Below are positions 1 to 54,530 of a stretch of DNA of 54,530 nt, piece after piece. The stretch is taken from the NCBI GenBank assembly GCA_003017855.1, contig PYER01000009.1, forward strand, positions 1 through 54,530, read 5' to 3'. Every line of letters begins with the position of its first letter. The stretch's first letter is position 1. The DNA is from a filamentous cyanobacterium CCT1 (GTDB lineage: Bacteria; Cyanobacteriota; Cyanobacteriia; Phormidesmidales; Phormidesmidaceae). A model generated the notes under the pieces. The model searched no databases. It was not told where the DNA came from and saw only the letters and a program-made list of their open reading frames with translations. A program made the position numbers and the translations under genes.

Positions 1-167
1 CCCGCATTCGCGCAGGCTATGCCCCCCACAACATGGCCGTCATTCGGCATATGGCCCTCAACCTGCTCTCACGAGAAGCCTCAGCCAAGGTTGGCAAGAA
101 GGCGAAACGCCTTAAAGCTGGCTGGGATAACACTTATCTCACCGAAGTCCTAGCCACGGCAGGGTGA
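1..167 (+). pseudogene. 3' end of ISAs1-family transposase (partial at window edge)
   Basis: An open frame enters from the window edge and stops with TGA at 165-167. Its last residues contain the stretch MAVIRHMALNLLSRE and then KRLKAGWDNTYL, which is the characteristic C-terminus of ISAs1-family DDE transposases (known family pattern: alternating IRR-ALNLL, then lysine-rich, then W-D-x-x-YL). The start lies outside the window, so whether the complete gene is intact cannot be judged; it is listed here only as a partial 3' fragment. A probable terminal repeat follows immediately at 171-183. Confidence 0.75.
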
Positions 168-170
168 GTA

Positions 171-183
171 TGCGTTTGCCCTG
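171..183. repeat. Probable right terminal repeat of the ISAs1-type element
   Basis: The sequence TGCGTTTGCCCTG lies 3 bases after the transposase stop. Its reverse complement, CAGGGCAAACGCA, looks like an ISAs1-type terminus. The matching left end is outside the window, so this is inference from position and motif. Confidence 0.45.
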
Positions 184-270
184 CAAAACAAAGCCTTTGT
201 CTTGTTCGGGACGCAGCACCACCTGTACAATTCTCTGACAGACATCCATCACCCCTGGTTGACTGACAAA
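184..270 (-). pseudogene. Fragment of an IS5-type transposase truncated by the ISAs1 element
   Basis: On the minus strand the reading frame gives PGVMDVCQRIVQVVLRPEQ followed by DKGFVL. This resembles the segment just before the conserved R-R-W-V-V-E-R-T motif of IS5-family transposases. The match stops exactly at the presumed ISAs1 end, as expected if the ISAs1 element had jumped into this gene. The piece is short, so family assignment is tentative. Confidence 0.4.
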
Positions 271-384
271 AGTTGATTGAAAGGTGCTGAACAGCCTATG
301 GTGCGATGGTTTCAGGGATCTAAGGAGAGAGGGGAGCCAGCGTTCTAAGCTTAGATACCACTCAAAAGCGTAGAGGCTGTGAAA

Positions 385-1480
385 AAAACTCCCCCCTCTA
401 CAATGCCTTGAACGCCTGGCTGGGTCAATTGGTGCCCTGGAACCATCGGGGCCATTTGACGACCTCCCTATGGATGGTGGTGCCTTGCTCCAGCACGGAG
501 AGGTCAACCTGACGCGCTGGCTACACAACAGTCGTCTGAACCTCCATCGCCTGTACAAGCCCTTAATTCAAGCAGCATTGGCCCATTGGGATGAGGACTG
601 TTTGTACCTAAGTTTGGACACCTCGCTGTTCTGGGATGAGTATTGCTTGATCCGCCTGGCAGTGATGCATCGAGGCTGAGCCTTGCCCGTGGTCTGGTGG
701 GTGCTCCGGCACCGCAGTGCGTTCGTTGCCTTCAGCGAGTACCGGGAGAAGCTTTACCAAGCCGCCCATCGCTTGCTGGCGGGGGTAAAGGTCGTCGTCC
801 TAGCCGACCGGGGCTTCATTCACACCGATGCTATGGCCACTTTGACGGCTGAACTCGGGTGGCACTAACGTATTCGAATCAAGCGCAATACCTGAATTTG
901 GTGGGCGGGTCAGGGGTGGTGCCAATTAAACAATATTCATCTTCAGCGCGGGGAGGCCCTCTGTTGGCACACGGTGAAGATCCACAAAGGGGAGTGGTAT
1001 GGCCCCGTGCATGTCGCCTTTGGCACCAACAACGTCAACGGCGAGTTTTGGGCCATCGTCAGCGATGAACTCACCCGCCTGCACACCTTCGAGGAATACG
1101 GCTTGCGCCTCGACATTGAGGAGGCGTTTCTCGATGACCAATCCACCGAGTGGAATCTCCAGAAAGCTGAGATTGACTCCGTCTGCGCCCTCTCCCGGCT
1201 CTGTTTCCTCTTAGCCGTCGCGACTCTCCACATCACCGCAAAGGCATCGAGGTCGTCGCCGTGGGCAAATGTCGTTGGGTTGGCCCCATTGGTTTCGCGG
1301 CAACAGCTACTTTCGCATTAGGGGGGATTGCTGAAAGCCGCCCTAAAGAACGGGTGGCCACTTATCCGTCACGTCTGTTTCACCCATAACCGCGACCCTG
1401 AACCCGCGATGGCCTCTCGCAAACAACACCAGCAACGCACCTATCGAATCGAGCCAAAATACATACGTACTGCCACACTA
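385..1480 (+). pseudogene. Decayed IS4-type transposase
   Basis: Successive short open frames on the plus strand together read as one transposase. The segments are NLTRWLHNSRLNLHRLYKPL (about 515-580), then LSLDTSLFWDEYCLI, then after an in-frame TGA at 677-679 PVVWWVLRHRSAF, then VVLADRGFIHTDAM (about 790-840), GEWYGPVHVAFG (about 985-1020), the YGLRLDIEEAFLDDQS motif (about 1100-1145, equivalent to the Y-x-x-R-x-x-I-E-E-x-F signature of IS4 transposases), and finally GWPLIRHVCFTHNRDPEPAM (about 1350-1410). At least three frameshifts and one nonsense codon separate these blocks, so the gene cannot be functional. No terminal repeats were recognised. Confidence 0.75.
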
Positions 1481-1514
1481 CTGATTAGTTTTTCAGTCAA
1501 CCAGGGGAAATCTA

Positions 1515-2478
1515 CTAAAGCCAATTTTTAACTATTGCATACAACTTATCGTTTACTTGCTGAATGCTCCAAGATGCAAGCGTCACTATCAGAAGGCAAA
1601 CGCTAAGTAAGTATAGCAGTTGAAAAATGCCAATCTCAGGAAAATAAAAGGCTTTCATAGTTACATAAATAGGACGATGAAATAAATACATTGCGTAACT
1701 ACTATAACTAAGAAAAAGCATAAGACTGGTACCAGCAAACGCATCTCGATTTCGATAACTTGCCGCAAAGATTAGATATGAAGACGATAATATAAAGGGA
1801 ATTTCTTTCAGTTTTTCTATAGTCCACCAGTCAGTTTTCATCACATAGAATGACAAAGCCATAATCAAAAGCATAGTAGTGTTTCTAATATTGAAAAGTG
1901 AGTTTTCTATACCGTAGAGAGCGCAATATATACCCACAACAAAACAGGGAAAATAAAGAATTAATCTAATATCCACTGTTTTAAAAGCGGCCATTACTAC
2001 TATTGCAGAAACTATTGTTAAGCCGTTAAATAGAATATAGTTTTGATGTTTTTTGCAAGCTTAACAAAAAAGGTACCATTAAGTAAAATAGCATGATCAT
2101 CGTAATAAACCATAGTGTTCGCGGAGCCGGTCCGTAAAGCATGGATACAAAGAATAGAGATTTTATAGATGTTATGCCATTGTTCTCTTTGCAAATGAAA
2201 AATAGGACTACAGCAATTAAATAAAGTGGATATATTCTGACCAACCGCTTCACATAAAAATCTTTTATCCCTTGCGATCGCATGACAGACTTTCCACTTA
2301 AAAAGCCCGATATCAAAGTAAATAGCCCAAGGGCTATCAAGGTAATCTTCTCAGAGGCTGGATATAGGTTTTGCGGAAGAAATTCAGTGTAGTCAAATAA
2401 ATGCCACTAACCAACGATATATAGTATACTGAAAGCCTTTAAGTAATCGATAAAAATTAATTTCTCACTATTTTTCAT
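1515..2478 (-). pseudogene. Acyltransferase-3 family gene, broken by an in-frame TAG and a frameshift
   Basis: An ATG at 2478 opens MKNSEKLIFIDYLKAFSILY, the typical start of acyltransferase-3 (OafA/Wzx-associated O-acetyltransferase-like) integral membrane proteins that acylate surface sugars. Codon 24 is TAG (2409-2407), and the frame then continues unchanged into WHLFDYTEFLPQN and GLFTLISGFLSGKS, the usual hydrophobic core followed by RIYPLYLIAVVLF. Near 2030 the reading frame shifts: the first frame ends at TAA (2026), while the adjacent frame carries on through YILFNGLTIVSAIVVMAAF to 1515. Both halves are rich in membrane segments. Total length, about 320 codons, is near normal for the family. 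Because of its two lesions it is called a pseudogene. It is the last gene of the minus-strand train and presumably once acetylated the polysaccharide or an amino sugar. Confidence 0.8.
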
Positions 2479-2711
2479 AAAAATTCCCAAGAACTTTATA
2501 AAATCAAAACATACAAAAGTGATTGAACTATTGCCTAGAGGAAGGAATATAGCAGTCCTAAATCAGTTGTGAGAGTGGGAAGCTTTTTGAGGAAAGATTT
2601 CTGTAGAGTTTTTTCTCACAATCCAATTAGGATAGCTATATTAGACAAAGCGTACTTGCTTTTTTCTACTCAACTAAATTCTAGCTGTGAATTATCACTA
2701 GTCATGCTGGA

Positions 2712-3689
2712 TTAGTGGGTAAACCCTAATTTTCTTCCGAAAACCTCAACACCATATCGAAGTAATCGATAATTGATGTTTGGATCTATGTCTCTGAGAA
2801 TATTATAGATTCTTAAATTTGTACTAAAGGGCAGTTTTCCCGATACCATTAATCGCACCCACCACTCAACATCTGGGTGAAAAACCTGCTCCCAAAATGG
2901 CTCTGGTGCCTGTATTTGCTGTAGAAGATAGCGTATTACTATTAGCCTGTCTTCCAGTTCTAATACTGACCCCCATCGTAGTATTTCTGACAGTATTCGC
3001 GTGAGATCTAAAGTAATTTAATGGTTCGGCAATATATGCGACATCTGAAAATGCTAATATTTTTGCGTAAAGCAACCAATCTGCTGAAAACCGAAGCTGT
3101 GTATCAAGCTTACCAGTTTCAACAAAAAACGAACGCCGCATAAGAACAGCACTTGCATTAGGTATGGTGCAATTAAACAAGAGATACTTGCATTCATCCC
3201 TTCCAACGTTAACAAAGTCATTAGACCACCTGACTTCATCCAGGTGATTAGTCCATTCTTTACATAGCTGAATCCTCTCACCTTCACCATTTATGTTCCA
3301 GGATTGAGTATGTGCTAAACCAACGGACGAGTGGTTTTCTAACCGTTCAACTAACTGGCTTAACAACTCTGGTGGCAGCTATCATCTGCACCAGCAAAAA
3401 GTAAATACTCTCCTTGGGCTAAGTCTGCCCCATCATTCCACCGCTTGTATGGCGAGCCACTATTTTGCCCATAAAACTGAGTTTTAATTCTAGGGTCGGA
3501 TAAATACTTTTGTATAACTTCTAAGCTATTGTCCGTTGAAGCATCATCTAAAATGATTAACTCAAAGTCACTGTAGGTCTGATTCAATAAACTTTGAATA
3601 CGCTCATCTAAATATTGAGCATAGTTGTAATTGGGGAGTACTATACTTACTTTAGACGTATTGGGATGGCTCCTCTCAATGGTTGTCAA
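2712..3689 (-). pseudogene. GT2 glycosyltransferase gene with two frameshifts
   Basis: The N-terminal part reads KVSIVLPNYNYAQYLDERI, then FELIILDDASTDNS and GEYLLFAGADD, the standard GT-A start, UDP-binding aspartates and DxD-like motif of family 2. Near 3370 the frame shifts, after which PELLSQLVERLENHSSVGLA continues the enzyme. A second shift lies at a run of five C (2970-2974, plus strand). Beyond it LELEDRLIVIRYLLQQI through FHPDVEWWVRLMVSG runs to a TAA at 2714-2712. The start is a TTG. The restored product would be about 325 residues, normal for GT2. It lies downstream of another GT2 and upstream of the broken acyltransferase in the same direction. Confidence 0.8.
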
Positions 3690-3731
3690 AGCCCGTTATG
3701 CATCCTAAAAAATTAGCTAATATCCGTTTCA

Positions 3732-4712
3732 TTAGAAGCCTTGAGGTGGTCTACTGACCAGTGCTCTGGAAAGATTTTTGAGTTGACTAACAACACGATT
3801 GACCTGATTGTAACCTTGCTCACTCAGGGTGAAATACAGAATTATCTTGCTGAAAAGATAGATAAAATCTCTTGAAAAACATTTATTAGGATATATCTGA
3901 AGTACTCGCAAGCATAAATAAACAGCTTGCTTGTAATTTCTGTTAACTGTGTAAGCTTTTAGCGCCAGAACATAGTATAGGTTACCGTAACTCTCCTTTT
4001 TCTTGTACTGCAAGTGGGGGGGGGCATCATCAAACATTGAATTGATCGCTTGTAACCCACCTCTCAACATTATGTCTGTGTTCCTTGAAACGCTACTTGA
4101 ATGTTGCCTGTAGTGAACCAAAGGTTCTTCTATTACTTGAAAATTATATTGAGAGGCAATACGCACCCACATATGCCAGTCACTAGGTCCTTTTATAGAT
4201 TCATCGAATACTCCGACTGTATCAAAGCAAAGGCGGCGTACCATGGGTGTACTACCACAAGGAACAAGATTTTTGACTAGCATTGTTTCATAAACGTTTC
4301 CTGGTTTATAAATAGAACCTGCGGTGAAAAGTTTTTCCCCCTCTGAATCCACGAAAAATACTAATGTATCCACCAAACCAACTTCGGGGTTATCTTCCAG
4401 ACAACGAAACTGCTTCTCTAGCTTAGTTGGTACCCAAACATCATCTGCATCTAGAAAGGCAATATACTTCCCCTGAGCGTTAAGTATCCCAGTATTACAT
4501 GCACCTGCATAACCCTTGTTTTCTTGTGAAAATAACTTGACTCGAGAATCAGAAATTGTTGTAAACCAATCCTTAACATTGTCTTGACTACCATCGTCAA
4601 TGATTAAGACTTCAAAATCAGAGAAAGTCTGTTGTAACACACTATTTAATGTGGTTGGCAAAAACATCATTGAGTTATAAGACGGGATGACAACGGAGAC
4701 GATAGGTGCCAT
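3732..4712 (-). CDS. GT2 family glycosyltransferase
   Basis: This 326-residue inverting glycosyltransferase transfers a sugar from a nucleotide donor to a growing lipid-linked glycan at the cytoplasmic face of the inner membrane. The N-terminus PIVSVVIPSYNSMMFLP, the LIIDDGSQDN block and the YIAFLDADDVWVPTKLEKQ block (DxD-type metal site) are diagnostic of family 2. GPSDWHMWVRIA contains the expected catalytic-region D-W. ATG at 4712 is preferred over an upstream in-frame start because AGGAGC sits just before it. The preceding aminotransferase stops 15 bases upstream, so the two are probably co-transcribed. The C-terminal 90 residues are unusual and lysine/tyrosine rich, of unknown role. Acceptor and donor cannot be read from sequence. 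Confidence 0.88.
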   Translation of the reverse strand: MAPIVSVVIPSYNSMMFLPTTLNSVLQQTFSDFEVLIIDDGSQDNVKDWFTTISDSRVKLFSQENKGYAGACNTGILNAQGKYIAFLDADDVWVPTKLEKQFRCLEDNPEVGLVDTLVFFVDSEGEKLFTAGSIYKPGNVYETMLVKNLVPCGSTPMVRRLCFDTVGVFDESIKGPSDWHMWVRIASQYNFQVIEEPLVHYRQHSSSVSRNTDIMLRGGLQAINSMFDDAPPHLQYKKKESYGNLYYVLALKAYTVNRNYKQAVYLCLRVLQIYPNKCFSRDFIYLFSKIILYFTLSEQGYNQVNRVVSQLKNLSRALVSRPPQGF

Positions 4713-4726
4713 AAAATTGCTCCTAG

Positions 4727-5944
4727 TTAAACAGCTGAATTTAAAAAATGTTTGACCTTGTGACTTTCCTTGATTGCCAAGCAAATAATTTGACAGATTT
4801 TACTAATGTCTTCAGGGGTTACTCCAGTGCCTGTTGGTAAGGACATCACCTTTTCAGTGAGGGCTTCAGTTTGAGGCAATAACAGTCCGGCATTAGGGAA
4901 ATAGGATTGATATGGATGCATTTTGTGACAACCGGGGTAAAAGTAGCGACGAGCTAATACATTTTCAGCGTGTAGAACCTGCACCAGTTCGTTGCGGTTG
5001 ATGCCAGCAATCGCGGGGTCAATTTCCAGAATGATGTATTGATAGTTGTTCTTCTCTAACTCGTTGTAAGCTGCCAGCTTTACCCCATCAATATCTGCTA
5101 ACTCTGTCTGATACTGTTTGTAATTGCGGTAATTCTGCTCGATGAACGTATCAATGCTCTCTAACCCCGTAACGCCCATAGCGGCTGCAACTTCGTTCAT
5201 CTTACCGTTGGTGCCGACGTAAACCACATTGTCGTAACCAGGTCCAAAACCAAAGTTTTTCATAAGACGAATTTTAGCTGCTAATTCGTCGTTGTTGGTC
5301 ACAACTGCGCCACCTTCAAAAGCATTTAAAAACTTCGTGGCATGGAAGCTAAAGACTTCTGCTTCTCCAAAATTGCCAATCATTTGACCATTATGTGAGC
5401 AGCCCACGGCATGAGACGCATCAAACGCCAGTTTGAGATTATACTGAGCTGCAATCTCAGCTAGTTCTTCGGTTTGACAAGGTCTTCCCCAAACATGAAC
5501 GCCTATAATACCCGAAGTGCGGGGAGTAATTAATCGCTTTACTTGATTGGGGTCAAGCGTGTGAGTAGCAGGGTCAATATCGCAGAAAACAGGGGTAATC
5601 TCTTGCCATTGCAAAGCATGGGCTGTTGCAACAAACGTGAAGGATGGAATGATAACTTCCCCAGTTAGCCCTAAAGCTCGAACCAAAATTTCTAAAGCAA
5701 TGGTGCCGTTACATATAGCGATGCAATGCTTCGCACCTGTGTATTCAGAAATTTTCCTTTCAAATTCCTGAACATAATTGCCATTGTTGGAAAACCATTT
5801 GCGATCCAAAATGTCGTTAATTCGCTCCAACAAGCGATCGCGATCGCCAACATTGGGTCGTCCAACGTGAAGCTTTTCTTGAAAAGCCGGAGGATTTCCA
5901 AAAATCGCTAATTCGCTAACTCGATTGACCGTGTACAATTTCAA
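4727..5944 (-). CDS. DegT/DnrJ/EryC1/StrS nucleotide-sugar aminotransferase
   Basis: PLP-dependent aminotransferase of 405 residues acting on NDP-keto sugars. Seen in sequence: CNGTIALEILVRAL in the cofactor region, the VIIPSFTFVATAHAL block, AFDASHAVGC (aspartate contacting the pyridine nitrogen) and SFHATKFLNAFEGGA, whose lysine should form the Schiff base. The opening with LHVGRPNVGDRDRLLERIND resembles dTDP-4-keto-6-deoxyglucose aminotransferases (VioA/DesI-like), which is a family inference. RfbA and RfbB further along the locus make that very substrate. The start is TTG at 5944 with only a weak GAGG nearby; no ATG alternative fits the conserved N-terminus. Downstream lie a GT2 and a broken acyltransferase, a set expected for adding an N-acylated amino sugar. 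Confidence 0.87.
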   Translation of the reverse strand: MKLYTVNRVSELAIFGNPPAFQEKLHVGRPNVGDRDRLLERINDILDRKWFSNNGNYVQEFERKISEYTGAKHCIAICNGTIALEILVRALGLTGEVIIPSFTFVATAHALQWQEITPVFCDIDPATHTLDPNQVKRLITPRTSGIIGVHVWGRPCQTEELAEIAAQYNLKLAFDASHAVGCSHNGQMIGNFGEAEVFSFHATKFLNAFEGGAVVTNNDELAAKIRLMKNFGFGPGYDNVVYVGTNGKMNEVAAAMGVTGLESIDTFIEQNYRNYKQYQTELADIDGVKLAAYNELEKNNYQYIILEIDPAIAGINRNELVQVLHAENVLARRYFYPGCHKMHPYQSYFPNAGLLLPQTEALTEKVMSLPTGTGVTPEDISKICQIICLAIKESHKVKHFLNSAV

Positions 5945-6380
5945 AGCCTCACTATAATCAAATTAATGGATGTATTGTTAAGCAGCGAGCATACATCTGC
6001 ATCAAGGAGTTTACTGAAAAGATCTTTAAAGAAAACTAAGATGCCAGACCTTTTACTTTTAATTAACTTGGAAGTAGACTAAAACCTCGTCTTACACCTG
6101 CTGTCATAATATATCGATACCGACTGCCACTTAATATTTTATGCCATACTTTACAATAATTTTGCAGATAAAAATTTGGGGTTTGTGCAATCTGGGCTAG
6201 TTAGTTTTAACCCACAAACTGAAGTCAACTCAATCACCTCAAGCCGATTTGTGTAATCGAGTTAATCATGCTCGAATCTTGCTCAAGGCTATTGATAAAT
6301 GTCGATTGCATGGAGAATGGAACTACCGAATTGTGTCGCGAAAGGATACTTCGTTACTTAAGTTATTGGTGTAAGCATCC
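5945..6380. other. Intergenic stretch without a recognised gene
   Basis: About 430 AT-rich bases lie between the aminotransferase and the broken GH68-like gene. A plus-strand frame around 6230-6373 encodes CNRVNHARILLKAIDKCR and ends in TAA. It hints at a transposase shard but could not be assigned. On the minus strand, TATAGT about 12 bases before the aminotransferase start could be a -10 element. Confidence 0.3.
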
Positions 6381-7483
6381 TTATTCAAATTTTGAGAGGT
6401 TTACAATCTGAATTGAATTTGAGTTCCAGACCACCTTAATTAAGGGTGAAATCGCTAATGACGTACGGCGCAAGTACCAACCATAGGCTATAAAGTCATC
6501 GGGGCGATCGGGCGTGGGAAAAAAGTTGGTGCCATAAATACCGGAGTGATTACTGCCTGTGACAACGGGCGTAGCACTTGCTGGCTCAAAGGGTCCGTCG
6601 GATGATCGCTCACATACCAGTACAGCGTAGAGTCGGTAATTTGGCGTTGCTCGACTGTCGGCAAGCATTTTGGATTGAGCTTTGTTAACCAGCAAGAAAA
6701 GAACAAATGATAGCGTCCCTGCTTGTAGATGATTTGAGGACGCTCCATCTCATAAAATGCCGATTCCTGTGTATCTGGAACAAGGGGCAGTGCCACGGGT
6801 GGTTGTAATTCGTAGGGACCAGTGATTTCGTCTGCAATCGCCAAGCCAATACAGCCGCGATAAATACTACTACTACTGGCAGCTTTAGCGGATGCACAAA
6901 TATATATATAGTAGCGCCCCGTCTCAACATCTCGAACCACATAAGGGTCACGCCATGGAAAATAATCGTATTCATAGCCACCCAGGGGACGCTTGAATCG
7001 ACTATACCAAGGGTTTTGGGCAGATGGTTTAATCAGTTCTGTAGTCAAATATCGCTGCCAGTGGACTCCATCCGTAGATGTTGCCAACCCAATGCCCTCA
7101 TTCAGAAATTCTGCTCCCGGCCCTGCTGCCGAGTAGAACAGGTAATAAGTACCGTTCTCTTTCAGCGCGCAACCTGCCAGCATCCGTCCAGTTTCCCAAG
7201 GGTTCTGATCTGAGGCTGCTAACGCCACTCCCGTATCCTGCCAGTGTTTGAGATCAGTTGAAGTGGCACTATGAATTTCTCCTTCAATCTACCAGGCATC
7301 CGCATGCGGCGACCCCTGGAGGTAAAAAAGACGATAAGTTCCCTCATCATTCAGCAACCACGGGTCCCAACTAGGATTGCTCCGCCACAAGCGAAATAGA
7401 GCTTTCCTGGCTCTGACGCTTCCTTTTGGGAGTCGGCTTACCAGTTCTAATGTGCCTTGATACAGATTACTGTTAAATCTCAT
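6381..7483 (-). pseudogene. GH68-like (levansucrase-family) glycoside hydrolase, broken by TAG and a frameshift
   Basis: Five-bladed beta-propeller enzyme of the GH32/43/68 superfamily. From ATG 7483 the frame reads SNPSWDPWLLNDEGTYRLFY, where W-D-x-W holds the likely nucleophile aspartate. A TAG then interrupts (just after HADAW, near 7291), and the same frame continues IEGEIHSATSTDLKHWQD. The WRDPYVVRD block (transition-state RDP) and YEMERPQIIYKQGRYHLFFS (acid/base glutamate followed by R) complete the GH68-type triad. Near 6595 one base is lost or gained: the first frame ends at 6488 and the neighbouring frame supplies PFEPASATPVVTGSNHSG to the end at 6381. Family members transfer or hydrolyse fructosyl units. 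A fragment of an IS200/IS605 element lies against its 5' end. Confidence 0.75.
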
Positions 7484-7497
7484 GGTGCATTCATTAA

Positions 7498-7635
7498 GAG
7501 GGTGTAAGGTATGAATTTCTGGGTACGGGCTACTACGTTTCAATCGTAGGACGAGATGAGGCAGTGGTACGACAGTATATTCGAGAGCAAGAGAAGGAGG
7601 ATCAACGCTTGGAGCAACTGACGCTATGGCAGTAG
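7498..7635 (+). pseudogene. 3' remnant of IS200/IS605 TnpA transposase
   Basis: On the plus strand, opposite to its neighbours, the frame reads YEFLGTGYYVSIVGRDEAVV then RQYIREQEKEDQ and a TAG at 7633-7635. This is the recognisable C-terminus of TnpA, the HUH transposase of IS200/IS605 elements. Only about 45 codons remain, so the element is dead. The terminal hairpin lies just beyond, at about 7678-7700. Confidence 0.75.
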
Positions 7636-7675
7636 GAGTGAGGGTGAGCAAGCCGCTTTGAACGGCTCCCCTACT

Positions 7676-8620
7676 CTAAAGCCTCCAGCTTTGCCGGAGG
7701 ATATTTACTTGTCTTTGTAACCTTTTCCACAGGCGCCGCTTTAAGTCGAACCGATACCCTTTCCAAGCAGTCATATCTACATACTTGAAGAATAGGTCTT
7801 TAAAGGGATGGGGTACTTTCGTATTCCAGGGTTTACCCCCTGTTGCATAATGAACGATATAAGGAGCAGCCACTAAATTGTTATACATTTCTTCTGAAAA
7901 CTGGCTTTCATTCCAGGACGCATAAGTAAAGATTTGTGGTTGCTGATTCCATCTAGGGTCAATTTCTATCCACCTATTAGCCAACATCGCATTCAACCCA
8001 TCCTGGTCATGAGCATTAACATACTCTTGATTCGTAATCAAATACTCAATTACTTTCTCACTGATATGCTCAGTACGCCATTTATCCAGGTTTATAACCA
8101 GTACACCTGCGTTAAAGTATTTATGATCTGGCTCCAACCCTAATTCCTTATATTTTCGCAGTCCCCAATCAGAAGATACAAATGGAACACCAGTGTCTTG
8201 CACAGCCAAAACATAACTTTCCGAAAGTTCTAGATTCCATAATTCTGCAATATTACGACAAATGACCACATCACTGTCCAGGTAAATAGCCTTTTTGACG
8301 TTTAGTGGCAGAAGTGTTGGGATAAACAGTCGGTAGTAAGTAAAAATTTTAACTCGCTCTGAACCAGGCAACTCAGGGATGTCTTTTATCCAATCATCTG
8401 GAATAGACAACCACGTCAGGTTACATGCGTGAGGCTTGAGGGACTTTAAAATCTTGTGCTTGTTGCGATCGCTAATTCCGCCGTCAATGATGTACAGGTC
8501 AACCACCTGAGCAGCACGTAAATTCTCAAGTAGTGAACGTAAAGTCACAGCTAACGGCATTGAATAACCGTCATCTGCAGCGCAAACTACAACGATAGAT
8601 TCGTCATTCGGGAGTACCAT
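7676..8620 (-). CDS. GT8 family glycosyltransferase (LPS-type)
   Basis: Retaining glycosyltransferase of 314 residues, related to LgtC/RfaJ-type galactosyl- and glucosyltransferases. Seen: IVVVCAADDGYSMPLAVTL at the N-terminus (UDP site), KKAIYLDSDVVICRNIAEL with the metal-binding DxD, YFNAGVLVINLDKW, HDQDGLNAML and HYATGGKPW, the classic H-x-x-G-x-KPW ending of the GT8 core. It starts at ATG 8620. The final residues NILRQSWRL are encoded by the IS200/IS605 terminal hairpin, so the original C-terminus was replaced when that element arrived. The catalytic core is complete, so activity is plausible. It belongs to the minus-strand polysaccharide train. Confidence 0.88.
   Translation of the reverse strand: MVLPNDESIVVVCAADDGYSMPLAVTLRSLLENLRAAQVVDLYIIDGGISDRNKHKILKSLKPHACNLTWLSIPDDWIKDIPELPGSERVKIFTYYRLFIPTLLPLNVKKAIYLDSDVVICRNIAELWNLELSESYVLAVQDTGVPFVSSDWGLRKYKELGLEPDHKYFNAGVLVINLDKWRTEHISEKVIEYLITNQEYVNAHDQDGLNAMLANRWIEIDPRWNQQPQIFTYASWNESQFSEEMYNNLVAAPYIVHYATGGKPWNTKVPHPFKDLFFKYVDMTAWKGYRFDLKRRLWKRLQRQVNILRQSWRL
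7681..7700. repeat. IS200/IS605-type terminal hairpin inside the GT8 3' end
   Basis: CCTCCAGCTTTGCCGGAGG forms a short stem (CCTCC/GGAGG) around a small loop, 46 bases after the TnpA stop. IS200/IS605 elements carry such subterminal hairpins instead of inverted repeats. The stem is also read, on the minus strand, as the last codons of the GT8 gene. Confidence 0.5.
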
Positions 8621-8745
8621 ACGCTATCTTTTTCAATCCATTAACGATTTGTTTACTTCGTCCCTATAATTGTGATGCCTCTAAACAAGAAGGCTTTGGT
8701 AACCCGCTATTTCCACGCCGCAGGCAGTAAATCAATCAAGTTCTC

Positions 8746-8774
8746 AGCTAACTTGACAAGTAGTCAAGTTAGCT
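8746..8774. repeat. Perfect 12-bp inverted repeat
   Basis: AGCTAACTTGAC at 8746-8757 and GTCAAGTTAGCT at 8763-8774 pair perfectly around the loop AAGTA. There is no T-run, so it is not a standard rho-independent terminator. It lies between the truncated GT2 and the GT8 gene and could be an element end or an mRNA processing hairpin. Confidence 0.7.
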
Positions 8775-9278
8775 AGATTGAGAGGAATATTCAACCGAAT
8801 CCCTTTGCCATATTTGTGGTCGCCCAATACGGGAATGTGTTTTTGATGGGCAGTAGCCTCTAGAAAATGAAAATTCCTTGCTAAGCAGATAAAAGTACTG
8901 CCCGCAATAGGGTTTGACATTAATACCCTGCTTAGAGCAAAGGCGCCCCCCCCGAGATGCTATGCAACAGTTGCACAGCATCTTGTACAACAAATTTATA
9001 GAGTTTTTAGCAGCTTGAAAGGCAGCTACTCTAGCAAGAGCTACTCCCTGTTGTGTCTCTTTAATGACTTTTACACATGGACAATCTCGGATAAATTCTT
9101 GAACATAATCAAGCTGTATAACAGGAGTTGAACTATCATTATCAACAATGATAAATTCAACTGGAGTATCTACGGGAATTACTAAAGACTGTATTAATTT
9201 AAGCGTGCGGCGAAAAACTTGCTCGTCGGGATTGTAAATACAAACTAAAAGACTAAAACCAAGTGCTAGATTATCCAT
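8769..9278 (-). pseudogene. N-terminal fragment of a GT2 glycosyltransferase with unrelated tail
   Basis: The first 90 residues are a clear family 2 start: GFSLLVCIYNPDEQVFRRTL, VEFIIVDNDSSTPV and ETQQGVALARVAAFQAAK. The expected DxD block and catalytic half do not follow. After about 9005 the frame runs into a tail with cysteines and no recognisable fold. This tail includes a run of C at about 8944-8952 and an imperfect inverted repeat (AGATGCTATGCAAC ... GTTGCACAGCATCT, 8954-8983). The fragment cannot be catalytic. Insertion or recombination at about 9.0 kb is inferred; the inserted sequence was not identified. Confidence 0.65.
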
Positions 9279-9367
9279 AAGACACTCTTAAATCCTACAA
9301 GTAAAGCATTAGGTATATCTGAGCTATCGATCACCTATATTTTGAATATTCACATAACTTGCTCATA

Positions 9368-10708
9368 TCACTTCAGGAGTTTTTCGTAGATATGAAACCG
9401 TTTCTCAGCTACGAATGATTGAGAATAACCTGCACGCATCAGTTCTTGAGCGTTTTTGCAAAGAGTAAATGTACGGTCTAAGTCAGTAAGCAAATACTCT
9501 ACTGCGAAGCAAAAAGAGGCGGTATCATCAGCAATCATGACACTTTCCATATGCTTAGCGCTATTTCCCATTAATCCCTGAGGATGAGCAATTACTGGCA
9601 TTCCTTGAGCCATAGCGGTCAAAGTTTTTGCTCTGAGACCTGAACCTAGCCTCATTGGAGAGATATAAATACTACTTTGAATCAGTGAACTTAAATCATC
9701 AACAAAGCCAGTAAAAATTACTTGACTAGGGTGCTCTATGTATCTCTGTTTAGTTCCTTTATCCCAAGTACCAACAACGTAAAGGCGTAAGCCGAACTTC
9801 TTGAAAATTTCTATGGCAGCCTCTTCTAGAAACCACTCAATCCCGTCTTTATTTGGAAGATGATATTCAATGCCTACAAAGAGCAGCTTGTCTGGTCGAG
9901 AAAACTTACTTCGATCTAGTTCAATAAAGTCCTGATCGAGTACAGGATAGGGGGCTAAGACAACCTCAGGTCTTTTACATTGCGCATTCAAAGCCTTGTC
10001 AAGCACAGAAGCTTCAGCTTCTGTGTTGGCTATGACAACATCATACTGTTGAAGAAATGAAACTTCTATTGTTTTAATATAATCCCGAATGTAGTTTGCA
10101 TATTCTGTCTGGGTAAGCTTTGCTTTAATATATGTTTCAACTCGATAAAATTGACAATCATAACAACCATAAACTTTTTTGATGCCATCAGGAATTAGGC
10201 TTACTATGTTTAAATTAGACTCAAAATCCAGTTGTATGATTTCAATACTATCGCTATTGATTATTTCTAAGATTTTATTGATTTTCTGCTTTGAGTTAGG
10301 AGGACACAGAAATGTATAGAAATTGAACAAGTTTGCGTCAAAATCCTTACCTGATTCAAGATTGCTACCAATGAAGATACTTTTAATAAAATTTTTAGAG
10401 TGAACAGGAAGATTTTTAAGAGTATTCTTTAATTTTTTAAGAATATCAAACAGCTTTAACTTTTTAAGGATATCAAACAACTTCTTAGATCTTGTTTTCT
10501 TGACAGAATCTTTTAACGTGTAGAATTTAATATTTGGCAATAATTGCCTTAGTTCATCAAGTTCCTTGTCACTAGGAGTGAAATATTGATTGAATAACAC
10601 ACTGATATTGCACTGCTTGCTCAATGGCTCGAGGACGCCAAACTGGGCTATGCCAGCTCCACTATTGGGAGGATAAACTTGAAAATCTGAAACTATTAGT
10701 ACATTCAT
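9368..10708 (-). CDS. Glycosyltransferase (GT4-like), tandem copy 2
   Basis: A 446-residue GT-B fold enzyme starting MNVLIVSDFQVYPPNSG at ATG 10708. An in-frame start 24 bases upstream is less likely, because the paralogue upstream shares conservation only from this methionine. The C-terminal donor domain has KLLFVGIEYHLPNKDGIEWF, VIFTGFVDDLSSLI and SPMRLGSGLRAKTLTAMAQG. These resemble the group-1 glycosyltransferases that lack the usual E-x7-E. About residues 90-110 contain an exact nine-residue tandem repeat (LFDILKKLK twice) absent from the paralogue. The neighbouring gene is a duplicate at about 70 percent identity by eye. Donor and acceptor are unknown. Confidence 0.82.
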   Translation of the reverse strand: MNVLIVSDFQVYPPNSGAGIAQFGVLEPLSKQCNISVLFNQYFTPSDKELDELRQLLPNIKFYTLKDSVKKTRSKKLFDILKKLKLFDILKKLKNTLKNLPVHSKNFIKSIFIGSNLESGKDFDANLFNFYTFLCPPNSKQKINKILEIINSDSIEIIQLDFESNLNIVSLIPDGIKKVYGCYDCQFYRVETYIKAKLTQTEYANYIRDYIKTIEVSFLQQYDVVIANTEAEASVLDKALNAQCKRPEVVLAPYPVLDQDFIELDRSKFSRPDKLLFVGIEYHLPNKDGIEWFLEEAAIEIFKKFGLRLYVVGTWDKGTKQRYIEHPSQVIFTGFVDDLSSLIQSSIYISPMRLGSGLRAKTLTAMAQGMPVIAHPQGLMGNSAKHMESVMIADDTASFCFAVEYLLTDLDRTFTLCKNAQELMRAGYSQSFVAEKRFHIYEKLLK

Positions 10709-10848
10709 AAGTCTGCAGAGGGTAGGTATCAATTTAGGGTAGGCAGAATGAAGTTCACAATATAAGTGTGAGTGAGTGGCGACCCCACCATTTTTAAGCT
10801 ATATATCCGCATCAGTAAAAGTGAGCATGAGTCATAACTGGTTGCATC

Positions 10849-12162
10849 TCACTTCAAGAGTTTTTTGTAAATATGAAACCGTTTCTCAGCTACAAAGGCT
10901 TGAGAATAACGTGTACGCATCAGTTCTTGAGCGTTTTTACACAGGTTAAATGTACGGTCTAAATCAGCAAGTAAATATTCTGCTGCAAAGCAAAAAGAGG
11001 CGGTATCGTCAGCAACCATAACGCTTTCCATATGCTTGGCACTATTTCCAATTAAAGACTGGGAATGAGCGATTACTGGCATTCCTTGAGCCATCGCCGT
11101 CAGAATCTTTGCTCTCAACCCTCCACACAGTCTCATTGGAGATATATAAATACTGCTTTTAATTAGCGAGCTTAAATCATCAACAAAGCCAGTAAAAATT
11201 ACTTGGCTGGGGTGATCTTTATACCGTTGTTTAGTTTCCTGACTCCAAGAGCCAACCACATGAAGTCGCAAACCAAATTTCTCAAAAATCGTCGGAGCAA
11301 TTTCTTCTAGGAACCAGTTAACCCCATCTTTATTTGGGAAATGATATTCAGTGCCAACAAAGAGCAGCTTATCTGGACGTTTGAACTTATCTCGATCGAG
11401 TTCAATAAAATCCTTATCAAGCACAGGATAAGGGGCTAAAACAACCTTAGATCTTTCACCTTGCGCAGTCAAAGCATGGCCAACCACAGCAGTTTCAGGT
11501 TCAGTATTTGCAATGACAACGTCATACTGTCGCAGAAATGAAATTTCTAAAGTTTTAACATAATCACGAATATAGCTCGCATATTCTGACTGTGTGAGCT
11601 TCGCTTTAATAAAGGAATCAACTCGATAAAATTGACAATCGTAACAGCCATAAACCTTCTTAACATGATGAGGAATCAGGCTGACGATGTTGAGATTAGA
11701 TTCAAAATCTAACTGTATGATATCAATGTCATCGTTATGGATAATTTCTAAAATCTTATCGATTTTCTGCTTCGAGTTAGGAGGATACAAAAATGTATGA
11801 AATTTAACCAGGTTTCCATCAAAATCATTCCTTGATTCAAACTTGTTATCAATGAAGCTATTCTTGACAAAACTTTTGGTATCAGTAGCAAGCTTTTTAA
11901 GAACATTTACTGATTTTTTAAGACTATTCAATAGCGTTTTAGAGCTTGACTTTTTGTCTGAGCCATTCAATGTGTAAAATTTAACATCTGGTAATAGTTG
12001 CCTTAGCTCATCAAGCTCCTTGTCACTCGGAGTGAAATGTTGATGGAATAGCACACTGATATTGCACTGCTTGCTCAATGGCTCAAGAATGCCAAATTGG
12101 GCTATGCCAGCCCCATTAATGGGAGGATAGACTTGAAAATCTGAAACGATTAGTACATTCAT
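10849..12162 (-). CDS. Glycosyltransferase (GT4-like), tandem copy 1
   Basis: A 437-residue paralogue of the gene just downstream, alike along the whole length (for example GIAQFGILEPLSKQCNISVL and PNSKQKIDKILEII). ATG 12162 gives the conserved MNVLIVSDFQVYPP start. The donor-domain glycine of copy 2 (RLGSGLRAK) is cysteine here (RLCGGLRAK), and the stretch around residues 85-115 differs and lacks the nine-residue repeat. This suggests the copies are diverging in acceptor specificity or that one is drifting. About 140 bases separate the copies, and both follow the SDR gene in the same direction. Confidence 0.82.
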   Translation of the reverse strand: MNVLIVSDFQVYPPINGAGIAQFGILEPLSKQCNISVLFHQHFTPSDKELDELRQLLPDVKFYTLNGSDKKSSSKTLLNSLKKSVNVLKKLATDTKSFVKNSFIDNKFESRNDFDGNLVKFHTFLYPPNSKQKIDKILEIIHNDDIDIIQLDFESNLNIVSLIPHHVKKVYGCYDCQFYRVDSFIKAKLTQSEYASYIRDYVKTLEISFLRQYDVVIANTEPETAVVGHALTAQGERSKVVLAPYPVLDKDFIELDRDKFKRPDKLLFVGTEYHFPNKDGVNWFLEEIAPTIFEKFGLRLHVVGSWSQETKQRYKDHPSQVIFTGFVDDLSSLIKSSIYISPMRLCGGLRAKILTAMAQGMPVIAHSQSLIGNSAKHMESVMVADDTASFCFAAEYLLADLDRTFNLCKNAQELMRTRYSQAFVAEKRFHIYKKLLK

Positions 12163-12251
12163 ATATTTAGAGGACAATATTTTTAACGTACTTAACACTA
12201 CCTAGCCGACTGTCTCTGCCGTGCATAATTAGACCGATGTGTATGGCTTGT

Positions 12252-13178
12252 TCATATCCCTACCAACTCTGCTCTACACCAATTTGCAAATGTACGAACT
12301 CCCTGTTTCAGTCTCACTTCTGGCTGAAAGCCTAAGGCTTGAACTTTAGTTATTTCTGCTTGCCAGTTCAGTGGGTTGCCCACAGAGACTTTTCCATCAA
12401 ACTTCAAGCTCCCCTGATAATCTAAAGCTTCTAAAAGTAGTTCAGCAAGCTCAGCAATGCTTACCTCTACACCTGTTCCTAAGTTATAGGCTTCACCCTG
12501 CATCGGTGCTTTGTTAGCGATGACAAATAATGCTTTAGCAATTTCAAGAGCATGGATGAAATCACGGCTTTCCTGCCCAGTGCCTTGCAAGGTAATTGAG
12601 TCTTGAAAAATCGCTTTATGACAGATATCCCACATGACTTGGCGACGAATGCCAGGTCCATAGGCAGAAAAAATTCGAGCACTTGCGGTTGCCATGCCAT
12701 AAACCTTACTGAACTCAAGACAAAGCTGTTCACCTTGCAGTTTATGGAACCCATAAGGAGATATAGGAAACGGCGAATGTTCTTCGCTTACTGGAAGTGA
12801 TTGAGGATTTCCATAGACAGCTGCACTAGAGAGATAGATAAATTTGCATTGGGGGGCACTGGAACGCAGTGCATTCAGAACATCAAACGTTAATAGGGTA
12901 TTTCCATAAAAATCGGATGCAGGGTCAGCAATCGATGCACCGACTGAAGCCCTCCCAGCACAATGAATGCATACTTGTGGAGAATATGATGCAATCAGGG
13001 TAGCCAGGGTGGGATCAGGAAGTTGTAAACGATGGTAAGCTTTCAAATTCGCAAGAGGTGCATTTTCGGGAGGCGAATTATCTATACCAATCACAGACCA
13101 ACCCTGTTCTATAAAGTAGCGGGCTACATAGCGACCGATAAAACCTGCGACACCAGTTACCAGCACTGAATTTGACAT
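12252..13178 (-). CDS. NAD-dependent epimerase/dehydratase (extended SDR)
   Basis: Nucleotide-sugar epimerase, dehydratase or reductase of 308 residues. Rossmann nucleotide site GVAGFIGRYVARYF near the N-terminus, an acidic residue ending strand 2 (GIDNSPP) for NAD preference, FIYLSSAAVYGNP (catalytic serine) and SPYGFHKLQGEQ (Y-x-x-x-K). SARIFSAYGPGIRRQVMWDI and GQESRDFIHALEIA match the substrate-binding half of GalE/RmlB/GDP-sugar enzymes. Exact substrate is not decidable. It follows a GT2 and precedes the duplicated transferases, so it probably makes a donor for one of them. Confidence 0.87.
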   Translation of the reverse strand: MSNSVLVTGVAGFIGRYVARYFIEQGWSVIGIDNSPPENAPLANLKAYHRLQLPDPTLATLIASYSPQVCIHCAGRASVGASIADPASDFYGNTLLTFDVLNALRSSAPQCKFIYLSSAAVYGNPQSLPVSEEHSPFPISPYGFHKLQGEQLCLEFSKVYGMATASARIFSAYGPGIRRQVMWDICHKAIFQDSITLQGTGQESRDFIHALEIAKALFVIANKAPMQGEAYNLGTGVEVSIAELAELLLEALDYQGSLKFDGKVSVGNPLNWQAEITKVQALGFQPEVRLKQGVRTFANWCRAELVGI

Positions 13179-13284
13179 TCTTAATAAACCTCAATTGGGT
13201 AATTTAGTATAAGTAATTTATTTCCGCTAAAAATCTGAAGTGCAAGAAGTGATGGTAGATTGTATGAAACTTTCGTTCTACTTC

Positions 13285-14142
13285 TCAGTATGAGAGCTTT
13301 AAGGAAGATTGAAGCGTATTCCAAATTTTGAGCCAACTCCGATAAGGCTTAAAATATAGGCGATATTCTTTAGGCAATAGAGCAGCATGCTTAGATGCTA
13401 AGTAGCGGTAAACCACTTTATTCCTCTCGTCACTGCGTGAAGCGGTGCTTAATGATGTAGGTCTAACTCTGTATTCGAATAGAATTTCTGGAATGTGATA
13501 GAAGCGATATCCTTTCTTAGCAATGCTTAACCACAGATCCCAGTCGTCATAGCATCCAAAGGGCATATTGACATCGTAGGGACCACATTCATCCCAAACT
13601 GACTTCCGATAAACTGCACACATATCAATATAGTTGTGATTGATCAACCATGACAAATTAAAGTCCGGGATTCTCTGAACTGCTCTGAACCCATTTTCAA
13701 AACTGATCGCTTCGTAGGGATTGCTGAAAGTTGGAAGTTCATCTAAAGCATTAATCTCTTCACCAAAATGCTCCACATCACCATAGACAACCGCAACATC
13801 GGGATATCGATCGAGAATCTCAATTCCTTTATAAATATAAGCTGTACGAATTCGATTATCTGCATCTAATGGTAATATATACTCCCCTTTTGCCAGTCGG
13901 ATACCAGTATTTCTAGCGGATGGGGCCCCCTGATTTTGTTGATCAATAACTTGATAGCCATTATTTCTAAGTTCATTCAAAACCTGATGGGTTAGTGGGT
14001 CTGTAGAACCATCATTTACAATAATGATTTCGTAAATCTGTTCTGGACAAGCCGTTACGCTTGCTACCGCTTCTTTAATAAATTGACCATCGTTAAAACA
14101 AGGAATGATGATTGACAACCGAATGTTTTTAAAGCTGTTCAT
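13285..14142 (-). CDS. GT2 family glycosyltransferase
   Basis: A 285-residue inverting transferase with LSIIIPCFNDGQFIKEAVAS, EIIIVNDGSTDPLT, GAPSARNTGIRLAKGEYILP and LDADNR (metal-binding D-x-D). CYDDWDLWLSIAKKGYRFY carries the later family-2 motif E/D-D-W-D-x-W. It starts at ATG 14142. No membrane segments are evident, so it is likely a peripheral cytoplasmic enzyme working on lipid-linked glycan. The next gene upstream ends 45 bases before. Confidence 0.88.
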   Translation of the reverse strand: MNSFKNIRLSIIIPCFNDGQFIKEAVASVTACPEQIYEIIIVNDGSTDPLTHQVLNELRNNGYQVIDQQNQGAPSARNTGIRLAKGEYILPLDADNRIRTAYIYKGIEILDRYPDVAVVYGDVEHFGEEINALDELPTFSNPYEAISFENGFRAVQRIPDFNLSWLINHNYIDMCAVYRKSVWDECGPYDVNMPFGCYDDWDLWLSIAKKGYRFYHIPEILFEYRVRPTSLSTASRSDERNKVVYRYLASKHAALLPKEYRLYFKPYRSWLKIWNTLQSSLKLSY

Positions 14143-14187
14143 TCCATTTTCCGTAAATTGCTAAACTAAATTAGTAAAATAAATGTC

Positions 14188-15144
14188 CTACTTAGAAGTT
14201 TTAGAAGGTAAAAATTTTTGACCTAGCCAATTTAGATCTCTTGCAAATTCATTAAATAGAGCGCCCACAAATTGTTGCTTTGTCGTCGGAAATTGCTGTT
14301 CATAGGGATGAAAAATTCTGGCGCCGATCTCTATGCTTAAGTGGCGATAAATTGGTATTAGTGAAATCTCTCGTTTAGCTGGATTTAGTGGATTTGGATT
14401 AAGCCTTAAATGGATGGAGTTCCACATCCGTTGTATCAGTCTTTTTTCCTGGAAAACTAGATCGGTATCCACCCACCAAGCTTGAAATGGATGGTCTTGG
14501 CAAAATGGAGTTCCAAATATTTGGGCGTAAATTGGAATCCTGTACTCCAAAAATCCCAATTCTGGTTCTTCGACTTTTGAGTATTGTTCTAAAAAAACTC
14601 TGGGAAAGCCTACAACAATGAATAAACATCCCAATGGGTCTTGGTTATAATCATAGGTCTTGCGGACATGCGCTAAAAAATCGAGATACCGCTGTCTAAG
14701 GTCTGGAATTTTAGGTGTAACCCACTGCCAATTATGCTCAACTTCTGCAACCGGTCGAAGCCCAGATAGCAAAATTTCGTCTGGCTTGAGCATCGAGAAA
14801 AGTTTCTCAATGGCTCCAAATACTAACATATCCCACTGAACAACCACGATCGTGTCCCACTCCAGATGCTGACCGCGATCGCGAAACCATTGGGTAATCA
14901 TCAAGTCGCCCTGAATCCACTTCCAGTAGGAGTCTTTCGGTTCTGAAAATGCGTAAAAGTCATCCAGATAAAGACTTAGTGCCGATTTGTACTGGTCTGC
15001 TAATGCCAAATCCCCGCCATATAGCCCATAAATTGCGATATCGGGGTTATGCTGGCGTAAAATTTCCAAGCGATTTTGGCAGACTTCTAATTCTTTATAA
15101 AACCAAAATAAAACAGCTATTTTCATAGAGATGGCATTCTTCAT
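14188..15144 (-). CDS. Unrecognised protein, possibly a GT-A-like glycosyltransferase
   Basis: I do not recognise this 318-residue protein. No signal peptide or membrane helix is apparent. It opens with a hydrophobic beta-strand (MKIAVLFWFYKELEVCQNRL) like a GT-A start. A later hydrophobic strand, WDTIVVVQWDMLVFGAIEKL, ends in an acidic residue where GT-A enzymes have their metal-binding DxD, but the exact DxD is missing. Tryptophans and histidines abound in the middle (VEHNWQWV, HPFQAWWVDTDLVF). Its start codon overlaps the stop of the 2OG oxygenase gene by ATGA, implying translational coupling; an internal ATG at 15126 is an alternative start. Position among glycosyltransferases suggests a role in the same polysaccharide. 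Confidence 0.75.
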   Translation of the reverse strand: MKNAISMKIAVLFWFYKELEVCQNRLEILRQHNPDIAIYGLYGGDLALADQYKSALSLYLDDFYAFSEPKDSYWKWIQGDLMITQWFRDRGQHLEWDTIVVVQWDMLVFGAIEKLFSMLKPDEILLSGLRPVAEVEHNWQWVTPKIPDLRQRYLDFLAHVRKTYDYNQDPLGCLFIVVGFPRVFLEQYSKVEEPELGFLEYRIPIYAQIFGTPFCQDHPFQAWWVDTDLVFQEKRLIQRMWNSIHLRLNPNPLNPAKREISLIPIYRHLSIEIGARIFHPYEQQFPTTKQQFVGALFNEFARDLNWLGQKFLPSKTSK

Positions 15145-16013
15145 CCTTTTTTTTGGGGTTTGACCGCCTGGTGGGCATCTAGCAGGATAGGAGGTGTGAG
15201 TTTTTTAATCCACCACTTTGTATCTTTTTTAACAACTACTCGTCCATTTCTAACTTTGTAGTCGGTGCTTTTCTTACTTGCCCCTTGGACAGTTTCACCG
15301 GGTCGGCTCAAAAAAAGTGCCCCATACCGTTCTCCACCATCCATGACTTCTCCCTTCGGTCTTCCAGCCGTGAAATAGTAGAGAGCGATTGACTTACGAG
15401 TCCAACCCTCTGGACAGGTGAGGGGTTCAGGGTGCCCATGAAATGCCCAATCCGTAATATTGAAGACAACCATACGGTTGTAAATAGGCAGAATCTTTTG
15501 GACACATTCAGCCATAGAAGAATCCCATAATTCCAAATACCCACCATACTCTTCCTTCCAATCCTTATTCAAATAGATAATGACATTAAGGCGACGATCT
15601 AGGTCTAGCTTCCCATGCCTACTGTAGTCAGCATGGATACCTAACTTACCGCCTTGAGGAATTTGATGAAGACCTCCGCCAAAAAAATAAGGGTCAGGGA
15701 TCAATCCATCAATGCCTGTGAGCGTTTCTAAGAACTTTAGAAAAGGAGGTGAGTTGAACTGATATAGAAGCAGGTTGGTAAAAGCTCCCAGTTTATCTTC
15801 CCCTTGAGTTTCTAACTTGGCTTCAAAGGGAGTTTTATATTGCTTCCAGGCTGGGCTTTCAACCCCAGGAAATTCCTCTAAGACGCCATCTAGAGCTTCT
15901 TCCGGCAAAATATTATCTAAGACGATATGAGGAAAAGGAAGGGCAGACTGGTACTTTTTAGAACTAGCAAGAGCTATATTCTGGAGGTACTCAGCATCAA
16001 GGTAAAGTTTCAT
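15141..16013 (-). CDS. 2-oxoglutarate/Fe(II)-dependent oxygenase (prolyl-4-hydroxylase-like fold)
   Basis: A 290-residue double-stranded beta-helix dioxygenase. Seen: HADYSRHGKLDLDRRLNVII gives the proximal H-x-D iron ligands, followed by YLNKDW and YGGYLELWD. VFNITDWAFHGHPEPL supplies the distal histidine, and WTRKSIALYYF the arginine that binds 2-oxoglutarate. Such enzymes hydroxylate or otherwise oxidise peptides, sugars or small molecules using 2-oxoglutarate and oxygen. ATG 16013 is chosen over an upstream TTG. It overlaps the next gene by four bases and abuts a GT4 gene, so a role in modifying a glycan or its carrier is likely but unproved. Confidence 0.85.
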   Translation of the reverse strand: MKLYLDAEYLQNIALASSKKYQSALPFPHIVLDNILPEEALDGVLEEFPGVESPAWKQYKTPFEAKLETQGEDKLGAFTNLLLYQFNSPPFLKFLETLTGIDGLIPDPYFFGGGLHQIPQGGKLGIHADYSRHGKLDLDRRLNVIIYLNKDWKEEYGGYLELWDSSMAECVQKILPIYNRMVVFNITDWAFHGHPEPLTCPEGWTRKSIALYYFTAGRPKGEVMDGGERYGALFLSRPGETVQGASKKSTDYKVRNGRVVVKKDTKWWIKKLTPPILLDAHQAVKPQKKG

Positions 16014-16031
16014 AGGTTGTATCAATTAGCT

Positions 16032-17210
16032 TTAATTAGATGTTGCGAATTCCATTGCCGAAAGACCCAGAACCTTGAGATACTTCTGGGTAGCTGTTTC
16101 CAAACCAAACTGATGCAACCAGTCTGGCTCAACAAGCTTTGGATGCCCCGATAGCACATCTAGGATTGCCTCGGCAAGTGCATCACTATCACCGACGGGG
16201 GTAAGATGGCCGTACTGTCCATTTGCCAAAATTTCTGATGGTCCACTCTTGCAATTTGTGGAGATAACAGGTGTTCCCATAGCCATCGCTTCAATTAGTA
16301 CGTTGCCTAACCCTTCCCACACAGAGGACAGAACAAAGACAGATGATTGAGCCATATACTTGTATGGGTTTTGCACATGCCCCAGTAAAGCAACATTCTC
16401 TTCTAAACCTAATTCGTGAATGAGTTCTTCAAGTTGAGCACGATCAGGTCCTGAACCCAGAATGACTAAACGAGAGGTATACAGCTTTAATGTTTTGGCG
16501 AACCCCTGAATCAGGGTAGGGAAGTCTTTTTGCGGCACCAACCTGCCAACCGAAAGAATTACTGGTATCTCCTTATCAGCAAACCAAGGATGCTCAATGG
16601 GCTCGCTTGCTTTGCCAATTAAATCGGGAGTAATCACAGGGTTATAAATCACTTGAATATCCTTCAAGGACAGATTGCCAACATGAGCAAGGTCCTCTGC
16701 CGCCCCCTGCGAAACTGCCACGATTCCATCAGCCCATGGATAAAAGTATTTAACTAAAGAGGTTGGACGATCGGGCGTTAATCCCAGAAATGCTAATGGA
16801 TTATTAATGGGTACACGCATTTTCTGTAAAGGACCTAGTGAACCCTGCTCACACACCACAATCTTAGTAGAAGATTTAGCCCAGTATTTTGCAAGAATGG
16901 CAATCTCCGTACTGTAATGGATGGATGCAAGCATCGCTTTGGGTTGTGCCTGACGCAGATAATCGGCTAATACACCAACACTGGCCCGTAGCCGAGGGGA
17001 TCTGAGATCGACAATTTTGACGCTAGGCGGAACCTGTTTGATAAAAGGACCTTCAGCGCGTTGCAAAACAATATCTACCTTTAATCCTTGAGCAAGGAAA
17101 CCACGGGCTAAATTGACAATTGCCCGTTGGACACCACCCTCCTCTAGATTGTCAAGGAACAAACTTATGTCAGGAGAGGAAAGCTGATTGTGTTGCCTTA
17201 TCTTTAGCAA
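16032..17210 (-). CDS. GT4 family glycosyltransferase
   Basis: A 392-residue retaining GT-B glycosyltransferase. LEEGGVQRAIVNLARGFLAQG forms the acceptor-side glycine-rich loop; the donor domain shows ILSVGRLVPQKDFPTLIQGF and the E-x7-E signature in SSVWEGLGNVLIEAMAMG. The frame has no early ATG. A TTG at 17210 is the only start consistent with the conserved N-terminus, which makes it overlap the upstream paralogue by 41 bases. The two are paralogues and probably arose by tandem duplication. Confidence 0.85.
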   Translation of the reverse strand: MLKIRQHNQLSSPDISLFLDNLEEGGVQRAIVNLARGFLAQGLKVDIVLQRAEGPFIKQVPPSVKIVDLRSPRLRASVGVLADYLRQAQPKAMLASIHYSTEIAILAKYWAKSSTKIVVCEQGSLGPLQKMRVPINNPLAFLGLTPDRPTSLVKYFYPWADGIVAVSQGAAEDLAHVGNLSLKDIQVIYNPVITPDLIGKASEPIEHPWFADKEIPVILSVGRLVPQKDFPTLIQGFAKTLKLYTSRLVILGSGPDRAQLEELIHELGLEENVALLGHVQNPYKYMAQSSVFVLSSVWEGLGNVLIEAMAMGTPVISTNCKSGPSEILANGQYGHLTPVGDSDALAEAILDVLSGHPKLVEPDWLHQFGLETATQKYLKVLGLSAMEFATSN

Positions 17211-18318
17211 AACCTTTGGCTCCTAAAACATCTAAATATTTGCGAGTTGCCATTTCTAGCCCAAATTGCTCAAGCCAACTCGACTCAATCAACTTTTGCT
17301 CACCCGCCAAAACTTCTAGAATTGAATTGGCAAGGGCATTGCTATCACCCACTGGAGTCAGATAGCCATATTTCCCACCCGCTAAAATCTCCGAAGGACC
17401 ACTCTCACAGTCAGTCGAAACCACGGGAACCCCCAACGCCATTGCTTCAATTAAAACAGTGGGCAACCCTTCCCAAGCGGAGGATAGAACGAAGACAGAC
17501 GATCGCGCCATGTAGGCATAGGGATTTTGGGCATATCCTGGCATATCCACATCGTCTTGAAGTCCCAGGTCTTGAATTAAGGTTTCTAACTGGGGGCGAT
17601 CGGGGCCCCATCCAAGAATGACCAGGCGACAGGGGCGGTTACGACGAACCTTAGCAAATGCACGGATCAAATTTGGGAAATCTTTTTGCCCTTCCAACTT
17701 CCCGACTCCGAGAAGTACAGGAATCTCTTTATCCTGAAACCAGGGATGTTCTAGAGGTTCTTGTGCACTGGCAAATATATCGGGAGTAATAACTGGGTTG
17801 TAGATGGTTTGAATCCGCTCTGGGGATAATGATGCAGTATAGGCTAGATCCCTAGCTACTCCCTGGGAAACCGCAACAATTCCATCTGCGCAGGGATAGA
17901 GCACCCGTGCCAGCAGTGGCGCGATACGGGCTTTAAACTTGCCGCCCTGACGACTAGTTTTCGAGAGCTGGTTGTGTTCGGCGACGATGATGCGGGTGGA
18001 AACACCAGGAATTCGTCCGGCGAGCAACGCCATTTCATTTAAGTAGTGATCAGCGGCCAGGAGGGCTAGTGGACGTTCTTGATGCAGGTATTGAACCAAT
18101 CCGGGCAAACTCAGGGACAGCTTCGGCTGCTTCAGATCGATGATGCGGGTCTCAGGTGGCATTCGCCACAGGTGTGGGCTTTCACCACGGTTGAGTACCA
18201 GGTCGATATTCAAGCCTCGCTCGACAAAGCCATGGGCCAGGTGTGCGGTAATACGCTCAATCCCTCCTCCCCCAAAGGAACCAATGAATAAGGCAATATG
18301 TGGACTGTTTGAAGACAT
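17170..18318 (-). CDS. GT4 family glycosyltransferase (first gene of minus-strand train)
   Basis: A 382-residue GT-B enzyme starting MSSNSPHIALFIGSFGGGG at ATG 18318, with GFVERGLNIDLVLNRGESP in the acceptor half. The donor half has VLLGVGKLEGQKDFPNLIRA and SSAWEGLPTVLIEAMALG (E-x7-E). It is the first gene leftward from the divergent region at 18.3-18.7 kb and is the paralogue of the next gene downstream. Base composition is richer in GC than the genes further left. Confidence 0.88.
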   Translation of the reverse strand: MSSNSPHIALFIGSFGGGGIERITAHLAHGFVERGLNIDLVLNRGESPHLWRMPPETRIIDLKQPKLSLSLPGLVQYLHQERPLALLAADHYLNEMALLAGRIPGVSTRIIVAEHNQLSKTSRQGGKFKARIAPLLARVLYPCADGIVAVSQGVARDLAYTASLSPERIQTIYNPVITPDIFASAQEPLEHPWFQDKEIPVLLGVGKLEGQKDFPNLIRAFAKVRRNRPCRLVILGWGPDRPQLETLIQDLGLQDDVDMPGYAQNPYAYMARSSVFVLSSAWEGLPTVLIEAMALGVPVVSTDCESGPSEILAGGKYGYLTPVGDSNALANSILEVLAGEQKLIESSWLEQFGLEMATRKYLDVLGAKGFAKDKATQSAFLS

Positions 18319-18743
18319 CGCCAATAATTTCCTAAAACCTTGCCACTTATTGCTCAGCTAAAGAATTACGTTAAAGGTTTCCCTGCAATGCATTCTTCGA
18401 GCTTGTGACGCACAAAGAATCCATCGTTCGGAGAAATTTTCCCGCAGTACCCACCTCAAGTCTAAATAGACAAAACGTGAGAAATTGCCTTAGACAGCTA
18501 ACCTAATGCACAGTTGAGTGCTCAGTACAAGCGTCAGTCAACCTTTTTTCAACTAGTACGATACTATCTTCTCAGGGTTTATCTGCAAATAGCCAAAAGG
18601 AGATTCACCAAGATTTCACAAAGGTGCCAAATCATACCCCTTTACTTAAAGATTGAGCATAATGTATTGTATACAGCTTTTCCTCTCACTGCTATTGCTA
18701 TGAAGATAAGGTTTCAGCATACCGCTGTTTAGGGCATAGACCT
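18319..18743. promoter_or_regulatory. Divergent intergenic region between the two polysaccharide gene trains
   Basis: About 425 bases separate GT4 genes transcribed in opposite directions, so both trains probably start here. No strong paired -35/-10 boxes are obvious. CATAATG and TATACA near 18658-18678 are possible plus-strand -10 elements. A 72-codon frame at 18514-18732 has no recognisable family and is not called as a gene. Confidence 0.45.
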
Positions 18744-19880
18744 ATGAACGATCTTCGCATTGCATGGCTTTTGCCTGTAGCCTGGTTCTACTGGCAACCC
18801 GCCCTAAGCAAATTCACTCGGCTGTTTCCCGATACGGTTATTTTCACGGGGCTGTTTCCTGGATTTTCAAAAGGTTTAGAAGGTACGTTGCACGTTGAGA
18901 TCGTTGGTAAGTTTCGCGTCATTGAGGTAAATCGTGACGATAGTAGCTATGGGGACAACTTTACCTATCTTTCCCCAGCTATTGTTGGTCATTTACTCGC
19001 ATATAGACCGCAGGTCATCTTCACCAGTTCCTTTGGCGTCTGGTCTATTTTGGCTTTGGCTCTCAAGGTGGTGATGGGATGGCGTGTGGTGATTGCCTAT
19101 GAAGGAAGTTCTCCTGGTGTCGATTATCGCCATTCCGCTTTGCGATTGTTTGTGCGCCGGTTGATGGTACGGCTATCTGACGCTTGCATTACTAACAGTC
19201 AGGCGGGGAAAGATTATCTCGTCAATATTCTCTATGCCAAGCCAGATTGGGTGTTTTTGCAGCCCTATGAGATTCCTGATGAGCAAACCTTGCCGGGTTC
19301 AGGAGAAATTGGCGATCGCCTTTCCACGCTGCAACGCCCCATCTTTTTATTCGTCGGTCACCTCATTCCAAGAAAAGGGTTACCCTTACTGCTCCAAGCC
19401 TGTGCTATTTTGCGGCAACGTGGTTATGACCAGTACACACTGCTAGTGGTGGGTGATGGCTCGCAAAAGGAAGAGCTTCAGGCGTTTTGCGCAGAGCAAA
19501 ATTTGAGCGATCGTATTCAATGGGCTGGACGAGTTAGCTATGACGAAATCGGCAGCTATTTCAAACAATCCGATGTGTTTGTTTTCCCAACACTAGAAGA
19601 TACCTGGGGAGTTGTTACCCTGGAAGCTATGCTGTTGGGCAAGCCCGTTTTATGTTCCAAGGGAGCAGGAACTTCCGAGTTAGTTGTTTCTGGGAAAAAT
19701 GGCTTTGTGTTTCCTCCCGACGACGCGAACGCGCTAGCCGATTTAATGCAGAAGTTTTTAGATTACCCCGAGATGATTCCAGCTATGGGGGCACAATCGC
19801 AACAAATCATGGCTCAATATACCCCTGAAGCTGCGGCAGAGTGTTTATCCCAGGTCACTAAGCTGGTGATGCAGCAATGA
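18744..19880 (+). CDS. GT4 family glycosyltransferase
   Basis: A 378-residue GT-B glycosyltransferase and first gene of the plus-strand train. The donor domain carries IFLFVGHLIPRKGLPLLLQA, LLVVGDGSQKEELQAF and VFPTLEDTWGVVTLEAMLLG (E-x7-E, with the glutamate at E-D-T-W). The start MNDLRIAWLLPVAWFYWQPA has only a weak ribosome binding site. Donor sugar unknown. The next gene begins 43 bases after. Confidence 0.87.
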   Translation: MNDLRIAWLLPVAWFYWQPALSKFTRLFPDTVIFTGLFPGFSKGLEGTLHVEIVGKFRVIEVNRDDSSYGDNFTYLSPAIVGHLLAYRPQVIFTSSFGVWSILALALKVVMGWRVVIAYEGSSPGVDYRHSALRLFVRRLMVRLSDACITNSQAGKDYLVNILYAKPDWVFLQPYEIPDEQTLPGSGEIGDRLSTLQRPIFLFVGHLIPRKGLPLLLQACAILRQRGYDQYTLLVVGDGSQKEELQAFCAEQNLSDRIQWAGRVSYDEIGSYFKQSDVFVFPTLEDTWGVVTLEAMLLGKPVLCSKGAGTSELVVSGKNGFVFPPDDANALADLMQKFLDYPEMIPAMGAQSQQIMAQYTPEAAAECLSQVTKLVMQQ

Positions 19881-19923
19881 ACCCTGATCATATGTCTGAT
19901 CCATCAAAGCTCGAGCAACGCCC

Positions 19924-21084
19924 ATGACACCACCCAAGCTTGCCATCCTGACCCATGACATTAGTGGGGGAACCTTCACAAACCTCTGTACGGCTCTAGT
20001 TCGTGGTTTCCAGGAACTTGGGGCCGAGTGCCAGTTGGTGGTGCTCGATGCCAGCGACGAGGAATTAGCCAGGTACCCGGACATTCCCATCGTCACACTG
20101 AAGGTAAAGCGCACTGCCCTTTCCCTGGGTGCTACTGTAGGCTACTTACGGCACTATCAACCGGATGTGCTGTTTCCCATGCCCTGGTATTTCAATATTG
20201 TGGCCGTTTTAGCTCGGTTCCTGGCAGGGGTTCCCACAAAGGTAATTCTGGGGGAACACAACATCATTAGCCTGGAAGCAGGGGTTGAGCACCGCAGTAA
20301 ACCGCACTTGCGGTTCCTGCCTTTGGTAATGCGCTATGTCTATCCTTACAGCGACGGTCTCATTGGGGTTTCTGGAGATACCCTTGTGGATCTGGTGGAG
20401 ACGTTGAATATTTCCGCCAACATCCCCATGCGGGTAGTGCTCAATCCTATTAATCGCGATCGCGTTCAACAATTGGCCCAGGAACCCATTGACCATCCCT
20501 GGTTCCAGAGCCATGACCGACCTGTAATCGTGACCGCTGCACGGCTAGCCAAGCAGAAGCAACTCGATGGCTTGCTGCGAGCGTTTGCCCAGATCAAGCA
20601 GCAAATACCCGTAAGGTTACTCATTTTGGGAGAAGGTCCACTGCGAGCTGAGTTGGAACAGAACTGTCAAGATTTAGGTATTGAGGATGCGGTGTGGATG
20701 CCCGGGTACGACACCAATCCTTACCGATATATGGCAGCGGCAGATGTTTTTGTGCTGGCATCGGCCTGGGAAGGATGCCCGATCGCCCTGCAAGAAGCTA
20801 TGGCCTGCGGTGCAGCGGTAGTTGTTACCGATGCACCGGGGGGAATGAAGGACATCATTGAATACGGTAAACATGGATTACTGGTCCCCACAGGCAACCC
20901 AGATGCCCTAGCGGAGGAACTGTTGAAAATTCTAGCGGATCCTGAGTTAAAGCAGCATTATCAGGAACAGGCGCGGTTGCGATCGCTGGATTTTCACTAC
21001 CGTAATACCAGTCAGCAGTACCTTGATTTTGGTTGTTCTGTGATGGCATCTTCCATGAAAACCAAGGAGGCAATTACCCCATGA
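19924..21084 (+). CDS. GT4 family glycosyltransferase
   Basis: A 386-residue GT-B enzyme opening PKLAILTHDISGGTFTNLCT, with the acceptor loop and GEHNIISLEAG in the first half. The donor half has VIVTAARLAKQKQLDGLLRA, LLILGEGPLRAELEQ and ASAWEGCPIALQEAMACG (E-x7-E). Its architecture and the HPWF motif (EPIDHPWFQ) resemble the two minus-strand GT4 genes, so all three share an ancestor. Its stop overlaps the start of the next gene (ATGA), a sign of coupling. Confidence 0.88.
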   Translation: MTPPKLAILTHDISGGTFTNLCTALVRGFQELGAECQLVVLDASDEELARYPDIPIVTLKVKRTALSLGATVGYLRHYQPDVLFPMPWYFNIVAVLARFLAGVPTKVILGEHNIISLEAGVEHRSKPHLRFLPLVMRYVYPYSDGLIGVSGDTLVDLVETLNISANIPMRVVLNPINRDRVQQLAQEPIDHPWFQSHDRPVIVTAARLAKQKQLDGLLRAFAQIKQQIPVRLLILGEGPLRAELEQNCQDLGIEDAVWMPGYDTNPYRYMAAADVFVLASAWEGCPIALQEAMACGAAVVVTDAPGGMKDIIEYGKHGLLVPTGNPDALAEELLKILADPELKQHYQEQARLRSLDFHYRNTSQQYLDFGCSVMASSMKTKEAITP

Positions 21085-22316
21085 AGGTTTTGATCTCTGC
21101 CTATGCCTGCGAACCGGGACGAGGTACGGAGTTGGGAGTAGGGTGGAACACTGTACGAGAAGTGGCGCGTTACCACGACGTGTGGGTTTTAACCCGCCCC
21201 GATGATGGTCGAGAAGCGATCGAAGCTGAGCTAACGCGCGATCCAGTTCCAAACCTGCAATTCGTTTACTTTACCTTACCCCTTTGGGGGGGAGGCTGGA
21301 AGTGGGGACAAGGAGCTTTTCAAATCCACTACTACCTTTGGCAAGTTCAAGCCTACTTTGTAGCCCGCAAGCTCCATCGAGAAATAGGCTTTGATATCGC
21401 CCACCACGTTACTTTTGTCAAATATTCGACTCCAAGTTTTCTATCCCTTTTGCCAGTCCCCTTCATTTTGGGTCCCGTTGGCGGTGGCGAAATGGCTCCC
21501 AAACCATTCTGGAAAGATTTTAGCCGCAAGGCAAAGCTCTACGAAATTTTGCGGAATGTCATGCGTTGGGTGGGTGAGATTGATCCCTTTACCCGCATGA
21601 CCGTGCGCCGGAGTACCTTGGTCTGGGCTACGACGGACGACACAGCAAAGTGCTTGGTGGCCATAGGTGGCAAAAATGTACAGCTGCTTTCCCAGGTCGG
21701 GCTACTGCCAGAGGAAGTGGAGCAGTTAGCCCAGTTTTCTCCCTCCACCCCAGTGCCGTTGCGTTTTATTAGCATCGGGCGTTTGCTGCATTGGAAAGGC
21801 TTTCACCTTGGGTTGCACGCGTTTGCCAAGGCGGAACTTCCTCCAGAGGCCGAATACTGGATTGTAGGCAAAGGGCCGGAAGCCGAATCCCTGCAAAGGT
21901 TGGCAACAGAACTGTGCATTGTCAGTCAGGTTAAGTTCCTCGATGAAATGCCCCGTACTGACTTAATACAGAAGTTGGGAACTTGTCTGGCCCTGGTTCA
22001 TCCTAGCCTTCACGATTCAGGAGCGTTTGTGTGTCTGGAGGCAATGGCAGCCGGGCGTCCGGTGATTTGTCTGGATTTGGGAGGGCCAGCAGTGCAGGTA
22101 ATTGAGGAGACGGGCTTTAAGATTCCAGCCCAGAACCCAGAGCAGGCGATCGCCGGTATGGCGCAGGCGATGAAACGGCTGGCTACCGAACCCGAACTGC
22201 GGGTACAGCTGGGAATGGCAGGACAGGAGCGGGTTTATCAATCCTTCAACTGGGCAACAAAAGGGCAGTTTTTATCGACCGTTTATGAAAAACTTTGGTT
22301 GCAGCAGGACAAATAA
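21081..22316 (+). CDS. GT4 family glycosyltransferase
   Basis: A 411-residue enzyme beginning MKVLISAYACEPGRGTELGV at ATG 21081, a hallmark opening of a GT4 subgroup common in exopolysaccharide loci. LGPVGGGEMAPK is the conserved acceptor motif. The donor domain has RFISIGRLLHWKGFHLGLHA and HPSLHDSGAFVCLEAMAAG, where the first glutamate of E-x7-E is replaced by aspartate as is usual in this subgroup. An upstream in-frame methionine at 21033 lies inside the previous gene and is rejected in favour of the ATGA-coupled start. The next gene starts directly after the stop. Confidence 0.88.
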   Translation: MKVLISAYACEPGRGTELGVGWNTVREVARYHDVWVLTRPDDGREAIEAELTRDPVPNLQFVYFTLPLWGGGWKWGQGAFQIHYYLWQVQAYFVARKLHREIGFDIAHHVTFVKYSTPSFLSLLPVPFILGPVGGGEMAPKPFWKDFSRKAKLYEILRNVMRWVGEIDPFTRMTVRRSTLVWATTDDTAKCLVAIGGKNVQLLSQVGLLPEEVEQLAQFSPSTPVPLRFISIGRLLHWKGFHLGLHAFAKAELPPEAEYWIVGKGPEAESLQRLATELCIVSQVKFLDEMPRTDLIQKLGTCLALVHPSLHDSGAFVCLEAMAAGRPVICLDLGGPAVQVIEETGFKIPAQNPEQAIAGMAQAMKRLATEPELRVQLGMAGQERVYQSFNWATKGQFLSTVYEKLWLQQDK

Positions 22317-23477
22317 ATGAAAGTTTTAGCCGTTCACAACTATTACCAACAACCCGGTGGAGAAGAACAGATTTTCAACACCGAAGCGACTCTACTACAG
22401 TCCTATGGCCATGAGGTTATACGCTATACCCTCACCAACGATCAGATCAACGGGATGAACCCCTTGGTGCTGGCGAAAAATACCCTCTGGAACAGTTCCG
22501 TGTATCAGGAGTTGCGATCGCTCGCTCGTCAAGAAAAACCTGATATAGCTCACTTCCACAATACTTTTCCACTCATTTCTCCGGCAGCCTACTATGCCCT
22601 TAAGGAAGAGGGTATACCCGTTGTGCAAACCCTACACAACTATCGTCTGCTCTGCCCTAATGCCTTGTTTTTCCGGAATGGCAAGATCTGCGAAGACTGC
22701 CTCGGTAAATCATTACCCTTACCAGGGGTTGTTCACGGTTGTTATCGAGAGAGTCGCAGTGCCAGCGCTATGGTGGCATCCACTGTCAGCTTTCACACCT
22801 GGCTGAATACCTGGAATAAGGCGGTTGATCGGTTCATTGTCTACAGCCAATTTGCCATGGATAAGTTTGTTCAGGGGGGCTTGCCGGCAGAAAAGCTCGT
22901 CTTTAAAACTAACTTTCTTCACCCCGATCCTGGAATTGGTCAGGGAAAAGGGGGCTACGGCCTGTTTGTCGGACGCTTGTCGGTCGAAAAAGGGCTTGGG
23001 GTGATGCTGGATGCGTGGCGGCAGTTAGATGGTAAGATACCACTCAAAATTCTGGGTGATGGCCCAATGTCAGACTTGGTGGTTGAGGCCATGCAGACAA
23101 TGCCTGAGATTGAATGGCTGGGGCGCAGACCGCTAGAAGAGGTCTATGAAGTGGTTGGCAATGCCGCTTTTCTGGTCTTTCCTTCAGAGTGGTATGAAAC
23201 CTTTGGACGGGTCGCGATTGAAGCCTTTGCCAAGGGTACACCTGTAGTTGCGTCAAATATTGGGGCGATCGCTGAACTCGTAGACCATGAACGCACTGGA
23301 CTCCTTTTTCGACCTGGCGACTCTACCGACTTAGCAACCCAAATCCATTGGTTGTTGGCCCATCCCGAAAAGCTACGTCAAATGCGGCAGGGTGCTCGCG
23401 CTGAATTCGAGGCAAAGTATACGGCTGGTAAAAATTGCAAGCGGCTTATGGAAATTTATCAAACTGTACTCACCTAA
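22317..23477 (+). CDS. GT4 family glycosyltransferase
   Basis: A 386-residue enzyme starting MKVLAVHNYYQQPGGEEQIF, the signature of a GT4 subgroup of capsule transferases. HFHNTFPLISPAAYYALKE and QTLHNYRLLCPNALFFRNG follow, with a cysteine-containing ICEDCLGK segment. The donor half shows LFVGRLSVEKGLGVMLDAW, ILGDGPMSDLV and PSEWYETFGRVAIEAFAKG (E-x7-E). Its ATG immediately follows the TAA of the upstream gene, so the pair is coupled. Confidence 0.89.
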   Translation: MKVLAVHNYYQQPGGEEQIFNTEATLLQSYGHEVIRYTLTNDQINGMNPLVLAKNTLWNSSVYQELRSLARQEKPDIAHFHNTFPLISPAAYYALKEEGIPVVQTLHNYRLLCPNALFFRNGKICEDCLGKSLPLPGVVHGCYRESRSASAMVASTVSFHTWLNTWNKAVDRFIVYSQFAMDKFVQGGLPAEKLVFKTNFLHPDPGIGQGKGGYGLFVGRLSVEKGLGVMLDAWRQLDGKIPLKILGDGPMSDLVVEAMQTMPEIEWLGRRPLEEVYEVVGNAAFLVFPSEWYETFGRVAIEAFAKGTPVVASNIGAIAELVDHERTGLLFRPGDSTDLATQIHWLLAHPEKLRQMRQGARAEFEAKYTAGKNCKRLMEIYQTVLT

Positions 23478-23576
23478 TCATTGAAACAAAGCAGCTAAGA
23501 GAGTTAATTAGTGCACAGTGTATGTATTCCTAATGTTGTTCCGAATTTTGTTTTGATCGTACCCCTCATCAGAATT

Positions 23577-24629
23577 ATGCGTATTAATTACTTGTACCCA
23601 CTTTACCACCTACGTCCCAATAATCTCCTACCCCTCTATCATTTGGGGATCCGAGTAATTAATAAACTCTTAAGCCTTCCCTCCGATATAGCCGCCAAGA
23701 TTCACAGTACTGATTGGGTTGAGCAATCAATCCTTTTACCCCAATATCAGCAGTACTTAACTCACTATCAAAACCACCTACCAAAACTTGATACGAGCGA
23801 TCTCACTATTGCTGAACAAATTGAGCAGGAGGGAGTTTCTATTACCTCTTTAGAGGCATTAGCGATTCCACAGACTGAACTACTCCTGGAAGCGGCTCAA
23901 CAGATTATGACTGAACTTGCCCAACGATCTCGCTCACCAAGTCACGCTCATAAACACACTTTAATGGCAACCGCCAATCAATTGATGGCGCATCCGGAAA
24001 TCTTTTTTTGGGGTTTGTCAGAACGAATTCTTAAAATTGTGGAATACTATCTAGGGCTACCGGTTGCTTATGACGGCTTGGCCTTTTACTACAGTGTGGC
24101 GGATGGCAGAAACGCCGGACCTCGAATATGGCACCGCGACAAGGAAGATTGGAAGATGGTCAAGGTCGCTGTTTATCTAAACGATGTGGATGAGCTTGGT
24201 GGCCCTTTCCAGTCCGTCAAATCTACCGTAAATACCTGGTTAATTGAAACACTTCCTAAGTACAGAGGGCTAACACACACAGAATTACAACAGTTGTTCG
24301 ATGCAGATTCAGGAAAGGCAGATTCCTGCCATTGGCTAAATTCCTGTGTTGGCAAGGCTGGAACGGTAATTTTTACCGATACTGCCCGATTTTACCATCG
24401 CGGTAAGCCACCTATTAAGACTGATCGCTCGGCAATTTTTTTCCACTACTTCAGCCAGCGTCCTAAAAACCCCTTTTTCTGTGAGCGATCGCTCCTCTCG
24501 CGCAAACAAACTGCTGATCTTACCAATCAGCTCCCACCTAATCTTCAAAATCACCTCCTCTGGAGAAATTGCTATCCAGGAATTGGGCGCTATATTCCTA
24601 AGAACTACATGCGGGTTGACAATTGGTAA
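23577..24629 (+). CDS. Phytanoyl-CoA dioxygenase-like 2OG-Fe(II) oxygenase
   Basis: A 350-residue protein with the PhyH-type iron-binding fold. PRIWHRDKEDWKMVKVAVYL gives the proximal H-x-D; AGTVIFTDTARFYHRGKPP supplies the distal histidine, and TDRSAIFFHYFS the co-substrate arginine. The N-terminal third is family-specific and lacks known motifs. ATG 23577 is preferred over GTG 23511, whose extra 22 residues are unlike the rest. It is the second iron/2OG oxygenase of the locus, following four GT4 genes. Family members hydroxylate small molecules; the substrate here could be a sugar, lipid or peptide. Confidence 0.8.
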   Translation: MRINYLYPLYHLRPNNLLPLYHLGIRVINKLLSLPSDIAAKIHSTDWVEQSILLPQYQQYLTHYQNHLPKLDTSDLTIAEQIEQEGVSITSLEALAIPQTELLLEAAQQIMTELAQRSRSPSHAHKHTLMATANQLMAHPEIFFWGLSERILKIVEYYLGLPVAYDGLAFYYSVADGRNAGPRIWHRDKEDWKMVKVAVYLNDVDELGGPFQSVKSTVNTWLIETLPKYRGLTHTELQQLFDADSGKADSCHWLNSCVGKAGTVIFTDTARFYHRGKPPIKTDRSAIFFHYFSQRPKNPFFCERSLLSRKQTADLTNQLPPNLQNHLLWRNCYPGIGRYIPKNYMRVDNW

Positions 24630-24749
24630 ATCTTTAAATTTGCTCTGTTATAGCCCCATAAGCTTTCAGGAAAAAACAGAAGCCGATTCAAACAGATTTA
24701 TATAATAATTTTCAATTTGTAGAATTCTATCCTACCTCGAAATAATACC

Positions 24750-27077
24750 ATGGAGTTTACTAGGGAAAAAACTTATATTACTAAGGGATCTGCAATATGC
24801 TTGATGTTCTTCAATCATTTATATGCCTTCCACGATCGTCTTATAAACGGGAACTATTACATTCCTTGCCAGTTGTACTCACCCTCCTTTGTTGATTTAA
24901 TTCTCCCCACTGCCACCGCAACGGCAGCAAATCTCACAACCGCACGTGCAGGGGGCACTACCTACGACTTCATCGTCACTTACACAGACAACGTGGCGGT
25001 CAATACTTCGACCCTCGATAGTAGTGATGTGCAGGTCACTGGCCCCAATGAATTTAACCAATTTGCTAGTCTGGTGAGTGTCAATACCAGTGGCAATGGC
25101 ACACCTCGCACGGCGACCTATCGTATTACCGCACCGGGTAGTACCTGGGACACCACTGATAACGGCACCTACACCTTAGCCTTACAAAAGAATCAGGTGA
25201 GTGACAACAGCAACAACTTTATTGCAGCCAGCACCCTGGGTACTTTCTCGGTGGATCTTCCAGCTTTTCCACCCAGCACGAGCGAAAATATCGTCTTTCC
25301 CGCCGGTGCAGGGGTTCTCAATGTCAAGGACTTTGGAGCCAAGGGAGATGGCGTTACAGATGATACGGCAGCGATTCAGGCTGCTCTCAATGCTTACCCG
25401 AATGGCAAGCGAATCATTTACTTGCCTAATGGCACCTACTTGATTTCAAACACTTTAACTTGGCCGGCCGGCACTCCCGGAACAGGAAACGAATATAAGA
25501 ATACTATTCTACAAGGGCAGAGTGAGAACGGTGCAGTTATTAAATTGAATAATAACTCAGCAATTTTCTCAGATCAAAATAATCCAAAAGCGGTGATCTT
25601 TACAGGCCCTGCCCCAGCGCAGCGGTTTGGAAACTCGATCCGCAACCTAACAGTTGATACAGGAACGGGCAATCCAGGAGCAATTGGAGTTCAGTTTAAT
25701 GCTAGTAACCAAGGCTCGATGCGCCAAATTACGATCCGGTCAGGTGACGGGCAAGGCGTACATGGACTGGATATGAGCTTTGCTAATGAAATTGGTCCCT
25801 TATTAATTAAGGGAGTCACTGTTGATGGTTTTCAGTATGGCATTCGCACAGGTTTTTCGGTTAATAGCCAAACACTTGAGGACATAACGCTGCAAAATCA
25901 AAGCGTCTATGGTTTTTACAACACTGGACAAATTATCAATATTCGTGGTTTGACGAGCAACAATGATGTAACAGCAATTTACAATGCAGGCGGACGAGTA
26001 ACAGTGCTTGACTCAACCTTAAATGGCTTGGGTCAAGCATCAACTCAGCCTGCAATCAGAAGTGATTTCCCGCTGGATCTCGTTGTTCGAAACATTGCAA
26101 CTTCAGGATATGGTGCAGCAATTCAAAATGCAGGTACAACCATTGCAGGACCGGTAATCTTAGAATTTGTTTCAGGTGGTATTCAAAATTTATTTCAATC
26201 CCCTGGGCAAACTTTGAATTTGCCCATCAAAGAGACTCCCGATGTTCCCTGGGATGATCCAACTACGAATCCTTGGGCTAATGTCATTTCTTATGGAGCG
26301 ATTCCAAACGATGGTTTGGATGATACAGCCGCAATTCAAGCAGCGATAGACTCAGGTAAAACGACTGTTTATTTGCCAGTTGGCAACTATGATCTTCAAA
26401 ATACAGTGTTTGTTCGCAACAATACCCGCCGGATTATTGGAACTGAAGCTTACATTGAAATTAACAACACCGTGAATCCAGGCTTTAAAGTAATTGACGG
26501 GACAAACCCTGTTGTTGTTATAGAACGTATTCAAACGGGTTTTAATTCAACCCCAACTTTTGAGAATGCCTCCTCCCGTACGTTGGTAGTACGTGATAGT
26601 ACGAATGTCTCCGGCAATATGACAGGCTCAGGGGATGTTTTCCTTGAAAATGTTGTTTCTAATCCCTTACAAAACTGGACGTTTGATAAACAAAACGTAT
26701 GGGCACGCCAGTTTAACGTTGAGAATCAAGGCACCCACATTATCAATAATGGTGGCAACCTTTGGATTTTTGGATTGAAAACCGAGAGAGGAGGGACATT
26801 GATTGATACCAGAGATGGAGGAAAAACAGAACTATTAGGAGGCTTAGCCTACACTACAACGTCCGCTCCAAATGGGATGCAAGACAATCCTATGTTTATT
26901 AACCATGAGTCTTCTATCTCTATCACTCTGGGCGAAGTCAGTTTTCTGGATGACGATTTAGAGTACACAACCTACGTTAGGGAAACACGAGACGGAGTCA
27001 CACGCTATCTTTCTGGCGACAGTTTGACGTATTACGTGGGAGGCGGTAAGCACGTACCACTTTATGTAGGGTATTAG
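24750..27077 (+). CDS. Chimeric protein: acyltransferase-3 N-terminus fused to a pectate-lyase-3-like beta-helix protein
   Basis: A 775-residue open frame. Residues 1 to about 45 (ITKGSAICLMFFNHLYAFHD, NGNYYIP) look like the first membrane segment of an acyltransferase-3. From about residue 49 (VDLILPTATATAANLTT) sequence changes abruptly to a secreted, Asp/Thr-rich repeat module (YTDNVAVNTSTLDSSDVQVT) typical of cyanobacterial adhesin/cadherin-like proteins. Then come two parallel beta-helix domains, each opening with a pectate-lyase-3 motif: VLNVKDFGAKGDGVTDDTAA (about 190) and VISYGAIPNDGLDDTAAI (about 510). There is no signal peptide of its own, although the borrowed membrane segment might act as an anchor or signal. 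It was probably made by recombination between two genes. Such beta-helix proteins bind or cleave polysaccharide. Confidence 0.72.
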   Translation: MEFTREKTYITKGSAICLMFFNHLYAFHDRLINGNYYIPCQLYSPSFVDLILPTATATAANLTTARAGGTTYDFIVTYTDNVAVNTSTLDSSDVQVTGPNEFNQFASLVSVNTSGNGTPRTATYRITAPGSTWDTTDNGTYTLALQKNQVSDNSNNFIAASTLGTFSVDLPAFPPSTSENIVFPAGAGVLNVKDFGAKGDGVTDDTAAIQAALNAYPNGKRIIYLPNGTYLISNTLTWPAGTPGTGNEYKNTILQGQSENGAVIKLNNNSAIFSDQNNPKAVIFTGPAPAQRFGNSIRNLTVDTGTGNPGAIGVQFNASNQGSMRQITIRSGDGQGVHGLDMSFANEIGPLLIKGVTVDGFQYGIRTGFSVNSQTLEDITLQNQSVYGFYNTGQIINIRGLTSNNDVTAIYNAGGRVTVLDSTLNGLGQASTQPAIRSDFPLDLVVRNIATSGYGAAIQNAGTTIAGPVILEFVSGGIQNLFQSPGQTLNLPIKETPDVPWDDPTTNPWANVISYGAIPNDGLDDTAAIQAAIDSGKTTVYLPVGNYDLQNTVFVRNNTRRIIGTEAYIEINNTVNPGFKVIDGTNPVVVIERIQTGFNSTPTFENASSRTLVVRDSTNVSGNMTGSGDVFLENVVSNPLQNWTFDKQNVWARQFNVENQGTHIINNGGNLWIFGLKTERGGTLIDTRDGGKTELLGGLAYTTTSAPNGMQDNPMFINHESSISITLGEVSFLDDDLEYTTYVRETRDGVTRYLSGDSLTYYVGGGKHVPLYVGY

Positions 27078-27203
27078 TGACCTGAAGTATAAGTTCAACA
27101 TGGAATTTTTGAAGAATTGAACAGATTTGGAAGGATAGCCTGACAAACTTTACTGGCTTAAAGGAGAATTAGTGGATTATGAATAGCCTGTCAGGACAAT
27201 CCG

Positions 27204-27690
27204 ATGGTTGTATGCATAGCAGAAGATCTTATCAGCGAAGAAAGTGCCGTCAGACTTCTCCTGCTGAGTTTGGCAAAGCGTTTTGATGTTCCAATCGTCC
27301 TTTATTCCCCCCCCCCACAACCCAAGCTTTCAAAACCTGGTCAGGACAGTTCTCCCAAGCGGAGCTACGGTGCATACCGTTCTCGAAAGTTTCAGGATGG
27401 AGTGTCAAACCTTCAGCATTGTTAGCATCACTGGAAGAAGGACAAGAAGAAGTTTGGTGGATCGATTCTGACATTACCTTGAGCTTTGATTTCCGTCCCT
27501 CCAACGGCAATCTTGATGATTCAGTGTTAGTCATTGCAGAAGATGCTTTATTTGGCTTTTATCAAAACAATTGTTATTGGGACAAAAAGACTGGTGATTT
27601 GAGGTCCGCCGAGTGTTACCCTTCTCCCTCAATACTGGCGTGGTCCGGGTCACACTGACTGAAAGATCAGGATCGATAGCACTTACTTAA
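27204..27690 (+). pseudogene. Glycosyltransferase-like gene fragment with three frameshifts
   Basis: The 5' part reads MVVCIAEDLISEESAVRLLL then PIVLYSPPP, where a run of ten C (about 27307-27316) shifts the frame. It resumes as SFQNLVRTVLPSGATVHTVL, shifts again near 27405 to GWSVKPSALLASLEEG, and includes EVWWIDSDITLSFDFRP, a D-x-D-containing motif like nucleotide-sugar transferases, and LVIAEDALFGFYQN. A last shift near 27605 gives VRRVLPFSLNTGVVRVT before TAA. The gene is also cut short. It sits between the chimeric gene and wzy. Original function is inferred only from the D-x-D. Confidence 0.65.
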
Positions 27691-27697
27691 AACTTGT

Positions 27698-29077
27698 ATG
27701 GATACCCCACTTTATCTCTCAAGCTCTCAGGCATCCACCCTGACAAAAAAGCAGGAAAAGTACCGTTTGGGAACTTCTGTCCTGATCGCGATCGCTTTTA
27801 GCAGTGTCTTCTTTTCCAGAGTGCTCGATACCCTAGGTGCTCCTTCAATCATCAACTTTGCTCACTTTGCTCTTGTCCCCTTAGCTACTTGGGTAGCCTT
27901 GACCAAAACTCGAATTCGCGATCGAGAGCAGCGGGAAATGGTCTACACTATTCTATGCTTTATATTTATATTTCTGAGTGTTGTTTTAATCAGCACACTT
28001 GTTAATAATGCCGGTATCATCAACGCAATTTTAGCCTTTTTGCTATGGGTGGAGCCGTTTTTCTTGCTTGTCGCTATTCTGTGCCTTCCCAGTCAGTTAA
28101 ATCTGATTAGCCGACTGCAAAAATGGATTCTCTACGCATTTGTATTTCACACTCTATTAGCCTTTGTTCAGCATTATGTGCTTCACCTTTATCGTCTTCC
28201 CGGTCTAGAGGATAATATCCAAGGCGTCTTTTACCGCTCAGGTTCTGGGCATGTAGTTGGTGCATCAGTTGCCCTAGACTTTGGTGTCTACTGGTTATTC
28301 ACGGGCAAGCAGTACCCACTCTGGTTACGTAGCGTATTTTTGCTGGCGGCCTTCTGGCACATGCTGCTCTCTGATGCTAAGCAAGTTTTACTTTATATGC
28401 TAGTAGGAGGAGTATTACTTCTATTGTCAAAGCTTAAAAATTTAGTAGAAACTATCAAATGTCTTGCAGTTGGAGCTGTAGTAGGCTTAACGTTGCATTG
28501 GTGCATTCAGAATCTTGCTGCCTTCAGCGCCTTCAATACCTGGATGCGTCCAGAAATCTATGGTTCTGATGGGGAGGCTACCCTTCTTAAGTTCTCTGCC
28601 TTTCGAATTGTCCCATCCTTCTATCAATCCAGCTGGAACTTTCTTTTTGGGTTGGGACCTGGGCACACCGTTGATCGACTTGGGGGTTGGATGTTGTTTG
28701 AATACTGGAACTTACTGGGCCCACTAGGAGCAACAACCCATCCCGCCAGTATCTCGGTCTGGCAAGCTGTAGGCGCTAGTTGGCTTGGAGATCAATCAAG
28801 CATGTTTTCTCCCCTCTTTGGCTGGGCTGCTATTTGGGGAGATTTTGGGTGGATTGGCTTAGTCAGCTTTTTCGGCCTTTGCACAGTAGTTTACCTTAAA
28901 GTCTGCAATGATGACGTTTCTAAGTATCTTATGTTTACTGCCCTAGCTGTAGGGCTTATCTTTTCTCAGCTACAAGAACCAGGTTATACAATGGCAATTG
29001 CTCTATTTATTGGTTTCAGATGGCATGAGAAAAGGCTGTTTGAGGCGGCAGAGAGCAGCCAAGCTAATAATTTATAA
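27698..29077 (+). CDS. Wzy/O-antigen-ligase-like polysaccharide polymerase
   Basis: A 459-residue integral membrane protein with about ten to twelve hydrophobic helices, for example ILCFIFIFLSVVLISTL, WVEPFFLLVAILCL and VLLYMLVGGVLLLLSKL. Long periplasmic loop at about residues 280-390 contains GLGPGHTVDRLGGWM and GWAAIWGDFGWIGLVSFFGL, the usual ends of Wzy/WaaL-type enzymes. Sequence identity among such proteins is low, so polymerase rather than ligase is a contextual call: wzc, wza and many transferases lie nearby. It is the last gene before an IS5 remnant and the rfb operon. Confidence 0.72.
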   Translation: MDTPLYLSSSQASTLTKKQEKYRLGTSVLIAIAFSSVFFSRVLDTLGAPSIINFAHFALVPLATWVALTKTRIRDREQREMVYTILCFIFIFLSVVLISTLVNNAGIINAILAFLLWVEPFFLLVAILCLPSQLNLISRLQKWILYAFVFHTLLAFVQHYVLHLYRLPGLEDNIQGVFYRSGSGHVVGASVALDFGVYWLFTGKQYPLWLRSVFLLAAFWHMLLSDAKQVLLYMLVGGVLLLLSKLKNLVETIKCLAVGAVVGLTLHWCIQNLAAFSAFNTWMRPEIYGSDGEATLLKFSAFRIVPSFYQSSWNFLFGLGPGHTVDRLGGWMLFEYWNLLGPLGATTHPASISVWQAVGASWLGDQSSMFSPLFGWAAIWGDFGWIGLVSFFGLCTVVYLKVCNDDVSKYLMFTALAVGLIFSQLQEPGYTMAIALFIGFRWHEKRLFEAAESSQANNL

Positions 29078-29168
29078 AGAAAAAAATAAGCTTCTATGGC
29101 TCTTTGCGGCAAGAATTTGCGCTAATAGCTTTTAGAGCTATTTTCTAAACTAAACTTTGGGTCACTAT

Positions 29169-29357
29169 TCACCGAGTGTGGGCCGAATAAAAGCCCTTTA
29201 AATCATGACTTTTGGTTGAAGTGTAGGCCTTATAGTCCTTGCTCAGACGCCGATAGCAACTATACAACGTGTGTTCTACAATTCGGCGCTTAGACAGCAA
29301 TTCAATCGCCTTTTGAATTTGCTTGATAACTTTAACACGTACCGCATTTCCACAGAT
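29169..29357 (-). pseudogene. C-terminal remnant of an IS5-family transposase
   Basis: The minus-strand frame gives KVIKQIQKAIELLSKRRIVE, HTLYSCYRRLSKDYKAYTS and a TGA at 29171-29169. It corresponds to the C-terminus of IS5-family transposases (pattern W/I-V-E-x-T-x-x-x-x-x-x-x-R-R-L-S-K-D-Y). The upstream portion is missing. It lies between wzy and rfbC; no terminal repeats were identified. Confidence 0.65.
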
Positions 29358-29488
29358 TCTTTAAGCAGCCTCCGCAAAATTTCCCCTAAAATATCCTTGG
29401 TTTATGAAAATTTAGAAAAGTATTTCAAGTTTGTTATATAAACAGACTCGACTTGCTATACTGAGCCTAAGCCATATGTGATATTGCC

Positions 29489-30043
29489 ATGAGTATTAAT
29501 ATCAATGTCTCTAGCAAAATAGACGAAGTTATTTGTATTAGTCCCAAGGTCTTTAAAGATGATCGCGGTTTTTTCTATGAAAGTTTTAATCAGAAGAAGC
29601 TCATAGAGAATTTTGAGATAAACTACCAGTTTGTTCAGGACAATCATTCTTGCTCTTGTCTAGGAGTTTTGCGCGGTCTCCATTACCAAATTCAGCAACC
29701 TCAGGGCAAGCTTGTTCGTGCCGTCACTGGCGAGATCTTCGACGTCGCTGTAGATCTCCGCAAAGGCTCAAAAACTTTTGGCCAGTGGGTCGGCTATCAT
29801 CTCTCCGCAGAAAATAAAAAACAGCTCTGGATACCACCCGGTTTTGCCCACGGTTTTGTGGTTCTTTCTGAAGTCGCAGACGTTTTGTATAAAGCTACGG
29901 ATTACTACGCTCCTCAACATGAGCGAACTATCCTTTGGAATGACCCTAATTTGGCCATTGATTGGCCACTTTCCGGGAATCCTATTTTATCACCCAAGGA
30001 TCAGGCGGGGCAGTCCTTTGAGCGGGCAGAAGTATATCCATGA
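29489..30043 (+). CDS. rfbC: dTDP-4-dehydrorhamnose 3,5-epimerase
   Basis: A 184-residue cupin that inverts C3 and C5 of dTDP-4-keto-6-deoxyglucose, the third step to dTDP-L-rhamnose. Seen: DDRGFFYESFNQKK, VLRGLHYQIQQPQGKLVRAV with the catalytic histidine, VAVDLRKGSKTFGQWVG, KQLWIPPGFAHGFVVLSEVA and ADVLYKATDYYAP with the catalytic tyrosine. Full family length. The first of four contiguous rhamnose genes; its stop overlaps rfbD by ATGA. Confidence 0.95.
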   Translation: MSININVSSKIDEVICISPKVFKDDRGFFYESFNQKKLIENFEINYQFVQDNHSCSCLGVLRGLHYQIQQPQGKLVRAVTGEIFDVAVDLRKGSKTFGQWVGYHLSAENKKQLWIPPGFAHGFVVLSEVADVLYKATDYYAPQHERTILWNDPNLAIDWPLSGNPILSPKDQAGQSFERAEVYP

Positions 30044-30963
30044 CGCAAATTTTGCTCATTGGTTCAACCGGGCAACTCGGCCAGGAGTTACTACAAATGT
30101 TGTCCCCTCACTACGAAGTTACTGCCAGCAATCGCAACCAAATCGACTTGACGGCTCCTGAAACTATACGAGATATTATTACTCGTCAACGTCCAAAAGT
30201 GATTATTAATGCAGCGGCCTATACGGCCGTGGACAAAGCCGAGACAGAACCTGATTTGGCCTTTGCTATCAATGCAACCGCACCACAAATTATTGCCGAA
30301 ACGGCTCAACGAGTGGGAGCGAGTTTTATTCATGTCTCAACCGACTATGTCTTTAGCGGTCAACATCACCTGCCCTATCAAGAAATTGATCCCCCTCAGG
30401 CGCTTGGAGTGTACGGACGTTCTAAGTTGGCTGGGGAAAATCTGGTACAGCAGGCCTGCGATCGCGCCATTATCCTTCGCACCGCTTGGGTTTACAGTGC
30501 CTACGGTAAAGGTAATTTTGTTAAAACTATGCTGAGATTAGGCCGTGATCGCGAAGAACTGAAGGTGGTAATGGATCAAGTTGGAACTCCCACTTGGGCA
30601 CAACAGATTTCTGAAGTGATCAGCCAGCTGTTGCCTATGTTTAACACCCCTGCCCTTGATTTGGAAAAGATGGGTGTTTACAACTGCACCAATAGTGGCG
30701 TAGCCAGCTGGTACGACTTTGCGATCGCGATTTTTGAAGAGGCACAAGAGTTAGGTTTTCCCCTTAAGATTAAACATGTTCATCCCATTACCACCGATGA
30801 GTTTCCGACTCTAGCTCAACGCCCGGCTTATTCTGTCTTATCCAATCAAAAACTTATCTCCATATTGGGTGCGTCTGCGCCTCACTGGCGTAGTAGTTTG
30901 CGGCAAATGCTCAGTCAACTTTACAAAAATACCTATGAAAGCACTTATCCTCTCCGGCGGTAA
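30040..30963 (+). CDS. rfbD: dTDP-4-dehydrorhamnose reductase
   Basis: A 307-residue SDR-type reductase that uses NAD(P)H to make dTDP-L-rhamnose. Nucleotide-binding GSTGQLGQELLQML at the N-terminus, VIINAAAYTAVDKAETEPDL and the STDYVFSG block, then VYGRSKLAGENLV with the catalytic Y-x-x-x-K. FPTLAQRPAYSVLSN near the end is the substrate-site hallmark. Overlaps rfbC by four bases and rfbA by 29 bases, a tight operon. Confidence 0.95.
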   Translation: MTQILLIGSTGQLGQELLQMLSPHYEVTASNRNQIDLTAPETIRDIITRQRPKVIINAAAYTAVDKAETEPDLAFAINATAPQIIAETAQRVGASFIHVSTDYVFSGQHHLPYQEIDPPQALGVYGRSKLAGENLVQQACDRAIILRTAWVYSAYGKGNFVKTMLRLGRDREELKVVMDQVGTPTWAQQISEVISQLLPMFNTPALDLEKMGVYNCTNSGVASWYDFAIAIFEEAQELGFPLKIKHVHPITTDEFPTLAQRPAYSVLSNQKLISILGASAPHWRSSLRQMLSQLYKNTYESTYPLRR

Positions 30964-32008
30964 AGGTACACGATTACGTCCCCTAACTTATACTGGAGCC
31001 AAGCAGCTGGTGCCAGTGTGTAACAAACCGATTCTTTGGTACGGCATCGAGGCCATCGTTGCTGCGGGTATTACCGATATTGGTATTGTCGTCAGCCCCG
31101 AAACCGGTGAGGAAGTCAAAGGCAAAACTGGCGATGGGGAACGGTTTGGTGCTCGTATTACCTATCTAGTTCAAGACCAACCGGCAGGGCTTGCTCACGC
31201 GGTCAAAATTGCTCAACCTTTTCTGGGCGATGTCCCTTTTGTGATGTACCTAGGGGACAACCTGATCCAGGACAGTTTACATCGATTTTGTCATACCTTC
31301 AAATCTCGGCAACTCGAAGCCCTTACCCTGTTAAAGTCAGTTCCTAATCCTAAGGCATTTGGAGTCGCTGAAGTTGACGCCAGCGGCAAGATTCTTCGCT
31401 TGGTTGAAAAACCTGAACTCCCCCCCTCTGACTTAGCCCTGGTTGGAGTTTACTTTTTTTCTCCAATTATCCATGAAGTTATCGCTGACCTGAAGCCGTC
31501 GGAACGTGGCGAATTGGAAATTACCGATGCGATTCAAACCTTAATCGATCTACAAAAAGCTGTTGAAGCTCAGCAGCTAGAAGGCTGGTGGCTCGATACA
31601 GGTAAAAAAGATGACCTACTAGAGGCAAACCGCATCATTCTCGACGCTTACACAAACTGCTCCGTGAGCGGAGATGTAGATACCCAAAGCCGAGTAATTG
31701 GCCGAGTTGATGTTGGAGTTGGTACTCGCATCATCAACTGCACCATTCGCGGTCCTGTGATTATTGGAGATAACTGCCATCTCGAAAACTGTTTCATTGG
31801 TCCTTACAGTAGCATTGCTGACAACGTAACCTTGGTAGATATGGACCTTGAGCACAGTGTTATTCTGCAAGGGGCCCGCCTTGAAAATATTCACCATCGC
31901 ATCGTTGATAGCTTAATTGGTCAGAAAGCCTCGCTCAAGCCAGCCTCCTACCGTCCTAAAGCTGTTCGGCTGATGATCGGTGATGACTGCCAAATTGAAC
32001 TGGTGTGA
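30935..32008 (+). CDS. rfbA: Glucose-1-phosphate thymidylyltransferase (long form)
   Basis: A 357-residue enzyme that activates glucose-1-phosphate with dTTP, the first step to dTDP-rhamnose. MKALILSGGKGTRLRPLTYT is the nucleotidyl transferase signature, VMYLGDNLIQDSLH the metal-binding aspartate block, and LVEKPELPPSDLALVG and WWLDTGKKDDLLEANR further family marks. The C-terminal third (GRVDVGVGTRIINCTIRGPV) is a left-handed beta-helix, so this is the long form found in cyanobacteria and archaea, unlike enterobacterial RfbA. ATG 30935 lies inside rfbD and is chosen because MKALILSGGKG is the conserved start. Confidence 0.94.
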   Translation: MKALILSGGKGTRLRPLTYTGAKQLVPVCNKPILWYGIEAIVAAGITDIGIVVSPETGEEVKGKTGDGERFGARITYLVQDQPAGLAHAVKIAQPFLGDVPFVMYLGDNLIQDSLHRFCHTFKSRQLEALTLLKSVPNPKAFGVAEVDASGKILRLVEKPELPPSDLALVGVYFFSPIIHEVIADLKPSERGELEITDAIQTLIDLQKAVEAQQLEGWWLDTGKKDDLLEANRIILDAYTNCSVSGDVDTQSRVIGRVDVGVGTRIINCTIRGPVIIGDNCHLENCFIGPYSSIADNVTLVDMDLEHSVILQGARLENIHHRIVDSLIGQKASLKPASYRPKAVRLMIGDDCQIELV

Positions 32009-32018
32009 GGGTTAATTC

Positions 32019-33146
32019 ATGACATTTACTAATACTCATTCATCTTTCTCTGGCCGACGCCTGCTAATTACAGGTGGAGCGGGCTTTATTGGATCCAATT
32101 TTGTTCACCATTGGATGCAACTCTATCCCCAAGACCGTATTGTGGTGCTCGACGCTCTAACCTACGCTGGCAACCATAGCAGTTTGGTTAGCTTGGAAGC
32201 CCAGCCAAACTTTCAATTTGTGCAGGGAGATATTTGCGATCGCCCTCTGATCGAACATCTGCTCCAGGAAGAGATGATTGACACTGTCGCCCATTTCGCA
32301 GCAGAATCCCACGTTGATCGGTCGATCCTGGGACCAGAAACTTTTGTTCAAACCAATGTTGTCGGAACCTTTACTTTACTAGAGGCGGTTCGTCAGTGCT
32401 GGTCTCAAGGCCAACCTTCGGCTAAGTTTTCCGACCATTACCGTTTTCTTCATGTCTCTACCGACGAGGTCTTTGGCAGCCTAGGGCCTGAAGACCCGGC
32501 CTTTTGCGAAACCACTCCCTATGCCCCCAATAGCCCTTACTCCGCTTCCAAGGCTGGCAGCGATCATTTAGTACGAGCATACTATCACACCTACGGCCTC
32601 CCTACACTGATCACCAACTGTTCCAATAACTACGGACCTTACCACTTTCCCGAAAAGTTAATTCCGCTGATGTGCATCAACATTCTGCTGGGCAAGCCTC
32701 TGCCGATTTATGGCGATGGCCAAAACATTCGCGATTGGCTCTACGTCAAAGACCACTGCCGGGCATTAGATTTGGTCATCCGCAAAGGTGTCCCCGGTGA
32801 GACCTATACCGTTGGCGGCAATAACGAAGTTAAAAATTTGGATCTGATTCATGCCCTGTGCGATCTGATGGATGAAATGGTGCCTGATTTACCAGTTTAT
32901 CCATCCCGTAACTTAATTACCTTTGTGAAAGATCGCCCTGGTCACGATCGACGCTACGCTATTGACGCCACTAAACTGAAAACCGAATTAGGTTGGTCTC
33001 CAACCGTCAACGTTCAGGAAGGGTTGCGCCAAACGATTGAGTGGTATCTGGAAAACCAACAATGGTGGAAGCCCTTACTATCCGAGGAATACCAGACCTA
33101 TTACCAGCAAGTTTATGACAATTCCTCCTATACAGCCTTATCATAA
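32019..33146 (+). CDS. rfbB: dTDP-glucose 4,6-dehydratase
   Basis: A 375-residue extended SDR that converts dTDP-glucose to dTDP-4-keto-6-deoxyglucose. RLLITGGAGFIGSNFVHHWM binds NAD; VAHFAAESHVDRSILGPETF, HVSTDEVFGSLGP (catalytic threonine-aspartate-glutamate) and SPYSASKAGSDHLVRAYYHT (catalytic tyrosine and lysine) are complete. FVKDRPGHDRRYAIDATKLK is the C-terminal signature. Follows rfbA by ten bases. Its product could also feed the aminotransferase at 4.7-5.9 kb. Confidence 0.95.
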   Translation: MTFTNTHSSFSGRRLLITGGAGFIGSNFVHHWMQLYPQDRIVVLDALTYAGNHSSLVSLEAQPNFQFVQGDICDRPLIEHLLQEEMIDTVAHFAAESHVDRSILGPETFVQTNVVGTFTLLEAVRQCWSQGQPSAKFSDHYRFLHVSTDEVFGSLGPEDPAFCETTPYAPNSPYSASKAGSDHLVRAYYHTYGLPTLITNCSNNYGPYHFPEKLIPLMCINILLGKPLPIYGDGQNIRDWLYVKDHCRALDLVIRKGVPGETYTVGGNNEVKNLDLIHALCDLMDEMVPDLPVYPSRNLITFVKDRPGHDRRYAIDATKLKTELGWSPTVNVQEGLRQTIEWYLENQQWWKPLLSEEYQTYYQQVYDNSSYTALS

Positions 33147-33386
33147 AAGCACTTTTTTTGGTGACAATTGGTTTTACCGTAAACTTAGAGCCTATACTAA
33201 TCCCGTATGAATTGGGAAATTGAACCGGTAGTATGATTACGGCTTATCGCAATACGGTAGACCTAGCCGGAACCCCCTGACGTGGCTGTAAGACGACCTT
33301 AGTCAACGCCATTGACTCCGACCAAAACGCAACAATATCAGTATTGTTCGTGGGTATGGGATAGAGGTTTTTGGCGGGGCGAAGTG

Positions 33387-33392
33387 TTATGA
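33387..33392. repeat. Target-site duplication (left copy) of the IS1634-type element
   Basis: TTATGA lies directly against the left inverted repeat and is repeated at 35114-35119 against the right one. A 6-bp duplication fits IS1634-family insertion. Confidence 0.85.
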
Positions 33393-35113
33393 CCGACATT
33401 CCGCAGGTTGACAAAAGGGATATTTGGAGGTGCTGAGGTAAGCTCAGAATCAGCCATGGGATTGCGTCTTGGAGATAGAGAATCTGGATCACCTAGGGTT
33501 GGTAGCCGCCTTAGTCGATGAGATCGGGCTGGTAGAGCTAACTGACGAGCTTCTGGCTCCCCATCCGTTGAACCACATCAGCCCAGGGCAAGTGGTGAAA
33601 GCGATGATCCTCAATGGGTTAGGGTTTGTCAGCGCACCGCTGTACCTGTTTAGCGAGTTTTTCGACGGGAAACCGGTCGAGCACCTGCTGGGCGCGGGGA
33701 TTACGGCGGCACATCTCAACGATGACCGTTTGGGACGGGTGCTAGATCAGCTGTTTGAGTGCGGGACGACGTTGTTTTTTCTCAAAGTAGCGATGCAGGC
33801 CGTGATCCGTTTTGGGGTGAGCGTCTCCCAGTGCCATCTGGACTCGACCTCCTTCACCCTGGATGGGGAGTATCCCAGTGTCAGCGGGTCTAAGACTGCA
33901 CTGGAGACTGGAGAACCCCAGACGATTGAGATTTGTCGGGGCTATTCGCGAGACCATCGGCCTGAGTTGAAGCAGTTCTTGGTCAACTTGATCTGTAGTG
34001 CTGACGGCGGTATACCGGTGTGGTTCAAGGTGGGCAGCGGCAATGAGACCGATAGCCAAACCTTTGCGGGACTGATGCGGGCGTTTGCCGAGCAGTGGCA
34101 GACGCCCGCACTGATGGTGGCTGATGCGGCGTTCTACAGTGAGCCTAACCTCCAGCAGGTGGGGAGTTTGCCATGGCTGAGCCGGGTCCCACAGACCCTC
34201 AAAGCGGCTCAAACCTGGATAGATAGCACCCTCGACTCACCGACCGAGATGCTCTGTGAGGTGGAGGGGTATCGGCTGTGGGAACAACGGCAGCGCTACG
34301 GCGGAGTAGACCAGCGCTGGATCCTGGTGGAGAGCCCGCATCGAACGCAGTCACAGGATTGGCTCAAACCCCTGGAAAAGCAGGAAAAGGGTCTGCAACG
34401 GTCTCTGCGGCAGCTCTGGAGCCAGGTCTTTGCTTGCAAGCCTGATGCCATGGACGCGCTGATGCGCTTTCAGGACTCCCTAACCGGCTATACCCTGACT
34501 CAGGTGGCACTGGTCTCGGTTGCCGCTAAGCGTCCCCCCGGTCGGCCCAAGCGCGCTAGGCCCTCAAACTCACCGGCTCTGGGCTATCAATGGCAGGCCA
34601 CCCTGGAGCGCACTGCTGAGTATGAGGCTCAGTGCCAACAGCGCCATCGTCGATTTATTCTGGCCACCAATGTCCTGGATGAAGACGCCTACCCTGCCGA
34701 GCGTCTGCTGCGCGAGTATAAAGCCCAGCAGCACGTCGAGCGGGGCTTTTGCTTCCTCAAAGACCCCCTCTTCTTCACCAGCAGCGTCTTTGTCAAAAAG
34801 CCTCAGCGGGTCGAGGCCCTGGCCCTCGTGATGGCCTTGACGCTGCTGGTCTACAGTCTCGGCCAACGGAAACTCAAAGCACAACTCGCTCAAGCCGACG
34901 ACACGGTGCTTGACCAAAAGCAGCGCCCCACTCGCAATCCGACCTTTCGCTGGATTTTGCAGAAGTTTCAGGCGATTCACCTGGTCTCAATCGCTTCCTC
35001 TCAGCAGGTCAGCAACCTCTCAGAAGAACGCAGCAAAATCATTCGCCTCATGGGCTTTCCAGCCTGCCGCTACTATCTCTTAAATTAACCTCTGTCAACC
35101 TGCGGAATGTCGG
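33393..35113 (+). mobile_element. Intact IS1634-type insertion sequence
   Basis: A 1721-bp element bounded by perfect inverted repeats: left CCGACATTCCGCAGGTTGAC at 33393 onward, right the reverse complement ending at 35113. It is flanked by the 6-bp direct repeat TTATGA. It holds one uninterrupted transposase, so it may be able to move. It lies between rfbB and wzc. Confidence 0.88.
33469..35088 (+). CDS. IS1634-type transposase (DUF4277 plus DDE domain)
   Basis: A 539-residue transposase. The N-terminal IENLDHLGLVAALVDEIGLV is the DUF4277 segment seen at the start of this family. DDE core: CHLDSTSFTLDGEYP (first aspartate), VADAAFYSEPNLQQV (second) and YKAQQHVERGFCFLKDPLFF (H-x-E-R-x-F with the catalytic glutamate). 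PPGRPKRARPSN near residue 350 is a basic linker. The only start that fits is TTG at 33469. The frame has no interruption, in contrast with the other transposases in this window. Confidence 0.9.
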   Translation: MEIENLDHLGLVAALVDEIGLVELTDELLAPHPLNHISPGQVVKAMILNGLGFVSAPLYLFSEFFDGKPVEHLLGAGITAAHLNDDRLGRVLDQLFECGTTLFFLKVAMQAVIRFGVSVSQCHLDSTSFTLDGEYPSVSGSKTALETGEPQTIEICRGYSRDHRPELKQFLVNLICSADGGIPVWFKVGSGNETDSQTFAGLMRAFAEQWQTPALMVADAAFYSEPNLQQVGSLPWLSRVPQTLKAAQTWIDSTLDSPTEMLCEVEGYRLWEQRQRYGGVDQRWILVESPHRTQSQDWLKPLEKQEKGLQRSLRQLWSQVFACKPDAMDALMRFQDSLTGYTLTQVALVSVAAKRPPGRPKRARPSNSPALGYQWQATLERTAEYEAQCQQRHRRFILATNVLDEDAYPAERLLREYKAQQHVERGFCFLKDPLFFTSSVFVKKPQRVEALALVMALTLLVYSLGQRKLKAQLAQADDTVLDQKQRPTRNPTFRWILQKFQAIHLVSIASSQQVSNLSEERSKIIRLMGFPACRYYLLN

Positions 35114-35119
35114 TTATGA
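35114..35119. repeat. Target-site duplication (right copy) of the IS1634-type element
   Basis: Second copy of TTATGA, directly after the right inverted repeat. Confidence 0.85.
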
Positions 35120-35141
35120 GTCTTCCTACGGGCATCTCAAA

Positions 35142-35382
35142 CTGAGATTTCGCAAGTTGACAAATAACTTCCGGCATCCATCATCTTTATGTTACCCAAA
35201 AGCCTTGGAAAGCGGCGAATGTAGTTTTCAGAGCGCCCCGCCTAGAGATTGTGGTTAGTTGAGGATTCTTTGGTTTAGACAGTCAGTTGCTCTGTCATTT
35301 AACCCTATGAACAGAAAGGCTTGCAGCTATCGTATCGAACAGCCCACAAGAAAAATTAATAGTCAACCTGCGGAATGTTGAA
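35142..35382. mobile_element. Probable non-autonomous (MITE-like) relative of the IS1634 element
   Basis: About 240 bases are bounded by degenerate copies of the IS repeat. The left end CTGAGATTTCGCAAGTTGAC (to 35162) matches 17 of 21 positions. The right end, GTCAACCTGCGGAATGTTGA from 35362, matches 18 of 21 in reverse complement. There is no coding frame inside. It starts 28 bases beyond the intact element. The ends are too regular for chance, but a decayed longer element is also possible. Flanking CTCAAA and CTCGAA may be a degenerate target duplication. Confidence 0.55.
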
Positions 35383-35460
35383 CTCGAAATTGGTTTGTTA
35401 GGTATTAACCCCTTTGCCAGCATAGCAGAGTGCTAAGCAGTTAGTTGCTAACCTCAATGT

Positions 35461-37710
35461 TTACTTGCTCAAAAAGCTAAAGAAAGAATTTGCCAAAGAT
35501 GACACCTTATCTTTTTTTGTCCAAGCGGTTTTGTGATTACTTTTCCCATTGACCGGGGTAGATTGATGGTAATAATGATAATAGCCATACCCGGAATCAA
35601 TTTGCTCCTGAGAGTAATTGGCCACCATACCTATTACAGAGGTCTGAGCAATCTGAAGTTCATCGAGAGCTGCCTGTAACTGAGAATATTTAACTTCTCC
35701 TAGGTGAACTGCTAGCAGCATTCCCTGAGTTTTCTCTGCAATCATTGGAGTGTCTGCAAATCCCAATAAAGGAGGAGTATCAAAAATGATGAAATCAAAT
35801 TCTTGATTAATTTTGTCATAAAATTCCTGCATTCTAGGGGCTGCCAGAATTTTAAGAGGGCTCGGCGGTATAGGACCTGCGGTAACAATAAATAATTTTT
35901 CATCTAAGGGGAGATTGACCACAATATCTTCGAAGTCATATTCCCCTATCACATAATTAGACAATCCTTTTTCGTTGGGTAAATGACACAGTGTATGGAG
36001 GCTAGGGCGCCGAAAATCATTGTCTACCACCAAGGTTCGATATCCAAGCAAAGCCATTGTGTAAGCAAGATGAAAGCTTACAGTAGTTTTGCCTGAGTTC
36101 GGGACAGCTGAACTGACAGTTATGGATTTAAGCGGCTGTTCAGGATTACTAAGCCGAATATTAGTCGCTAATATCCTAAAAGCTTCCAGAAAAGGCATTG
36201 CAACTTGATCTGTCCTGAGTTCATAACTCAAAGGGGGTAAAGAAAAGTCTGAAGTTAATCCAATACTGTTTATTTCTCGGACGGCAAAAAGTACAGAGCC
36301 ACCGCTATTTAACAAAGAACTGATAGGGATATTGCCCAACACTGGCAGTCGAACTGCTGCTTTGAGCTCGTCGATGGTGTAAATTTTACCGCTGAATCGA
36401 TCTACAACAATAGCAGCTCCGGCCCCCAAAAGTAGTCCCAGCAGGGTTCCCAGCAAGAGGTTTCGTTTGGCACTAGCTGCAGATGCCCTAGGCTGAGAAG
36501 GGGGAGTAAGCACCTCCCAGGGAGTCTGTCGTTGGGCTGCGTCAATCCGTAAGGCTTCCCGCTTCGTCAAAAACTGATTGAGGTTAGTAGTAGCAATTTC
36601 CAATTCCCGTTGTAGTGCGTTGTACTGTCGAGTTACCGTCGATAGACGATTGGTGGTTTGGTTAAGGGTCACTATAGTCTCGCTGAGTGCGCGATCGCGA
36701 TTTTCTAGCTCACGAATATAGCTGGCCAATTCCCTCTGCACCCGCAGCCCCTCTCGTTCTATCAAGGGCTGCAGGTTCTCGCGACGAGATTCCACTACTT
36801 CGATTTCAGGGCTATTTTCTAGATACAGGGTCAAGTCTGCCGCTAGCTGGCTATCAACTTCCAAAAGTTGATTGAGCAATGCTTGGTAACGATTGCTATT
36901 GAGCAGAGCGGAGTTGGCAGCCAATTCACCATCATTATTTAGAGTCTGCTGCAGTTCTTGGTAAAGCTGCTGAGATTGTTCTAGCTGCAATCGTAAATCA
37001 AACTGCTCCGCAGTAAATTTGGCGGTTTGAGTGGATAGCTGTTCGCCCTGCTTGAGTGGATCGATTAAGTTAGAACGCTGCCGTAAATCTTCCAGTTCCG
37101 CTTCCAGGCTACTGACCCGCTCTCGTACTTCCGGAAGCTGCTCGTCGAGGAAATCAAGACCTCGAAAGATGTCATTCTGTCGATCCTCGAGGCTGTAGCG
37201 GAGATACCCCGCCATAACCACCTCTAAAACATCTGTTACCTGTTCTGGATCTTCGCTGCTGTAGGTAACCGTCAGAATTTCACCGTCCTGATTGGGAACA
37301 ATCTTCAGGTTGGTGATGAGTTGACCGTAGGAAACGCTAGGTTGACTTTTCTGAAGTTCCTTGAGAATCGGCTCTATTACCCTTGGGCTGGTAAGAATTC
37401 TCAAGCGAGTTTCATCTATGGTCGAATTACCAAATTCCGTCTGATTACTTAAGGCATTCGGATTTAGAGTGGAAATAATTTGGGTTTCCAGGGTTGAGGA
37501 TGGGGTTAGGATATCAAAGCTAGACTGATAGGTTGGAGCATCGGTAATGGCTTTGAGAACGGCAGCCGAGGCAGTTAGGGTAGTAATGCCAGCGATCAGC
37601 AATAGGTGTCGTCGTAGAGCAGCAACGAACCGATCTAGCCTGAGTCCCCCCTCTTGATCTCCCTCGGGGTGAAGGGCTCCTTTTGAGGAAAGCTGGAGTT
37701 CAGAGGCCAT
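35461..37710 (-). CDS. wzc: Wzc-type polysaccharide co-polymerase / tyrosine autokinase
   Basis: A 749-residue inner-membrane protein that sets polysaccharide chain length and drives export through Wza. Order: N-terminal membrane segment LLLIAGITTLTASAAVLKAI, the Wzz-like periplasmic region with long coiled coil (about 190-420), second membrane segment NLLLGTLLGLLLGAGAAIVV, then a BY-kinase domain. Walker A is SSAVPNSGKTTVSFHLAYTM, Walker A' TLVVDNDFRRPSLH and Walker B FIIFDTPPLLGFADTPM. A tyrosine cluster (GYGYYHYYH) near the C-terminus is the expected autophosphorylation site. It is a fused Wzc, not a split pair. ATG 37710. It follows wza by 110 bases in the same direction. Confidence 0.93.
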   Translation of the reverse strand: MASELQLSSKGALHPEGDQEGGLRLDRFVAALRRHLLLIAGITTLTASAAVLKAITDAPTYQSSFDILTPSSTLETQIISTLNPNALSNQTEFGNSTIDETRLRILTSPRVIEPILKELQKSQPSVSYGQLITNLKIVPNQDGEILTVTYSSEDPEQVTDVLEVVMAGYLRYSLEDRQNDIFRGLDFLDEQLPEVRERVSSLEAELEDLRQRSNLIDPLKQGEQLSTQTAKFTAEQFDLRLQLEQSQQLYQELQQTLNNDGELAANSALLNSNRYQALLNQLLEVDSQLAADLTLYLENSPEIEVVESRRENLQPLIEREGLRVQRELASYIRELENRDRALSETIVTLNQTTNRLSTVTRQYNALQRELEIATTNLNQFLTKREALRIDAAQRQTPWEVLTPPSQPRASAASAKRNLLLGTLLGLLLGAGAAIVVDRFSGKIYTIDELKAAVRLPVLGNIPISSLLNSGGSVLFAVREINSIGLTSDFSLPPLSYELRTDQVAMPFLEAFRILATNIRLSNPEQPLKSITVSSAVPNSGKTTVSFHLAYTMALLGYRTLVVDNDFRRPSLHTLCHLPNEKGLSNYVIGEYDFEDIVVNLPLDEKLFIVTAGPIPPSPLKILAAPRMQEFYDKINQEFDFIIFDTPPLLGFADTPMIAEKTQGMLLAVHLGEVKYSQLQAALDELQIAQTSVIGMVANYSQEQIDSGYGYYHYYHQSTPVNGKSNHKTAWTKKDKVSSLANSFFSFLSK

Positions 37711-37819
37711 CAGGGTTACTCTCTCAAAATAGTAGGCAGGCTATAGTTAGGCTAGCGCGCACTCGTCAACAGGGCAGCTTTGCTTGATGAACTTAACCAA
37801 TTGATCAAAATAGGTGTGA

Positions 37820-39313
37820 TCAAAATTGATTAAACAGATTAAACGGCAGAGTAAACAGAGACAATGCTCGGCCAAGAGGGACGATAAGATTGTCTAAGCC
37901 GTCAGCCAAAGCAGCCGTGGCTGAACGCTGCACAATCACAATATCGTTATTACGTAGCAGCGGGTTCATAGTTTCGTCAATGCCCTCAGCAAAGTCAACC
38001 GGTAATGTACTGCGGGTCGCAGTGCCATTGGGATTTAGACGAATCAGCTCCACAGTCCCATTATTGGCTCGATTGTTGAAGCCTCCCGCAGCGAGCACCC
38101 CCTGGCTCAAAGGAGTGTTGGGGGGAACCTCAATCATTCCAGGGCTCACAACCTCCCCAACCACGTTAATGCGGATGGTGTCAGGGGAAAAGCTCGCAGC
38201 AGCGATCGCGGTGATTTCCTCCGGTGGTAGACCTGCCGCCAGGGGAATATGCACTGTATCCCCCTCCTGTAAAATAATGTCTTCTGTAATGTCTCCTGCT
38301 ACCAGTAGCTCCCACAGATCCACTGCGATTACCTGTTCTTGACCATTGCGAGTGCGCCGGCGGACTTCTATGTTGCGAATGTTGGCCTCAGGCTTAATGC
38401 CACCGGCTACCTGAATGGCCCGGGTAACAGTCGGAGGCACGTTGCTACCTGCACTGCCTCCTGGAACCCCAGCTTCACCAGTGCGGGCCGTGCCAGTAAC
38501 GGTGTAGGGACCCGGCCGAAATACCTCGCCAACTACTGCTATGTTGAGGGGGCGCCCCTCATCTGCCGAAAAGCTCGCTGCGGCCAGTTGCAAAGCCTCC
38601 CGAGAATTAAAGCTCGTCTGTGTCGGGATAAAAACCGTATCTCCATCCCGCAGTGCCATATTATATTGCAGGTCTCCTGTCTCTAGGAACTGCCATAGAT
38701 TGGCCACGATGGTCTGCCGACCGCCTCCTACTAATGGTCTTTGAATAGAGACCTGACGTAAATCCGCCGACTGAGTGACTCCACCGGCGGCTTCCAGAGC
38801 CGTAATCAAGGACGGAAACTGAGTACCCTCCCGCGAAAGAATGTAAGCCCCCGGCTTGGACACTTCTCCTGCTATGCCAATCCTCAAGGGGCGCGGACTG
38901 GTCAGAAAAAGATTCACAATAGGGCGGCGCAGTCGCTGGGCGTAGGCTTGGGAGATAGCTAGTTCTGCCTGCTCTAGTGTTAACCCCACTACAGATACCT
39001 GCCCTATCATTGGCAAGCTCAAAGAGCCATTTATTAGTACTTCATAGCTGCCACTGTATTCACTGATTCGAAACACCTCCATGCGCACCTGATCCCCAGG
39101 GCCTAGCGTATAGTCATCACTATTAGCCGTTGGCACGGAAGACGAGGTTGGCCTAGGCAAAGGAGTTAGAGGGACTAGCGGAGATGTAATGTCCCCCTGC
39201 AGCAGAGGAACTTGGGCTGCAGCCGTTGTTGCCAAACTACCAGCTAGCAATAAGGACAGATAGCTAGCTACAGGAAGAGACTTACAGAATTGGCTCGTCA
39301 TCTTGCTTCCCAC
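37820..39313 (-). CDS. wza: Wza-type outer-membrane polysaccharide export protein
   Basis: A 497-residue periplasmic/outer-membrane channel protein. A signal peptide (SYLSLLLAGSLATTAAAQ) ends at about residue 35, with no lipobox cysteine, so it is probably not a lipoprotein. DDYTLGPGDQVRMEVFRI begins the polysaccharide-export domain. Three SLBB units follow (IGIAGEVSKPGAYILSREG; IAVVGEVFRPGPYTVTGTA; INVVGEVVSPGMIEVPPN). GTG at 39313 is favoured: AGGAGG lies five bases before it, while the next ATG (39301) would be 17 bases away. It is transcribed away from the kinase gene and leads the wza-wzc pair. Confidence 0.92.
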   Translation of the reverse strand: MGSKMTSQFCKSLPVASYLSLLLAGSLATTAAAQVPLLQGDITSPLVPLTPLPRPTSSSVPTANSDDYTLGPGDQVRMEVFRISEYSGSYEVLINGSLSLPMIGQVSVVGLTLEQAELAISQAYAQRLRRPIVNLFLTSPRPLRIGIAGEVSKPGAYILSREGTQFPSLITALEAAGGVTQSADLRQVSIQRPLVGGGRQTIVANLWQFLETGDLQYNMALRDGDTVFIPTQTSFNSREALQLAAASFSADEGRPLNIAVVGEVFRPGPYTVTGTARTGEAGVPGGSAGSNVPPTVTRAIQVAGGIKPEANIRNIEVRRRTRNGQEQVIAVDLWELLVAGDITEDIILQEGDTVHIPLAAGLPPEEITAIAAASFSPDTIRINVVGEVVSPGMIEVPPNTPLSQGVLAAGGFNNRANNGTVELIRLNPNGTATRSTLPVDFAEGIDETMNPLLRNNDIVIVQRSATAALADGLDNLIVPLGRALSLFTLPFNLFNQF

Positions 39314-39610
39314 GCAAGCCTCCTAAATATAATAGTATTTGATGCAAATCCGGAATAAAGATTTCTAAGCATTGATTTAGAGCAAAGAACCTTAACAAGA
39401 AAATATAGAGTATAATTCGGTTGCTTAAGATAACCAGGCATAATCACGTGTATAGAACCAACTTACAGCAGTCGGTTCATTTATAACAATAGCAAAAGTA
39501 GAGCAGCCGTCACCTTCTTTAAAGATTTGGTGAAGATGGTTGGTTGAATTGGTGCTTGAAACCGATGCCTATCTTATTACATTTAGAGATCCTGTATCAC
39601 TTTGAAGGTT
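39314..39610. promoter_or_regulatory. Divergent region between wza and the Ser/Thr kinase
   Basis: About 300 AT-rich bases without a gene, placing the export and kinase promoters back to back. TATAAT at 39411-39416 is a possible plus-strand -10, with no clear -35 at the right distance. The wza ribosome binding site AGGAGG is at 39319-39324 (minus strand). Confidence 0.4.
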
Positions 39611-41374
39611 ATGGCGGATTTCCTTGATTTCTCTAACTACGGATATCGCATAGAGAGTGAGTTAGGTGCCAACCGGACAGGAGGACGCATTACCTACTTA
39701 GCTACGGATCTTGATCTGAATTGTAAAGTTGTCATTAAGCAGTTTCAGTTTGTCCGTCGGGGAGCTAGTTGGTCGGAGTACGACTCTATAAAGCAAGAAA
39801 TTCAAGTACTTCGAGATTTGAGAAATCCTGGTATTCCTCGATATTTGAATTCATTTCAGACAGCTAACGGCTTTTGCATCGTTCAAGAATATAAGGCGGC
39901 TACCCCCCTTTCATCGACTCGCAGCTTCGACCCTGAGGAACTGCGAGTCATCGCTACTAAATTACTAGAAATCCTAGTATATTTGCAAAACCGCATTCCA
40001 CCTATCATCCATCGAGACCTAAAACCCGACAATGTCTTGGTAGATGAACATCTGAACGTATTTTTGGTGGATTTTGGCTTTGCCCGGGTTGGGGATGGAG
40101 AGGTCGGGGTAAGCAGCGTAGTTAAGGGAACCTTAGGGTTTATGCCGCCAGAGCAGCTGTTTAACCGCCAACTGACGGAGGCATCGGATCTATATGGGCT
40201 AGGTATGACGCTAATTTGTTTGCTAACCCATACTAAACCCGACGATATTGGTAGTTTAGTTGACATCAGCTACAAGGTAAAATTCAAGCATTTAACTCCC
40301 AAGCTTAATTTCCATTGGGTGAAGTGGCTGGAGAAGCTTTCTGAGCCTCGCCTCAATGATCGCTTTGCTAATGCTAAAGAAGCTCTAAAGGCGATGCCTA
40401 CATCTCCCATTCACCCCCCTGAGGTGAATCTTAGTGTTGCTAGTTTGATGGTGCAGGCAGACAGGCTTAATCAGCAGCTCAGTTGTAAGGTTGAGATTAC
40501 CAATGTGGTTCCTGAAATTACCCTAAAGGGAACGTGGGAGGTTCAGGAACATACCCAAGATGGCCAAACCTTGGAGCAGAGACACAATTGGATTGCTATT
40601 ACCCCTGCTCAGTTTGAAGGCAATCAGATAACCTGCCACATTCACGTGAATACCAGTCGCCTGATGGCGGGTATGCTTTACAACCGAACTTTGCTGCTCC
40701 ATACCAATGCCTTTCCGACAACCTACGCGATTCCCCTTGAGGTAAGGACGGCTGAGCTACCTGTCCATACCACGAGAATGTCGCTGTATCCCCTACTACT
40801 GCAGTTCGCCTGGGTGATCCTGGTGGTGAGGCTAGTCCTGTGGACTTCTATACCCGGAATAACCGAAACGAGCTTGGTGGGAGCAATAAGTATTGGATTA
40901 TTAGTGGGGACTATTGTTGGTCTTCAAGGGGCAGCCTGGACCCTTCAAGGAGCAAGTACTACAGCCGGTTCTCGACTTACCTCCTTAGCCGCTATTGGGC
41001 TTTGTGTGCCCACGCTCATCATAGCTTGGCATTTTCTGGATAGCCTTTTGGGTGCTTGGGAAGCGGTGCTCTCAGGTCTAGTTCCAGGGCTGTTTGGTGG
41101 CTGGATGATAGGTTTGGGGATTGGCCTGACCGCTGAAAAGCTGCTGACTTATAATTTGCCGAAATCAGAAACTAGAGCCCTTGTGCTGCTGTCAAGTACT
41201 CTGGCGGCTAGTTTAGTGATTGGATTTTCAACAAATTTTAATCAGGGGTTCGTCGTGTTGGCAATTGTTCTTTTGATACTCGCGTTGGCGTCTATGCTGA
41301 TCCATGCTCCCCTTAATTACGTCAAACGAGTCGCTGACTATCGCAGGCTTGAGGGCGATCGCATTCGTCCCTAA
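39611..41374 (+). CDS. Membrane-anchored Ser/Thr protein kinase
   Basis: A 587-residue Hanks-type kinase. ATG 39611 is preferred over TTG 39602. Kinase domain about 10-265: CKVVIKQFQFVRRG (ATP-lysine K43), IIHRDLKPDNVLVDEHLNVF (catalytic loop), VDFGFARVGDG (metal DFG), GTLGFMPPEQL and the activation segment. The usual glycine-rich loop is imperfect (LGANRTGGRITYLA). Residues about 280-380 are beta-rich, without a known domain. Six membrane segments follow from about 385, such as LLLQFAWVILVVRLVLW and GFVVLAIVLLILALASMLI. A C-terminal membrane cluster of this size is unusual; most have one helix and an outside sensor. Divergent from wza, it may regulate polysaccharide export. Confidence 0.87.
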   Translation: MADFLDFSNYGYRIESELGANRTGGRITYLATDLDLNCKVVIKQFQFVRRGASWSEYDSIKQEIQVLRDLRNPGIPRYLNSFQTANGFCIVQEYKAATPLSSTRSFDPEELRVIATKLLEILVYLQNRIPPIIHRDLKPDNVLVDEHLNVFLVDFGFARVGDGEVGVSSVVKGTLGFMPPEQLFNRQLTEASDLYGLGMTLICLLTHTKPDDIGSLVDISYKVKFKHLTPKLNFHWVKWLEKLSEPRLNDRFANAKEALKAMPTSPIHPPEVNLSVASLMVQADRLNQQLSCKVEITNVVPEITLKGTWEVQEHTQDGQTLEQRHNWIAITPAQFEGNQITCHIHVNTSRLMAGMLYNRTLLLHTNAFPTTYAIPLEVRTAELPVHTTRMSLYPLLLQFAWVILVVRLVLWTSIPGITETSLVGAISIGLLVGTIVGLQGAAWTLQGASTTAGSRLTSLAAIGLCVPTLIIAWHFLDSLLGAWEAVLSGLVPGLFGGWMIGLGIGLTAEKLLTYNLPKSETRALVLLSSTLAASLVIGFSTNFNQGFVVLAIVLLILALASMLIHAPLNYVKRVADYRRLEGDRIRP

Positions 41375-41476
41375 GGGCCTATCAGGGACAGAAGACAGGA
41401 CTCAAGGTCCAAGTAGGGTTGGTCCAGAATTGGCAATTAAAGCCTCGCTCCATAAGCCTTTCAGGCGTATCAAACT

Positions 41477-41523
41477 CTTCCTTCGCACGGAAGAGGTCAC
41501 TGGTTCGAAACCAGTATTACCCA
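41477..41523 (+). tRNA. 3' half of a tRNA (anticodon CGC), probable attachment-site fragment
   Basis: CTTCC-TTCGCAC-GGAAG forms an anticodon stem and 7-base loop (anticodon CGC, alanine), then AGGTC as variable loop. ACTGG-TTCGAAA-CCAGT is the T arm, and ATTACCC plus A resembles the acceptor 3' strand. No D arm or 5' acceptor (GGGTAAT) precedes it, so this is not a complete tRNA. For alanine a G3-U70 pair would be expected, which the 3' strand does not support, so identity is uncertain. Such 3' halves usually mark integration sites. It sits between the kinase and the start of the GC-rich flank. Confidence 0.5.
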
Positions 41524-41555
41524 TATCATCCGAAAGGCTGTAAACCTATGGGCGT

Positions 41556-41580
41556 GCCACTAGCTACCAACGCTAGTGGC
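41556..41580 (+). terminator. Stem-loop between convergent genes (possible terminator)
   Basis: GCCACTAGC (41556-41564) pairs with GCTAGTGGC (41572-41580) around the loop TACCAAC. No U-run follows, so intrinsic termination is not certain. It lies between the plus-strand kinase and the minus-strand small membrane protein. Confidence 0.4.
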
Positions 41581-41661
41581 GGCACGAAATATAGAACTGA
41601 TTTGAAAAAGGCTTGTAGGCTTGGGCTGTAGCTTGAGGAGTGTAGTTCGTGGGTTAAGTTC

Positions 41662-41886
41662 TTAGTCAGGTTTGCGAAACTTGCCCCAAAGCTCAATCAT
41701 TAGCAGTGCGCCACCGCTGGCAAAAGCGCCGCCGACCATACCATTGGCTACCCGCGCCCTAGACGTTTCTGTAAGGCAGTAACCTGGTAGGCCTTCTGAC
41801 TGGTTACAGGACTGGTTCTCAACCCGTGCCGCGCTGCCGCCTAGGAGAATGCCCGCTGCGATCGCCAGGGTAGCTCTCCACAACAT
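41662..41886 (-). CDS. Small membrane protein, unknown
   Basis: A 74-residue protein from ATG 41886; an upstream TTG in frame is less likely. Hydrophobic segments LWRATLAIAAGILLGG and VGGAFASGGALLMIELWG suggest two helices, with a short loop of two cysteines (ENQSCNQSEGLPGYC) that could form a disulfide in the periplasm or thylakoid lumen. No family recognised. It stands alone. Confidence 0.6.
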   Translation of the reverse strand: MLWRATLAIAAGILLGGSAARVENQSCNQSEGLPGYCLTETSRARVANGMVGGAFASGGALLMIELWGKFRKPD

Positions 41887-42050
41887 GGTGTTTCTTTCGC
41901 GTTGAATAAACATTTCGGTAGTTGACAAAAGGTTCGATTAGAATACCCACCTACATCAACTTCCTTAACGGCAGTTTGCCACTGGCCCTATAAATTTATG
42001 TCATCCCCCTCATCGTCTGGCCTAAATAATTCGTGGCTCTTTGATTCTGG

Positions 42051-43595
42051 CTATCGCCGCCACCGCAGCCAAGTGGCCGCTAATCTTTTAATTAAAGGTG
42101 TAAATCGGCTGAGGCTGTACTCGTCAGCCACCTTGCGAATTACCTCTGCCTGGGTGGGGTAGGGATGAATGACTTGGGCGATCGCGCCCAGGCCCAGGCC
42201 CTTCTCCATTGCCAGGGTGATCTCATTGATCATCTCCCCCGCGTGGCGAGCAACTACTGTCGCCGCCAAAATTTGGTCTCGATCAGCGGCTAGATGAATC
42301 TTGGCAAAGCCCTCGGTTTCCCCATCGGTTACGGCCCGATCGACCTTCGCTAGGGGCAGCGTAAAGGTGCGCACATCCTGCCGCTGGGCTACCTCGCTGG
42401 CGGGTATGCCCACGTGGGCCACTTCCGGGTCGGTATAGGTGCACCAGGGCATCGTTAGGCTACTCAGCCTGCGGCGGCCAATGCCAAAGGGAGCAAACAG
42501 CGCATTTTGAATCAGAATGCGGGCGGCAGCATCGGCGGCGTGGGTAAATTTCCAGCGCATGCAGCAGTCGCCAACGGCATAGATGCGAGGGTTAGTGGTT
42601 TGCAGATAGTCGTTAATGCAGATGCCCTGCTTCGGGTCTGCCTCCACCCCAACCCGCTCTAAACCCAGGCCTTGAATATTGGGCTGCCGCCCTACTCCCA
42701 CCAAAATTTCGTCTACAACCACGGTGTGAGTTGCATCGCCTTGCTGGTAGTAAATGACTTTCTCCTGGCCGCGCCGCTCTATGCGCTGGGCTTGGGCATC
42801 GAGCTTGAGATCAATGCCTTCTTCTTTAAAGAGGCGCTGCATTAGGTTAGAAACATCGGGGTCAGACTTGTCTAGAATGCGATCGCCCCGCTGTAGCTGC
42901 GTTACCTGCGCCCCCAAACGCTGAAAAGTCTGAGCCAGTTCGCAGCCAATGTAGCCACCGCCGATGATAGCGAGACGAGGCGGGCACTCGGTTAGCTCGA
43001 AGACTGTTTCATTGGTCAGGTAGCCCGCCTCGTCTAGCCCTTCAATAGGCAGCTGCACAGGGCTAGAGCCGGTCGCGATCGCCGCTTTTTGAAAGCGCAG
43101 CCGCTGCTCATCCACCATCACCGTGTCTGCGCCAGAAAACTCGGCTTTACCAAAAAAGATATCGACGCCATACGCATCCTGAATATGACGAGCCGAGTCA
43201 TTTTGGCTAATGGCTGCCCGCACCCGCCGCAGTCGCTCCATCACCTGGGGAAAGTTTACCTGCACTCCTTCGGGAATCTGTACCCCAAACCGATGGGCCT
43301 GGCGCACATCCTGCACGGCCCGAGCCGAGCGAATCATTGCTTTGGAGGGAACACAGCCCACGTTGGTGCAATCGCCGCCCATCAAGTGCTGCTCAATCAA
43401 AGCGACTTTGGCCCCCAGCATGGCGGCTCCGGCAGCCGTAACCAGCCCTGCTGTACCGGCCCCAATGACTACCAGGTTGTAGCGCTCGGCGGCAACTGGA
43501 TTTTGCCAATCGGCGGGATGCAGGTTGGACACCAGCGTCTGGTTGTAGGTGTCCATGGGGGGAACGGTAACCGAGTTGGGGGCTGTTTGAGTCAC
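42051..43595 (-). CDS. Mercuric-reductase-like FAD/NAD(P) disulfide oxidoreductase
   Basis: A 514-residue class-I flavoprotein. LVVIGAGTAGLVTAAGAAML binds FAD; GGDCTNVGCVPSKAMIRSA is the redox-active C-x4-C; AIIGGGYIGCELAQTFQRL binds NAD(P)H; PRIYAVGDCC is the second FAD contact. The dimerisation end reads HPYPTQAEVIRK, where the usual H-P-T-L-S-E is altered, as in the cyanobacterial MerA-like group. No N-terminal MerA metal domain. The substrate is unknown; mercury reduction should not be assumed. A GTG starts the longest frame; ATG 43556 is an alternative. Confidence 0.86.
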   Translation of the reverse strand: MTQTAPNSVTVPPMDTYNQTLVSNLHPADWQNPVAAERYNLVVIGAGTAGLVTAAGAAMLGAKVALIEQHLMGGDCTNVGCVPSKAMIRSARAVQDVRQAHRFGVQIPEGVQVNFPQVMERLRRVRAAISQNDSARHIQDAYGVDIFFGKAEFSGADTVMVDEQRLRFQKAAIATGSSPVQLPIEGLDEAGYLTNETVFELTECPPRLAIIGGGYIGCELAQTFQRLGAQVTQLQRGDRILDKSDPDVSNLMQRLFKEEGIDLKLDAQAQRIERRGQEKVIYYQQGDATHTVVVDEILVGVGRQPNIQGLGLERVGVEADPKQGICINDYLQTTNPRIYAVGDCCMRWKFTHAADAAARILIQNALFAPFGIGRRRLSSLTMPWCTYTDPEVAHVGIPASEVAQRQDVRTFTLPLAKVDRAVTDGETEGFAKIHLAADRDQILAATVVARHAGEMINEITLAMEKGLGLGAIAQVIHPYPTQAEVIRKVADEYSLSRFTPLIKRLAATWLRWRR

Positions 43596-44161
43596 ACGAA
43601 TGCTCTAACCTGCGTAGTGAATTGACAAGAATCCGTCAAAGCCTCTCAAAACCAGAGATGCCTGTCTTCTACCTAGAGGCGGTTGCTGGGAGACTTTGGT
43701 CTATATCGTCATTTTCCAAGAGTAATTTGCTACAAATACAGCGACTCAAAGCGCAGAGTGTATCCCAGTTTTGTATTTGTGCTGCGTTGTTAGTTCGGGA
43801 AAAGAATTGTGCCTACCATTCCCGCGGAGGCAGGAATCTATTGGTAGCAACTGCTCTAGGTTGGATGCCCGTCTGCACGGGCATAACGGACCAGCCGCCC
43901 ATTACATCCATGAAGTTGCAAATTTGGGATGTACTCCGAAGCGTAACCCTGGCTCAACAATCCGTCTGTCAGCGCCTGACTGGGCAGAGTAACGCGCTGA
44001 TCTGCTGCTGGATGAGTTGTAGTCGCGTTCTCCTGCATTGGGTAGAAGCGAATTTGCCAGCTACCGTCTAACCTTAGTGGATTGATTAAGCGGCAAATTA
44101 CTGTCCTTTAAGATTCACGGTTTGGTTAGTTGTAGCGGCTATAGGACAGCATGAGCACCGC
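43596..44161. other. Intergenic stretch with a dispersed palindromic repeat
   Basis: No credible gene: open frames here lack family features. The repeat ATTCCCGCGGAGGCAGGAAT (43819-43838) and ATGCCCGTCTGCACGGGCAT (43866-43885) form two adjacent stem-loops, resembling the dispersed 'IPACAGMTD'-coding repeats of many bacteria. Confidence 0.6.
43819..43885. repeat. Paired palindromic repeat (two stem-loops)
   Basis: Left unit ATTCC...GGAAT with GC-rich loop; right unit ATGCCCG/CGGGCAT, a perfect 7-bp stem around TCTGCA. The pairing and GC-rich sequence are typical of transposase-mobilised (REP-like) repeats. Other copies in the genome are expected but cannot be tested here. Confidence 0.55.
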
Positions 44162-44833
44162 ATGATTATTGTCCATCATCTGAACAATTCCCGATCGCAG
44201 CGCATTCTTTGGCTACTAGAAGAACTGGGTCTGGAGTACGACATCAAGTACTACGAACGCGACCCCCAAACGCTGCTAGCCCCCGCATCGCTGCGGCAGG
44301 TTCATCCCTTAGGCAAGTCCCCCGTCATTACCGATGGCGCGCTGACCTTGGCCGAGTCGGGAGCCATTATTGAGTACCTGGTCGATCGGTATGGCAACGG
44401 TCGATTGGCCCCATCTACGGGTACCCCAGAGCGGCTGCGCTACACCTACTGGCTGCACTATGCCGAGGGCTCTGCCATGCCGCCTCTGTTGCTAAAGCTG
44501 GTCTTCGATCGCATCGAGCAGCAGCCGATGCCGTTTTTCGTCAAACCGATCGCCAAGTTGATTACGGGCCGCACCAAAGAGACGTTCATCACGCCGCAAA
44601 TTATGCAGCACCTCAGCTACCTAGAGTCAGAACTGGCCCAAAGCCCCTGGTTCGCAGGCAGCGATTTCACCGCCGCCGATATTCAAATGAGCTTCCCTAT
44701 TGAAGCAGCGGTGGCCCGAGGTGGGTTAGACGCTGGCTATCCCAGGCTGCTCGATTTCTGCGATCGCATTCACGCTCGCCCGGCTTACCAGCGAGCCCTA
44801 GAGCGGGGTGGCCCATACGAGTTTGCCCGCTAG
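44162..44833 (+). CDS. Glutathione S-transferase
   Basis: A 223-residue two-domain GST. N-terminal thioredoxin-like domain with HHLNNSRSQRILWLLEELGL (glutathione-activating serine region), QVHPLGKSPVI (cis-proline) and LAESGAIIEYLVDRYG (gamma-glutamyl contact E-S). All-alpha C-terminal domain with WFAGSDFTAADIQMSFPIEA, the N-capping box. Likely cytosolic detoxification or redox role. Stands alone. Confidence 0.9.
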   Translation: MIIVHHLNNSRSQRILWLLEELGLEYDIKYYERDPQTLLAPASLRQVHPLGKSPVITDGALTLAESGAIIEYLVDRYGNGRLAPSTGTPERLRYTYWLHYAEGSAMPPLLLKLVFDRIEQQPMPFFVKPIAKLITGRTKETFITPQIMQHLSYLESELAQSPWFAGSDFTAADIQMSFPIEAAVARGGLDAGYPRLLDFCDRIHARPAYQRALERGGPYEFAR

Positions 44834-45419
44834 AACGCCAGCGTAGACGCGAATAACCAGCTCTATTGCTGATGGTTACGCCTGGTTTGAAAGGGCGCTT
44901 AATTCAGTGTTAACTATCATTTCACCGACGGGGATCGCTGGGAGGAGAGGGTTATATTGAATGTGGAGCTGATGAGGCTCCCCTGGCAGATAAAACAGCC
45001 AATTGTCCACACACAAAAAGGAGTGAAAGCGCTGTTAATTTTACATCTGTCTCGTCTAAACAGCAGCACCCAAGATACTGTTCAATCCTTCCTGAAGTAG
45101 GCAAAAGGGAGCTTGAGAGGATTGCAATTTATGCTCTTTTGAGAATAAATTGAATTCCCAGTCTCCACATAGGCTCGACGTGATGTAGGAAGTTCTTTGA
45201 TCGTAGATTGGGTGTTGTTGCGTTTAGAGGTTTTGGATAAGGTTGCGTTTAAGAACTGCGTTTGAGAATCTCTTAAGAATCCTTGAGAAACAATCCGAGA
45301 AATAACACGGCTTCTCGTCAATCAGCCTGCTTTCTGGGTCTTCATCCTTTCCGTTTGCCTCTGTTGTTGGGAGCGGGGGTTTGCTAGAGTCGGTGGGGTA
45401 ACGTTCCGCTAGTGTCTCT
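44834..45419. other. Intergenic stretch without a recognised gene
   Basis: Nearly 590 bases without a credible gene. GGTTGCGTTTAAG and nearby TTGTTGCGTTTAGAGG near 45217-45253 are short imperfect direct repeats. No terminator or promoter pair was convincing. Confidence 0.4.
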
Positions 45420-46343
45420 ATGGCCCCTTCCTCTGAGGCCGGGCTAGCCCCCGGTGACCTCTGGAGCAAAATTCAGCAGCAGACCCACCACGCCCTCGAT
45501 CGCGGTGCTCTGCAGCCCATCGACACCCGCTACGAGTTTGTCGAACAGGGGGGAATGCGCTTCCTAGTCAGAATTTTGGCCAACCTGACCCGCAAAGAAA
45601 AAGCCGACCTGGTGCAGCAAAAGCAGCAGCAGGCCGGTCAGCCTGTAAATCCATTTTTGCCCTACGACCCAGACCTGTTTGTAGCCAATCTGTCGGCTAC
45701 TCACCTGTGCCTGCTGAATAAGTACAACGTGGTTGATCACCACATTTTGATCGTCACCCGCGCCTTTGAAGACCAGGATACCTGGCTGACCCTGGCCGAT
45801 TTTGAAGCCCTGGCGATCGCAATGGCCGACATTGACGGGCTGGCTTTTTACAATGGCGGTCGACTGGCGGGGGCCAGCCAGCGCCACAAGCACCTGCAGC
45901 TGGTGCCGCCGCCGCTCTGCCCCGATCGCAGCCCCCTGCCCCTGGCTACCATCATTACGGCACTGGGCGATATCGCCGATGTCGACGGCCCGGTGCGATC
46001 GCCCATGCTGCCCTTTCACCACGCCATTTTGCCCCTGATCGATTTGCCCCTGACCGAGCCTGGGGCCAGCGGCAAAATGCTGCTGGCCGCCTACCAGTCG
46101 CTGCTGACTCACCTCGGCGTCGACTGGCAACAGTCGCCCGAAACCTTCCCCTATAACCTGCTGGTCACTCGCCGCTGGATGGTTGCGGTAGCCCGCCAGC
46201 AGGATCGCTACCAGTCGATTCCGGTGAACTCTCTGGGGTTTGCCGGGTCGCTGCTGGTCAAAAATCTCGAGCAGCTGGAGCTACTGAAGTCCCTGGGGCC
46301 GATGACGGTGCTGGAGCAGGTGGCTCGCAGGGAAGGGGGGTAA
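45420..46343 (+). CDS. Ap4A phosphorylase (ATP adenylyltransferase-type)
   Basis: A 307-residue member of the HIT superfamily branch (Apa1/2). It phosphorolyses diadenosine tetraphosphate to ATP and ADP. ASQRHKHLQLVP holds the H-x-H-x-Q-type catalytic motif. FVANLSATHLCLLNKYNVV and DHHILIVTRAFEDQDTWL are the N-terminal domain; FPYNLLVTRRWMVAVAR belongs to the C-terminal Ap4A-phosphorylase domain. Near-normal length. Start at ATG 45420. Confidence 0.9.
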   Translation: MAPSSEAGLAPGDLWSKIQQQTHHALDRGALQPIDTRYEFVEQGGMRFLVRILANLTRKEKADLVQQKQQQAGQPVNPFLPYDPDLFVANLSATHLCLLNKYNVVDHHILIVTRAFEDQDTWLTLADFEALAIAMADIDGLAFYNGGRLAGASQRHKHLQLVPPPLCPDRSPLPLATIITALGDIADVDGPVRSPMLPFHHAILPLIDLPLTEPGASGKMLLAAYQSLLTHLGVDWQQSPETFPYNLLVTRRWMVAVARQQDRYQSIPVNSLGFAGSLLVKNLEQLELLKSLGPMTVLEQVARREGG

Positions 46344-46424
46344 GGATTTAGCTCATTTGGGGAAGAACTCGGTACACTTGGGGGTAGAACAGGTTTACTT
46401 AACTTTTAGTCCTGAGGGCTAGCC

Positions 46425-47297
46425 GTGCCGTCGATTATTGGAATTTTGGCGCTAATCATTATTGGTTACACCGTAGGTTCGGTACGCATCATCAATCAGG
46501 GTACTGAGGCTCTGGTTGAACGGCTGGGGCGGTACCACCGCAAGCTCAAGCCGGGGCTAAATTTTATTGTGCCGGTGCTCGACTACATCGTGCTGCGCGA
46601 CAGCGTGCGCGAACAGATTCTCGATGTCGATAAGCAGGCGGCGATTACAAAAGACAACGTGTTTTTGGATGTCGATGCGGTAGTGTACTGGCGCATTCTA
46701 GAGCTGGAGTTGACCTACTACGCGATTGAAAACGTGGAGCAGGGTATCGAAGAGCTGGTGATCACCACCCTGCGATCGGAAATCGGCAAAATGGAGTTTG
46801 AAAAGACTTTCTCCTCGCGGGATGAGCTCAACCGGGCGCTGCTGTCTCAGCTCGATGAAGCTACCGAGCCCTGGGGCGTAAAAGTGACCCGCGTGGAGGT
46901 ACAGGAGATTACCCCGCCCGACGAGGTGCGGCGATCAATGCAGCTGCAGCAGGCGGCAGAGCTAAAAAGCCGGGCTACGGTGCTCGAAGCCCAGGGCGAG
47001 CAGGAGGCCGCTATCAAGCGAGCCGAGGCTACAGTGCAGTCGATTCAAATGCTGTCTGGAGCCCTAGCTAATCGTGGCGATACCAGCGAAATTCTCAACT
47101 ATTTGCTGGCTCAGCGCTATGTCGAAGCCAACGAAAAGCTTGGGGGCAGCGAAAACTCTAAGGTTGTGTTTATGGATCCCAAGTTTTTGAGCGAGGGGTT
47201 AGTTGAGCTCATTCAAACCGATACCACTACCCCAAAGTCCAACACTCCCAGGCCTAACGAAAACTCAGGCGACTTCCCTAGTCGCCAGCGGCGCTAG
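46425..47297 (+). CDS. SPFH/Band 7 protein (slipin-type)
   Basis: A 290-residue membrane protein. An N-terminal helix (IIGILALIIIGYTVGS) is followed by the SPFH domain: GLNFIVPVLDYIVLRDSVRE, AVVYWRILELELTYYAIEN and LRSEIGKMEFEKTFSSRDEL. A coiled-coil segment rich in Ala/Glu (ATVLEAQGEQEAAIKRAEAT) near residues 185-215 supports oligomer formation, as in stomatin/prohibitin. GTG start at 46425. Located between Ap4A phosphorylase and rlmN without operon signs. Confidence 0.9.
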   Translation: MPSIIGILALIIIGYTVGSVRIINQGTEALVERLGRYHRKLKPGLNFIVPVLDYIVLRDSVREQILDVDKQAAITKDNVFLDVDAVVYWRILELELTYYAIENVEQGIEELVITTLRSEIGKMEFEKTFSSRDELNRALLSQLDEATEPWGVKVTRVEVQEITPPDEVRRSMQLQQAAELKSRATVLEAQGEQEAAIKRAEATVQSIQMLSGALANRGDTSEILNYLLAQRYVEANEKLGGSENSKVVFMDPKFLSEGLVELIQTDTTTPKSNTPRPNENSGDFPSRQRR

Positions 47298-47339
47298 AGG
47301 CTGTCCATTACAATAGAAGACTGTGCCTTTCCTGCTGCC

Positions 47340-48422
47340 ATGTCTGTCACTCCCCTTTCCGCTGCTAGCCCATCCGTTGGGGCGTCTCCCTTGGAGGAGG
47401 CGCGATCGCCCGCCGAGCCGCTGCTGGGCCAGTCGCTGGAGGCATTGACCGAGTGGGTGCAGGCCCAGGGGCAGCCGAGCTATCGCGGCAAGCAGCTCTA
47501 CCAGTGGCTCTACCAGCAGGGGGCGCGATCGCTCCAGGATATCACCGTCTTCCCCAAAGCCTGGCGGCAGGCGATGGAGTCGGTCGATCTGGGGCGATCG
47601 GCTCTGCACCACCGAGTGGTGGCTAGTGACGGCACGGTGAAGTATCTGCTCAAGCTGGCCGATGGCCAAATTATTGAAACCGTGGGCATTCCTTCTGCTA
47701 AGCGGCTGACGGTGTGCGTGTCGTCGCAGGTAGGCTGCCCCATGGCCTGCGATTTTTGTGCCACCGGCAAGGGCGGCTTTGTGCGCAATCTGGCCACCTA
47801 CGAAATTGTGGATCAGGTGCTGACGGTACAGGAAGACTTTGGCCAGCGAGTCAGCCATATCGTGTTTATGGGCATGGGCGAACCGCTGCTGAATGTGCCC
47901 AATGTGGTGGCCGCCATTCGCTGCCTCAACCGCGATGTGGGTATTGGCCAGCGGGCCATGACCCTGTCTACGGTGGGGGTGCCGGGCCGCATTCGCGCCC
48001 TGGCGGCAGAGCAGCTCCAGGTGACCCTAGCGGTGAGTCTGCACGCTTCTAACCAGCCCCAGCGGCTGCAGCTGATTCCTAGCGCTGGGGCCTACCCCCT
48101 GGCGGTGCTGCTCGACGAGTGCCGCGAGTACGTGCAGATCACCGGGCGGCGAGTGACCTTTGAGTACATTTTGCTGGCCGGGCTCAACGACCAGCCGGCC
48201 AACGCCGCCGAGCTGGCCCAGCACCTGCGCGGGTTCCAGAGCCACGTCAACCTGATTCCCTACAACCCCATCAGCGAGGCCGACTACCAGCGCCCCAGTG
48301 AGGCCAGTATTCGCAGTTTTGTGGATGAGCTAGAGTCGCGCCGCATTGCTGTGACGGTGCGCTACTCCCGTGGGCTGGACGAAAACGCGGCCTGTGGACA
48401 GCTGCGCGCCTCTCAGCCCTAA
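47340..48422 (+). CDS. rlmN: 23S rRNA (adenine-2503-C2)-methyltransferase
   Basis: A 360-residue radical SAM enzyme that methylates A2503 of 23S rRNA (and a tRNA adenosine). [20 protein letters not shown] has the C-x3-C-x2-C iron-sulfur site. [47 protein letters not shown] and the C-terminal NAACGQL with the methyl-accepting cysteine are all present. Full length. Confidence 0.95.
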
Positions 48423-48564
48423 CGGTCTATCGATGGGGAGATCTCGCTGAGAATGGTGGGTTTGCCGCCTTCTGATAACCTGAGATTTTGTTACGTTATG
48501 AGAAGCAAGGTTTTGCTACCCATCACTCAGGGTAGCTCAGCCGTCCTTATCTCTGTAGGTTCGA

Positions 48565-49317
48565 ATGGCCCTAGCTCCTGTACCACCGCTGACCTCTCTA
48601 AGCACCAATCCGTTAGATCTGTCTAACTGGCTACTGGCTCTGTCGCAGGTGAAAATGTCGGTACACGGGCGCGATCGCCTGCCGCCCCATCAGCCCCTGG
48701 TAGTGGTTAGCAACCACCGCAGCATTATGGATGCGCCGCTGCTGATGAGCGCTGTGGGTCGCCCGGTGCGCTTTGCCTGTCACCACTACATGAGCCAGGT
48801 GCCGGGGCTACGCAACATTGTCAACGCCCTGGGCTGCCTGCCCCTCGATGCCCCGGATAAGGGCCAGACCGCCTTCTTCCGCCGCGCTATGAATGCCCTG
48901 AGCGATGGCGAGGCAGTGGGAATTTTCCCGGAGGGGGCGGCCCCGATGGTCAACAAGACTACCCCAGACAACTTGAACAGCTTTCATCGAGGGTTTGCCC
49001 ATCTGGCTCTGCGGGCGCGGGTTGACGAACTGGCGATTGTGCCTGTGGCGATCGCGGCCCACCGAGAGACGACCAATTCGGTTGTGCCCCTGCGCTGGCT
49101 GAGTATTTTTGACTCCTCGGAACCGCTATTTCAGCAGCCGGGATGGCATCCAGCGGTCTTCTACCAGGAGGTTGACCTGCTGATTGGCCGCCCGGTGCGG
49201 GTGGATGCGCGCCTGCGATCGCGCTATCGCTCCAAAGGCCCAAATAACTTGGCCAACGAGCTAACCCAGTGCTGCGAGAATGAAATTGCCGAGCTGTTAA
49301 AACAGGGGTGTTATTGA
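48565..49317 (+). CDS. PlsC-type acyltransferase
   Basis: A 250-residue glycerol-phosphate/neutral-lipid acyltransferase. VVVSNHRSIMDAPLLMSAV has the N-H-x4-D catalytic motif, and GIFPEGAAPMVN the substrate-binding F-P-E-G. No long membrane helix. It is about 100 bases upstream of a phytyl-ester-synthase-like hydrolase. In plant PES1 those two domains are one polypeptide, so the neighbours may form a comparable pair for phytyl or wax esters; conventional lysophosphatidate acyltransferase activity is the alternative. Confidence 0.82.
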   Translation: MALAPVPPLTSLSTNPLDLSNWLLALSQVKMSVHGRDRLPPHQPLVVVSNHRSIMDAPLLMSAVGRPVRFACHHYMSQVPGLRNIVNALGCLPLDAPDKGQTAFFRRAMNALSDGEAVGIFPEGAAPMVNKTTPDNLNSFHRGFAHLALRARVDELAIVPVAIAAHRETTNSVVPLRWLSIFDSSEPLFQQPGWHPAVFYQEVDLLIGRPVRVDARLRSRYRSKGPNNLANELTQCCENEIAELLKQGCY

Positions 49318-49421
49318 TGTCTGGGGGCTGTCCTTTTGGGACATGCCGCCTTGGGAAGCGCACGGGGCTAAGACCGTCTTTGCTAGTCTCAGGGCTGACC
49401 CGCTGTCTGCACTAATCAACT

Positions 49422-50252
49422 ATGGCTGAACCAGTTCCCCTCAAGCTCTACGCCCCTACCGGCAAGCACCCCAACCGGCCTATGTTTGTCTATCTGCCAG
49501 GCATGGACGGCAGCGGCGAACTCTTTGCGCTGCAAAGCGCTGGCCTCAAATCTCACTTTGATATTCGCTGCCTGGTCATACCCGGCGATGATCTGTCGTC
49601 GTGGGAGCGTTTAGCCCACCAGGCCGTGCAGCTGATTCGCCAGGAGGCGGGTACGGCCCCGGTCTATCTCTGCGGCGAGTCGTTTGGGGCCTGTCTGGCG
49701 CTGCGGGTCGTGGCGCTGGCCCCAGCCCTGGCCAGCCACCTGATTTTGATCAATTCGGCCTCGTCGTTTCATCGTTTTCCCTGGCTGCACTGGGTGGCCA
49801 ACCTGACCCCCTGGGTGGTTCCACCGCTATACCAGAGTTCTAACCTGTTCAGCCTGCCGGTACTGGCCAACCTCAGCCGCATTGGCGAGACGAACCGCCA
49901 GGCTCTGATCAAAGCCATGGCGGCGGTCACCCAGAGCAGTGCGGCCTGGCGGCTGGCGCTGCTGTCGCAGTTTCGTCTGGAGCCGCTGCAGCTGCACCGA
50001 GTTACCGCGCCCACGCTGCTGGTAGCCTCCCTGGGCGATCGCCTGCTGCCCTCCCTCGAAGAAGCCCAGCGCCTGGCCGAGCTGCTGCCCAACCCACGCA
50101 TTTACCCCCTGCCCCACAGTGGCCACGCCAGCCTGCTCGAAGACGGCGTTAATTTAGGAGCCATTTTACGGGCGGTAGGGTTTTTGCCCGACCCGGCCCG
50201 CGATAGCGAAAAGCTGCCCTCCAGCGATCAACCCGCCACCCTCGCCACCTGA
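49422..50252 (+). CDS. Alpha/beta hydrolase, phytyl-ester-synthase-like
   Basis: A 276-residue alpha/beta hydrolase. YLPGMDGSGELFALQSAG is the oxyanion-hole segment, YLCGESFGACLALRVVAL the nucleophile elbow (G-E-S-F-G), LVASLGDRLLPSLEEA the acid region and LPHSGHASLLEDG the catalytic histidine. The PGMDGSG and GESFGACLAL motifs resemble the hydrolase half of plant phytyl ester synthases. Downstream of the acyltransferase in the same direction. Confidence 0.82.
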   Translation: MAEPVPLKLYAPTGKHPNRPMFVYLPGMDGSGELFALQSAGLKSHFDIRCLVIPGDDLSSWERLAHQAVQLIRQEAGTAPVYLCGESFGACLALRVVALAPALASHLILINSASSFHRFPWLHWVANLTPWVVPPLYQSSNLFSLPVLANLSRIGETNRQALIKAMAAVTQSSAAWRLALLSQFRLEPLQLHRVTAPTLLVASLGDRLLPSLEEAQRLAELLPNPRIYPLPHSGHASLLEDGVNLGAILRAVGFLPDPARDSEKLPSSDQPATLAT

Positions 50253-50316
50253 TTCCCTAGAGAGCCGTTAATTTCAAATCGCGATAGATATTGAAAACAC
50301 CCATCCACCCCTGCAC

Positions 50317-51153
50317 CTACCCCCCCACCAACTCCACCACGGTCACCTCCGGCGGGCATCCCAACCGCCCCGGCGCGTAGGTGCCCAAGCCCCTGTTGAT
50401 GTAGAGCTGGTTTTGTCCAACCCTGTGCAGCCCTGATACCCATTCCCAATGGCGCACAATTTTTCGACGGTTACGCTTGCGGTGGGCTAGATCAAGGGGT
50501 AACTTCGACAGCACCGATAGCCGCAGCGCCTGGCTGATAGCGGCGGCTGGCCCGATGCCGGGCAGCACGATTTGGCCGCCGTGGGTGTGGCCCGAGAGCT
50601 GTAAATCAACTCGCCAGCGGGCTAAGTCTTCGGCGCTGTCGGGGTTGTGGGAGAGCACTAGGCGGGGCTGAGACGCAGGCAGGGCCTTGAGCACCCGATG
50701 GGCGGCACAAAACTCGTGTGACCAAAGATCGGCTAGCCCTACCACCGGCAGGTCGTCGCCCAGGGGGTAGGCAATGTCGTTCCACAGGGCACGAACGCCG
50801 GCCTGCTGCAGCGATCGCAGAATAGTTCGGCGACCACCCAGACTGCGGTTGTCGTGGTTACCCAGTACCGCCACGGTACCGTAGCGGCTTTCGAGCTGGC
50901 TGAGGTAGGTCGCCAGGGTAAAAATGGGGGACGGGTCATGGGTGACGTAATCGCCAGTGAGGGCGATTAGGTCGGGTGATAGGTCATTGACGCGATCGAT
51001 CGTCTTCCGCAACAGCCCCGGCGCGAGGCGTTCGTCATCGAAGTGGAAGTCAGACAGCTGCACAATGCGGCACCCCTCTAGCCGCCCCGGCAGGTCACGA
51101 ATCAGGACAGTTACCGTTTCTACGGTGAGAGGGCCAGTGAAAAGGGGGCGCAT
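50317..51153 (-). CDS. Calcineurin-like metallophosphoesterase
   Basis: A 278-residue dimetal phosphoesterase. RIVQLSDFHFDDERL (D-x-H), LIALTGDYVTHDP (G-D-x-x), VAVLGNHDNRSLG (G-N-H-D) and LQLSGHTHGGQIVLPGIG (G-H-T-H) are all present. Similar to YaeI/YkuE-type lipid-related phosphoesterases. No signal peptide clear. Convergent with the hydrolase gene. Confidence 0.9.
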   Translation of the reverse strand: MRPLFTGPLTVETVTVLIRDLPGRLEGCRIVQLSDFHFDDERLAPGLLRKTIDRVNDLSPDLIALTGDYVTHDPSPIFTLATYLSQLESRYGTVAVLGNHDNRSLGGRRTILRSLQQAGVRALWNDIAYPLGDDLPVVGLADLWSHEFCAAHRVLKALPASQPRLVLSHNPDSAEDLARWRVDLQLSGHTHGGQIVLPGIGPAAAISQALRLSVLSKLPLDLAHRKRNRRKIVRHWEWVSGLHRVGQNQLYINRGLGTYAPGRLGCPPEVTVVELVGG

Positions 51154-51323
51154 AGGGAATGAAAACGCATCCTCCGCACGCTAGCCCGTTTAATCAGCGG
51201 TTGCCACTGGTTTGAGCAATTCTTCAGCCGTGGTGAACAAAAATTTGTCTAGCCGTAGCAAATCTGTTTAAGCCGTTGTCCTCAGGATGTTCAAACGTTC
51301 AAACGTTTCATGAACAATGTGGT

Positions 51324-52133
51324 CTAGACAGACAGAGCCGTGTAGCCAGCCCAGGCTTTGAAGAAAAAGTATCCGGCCAATAGCGCCAGCAGCGCCCGAA
51401 ACATAATTGTTACCGCCTGATCGGGCAGTCGAGGCAAGTAGCGGGTGCTGACCTGCACGCCGATCGCCCCCGCTGCGCCTAAAATTAGCCCTGTTGTCAG
51501 CAGCACGTTGCCCGCCAATGCGTGCCACAGACAGGCCCACAGCCCGGTAATCACGATCGCCCCCAGGCTGGTCTGCACCGCGACCTTAATCGGCTCGTGC
51601 AGCAGCAAAATTTGCAGGGGCACCATCACCACGCCGCCGCCAACCCCAAACAACCCCGCCAGAAACCCAGCCAGCCCGCCAATACCCAGTCGCGCGATCG
51701 TGGGCGACACGGGCAGCGGTATGGAATCTGCTGCGGGTAGGCCAGCAGATTCGCTGCGCTGGGCCTTGCGCACCACCTGCTTTTTGAGGCCAATCAGGTA
51801 GATGTTGAGCAGCAGAAACAGGCCGAAAATCCCTAATAGCGCATAGTTGGGTAGGGCAGTAGCCAGTTCTTTGCCCAGGTAGGCAGTGACTAGGGCGGGT
51901 AGGCCCAGCATGGCCACATGGTTGAGCTTGAGAAAGCCCATGCGCCAGTTTTGCACGCTGCCCACCAGGGCAATCAGGGCGATCGCGAGGGTGCTCGTCC
52001 CCACCGCTTGTACCCCCGTCATGCCCAAAGCGACCATCACAGGCACCATCACCGTGCCGCCGCCAATGCCCAAAAACCCTGCCAGCACCCCGGCAAGCAG
52101 CCCCACCAGCGCTAAAATTAACGCACTTCCCAC
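51324..52133 (-). CDS. TSUP (TauE/SafE) family sulfite/anion exporter
   Basis: A 269-residue inner-membrane transporter with about eight helices. Two homologous halves open with FLGIGGGTVMVPVMVALGM and LFGVGGGVVMVPLQILLLHE, the inverted glycine-rich TSUP repeats. The cargo (sulfite, sulfonates or other organosulfur anions) is a family inference. Confidence 0.9.
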   Translation of the reverse strand: MGSALILALVGLLAGVLAGFLGIGGGTVMVPVMVALGMTGVQAVGTSTLAIALIALVGSVQNWRMGFLKLNHVAMLGLPALVTAYLGKELATALPNYALLGIFGLFLLLNIYLIGLKKQVVRKAQRSESAGLPAADSIPLPVSPTIARLGIGGLAGFLAGLFGVGGGVVMVPLQILLLHEPIKVAVQTSLGAIVITGLWACLWHALAGNVLLTTGLILGAAGAIGVQVSTRYLPRLPDQAVTIMFRALLALLAGYFFFKAWAGYTALSV

Positions 52134-52436
52134 AACACCCTCCCCAACGGCTTAGCCGCGACTGTCAATCCGGCGATCGCCTCATCTTACCCGTTGGTGA
52201 GGCCGCCGATGGTAGCCATTTGGGGCAATAGAACATTGGTGTCTAGAACCTGTTTGACTAACAAAACTCTTGAAACCTTTATCCTGCCGTAGGTTGGGTG
52301 AAATGCAGTGGAACCCAACGAAACCCAATCTATAGGGTTACCTGTAAACGGCAGACGGTAAGTACAGAAAGCGGCTAGTGCAGGTCACGATCGGTCCTTT
52401 GCCGCTGATGCGAGTTGTTAGTCTCTAAAATCTGGC
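52134..52436. repeat. Intergenic region with a hairpin repeat
   Basis: No gene seen. GTTGGGT (52293-52299) pairs with ACCCAAC (52313-52319) around GAAATGCAGTGGA, resembling the widespread 'taggttgggtg...acccaac' dispersed repeat of bacteria. Confidence 0.5.
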
Positions 52437-53750
52437 TCAGGATTGCGCAGCAGCCACCGGAGCGACAAATTCCTCTGGCCCCAGCAGCGAAATGTAGGGG
52501 GTGTGGAAGAATTCCTGGGCGACGGCTTCGGCATCCAGCACCGTGACGGCGGCTACCATGTCTTGAAACTGCTGGTCGTACTCGACCCCCAGACCCAAAA
52601 TTTCGTACCAGCCCAGTAATTGGGCAATCTGGGCGTTGGTTTGCTTGCCCAGGGCGTATTGGCCCAGCAGCTTGTTTTTGGCCGACTGTAGCTCTTCGTC
52701 GGAGAGCACCGTGGTTTGCAGGCGCTCGACCTCGAACCGCAGCCCCTCTAGGGCAGTGGCGGTGTTTTCTGGGGCGGTGCCGATGTAGGCGACAAACTGC
52801 GACAGCCCCAGCCGGGTGGGGTAAAAGGCCGACACGTCGTAGGCCAGGCCGCGTTTTTCGCGCAGTTCCACAAACAGGCGGCTGGAGAGTCCGTTGCCCA
52901 GGTAGGTGTTGATCAGCTTGAGGGCGGGGTAAGCGGGGTGCTTGACCGAGGCCGCCGGGTAGCCGACCATGACGATCGCCTGGTTAGTTTCCTGCGTGAC
53001 CACCGAGCAGGCGGGCGCTGCTGTAACGGCGGGTAGGGTGAGGGCCGGGAGCGGTGTGGCTGGAGCCATCCAGTCGCCTAGGGTCTGCTCAACCTGGGCC
53101 AGGGCGGCTTCGGGGGCGATACGCCCCACAATGGTGACAACCACGTTGTCAGGGCGCATGTGCTGGCGGTGAAAATCCACCAGATCCTGCTGGGTGATGG
53201 CAGAAACTGTGGCCTCGGTGCCAATGCCGGGCAGGGCGTAGGGGTGCTCGCCGTACATGGCTTGGCGCAGCTGGTTGAAGGCTACAGTGAAGGGCTGCTC
53301 CTGCATAGAGCGAATTTGCTGCAGGGTGAGCTTGCGCTCCAGGTCAATTTCGTCGAGGGGGAAGCTGGGCTGGCGCAGCACGGTGGCGGCCAGGGCAAAG
53401 ATTTCGGCAAAGTCGGCGGAGACGGTTTTGAGGCTAATGACACTGTAGTCTGCGGCGGCATCGGTACCCAGGCTGGCCCCGACCGACTCAACGGCTTCTG
53501 CGATCGCCATTGACGATAGGGTATCGGTGCCTTTGGTCAGCAGGCCCATTAAAAAGCTCACCAACCCGGCCTGGTGGGGAGCTTCAAAGGTGCTGCCGGC
53601 TCGAATAAATAGTCGGGCTGAGACAATGTCGGCAACCGGGTTTTCTAAAACCAGAACCGTTAAGCCATTGGCTAGAACTGTGCGGTGCAGGCGGGGCGCT
53701 TGAAGAAGGGAGGCTGTCACAGGGCAAGAAATAGGCTGTTTAGAGTACAA
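52437..53750 (-). CDS. M16 peptidase-family protein, zinc site lost
   Basis: A 437-residue pitrilysin/MPP-like subunit with the two-lobe fold: LHRTVLANGLTVLVLENPVA, ARLFIRAGSTFEAPHQAGLV, KRGLAYDVSAFYPTRL. In active M16 peptidases the motif after the arginine-glycine box is H-x-x-E-H. Here GLVSFLMGLLTKGTD lacks both histidines and glutamate, so this is the catalytically inactive partner of a pair. The start is TTG at 53750 (GTG 53720 possible). The other partner is just upstream. Confidence 0.85.
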   Translation of the reverse strand: MYSKQPISCPVTASLLQAPRLHRTVLANGLTVLVLENPVADIVSARLFIRAGSTFEAPHQAGLVSFLMGLLTKGTDTLSSMAIAEAVESVGASLGTDAAADYSVISLKTVSADFAEIFALAATVLRQPSFPLDEIDLERKLTLQQIRSMQEQPFTVAFNQLRQAMYGEHPYALPGIGTEATVSAITQQDLVDFHRQHMRPDNVVVTIVGRIAPEAALAQVEQTLGDWMAPATPLPALTLPAVTAAPACSVVTQETNQAIVMVGYPAASVKHPAYPALKLINTYLGNGLSSRLFVELREKRGLAYDVSAFYPTRLGLSQFVAYIGTAPENTATALEGLRFEVERLQTTVLSDEELQSAKNKLLGQYALGKQTNAQIAQLLGWYEILGLGVEYDQQFQDMVAAVTVLDAEAVAQEFFHTPYISLLGPEEFVAPVAAAQS

Positions 53751-53818
53751 AATCGGCAGGTCAGTCTAACTATAGACCGCCCAGGCTATAGTCTGCCCAG
53801 GCGATCGCGCCAGGCAGA

Positions 53819-54530
53819 CTAGGCAGGGTGCAAAATGGTGGAGACATAGCGCAGGGGAGTGAGGTACTGGTCGGCCAGCGATCGCAGGCGATCGCCCGTA
53901 TAGCTCTGCAGCGTAGGCACGTAGGTGAGACAGCGATCGGCGGCGGCAATGGTGCCGTAGTAGCCGTACAGCCCCGCCAGCTGCCCCGGCGCCTCGGTCG
54001 AAAAGGCGTAGTCGTTGCACAGCAGACGTTGGGCGCGGGCTAGCTCGGCCTCGCCGATGGGTTTGGCGGCCAGCTCACTCAGGCGATCGCACACAATCGC
54101 CTCCACTCGGTCCACATCGTCACCCTCCAGCCAGGCCTGAATGGTAAACAGGCTGCATTCCCGCTGCAGCGAGAACCCGGCCCCAATATCCTGCACCAGC
54201 TGACGGTCTTCACGCAGCTCGCGCACCAGCCGCGACGATCGCCCCTCGGCTAAAATTGCCGCCAGCAGATCCAGCCCGTAGGCGGTTTCGAGCTGGCCGA
54301 TACCGGGGCCAATCCAGGCCATGGTCAGCCGCGACTGCTCCAGGCGCGGCAGGTGCAAAATCTCGCGCCGCACGCCGGGCAGCGAGGGCACCCGAGCACT
54401 CGCCGCCGGGGGGCAGGGGGGCGGTGGGGCAAAGCCGCGAAAGGCGTGCTTGACCAGCTCCACCGTGGGCTCCAGCGGAATGCCGCCGGTAATCACCACC
54501 GTCATCTGGTCGGGCTGGTAGTGGGCCTGG
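53819..54530 (-). CDS. M16 peptidase, C-terminal part (continues beyond window)
   Basis: The C-terminal 237 residues of a pitrilysin-type protein whose N-terminus is outside the window. MTVVITGGIPLEPTVELV, IGPGIGQLETAYGLDLLAAI, LREDRQLVQDIGAGFSLQRE and GQLAGLYGYYGTI are the C-lobe marks (substrate-binding R/Y). The zinc motif would lie upstream. It probably forms a heterodimer with the inactive subunit downstream, as in other cyanobacterial M16 pairs. Confidence 0.8.
   Translation of the reverse strand, partial: QAHYQPDQMTVVITGGIPLEPTVELVKHAFRGFAPPPPCPPAASARVPSLPGVRREILHLPRLEQSRLTMAWIGPGIGQLETAYGLDLLAAILAEGRSSRLVRELREDRQLVQDIGAGFSLQRECSLFTIQAWLEGDDVDRVEAIVCDRLSELAAKPIGEAELARAQRLLCNDYAFSTEAPGQLAGLYGYYGTIAAADRCLTYVPTLQSYTGDRLRSLADQYLTPLRYVSTILHPA

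Follow-up and report, generated by a model that had tools for sequence, protein, structure and literature searches.

An in-frame chimera of an AT3 acyltransferase start and a modular exoprotein in a cyanobacterial EPS locus

Is the open reading frame at 24750-27077, which begins like an AT3 acyltransferase and goes on as a secreted beta-helix protein, a new working enzyme, a remnant, an error of assembly or an old architecture? The window (the whole stretch of DNA analysed, 54,530 nucleotides, identical with contig C546) belongs to a 6.85-Mb draft genome of 546 contigs with a completeness of 96.76%; the host is cyanobacterial, judged from the relatives of the locus. The explanation that accounts best for the whole, and that we consider fairly probable, is a deletion fusion in an eroding EPS locus that left a poorly exported remnant.

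The chimeric frame, its parts and its parents

The frame runs uninterrupted through 775 codons from an ATG and encodes a product of 775 aa. This opens with the beginning of an AT3 acyltransferase (residues 1-39), and the C-terminal portion of a modular exoprotein makes up residues 41-775 (Table 1). The original prediction of a chimera between an AT3 start and a secreted beta-helix protein is borne out, two unrelated genes being fused in frame, and the ATG belongs to the AT3 part, which supplies the start codon as had been proposed. Its AT3 part of about 45 residues has to be shortened to 39 (CQLYSPSFVD after the joint aligns with SQLFSPAPVD of the exoprotein) and its join at about 24890 moved upstream to codon 39/40; the change of frame it described does not occur within the ORF, the two genes being joined in phase. 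The pectate-lyase-3-like units were rightly named: PF12708 (Pect-lyase_RHGA_epim, 'pectate lyase 3') scores 117.7 bits against a curated cut-off of 27, in two stretches, the best at 190-425. PF01757 gave no Pfam match for the ORF at E 0.1, the repeat module has no Pfam family at the same threshold, and all NCBIfam matches lay far below their curated cut-offs.

Table 1 Features of the chimeric gene, its surroundings in the window and the parent genes in L033 (genome G215).
Feature	Position	Strand	Evidence or remark
Second AT3 gene, pseudogene	1578-2457	-	In-frame stops; PF01757 in two pieces
Upstream neighbour, presumably dioxygenase-like	23511..24629	+	No Pfam match; also upstream of intact AT3 in L033
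AT3 (PF01757-type) first 39 codons: start codon, N-tail, TMH1 with K12-X10-H23	24750..24866	+	Sequence matches to intact AT3 genes
Fusion joint, AT3 (..ATT CCT) / exoprotein (..GC CAG TTG)	24866..24869	+	Codon comparison with L033, L034, L022 (AT3) and L033, L046 (exoprotein); pairwise alignments
Last residues following a PA14 domain (QLYSP) and one beta-sandwich-like repeat module	24870..25280	+	Module alignments; strands in model
Two beta-helix units, GH55-like rib-cage fold	25281..27077	+	PF12708, E 8.4e-34; PDB profile; Foldseek; VIA-align
Relic of a ~360-aa protein, three frames, truncated	27204-27666	+	Matches first ~150 residues of intact relatives L140, L141
Downstream neighbour, presumably Wzy-like membrane protein	27698..29077	+	No Pfam match; follows exoprotein gene in L033, L046, L047, L048, L050
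L033 AT3, intact, 351 aa	9686-8631	-	
L033 exoprotein, intact, 1382 aa	8085-3937	-	
L033 Wzy-like gene	3909-2551	-	

The first 46 residues alone were searched in 388 genomes of the class at E 0.05, and 10 genomes matched, the own genome included. Three matches outside it were strong: G284 (E 8.9e-15), G215 (1.2e-14) and G186 (6.2e-13); they align over residues 1-39 or 1-40, lie in open frames of 356-388 aa and are intact genes with PF01757 over nearly the whole profile. Six weaker matches followed (E 0.003-0.047, three with a stop). The AT3 start is identical to intact AT3 genes at 29/39 (L034), 27/39 (L033) and 27/39 (L022) positions, the same range as these three genes show among themselves (27, 28 and 28 of 39). 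K12-X10-H23 of the window is present in all three. For the family, excerpts of PMC9833829 describe an R-X10-H motif and a cytoplasmic N-terminus, a topology also given in excerpts of PMC7448272.

Undamaged parents of both parts, proposed earlier as a check in related genomes, were found side by side in G215. The order there is GT - GT - GT - GT - dioxygenase-like - AT3 - exoprotein - Wzy-like on the minus strand; in the window it is GT - GT - GT - GT - dioxygenase-like - [AT3 start::exoprotein end] - relic - Wzy-like. The intact AT3 of L033 thus stands directly upstream of the intact exoprotein gene, between the same neighbours as the window fusion. The L033 exoprotein consists of about 240 N-terminal residues without Pfam family, two PA14, two repeat modules and the PF12708 part; the unfused exoprotein of L046 (MAG Leptolyngbyaceae M33_DOE_097; 1115 aa) has one PA14 and one module by alignment to L033. 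Identity of the beta-helix part to the window is 90% (L046) and 79% (L033). The window module is closest to the first L033 module (72%), ahead of that of L046 (62%) and the second of L033 (58%), so that it is not certain how many modules the direct parent of the fusion had. The exoproteins of L047, L048, L050 and L052 have an N-terminal hydrophobic helix, and each gene has the Wzy-like gene or the glycosyltransferases of the window locus close by. An alignment of fusion residues 1-37 to the N-terminus of the L033 exoprotein gave scattered, meaningless pairings and was disregarded.

Export, selection and the fate of the product

It had been suggested that the borrowed piece perhaps provides membrane insertion as well, a suggestion to which Kyte-Doolittle values, the only and a crude measure of helix strength used, give little support. 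The best 12-residue mean of the AT3 helix is 1.57; in the first 70 residues of the fusion the best 19-residue window reaches 1.04 and is not on that helix, the maximum elsewhere in the protein being 1.16. TMH1 of the intact AT3s scores 1.38 (L033) and 1.44 (L022), and 12 orthologues with an N-terminal export helix, chosen by us, score 1.94-2.65. The closest orthologues, L046 and L033, have values of 0.58 and 0.74 and no hydrophobic N-terminus; presumably they are exported via their N-terminal domain or by another route, and that domain was lost in the fusion. YIPC around Cys40 does not fit the lipobox rule. A second start that would bypass the AT3 part was sought and rejected: beyond the joint no in-frame ATG occurs before codon 324, and GTG or TTG at codons 42, 82, 94, 109 and beyond lie inside or after the module region with no evident export helix behind them. 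Scans for promoters (8 sites against 5.9, sd 2.7, in shuffles) and terminators (4 against 3.1, sd 1.9) were uninformative.

In the exoprotein part constraint is largely kept. Its beta-helix part differs from L046 by dN 0.056 and dS 1.09 (dN/dS 0.05), its module by dN 0.26 with dS saturated; for most other pairs dS was saturated and gave no value. In the other 49 sequences 85 columns reach a conservation of at least 85%; the fusion keeps 83 of them and departs at V327I and L674F, against none or one departure in each of the seven closest orthologues. The beta-helix part shows a mild excess of replacements on the window branch: with five outgroups 27 non-synonymous and 47 synonymous changes fall on it, against 9 and 47 on the L046 branch (Fisher p 0.011). 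With L033 as single outgroup the counts are 45/89 (window) against 19/83 (L046), with L047 34/88 against 23/84. The excess depends on the setting (p 0.011, then 0.02, 0.005, 0.152 and 0.011 with stricter settings), and at the laxest setting 190/320 differences could not be polarised. In the module it is reversed (window 18/28, L046 32/23, one outgroup). L049 entered the five-outgroup counts for the beta-helix part only; its rows of the pairwise and single-outgroup counts were dropped, a stop having shifted the codon mapping. That stop, a TAG around 9600-9720 (+) in the repeat module of the L049 exoprotein (Leptolyngbyaceae C42_A2020_001), cuts the N-terminal part from the beta-helix part and is possibly a MAG error.

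For 18 excess replacements about one stop is expected under neutrality (P of none 0.37), so that stop counts do not discriminate decay from constraint. The counts allow, but do not prove, a mild relaxation or a changed role in the window lineage. The fusion gave no handle for dating: its AT3 piece differs from the intact AT3s as much as they differ mutually, and the direct parent species was not found. Most changes on the branch may therefore be older than the fusion, and the conservation and the replacement excess alike cannot be placed after it.

The surroundings of the fusion are decaying in places. The relic next door yielded no Pfam match for its two ORFs; one of its intact relatives has a sub-threshold Nucleotid_trans match (E 0.026), the other none, and to call it a glycosyltransferase is a guess. 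The AT3 pseudogene lies on the same contig; C390, another contig of this genome, has two more AT3 matches, both in open frames. The dioxygenase-like gene of G215 (L033:9788-10549, -) has an internal deletion, residues ~227-329 being missing, and the window copy is whole. As these genes read, the same cassette is eroding differently in two lineages, having lost the dioxygenase-like middle in G215 and the AT3 in the window. Parts of 44100-54530 are 91-92% identical to the same-genus genome G016, so the contig belongs to this genus. Within 15500-35400 G016 gave five short matches of 66-70%, all beyond 32290, the fusion and the glycosyltransferases ahead of it being unmatched; with matches so sparse, the EPS locus is patchy in the genus. 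Its origin is probably horizontal or mobile. A DUF4277/DDE_Tnp_1 transposase gene stands at 33469-35088.

What, then, would the product do? On balance we expect it to fold into the module and a GH55-like double beta-helix and yet to remain mostly unexported, as a young allele becoming a pseudogene. Its own N-terminal part would be gone and the AT3 TMH1 would be a poor export signal, in a locus already eroding at the relic and the AT3 pseudogene, so that the allele would be heading the same way. The weak helix, the replacement excess in the beta-helix part and the three-frame relic next door speak for such a remnant; against it stand the open frame of 775 codons, the 83/85 conserved columns, the dN/dS of 0.05, the module without excess and an AT3 piece no more diverged than intact AT3s. 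That L046 and L033 also lack a hydrophobic N-terminus counts against it too, because export need not rest on such a helix.

A new working anchored enzyme is the strongest competitor, and an unlikely one. The AT3 TMH1 (N-inside, C-outside) would serve as signal anchor and fix the GH55-like part to the plasma membrane's outer face, there to trim or bind the EPS of the locus. With a cytoplasmic AT3 N-terminus, as in the excerpts of PMC9833829 and PMC7448272, TMH1 leads outward, the joint in the loop after it should be periplasmic, and the topology of the fusion would be right for export. In its favour, too, a hydrophobic export helix stands at the N-terminus of at least 12 orthologues, and the open frame encodes a conserved enzyme core. 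The helix, however, holds S14, N22 and H23 and scores below the orthologue export helices and below TMH1 of the intact AT3s L033 and L022, and within the soluble part one stretch attains 1.16; no such fusion was present in any other locus or genome searched, and the beta-helix part has its replacement excess. The poorly exported remnant, to which we give slightly better than an even chance, is therefore preferred over the functional tethered enzyme, which we regard as doubtful.

Origin of the fusion

The window codons at the joint are AAC TAT TAC ATT CCT | TGC CAG TTG TAC TCA. Those on the left follow AT3 (L033: AAT TAT TAC ATT CCC TTA), those on the right the PA14 end (L046: AGC CAG TTG TTT TCA). 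By this codon comparison the fusion is shown to join the first 39 codons of AT3 in phase to the exoprotein from codon ~383 onward. No long repeat common to both parents was seen at the joint; ATTCC occurs in both, one to two codons off. Missing from the window is the L033 span from 9548 to 6936, about 2.6 kb. In the own genome (96.76% complete) the L033 AT3 query matched only at its start, 24735-24869, the rest not being found elsewhere; of the L033 exoprotein query only residues 383-512 and 783-1380 matched, both in the fusion ORF, and residues 1-382 were unmatched.

With no long shared repeat at the joint, an illegitimate deletion of about 2.6 kb is the simplest cause. Judged from the gene sequences, such an in-frame deletion between neighbouring colinear genes very probably made the fusion. 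It would have taken out the remaining ~305 codons of AT3, the DNA between the two genes and the exoprotein up to codon ~382 (N-terminal domain and PA14), leaving an ORF that would borrow the AT3 start site. The acyltransferase once encoded by this AT3 gene is lost. The parents and the cause by deletion go beyond what had been proposed.

An assembly artefact, a contig wrongly joining two genes, is improbable. The draft genome is in 546 contigs, and a relative has modules and PA14 domains in repeat copies, which can collapse in assemblies; against this, both sides are syntenic and colinear with L033 with only the middle missing, the missing parts are not elsewhere in the assembly, and the joint has no long repeat common to both parents.

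An AT3-like helix native to this exoprotein family, as an ancient normal architecture, can practically be dismissed, nothing having been found in its favour within the scope of the search: the orthologues carry other N-termini (export helices, or a ~240-aa domain and PA14), and the AT3 start was found on related exoproteins in 0/79 loci (tblastn, E 0.1). These loci are the best 79 of 396 relatives found, and in several the contig breaks off shortly upstream of the gene (after about 1 kb in L046), so that there the absence of an AT3 neighbour is no proof. As a positive control the exoprotein query matched 92/99 loci and the AT3-start query only the three AT3 loci. In the order the 775-aa protein matched in 15/63 genomes, own genome included, and among the listed matches only the own one begins before query residue 25.

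Searched separately, as had been suggested, the AT3 start leads to intact AT3 genes and residues 41 on to an unrelated modular exoprotein. The expectation that neither family normally has the other agrees with the 0/79 loci and with the strong matches in the class (388 genomes), which are the own gene and three intact AT3 genes; both parts together in distant genomes, the finding that would have spoken for an old architecture, were looked for and were absent from the loci and genomes searched. Among the titles found by literature searches not directed at the exact fusion, none described an AT3::exoprotein fusion, and absence from print is not claimed.

Comparison with known systems

The nearest known structures are GH55 beta-1,3-glucanases. 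The AlphaFold2 model was made from 50 sequences, the alignment holding no homologues for residues 1-39; mean pLDDT is 85.9, mostly at least 95 in the beta-helix part and below 50 in residues 1-68. The best structural match (VIA-align) is 5m5z (Z 30.8, rmsd 2.8, 552 residues), followed by 3eqn (30.6), 8jhh (29.1) and 4pex (24.0), with the next entry at 21.7 over 255 residues; Foldseek gave E 1.3e-16 to 3eqn, and 5m5z was also the best match of a PDB profile search (E 4.3e-30). Common to CtLam55 (5m5z), PcLam55A (3eqn), MnLam55A (8jhh), SacteLam55A (4pew/4pex) and model residues 177-775 are two beta-helical domains (Z 30.8 to 23.6), which the predicted model sets in the GH55 rib-cage arrangement, whereas identity is 15-23%. 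Marks of a GH55 active site are a general acid Glu, an assisting Tyr, a second Glu-His and an aromatic block. At least 90% of the 50 sequences retain E658 and E679, which are 21 apart; in the excerpts of PMC10637969, SacteLam55A uses Glu480 and Glu502, 22 apart. Their equivalence is putative, drawn from spacing. If they are the equivalents, the fusion has N659 where GH55 has a His right after the first Glu, and G682 where it has a Tyr three places beyond the second, and for that reason the reading stops at a GH55-like fold and a probable glycan hydrolase or binder; the substrate is likely a different, EPS-type glycan. Contigs with such double beta-helix genes beyond cyanobacteria (L056-L121) are titled Verrucomicrobia, Planctomycetota, Bacteroidetes, Armatimonadetes and Clostridia.

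What the fusion shares with AT3 (PF01757) acyltransferases is residues 1-39, which include TMH1 and a K-X10-H form of R-X10-H; it lacks the other nine of the ten helices, and no acyltransferase activity would be expected of it. With the exoproteins of L033 (1382 aa) and L046 (1115 aa) it has the module and beta-helix part in common; their N-terminal domain and PA14 domain(s) are replaced in the window by the AT3 start. Automatic annotation by domain may label the ORF a glucanase or pectate-lyase-like protein and miss the borrowed start. EPS clusters can lose acyl-decoration and tailoring enzymes piecemeal, as the fusion shows; were it functional, a single TMH1 could be recycled as an anchor.

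Deletion between adjacent genes can yield gene fusions and pseudogenes. The present case resembles these in its colinear neighbours and the in-frame loss of the middle, and does not differ from them in principle. Here both parents are documented, with their order and an unfused sister gene of 90% identity, so that a natural instance of a gene born, or dying, through deletion is well resolved. As a deletion fusion it is ordinary in kind and unusually well documented.
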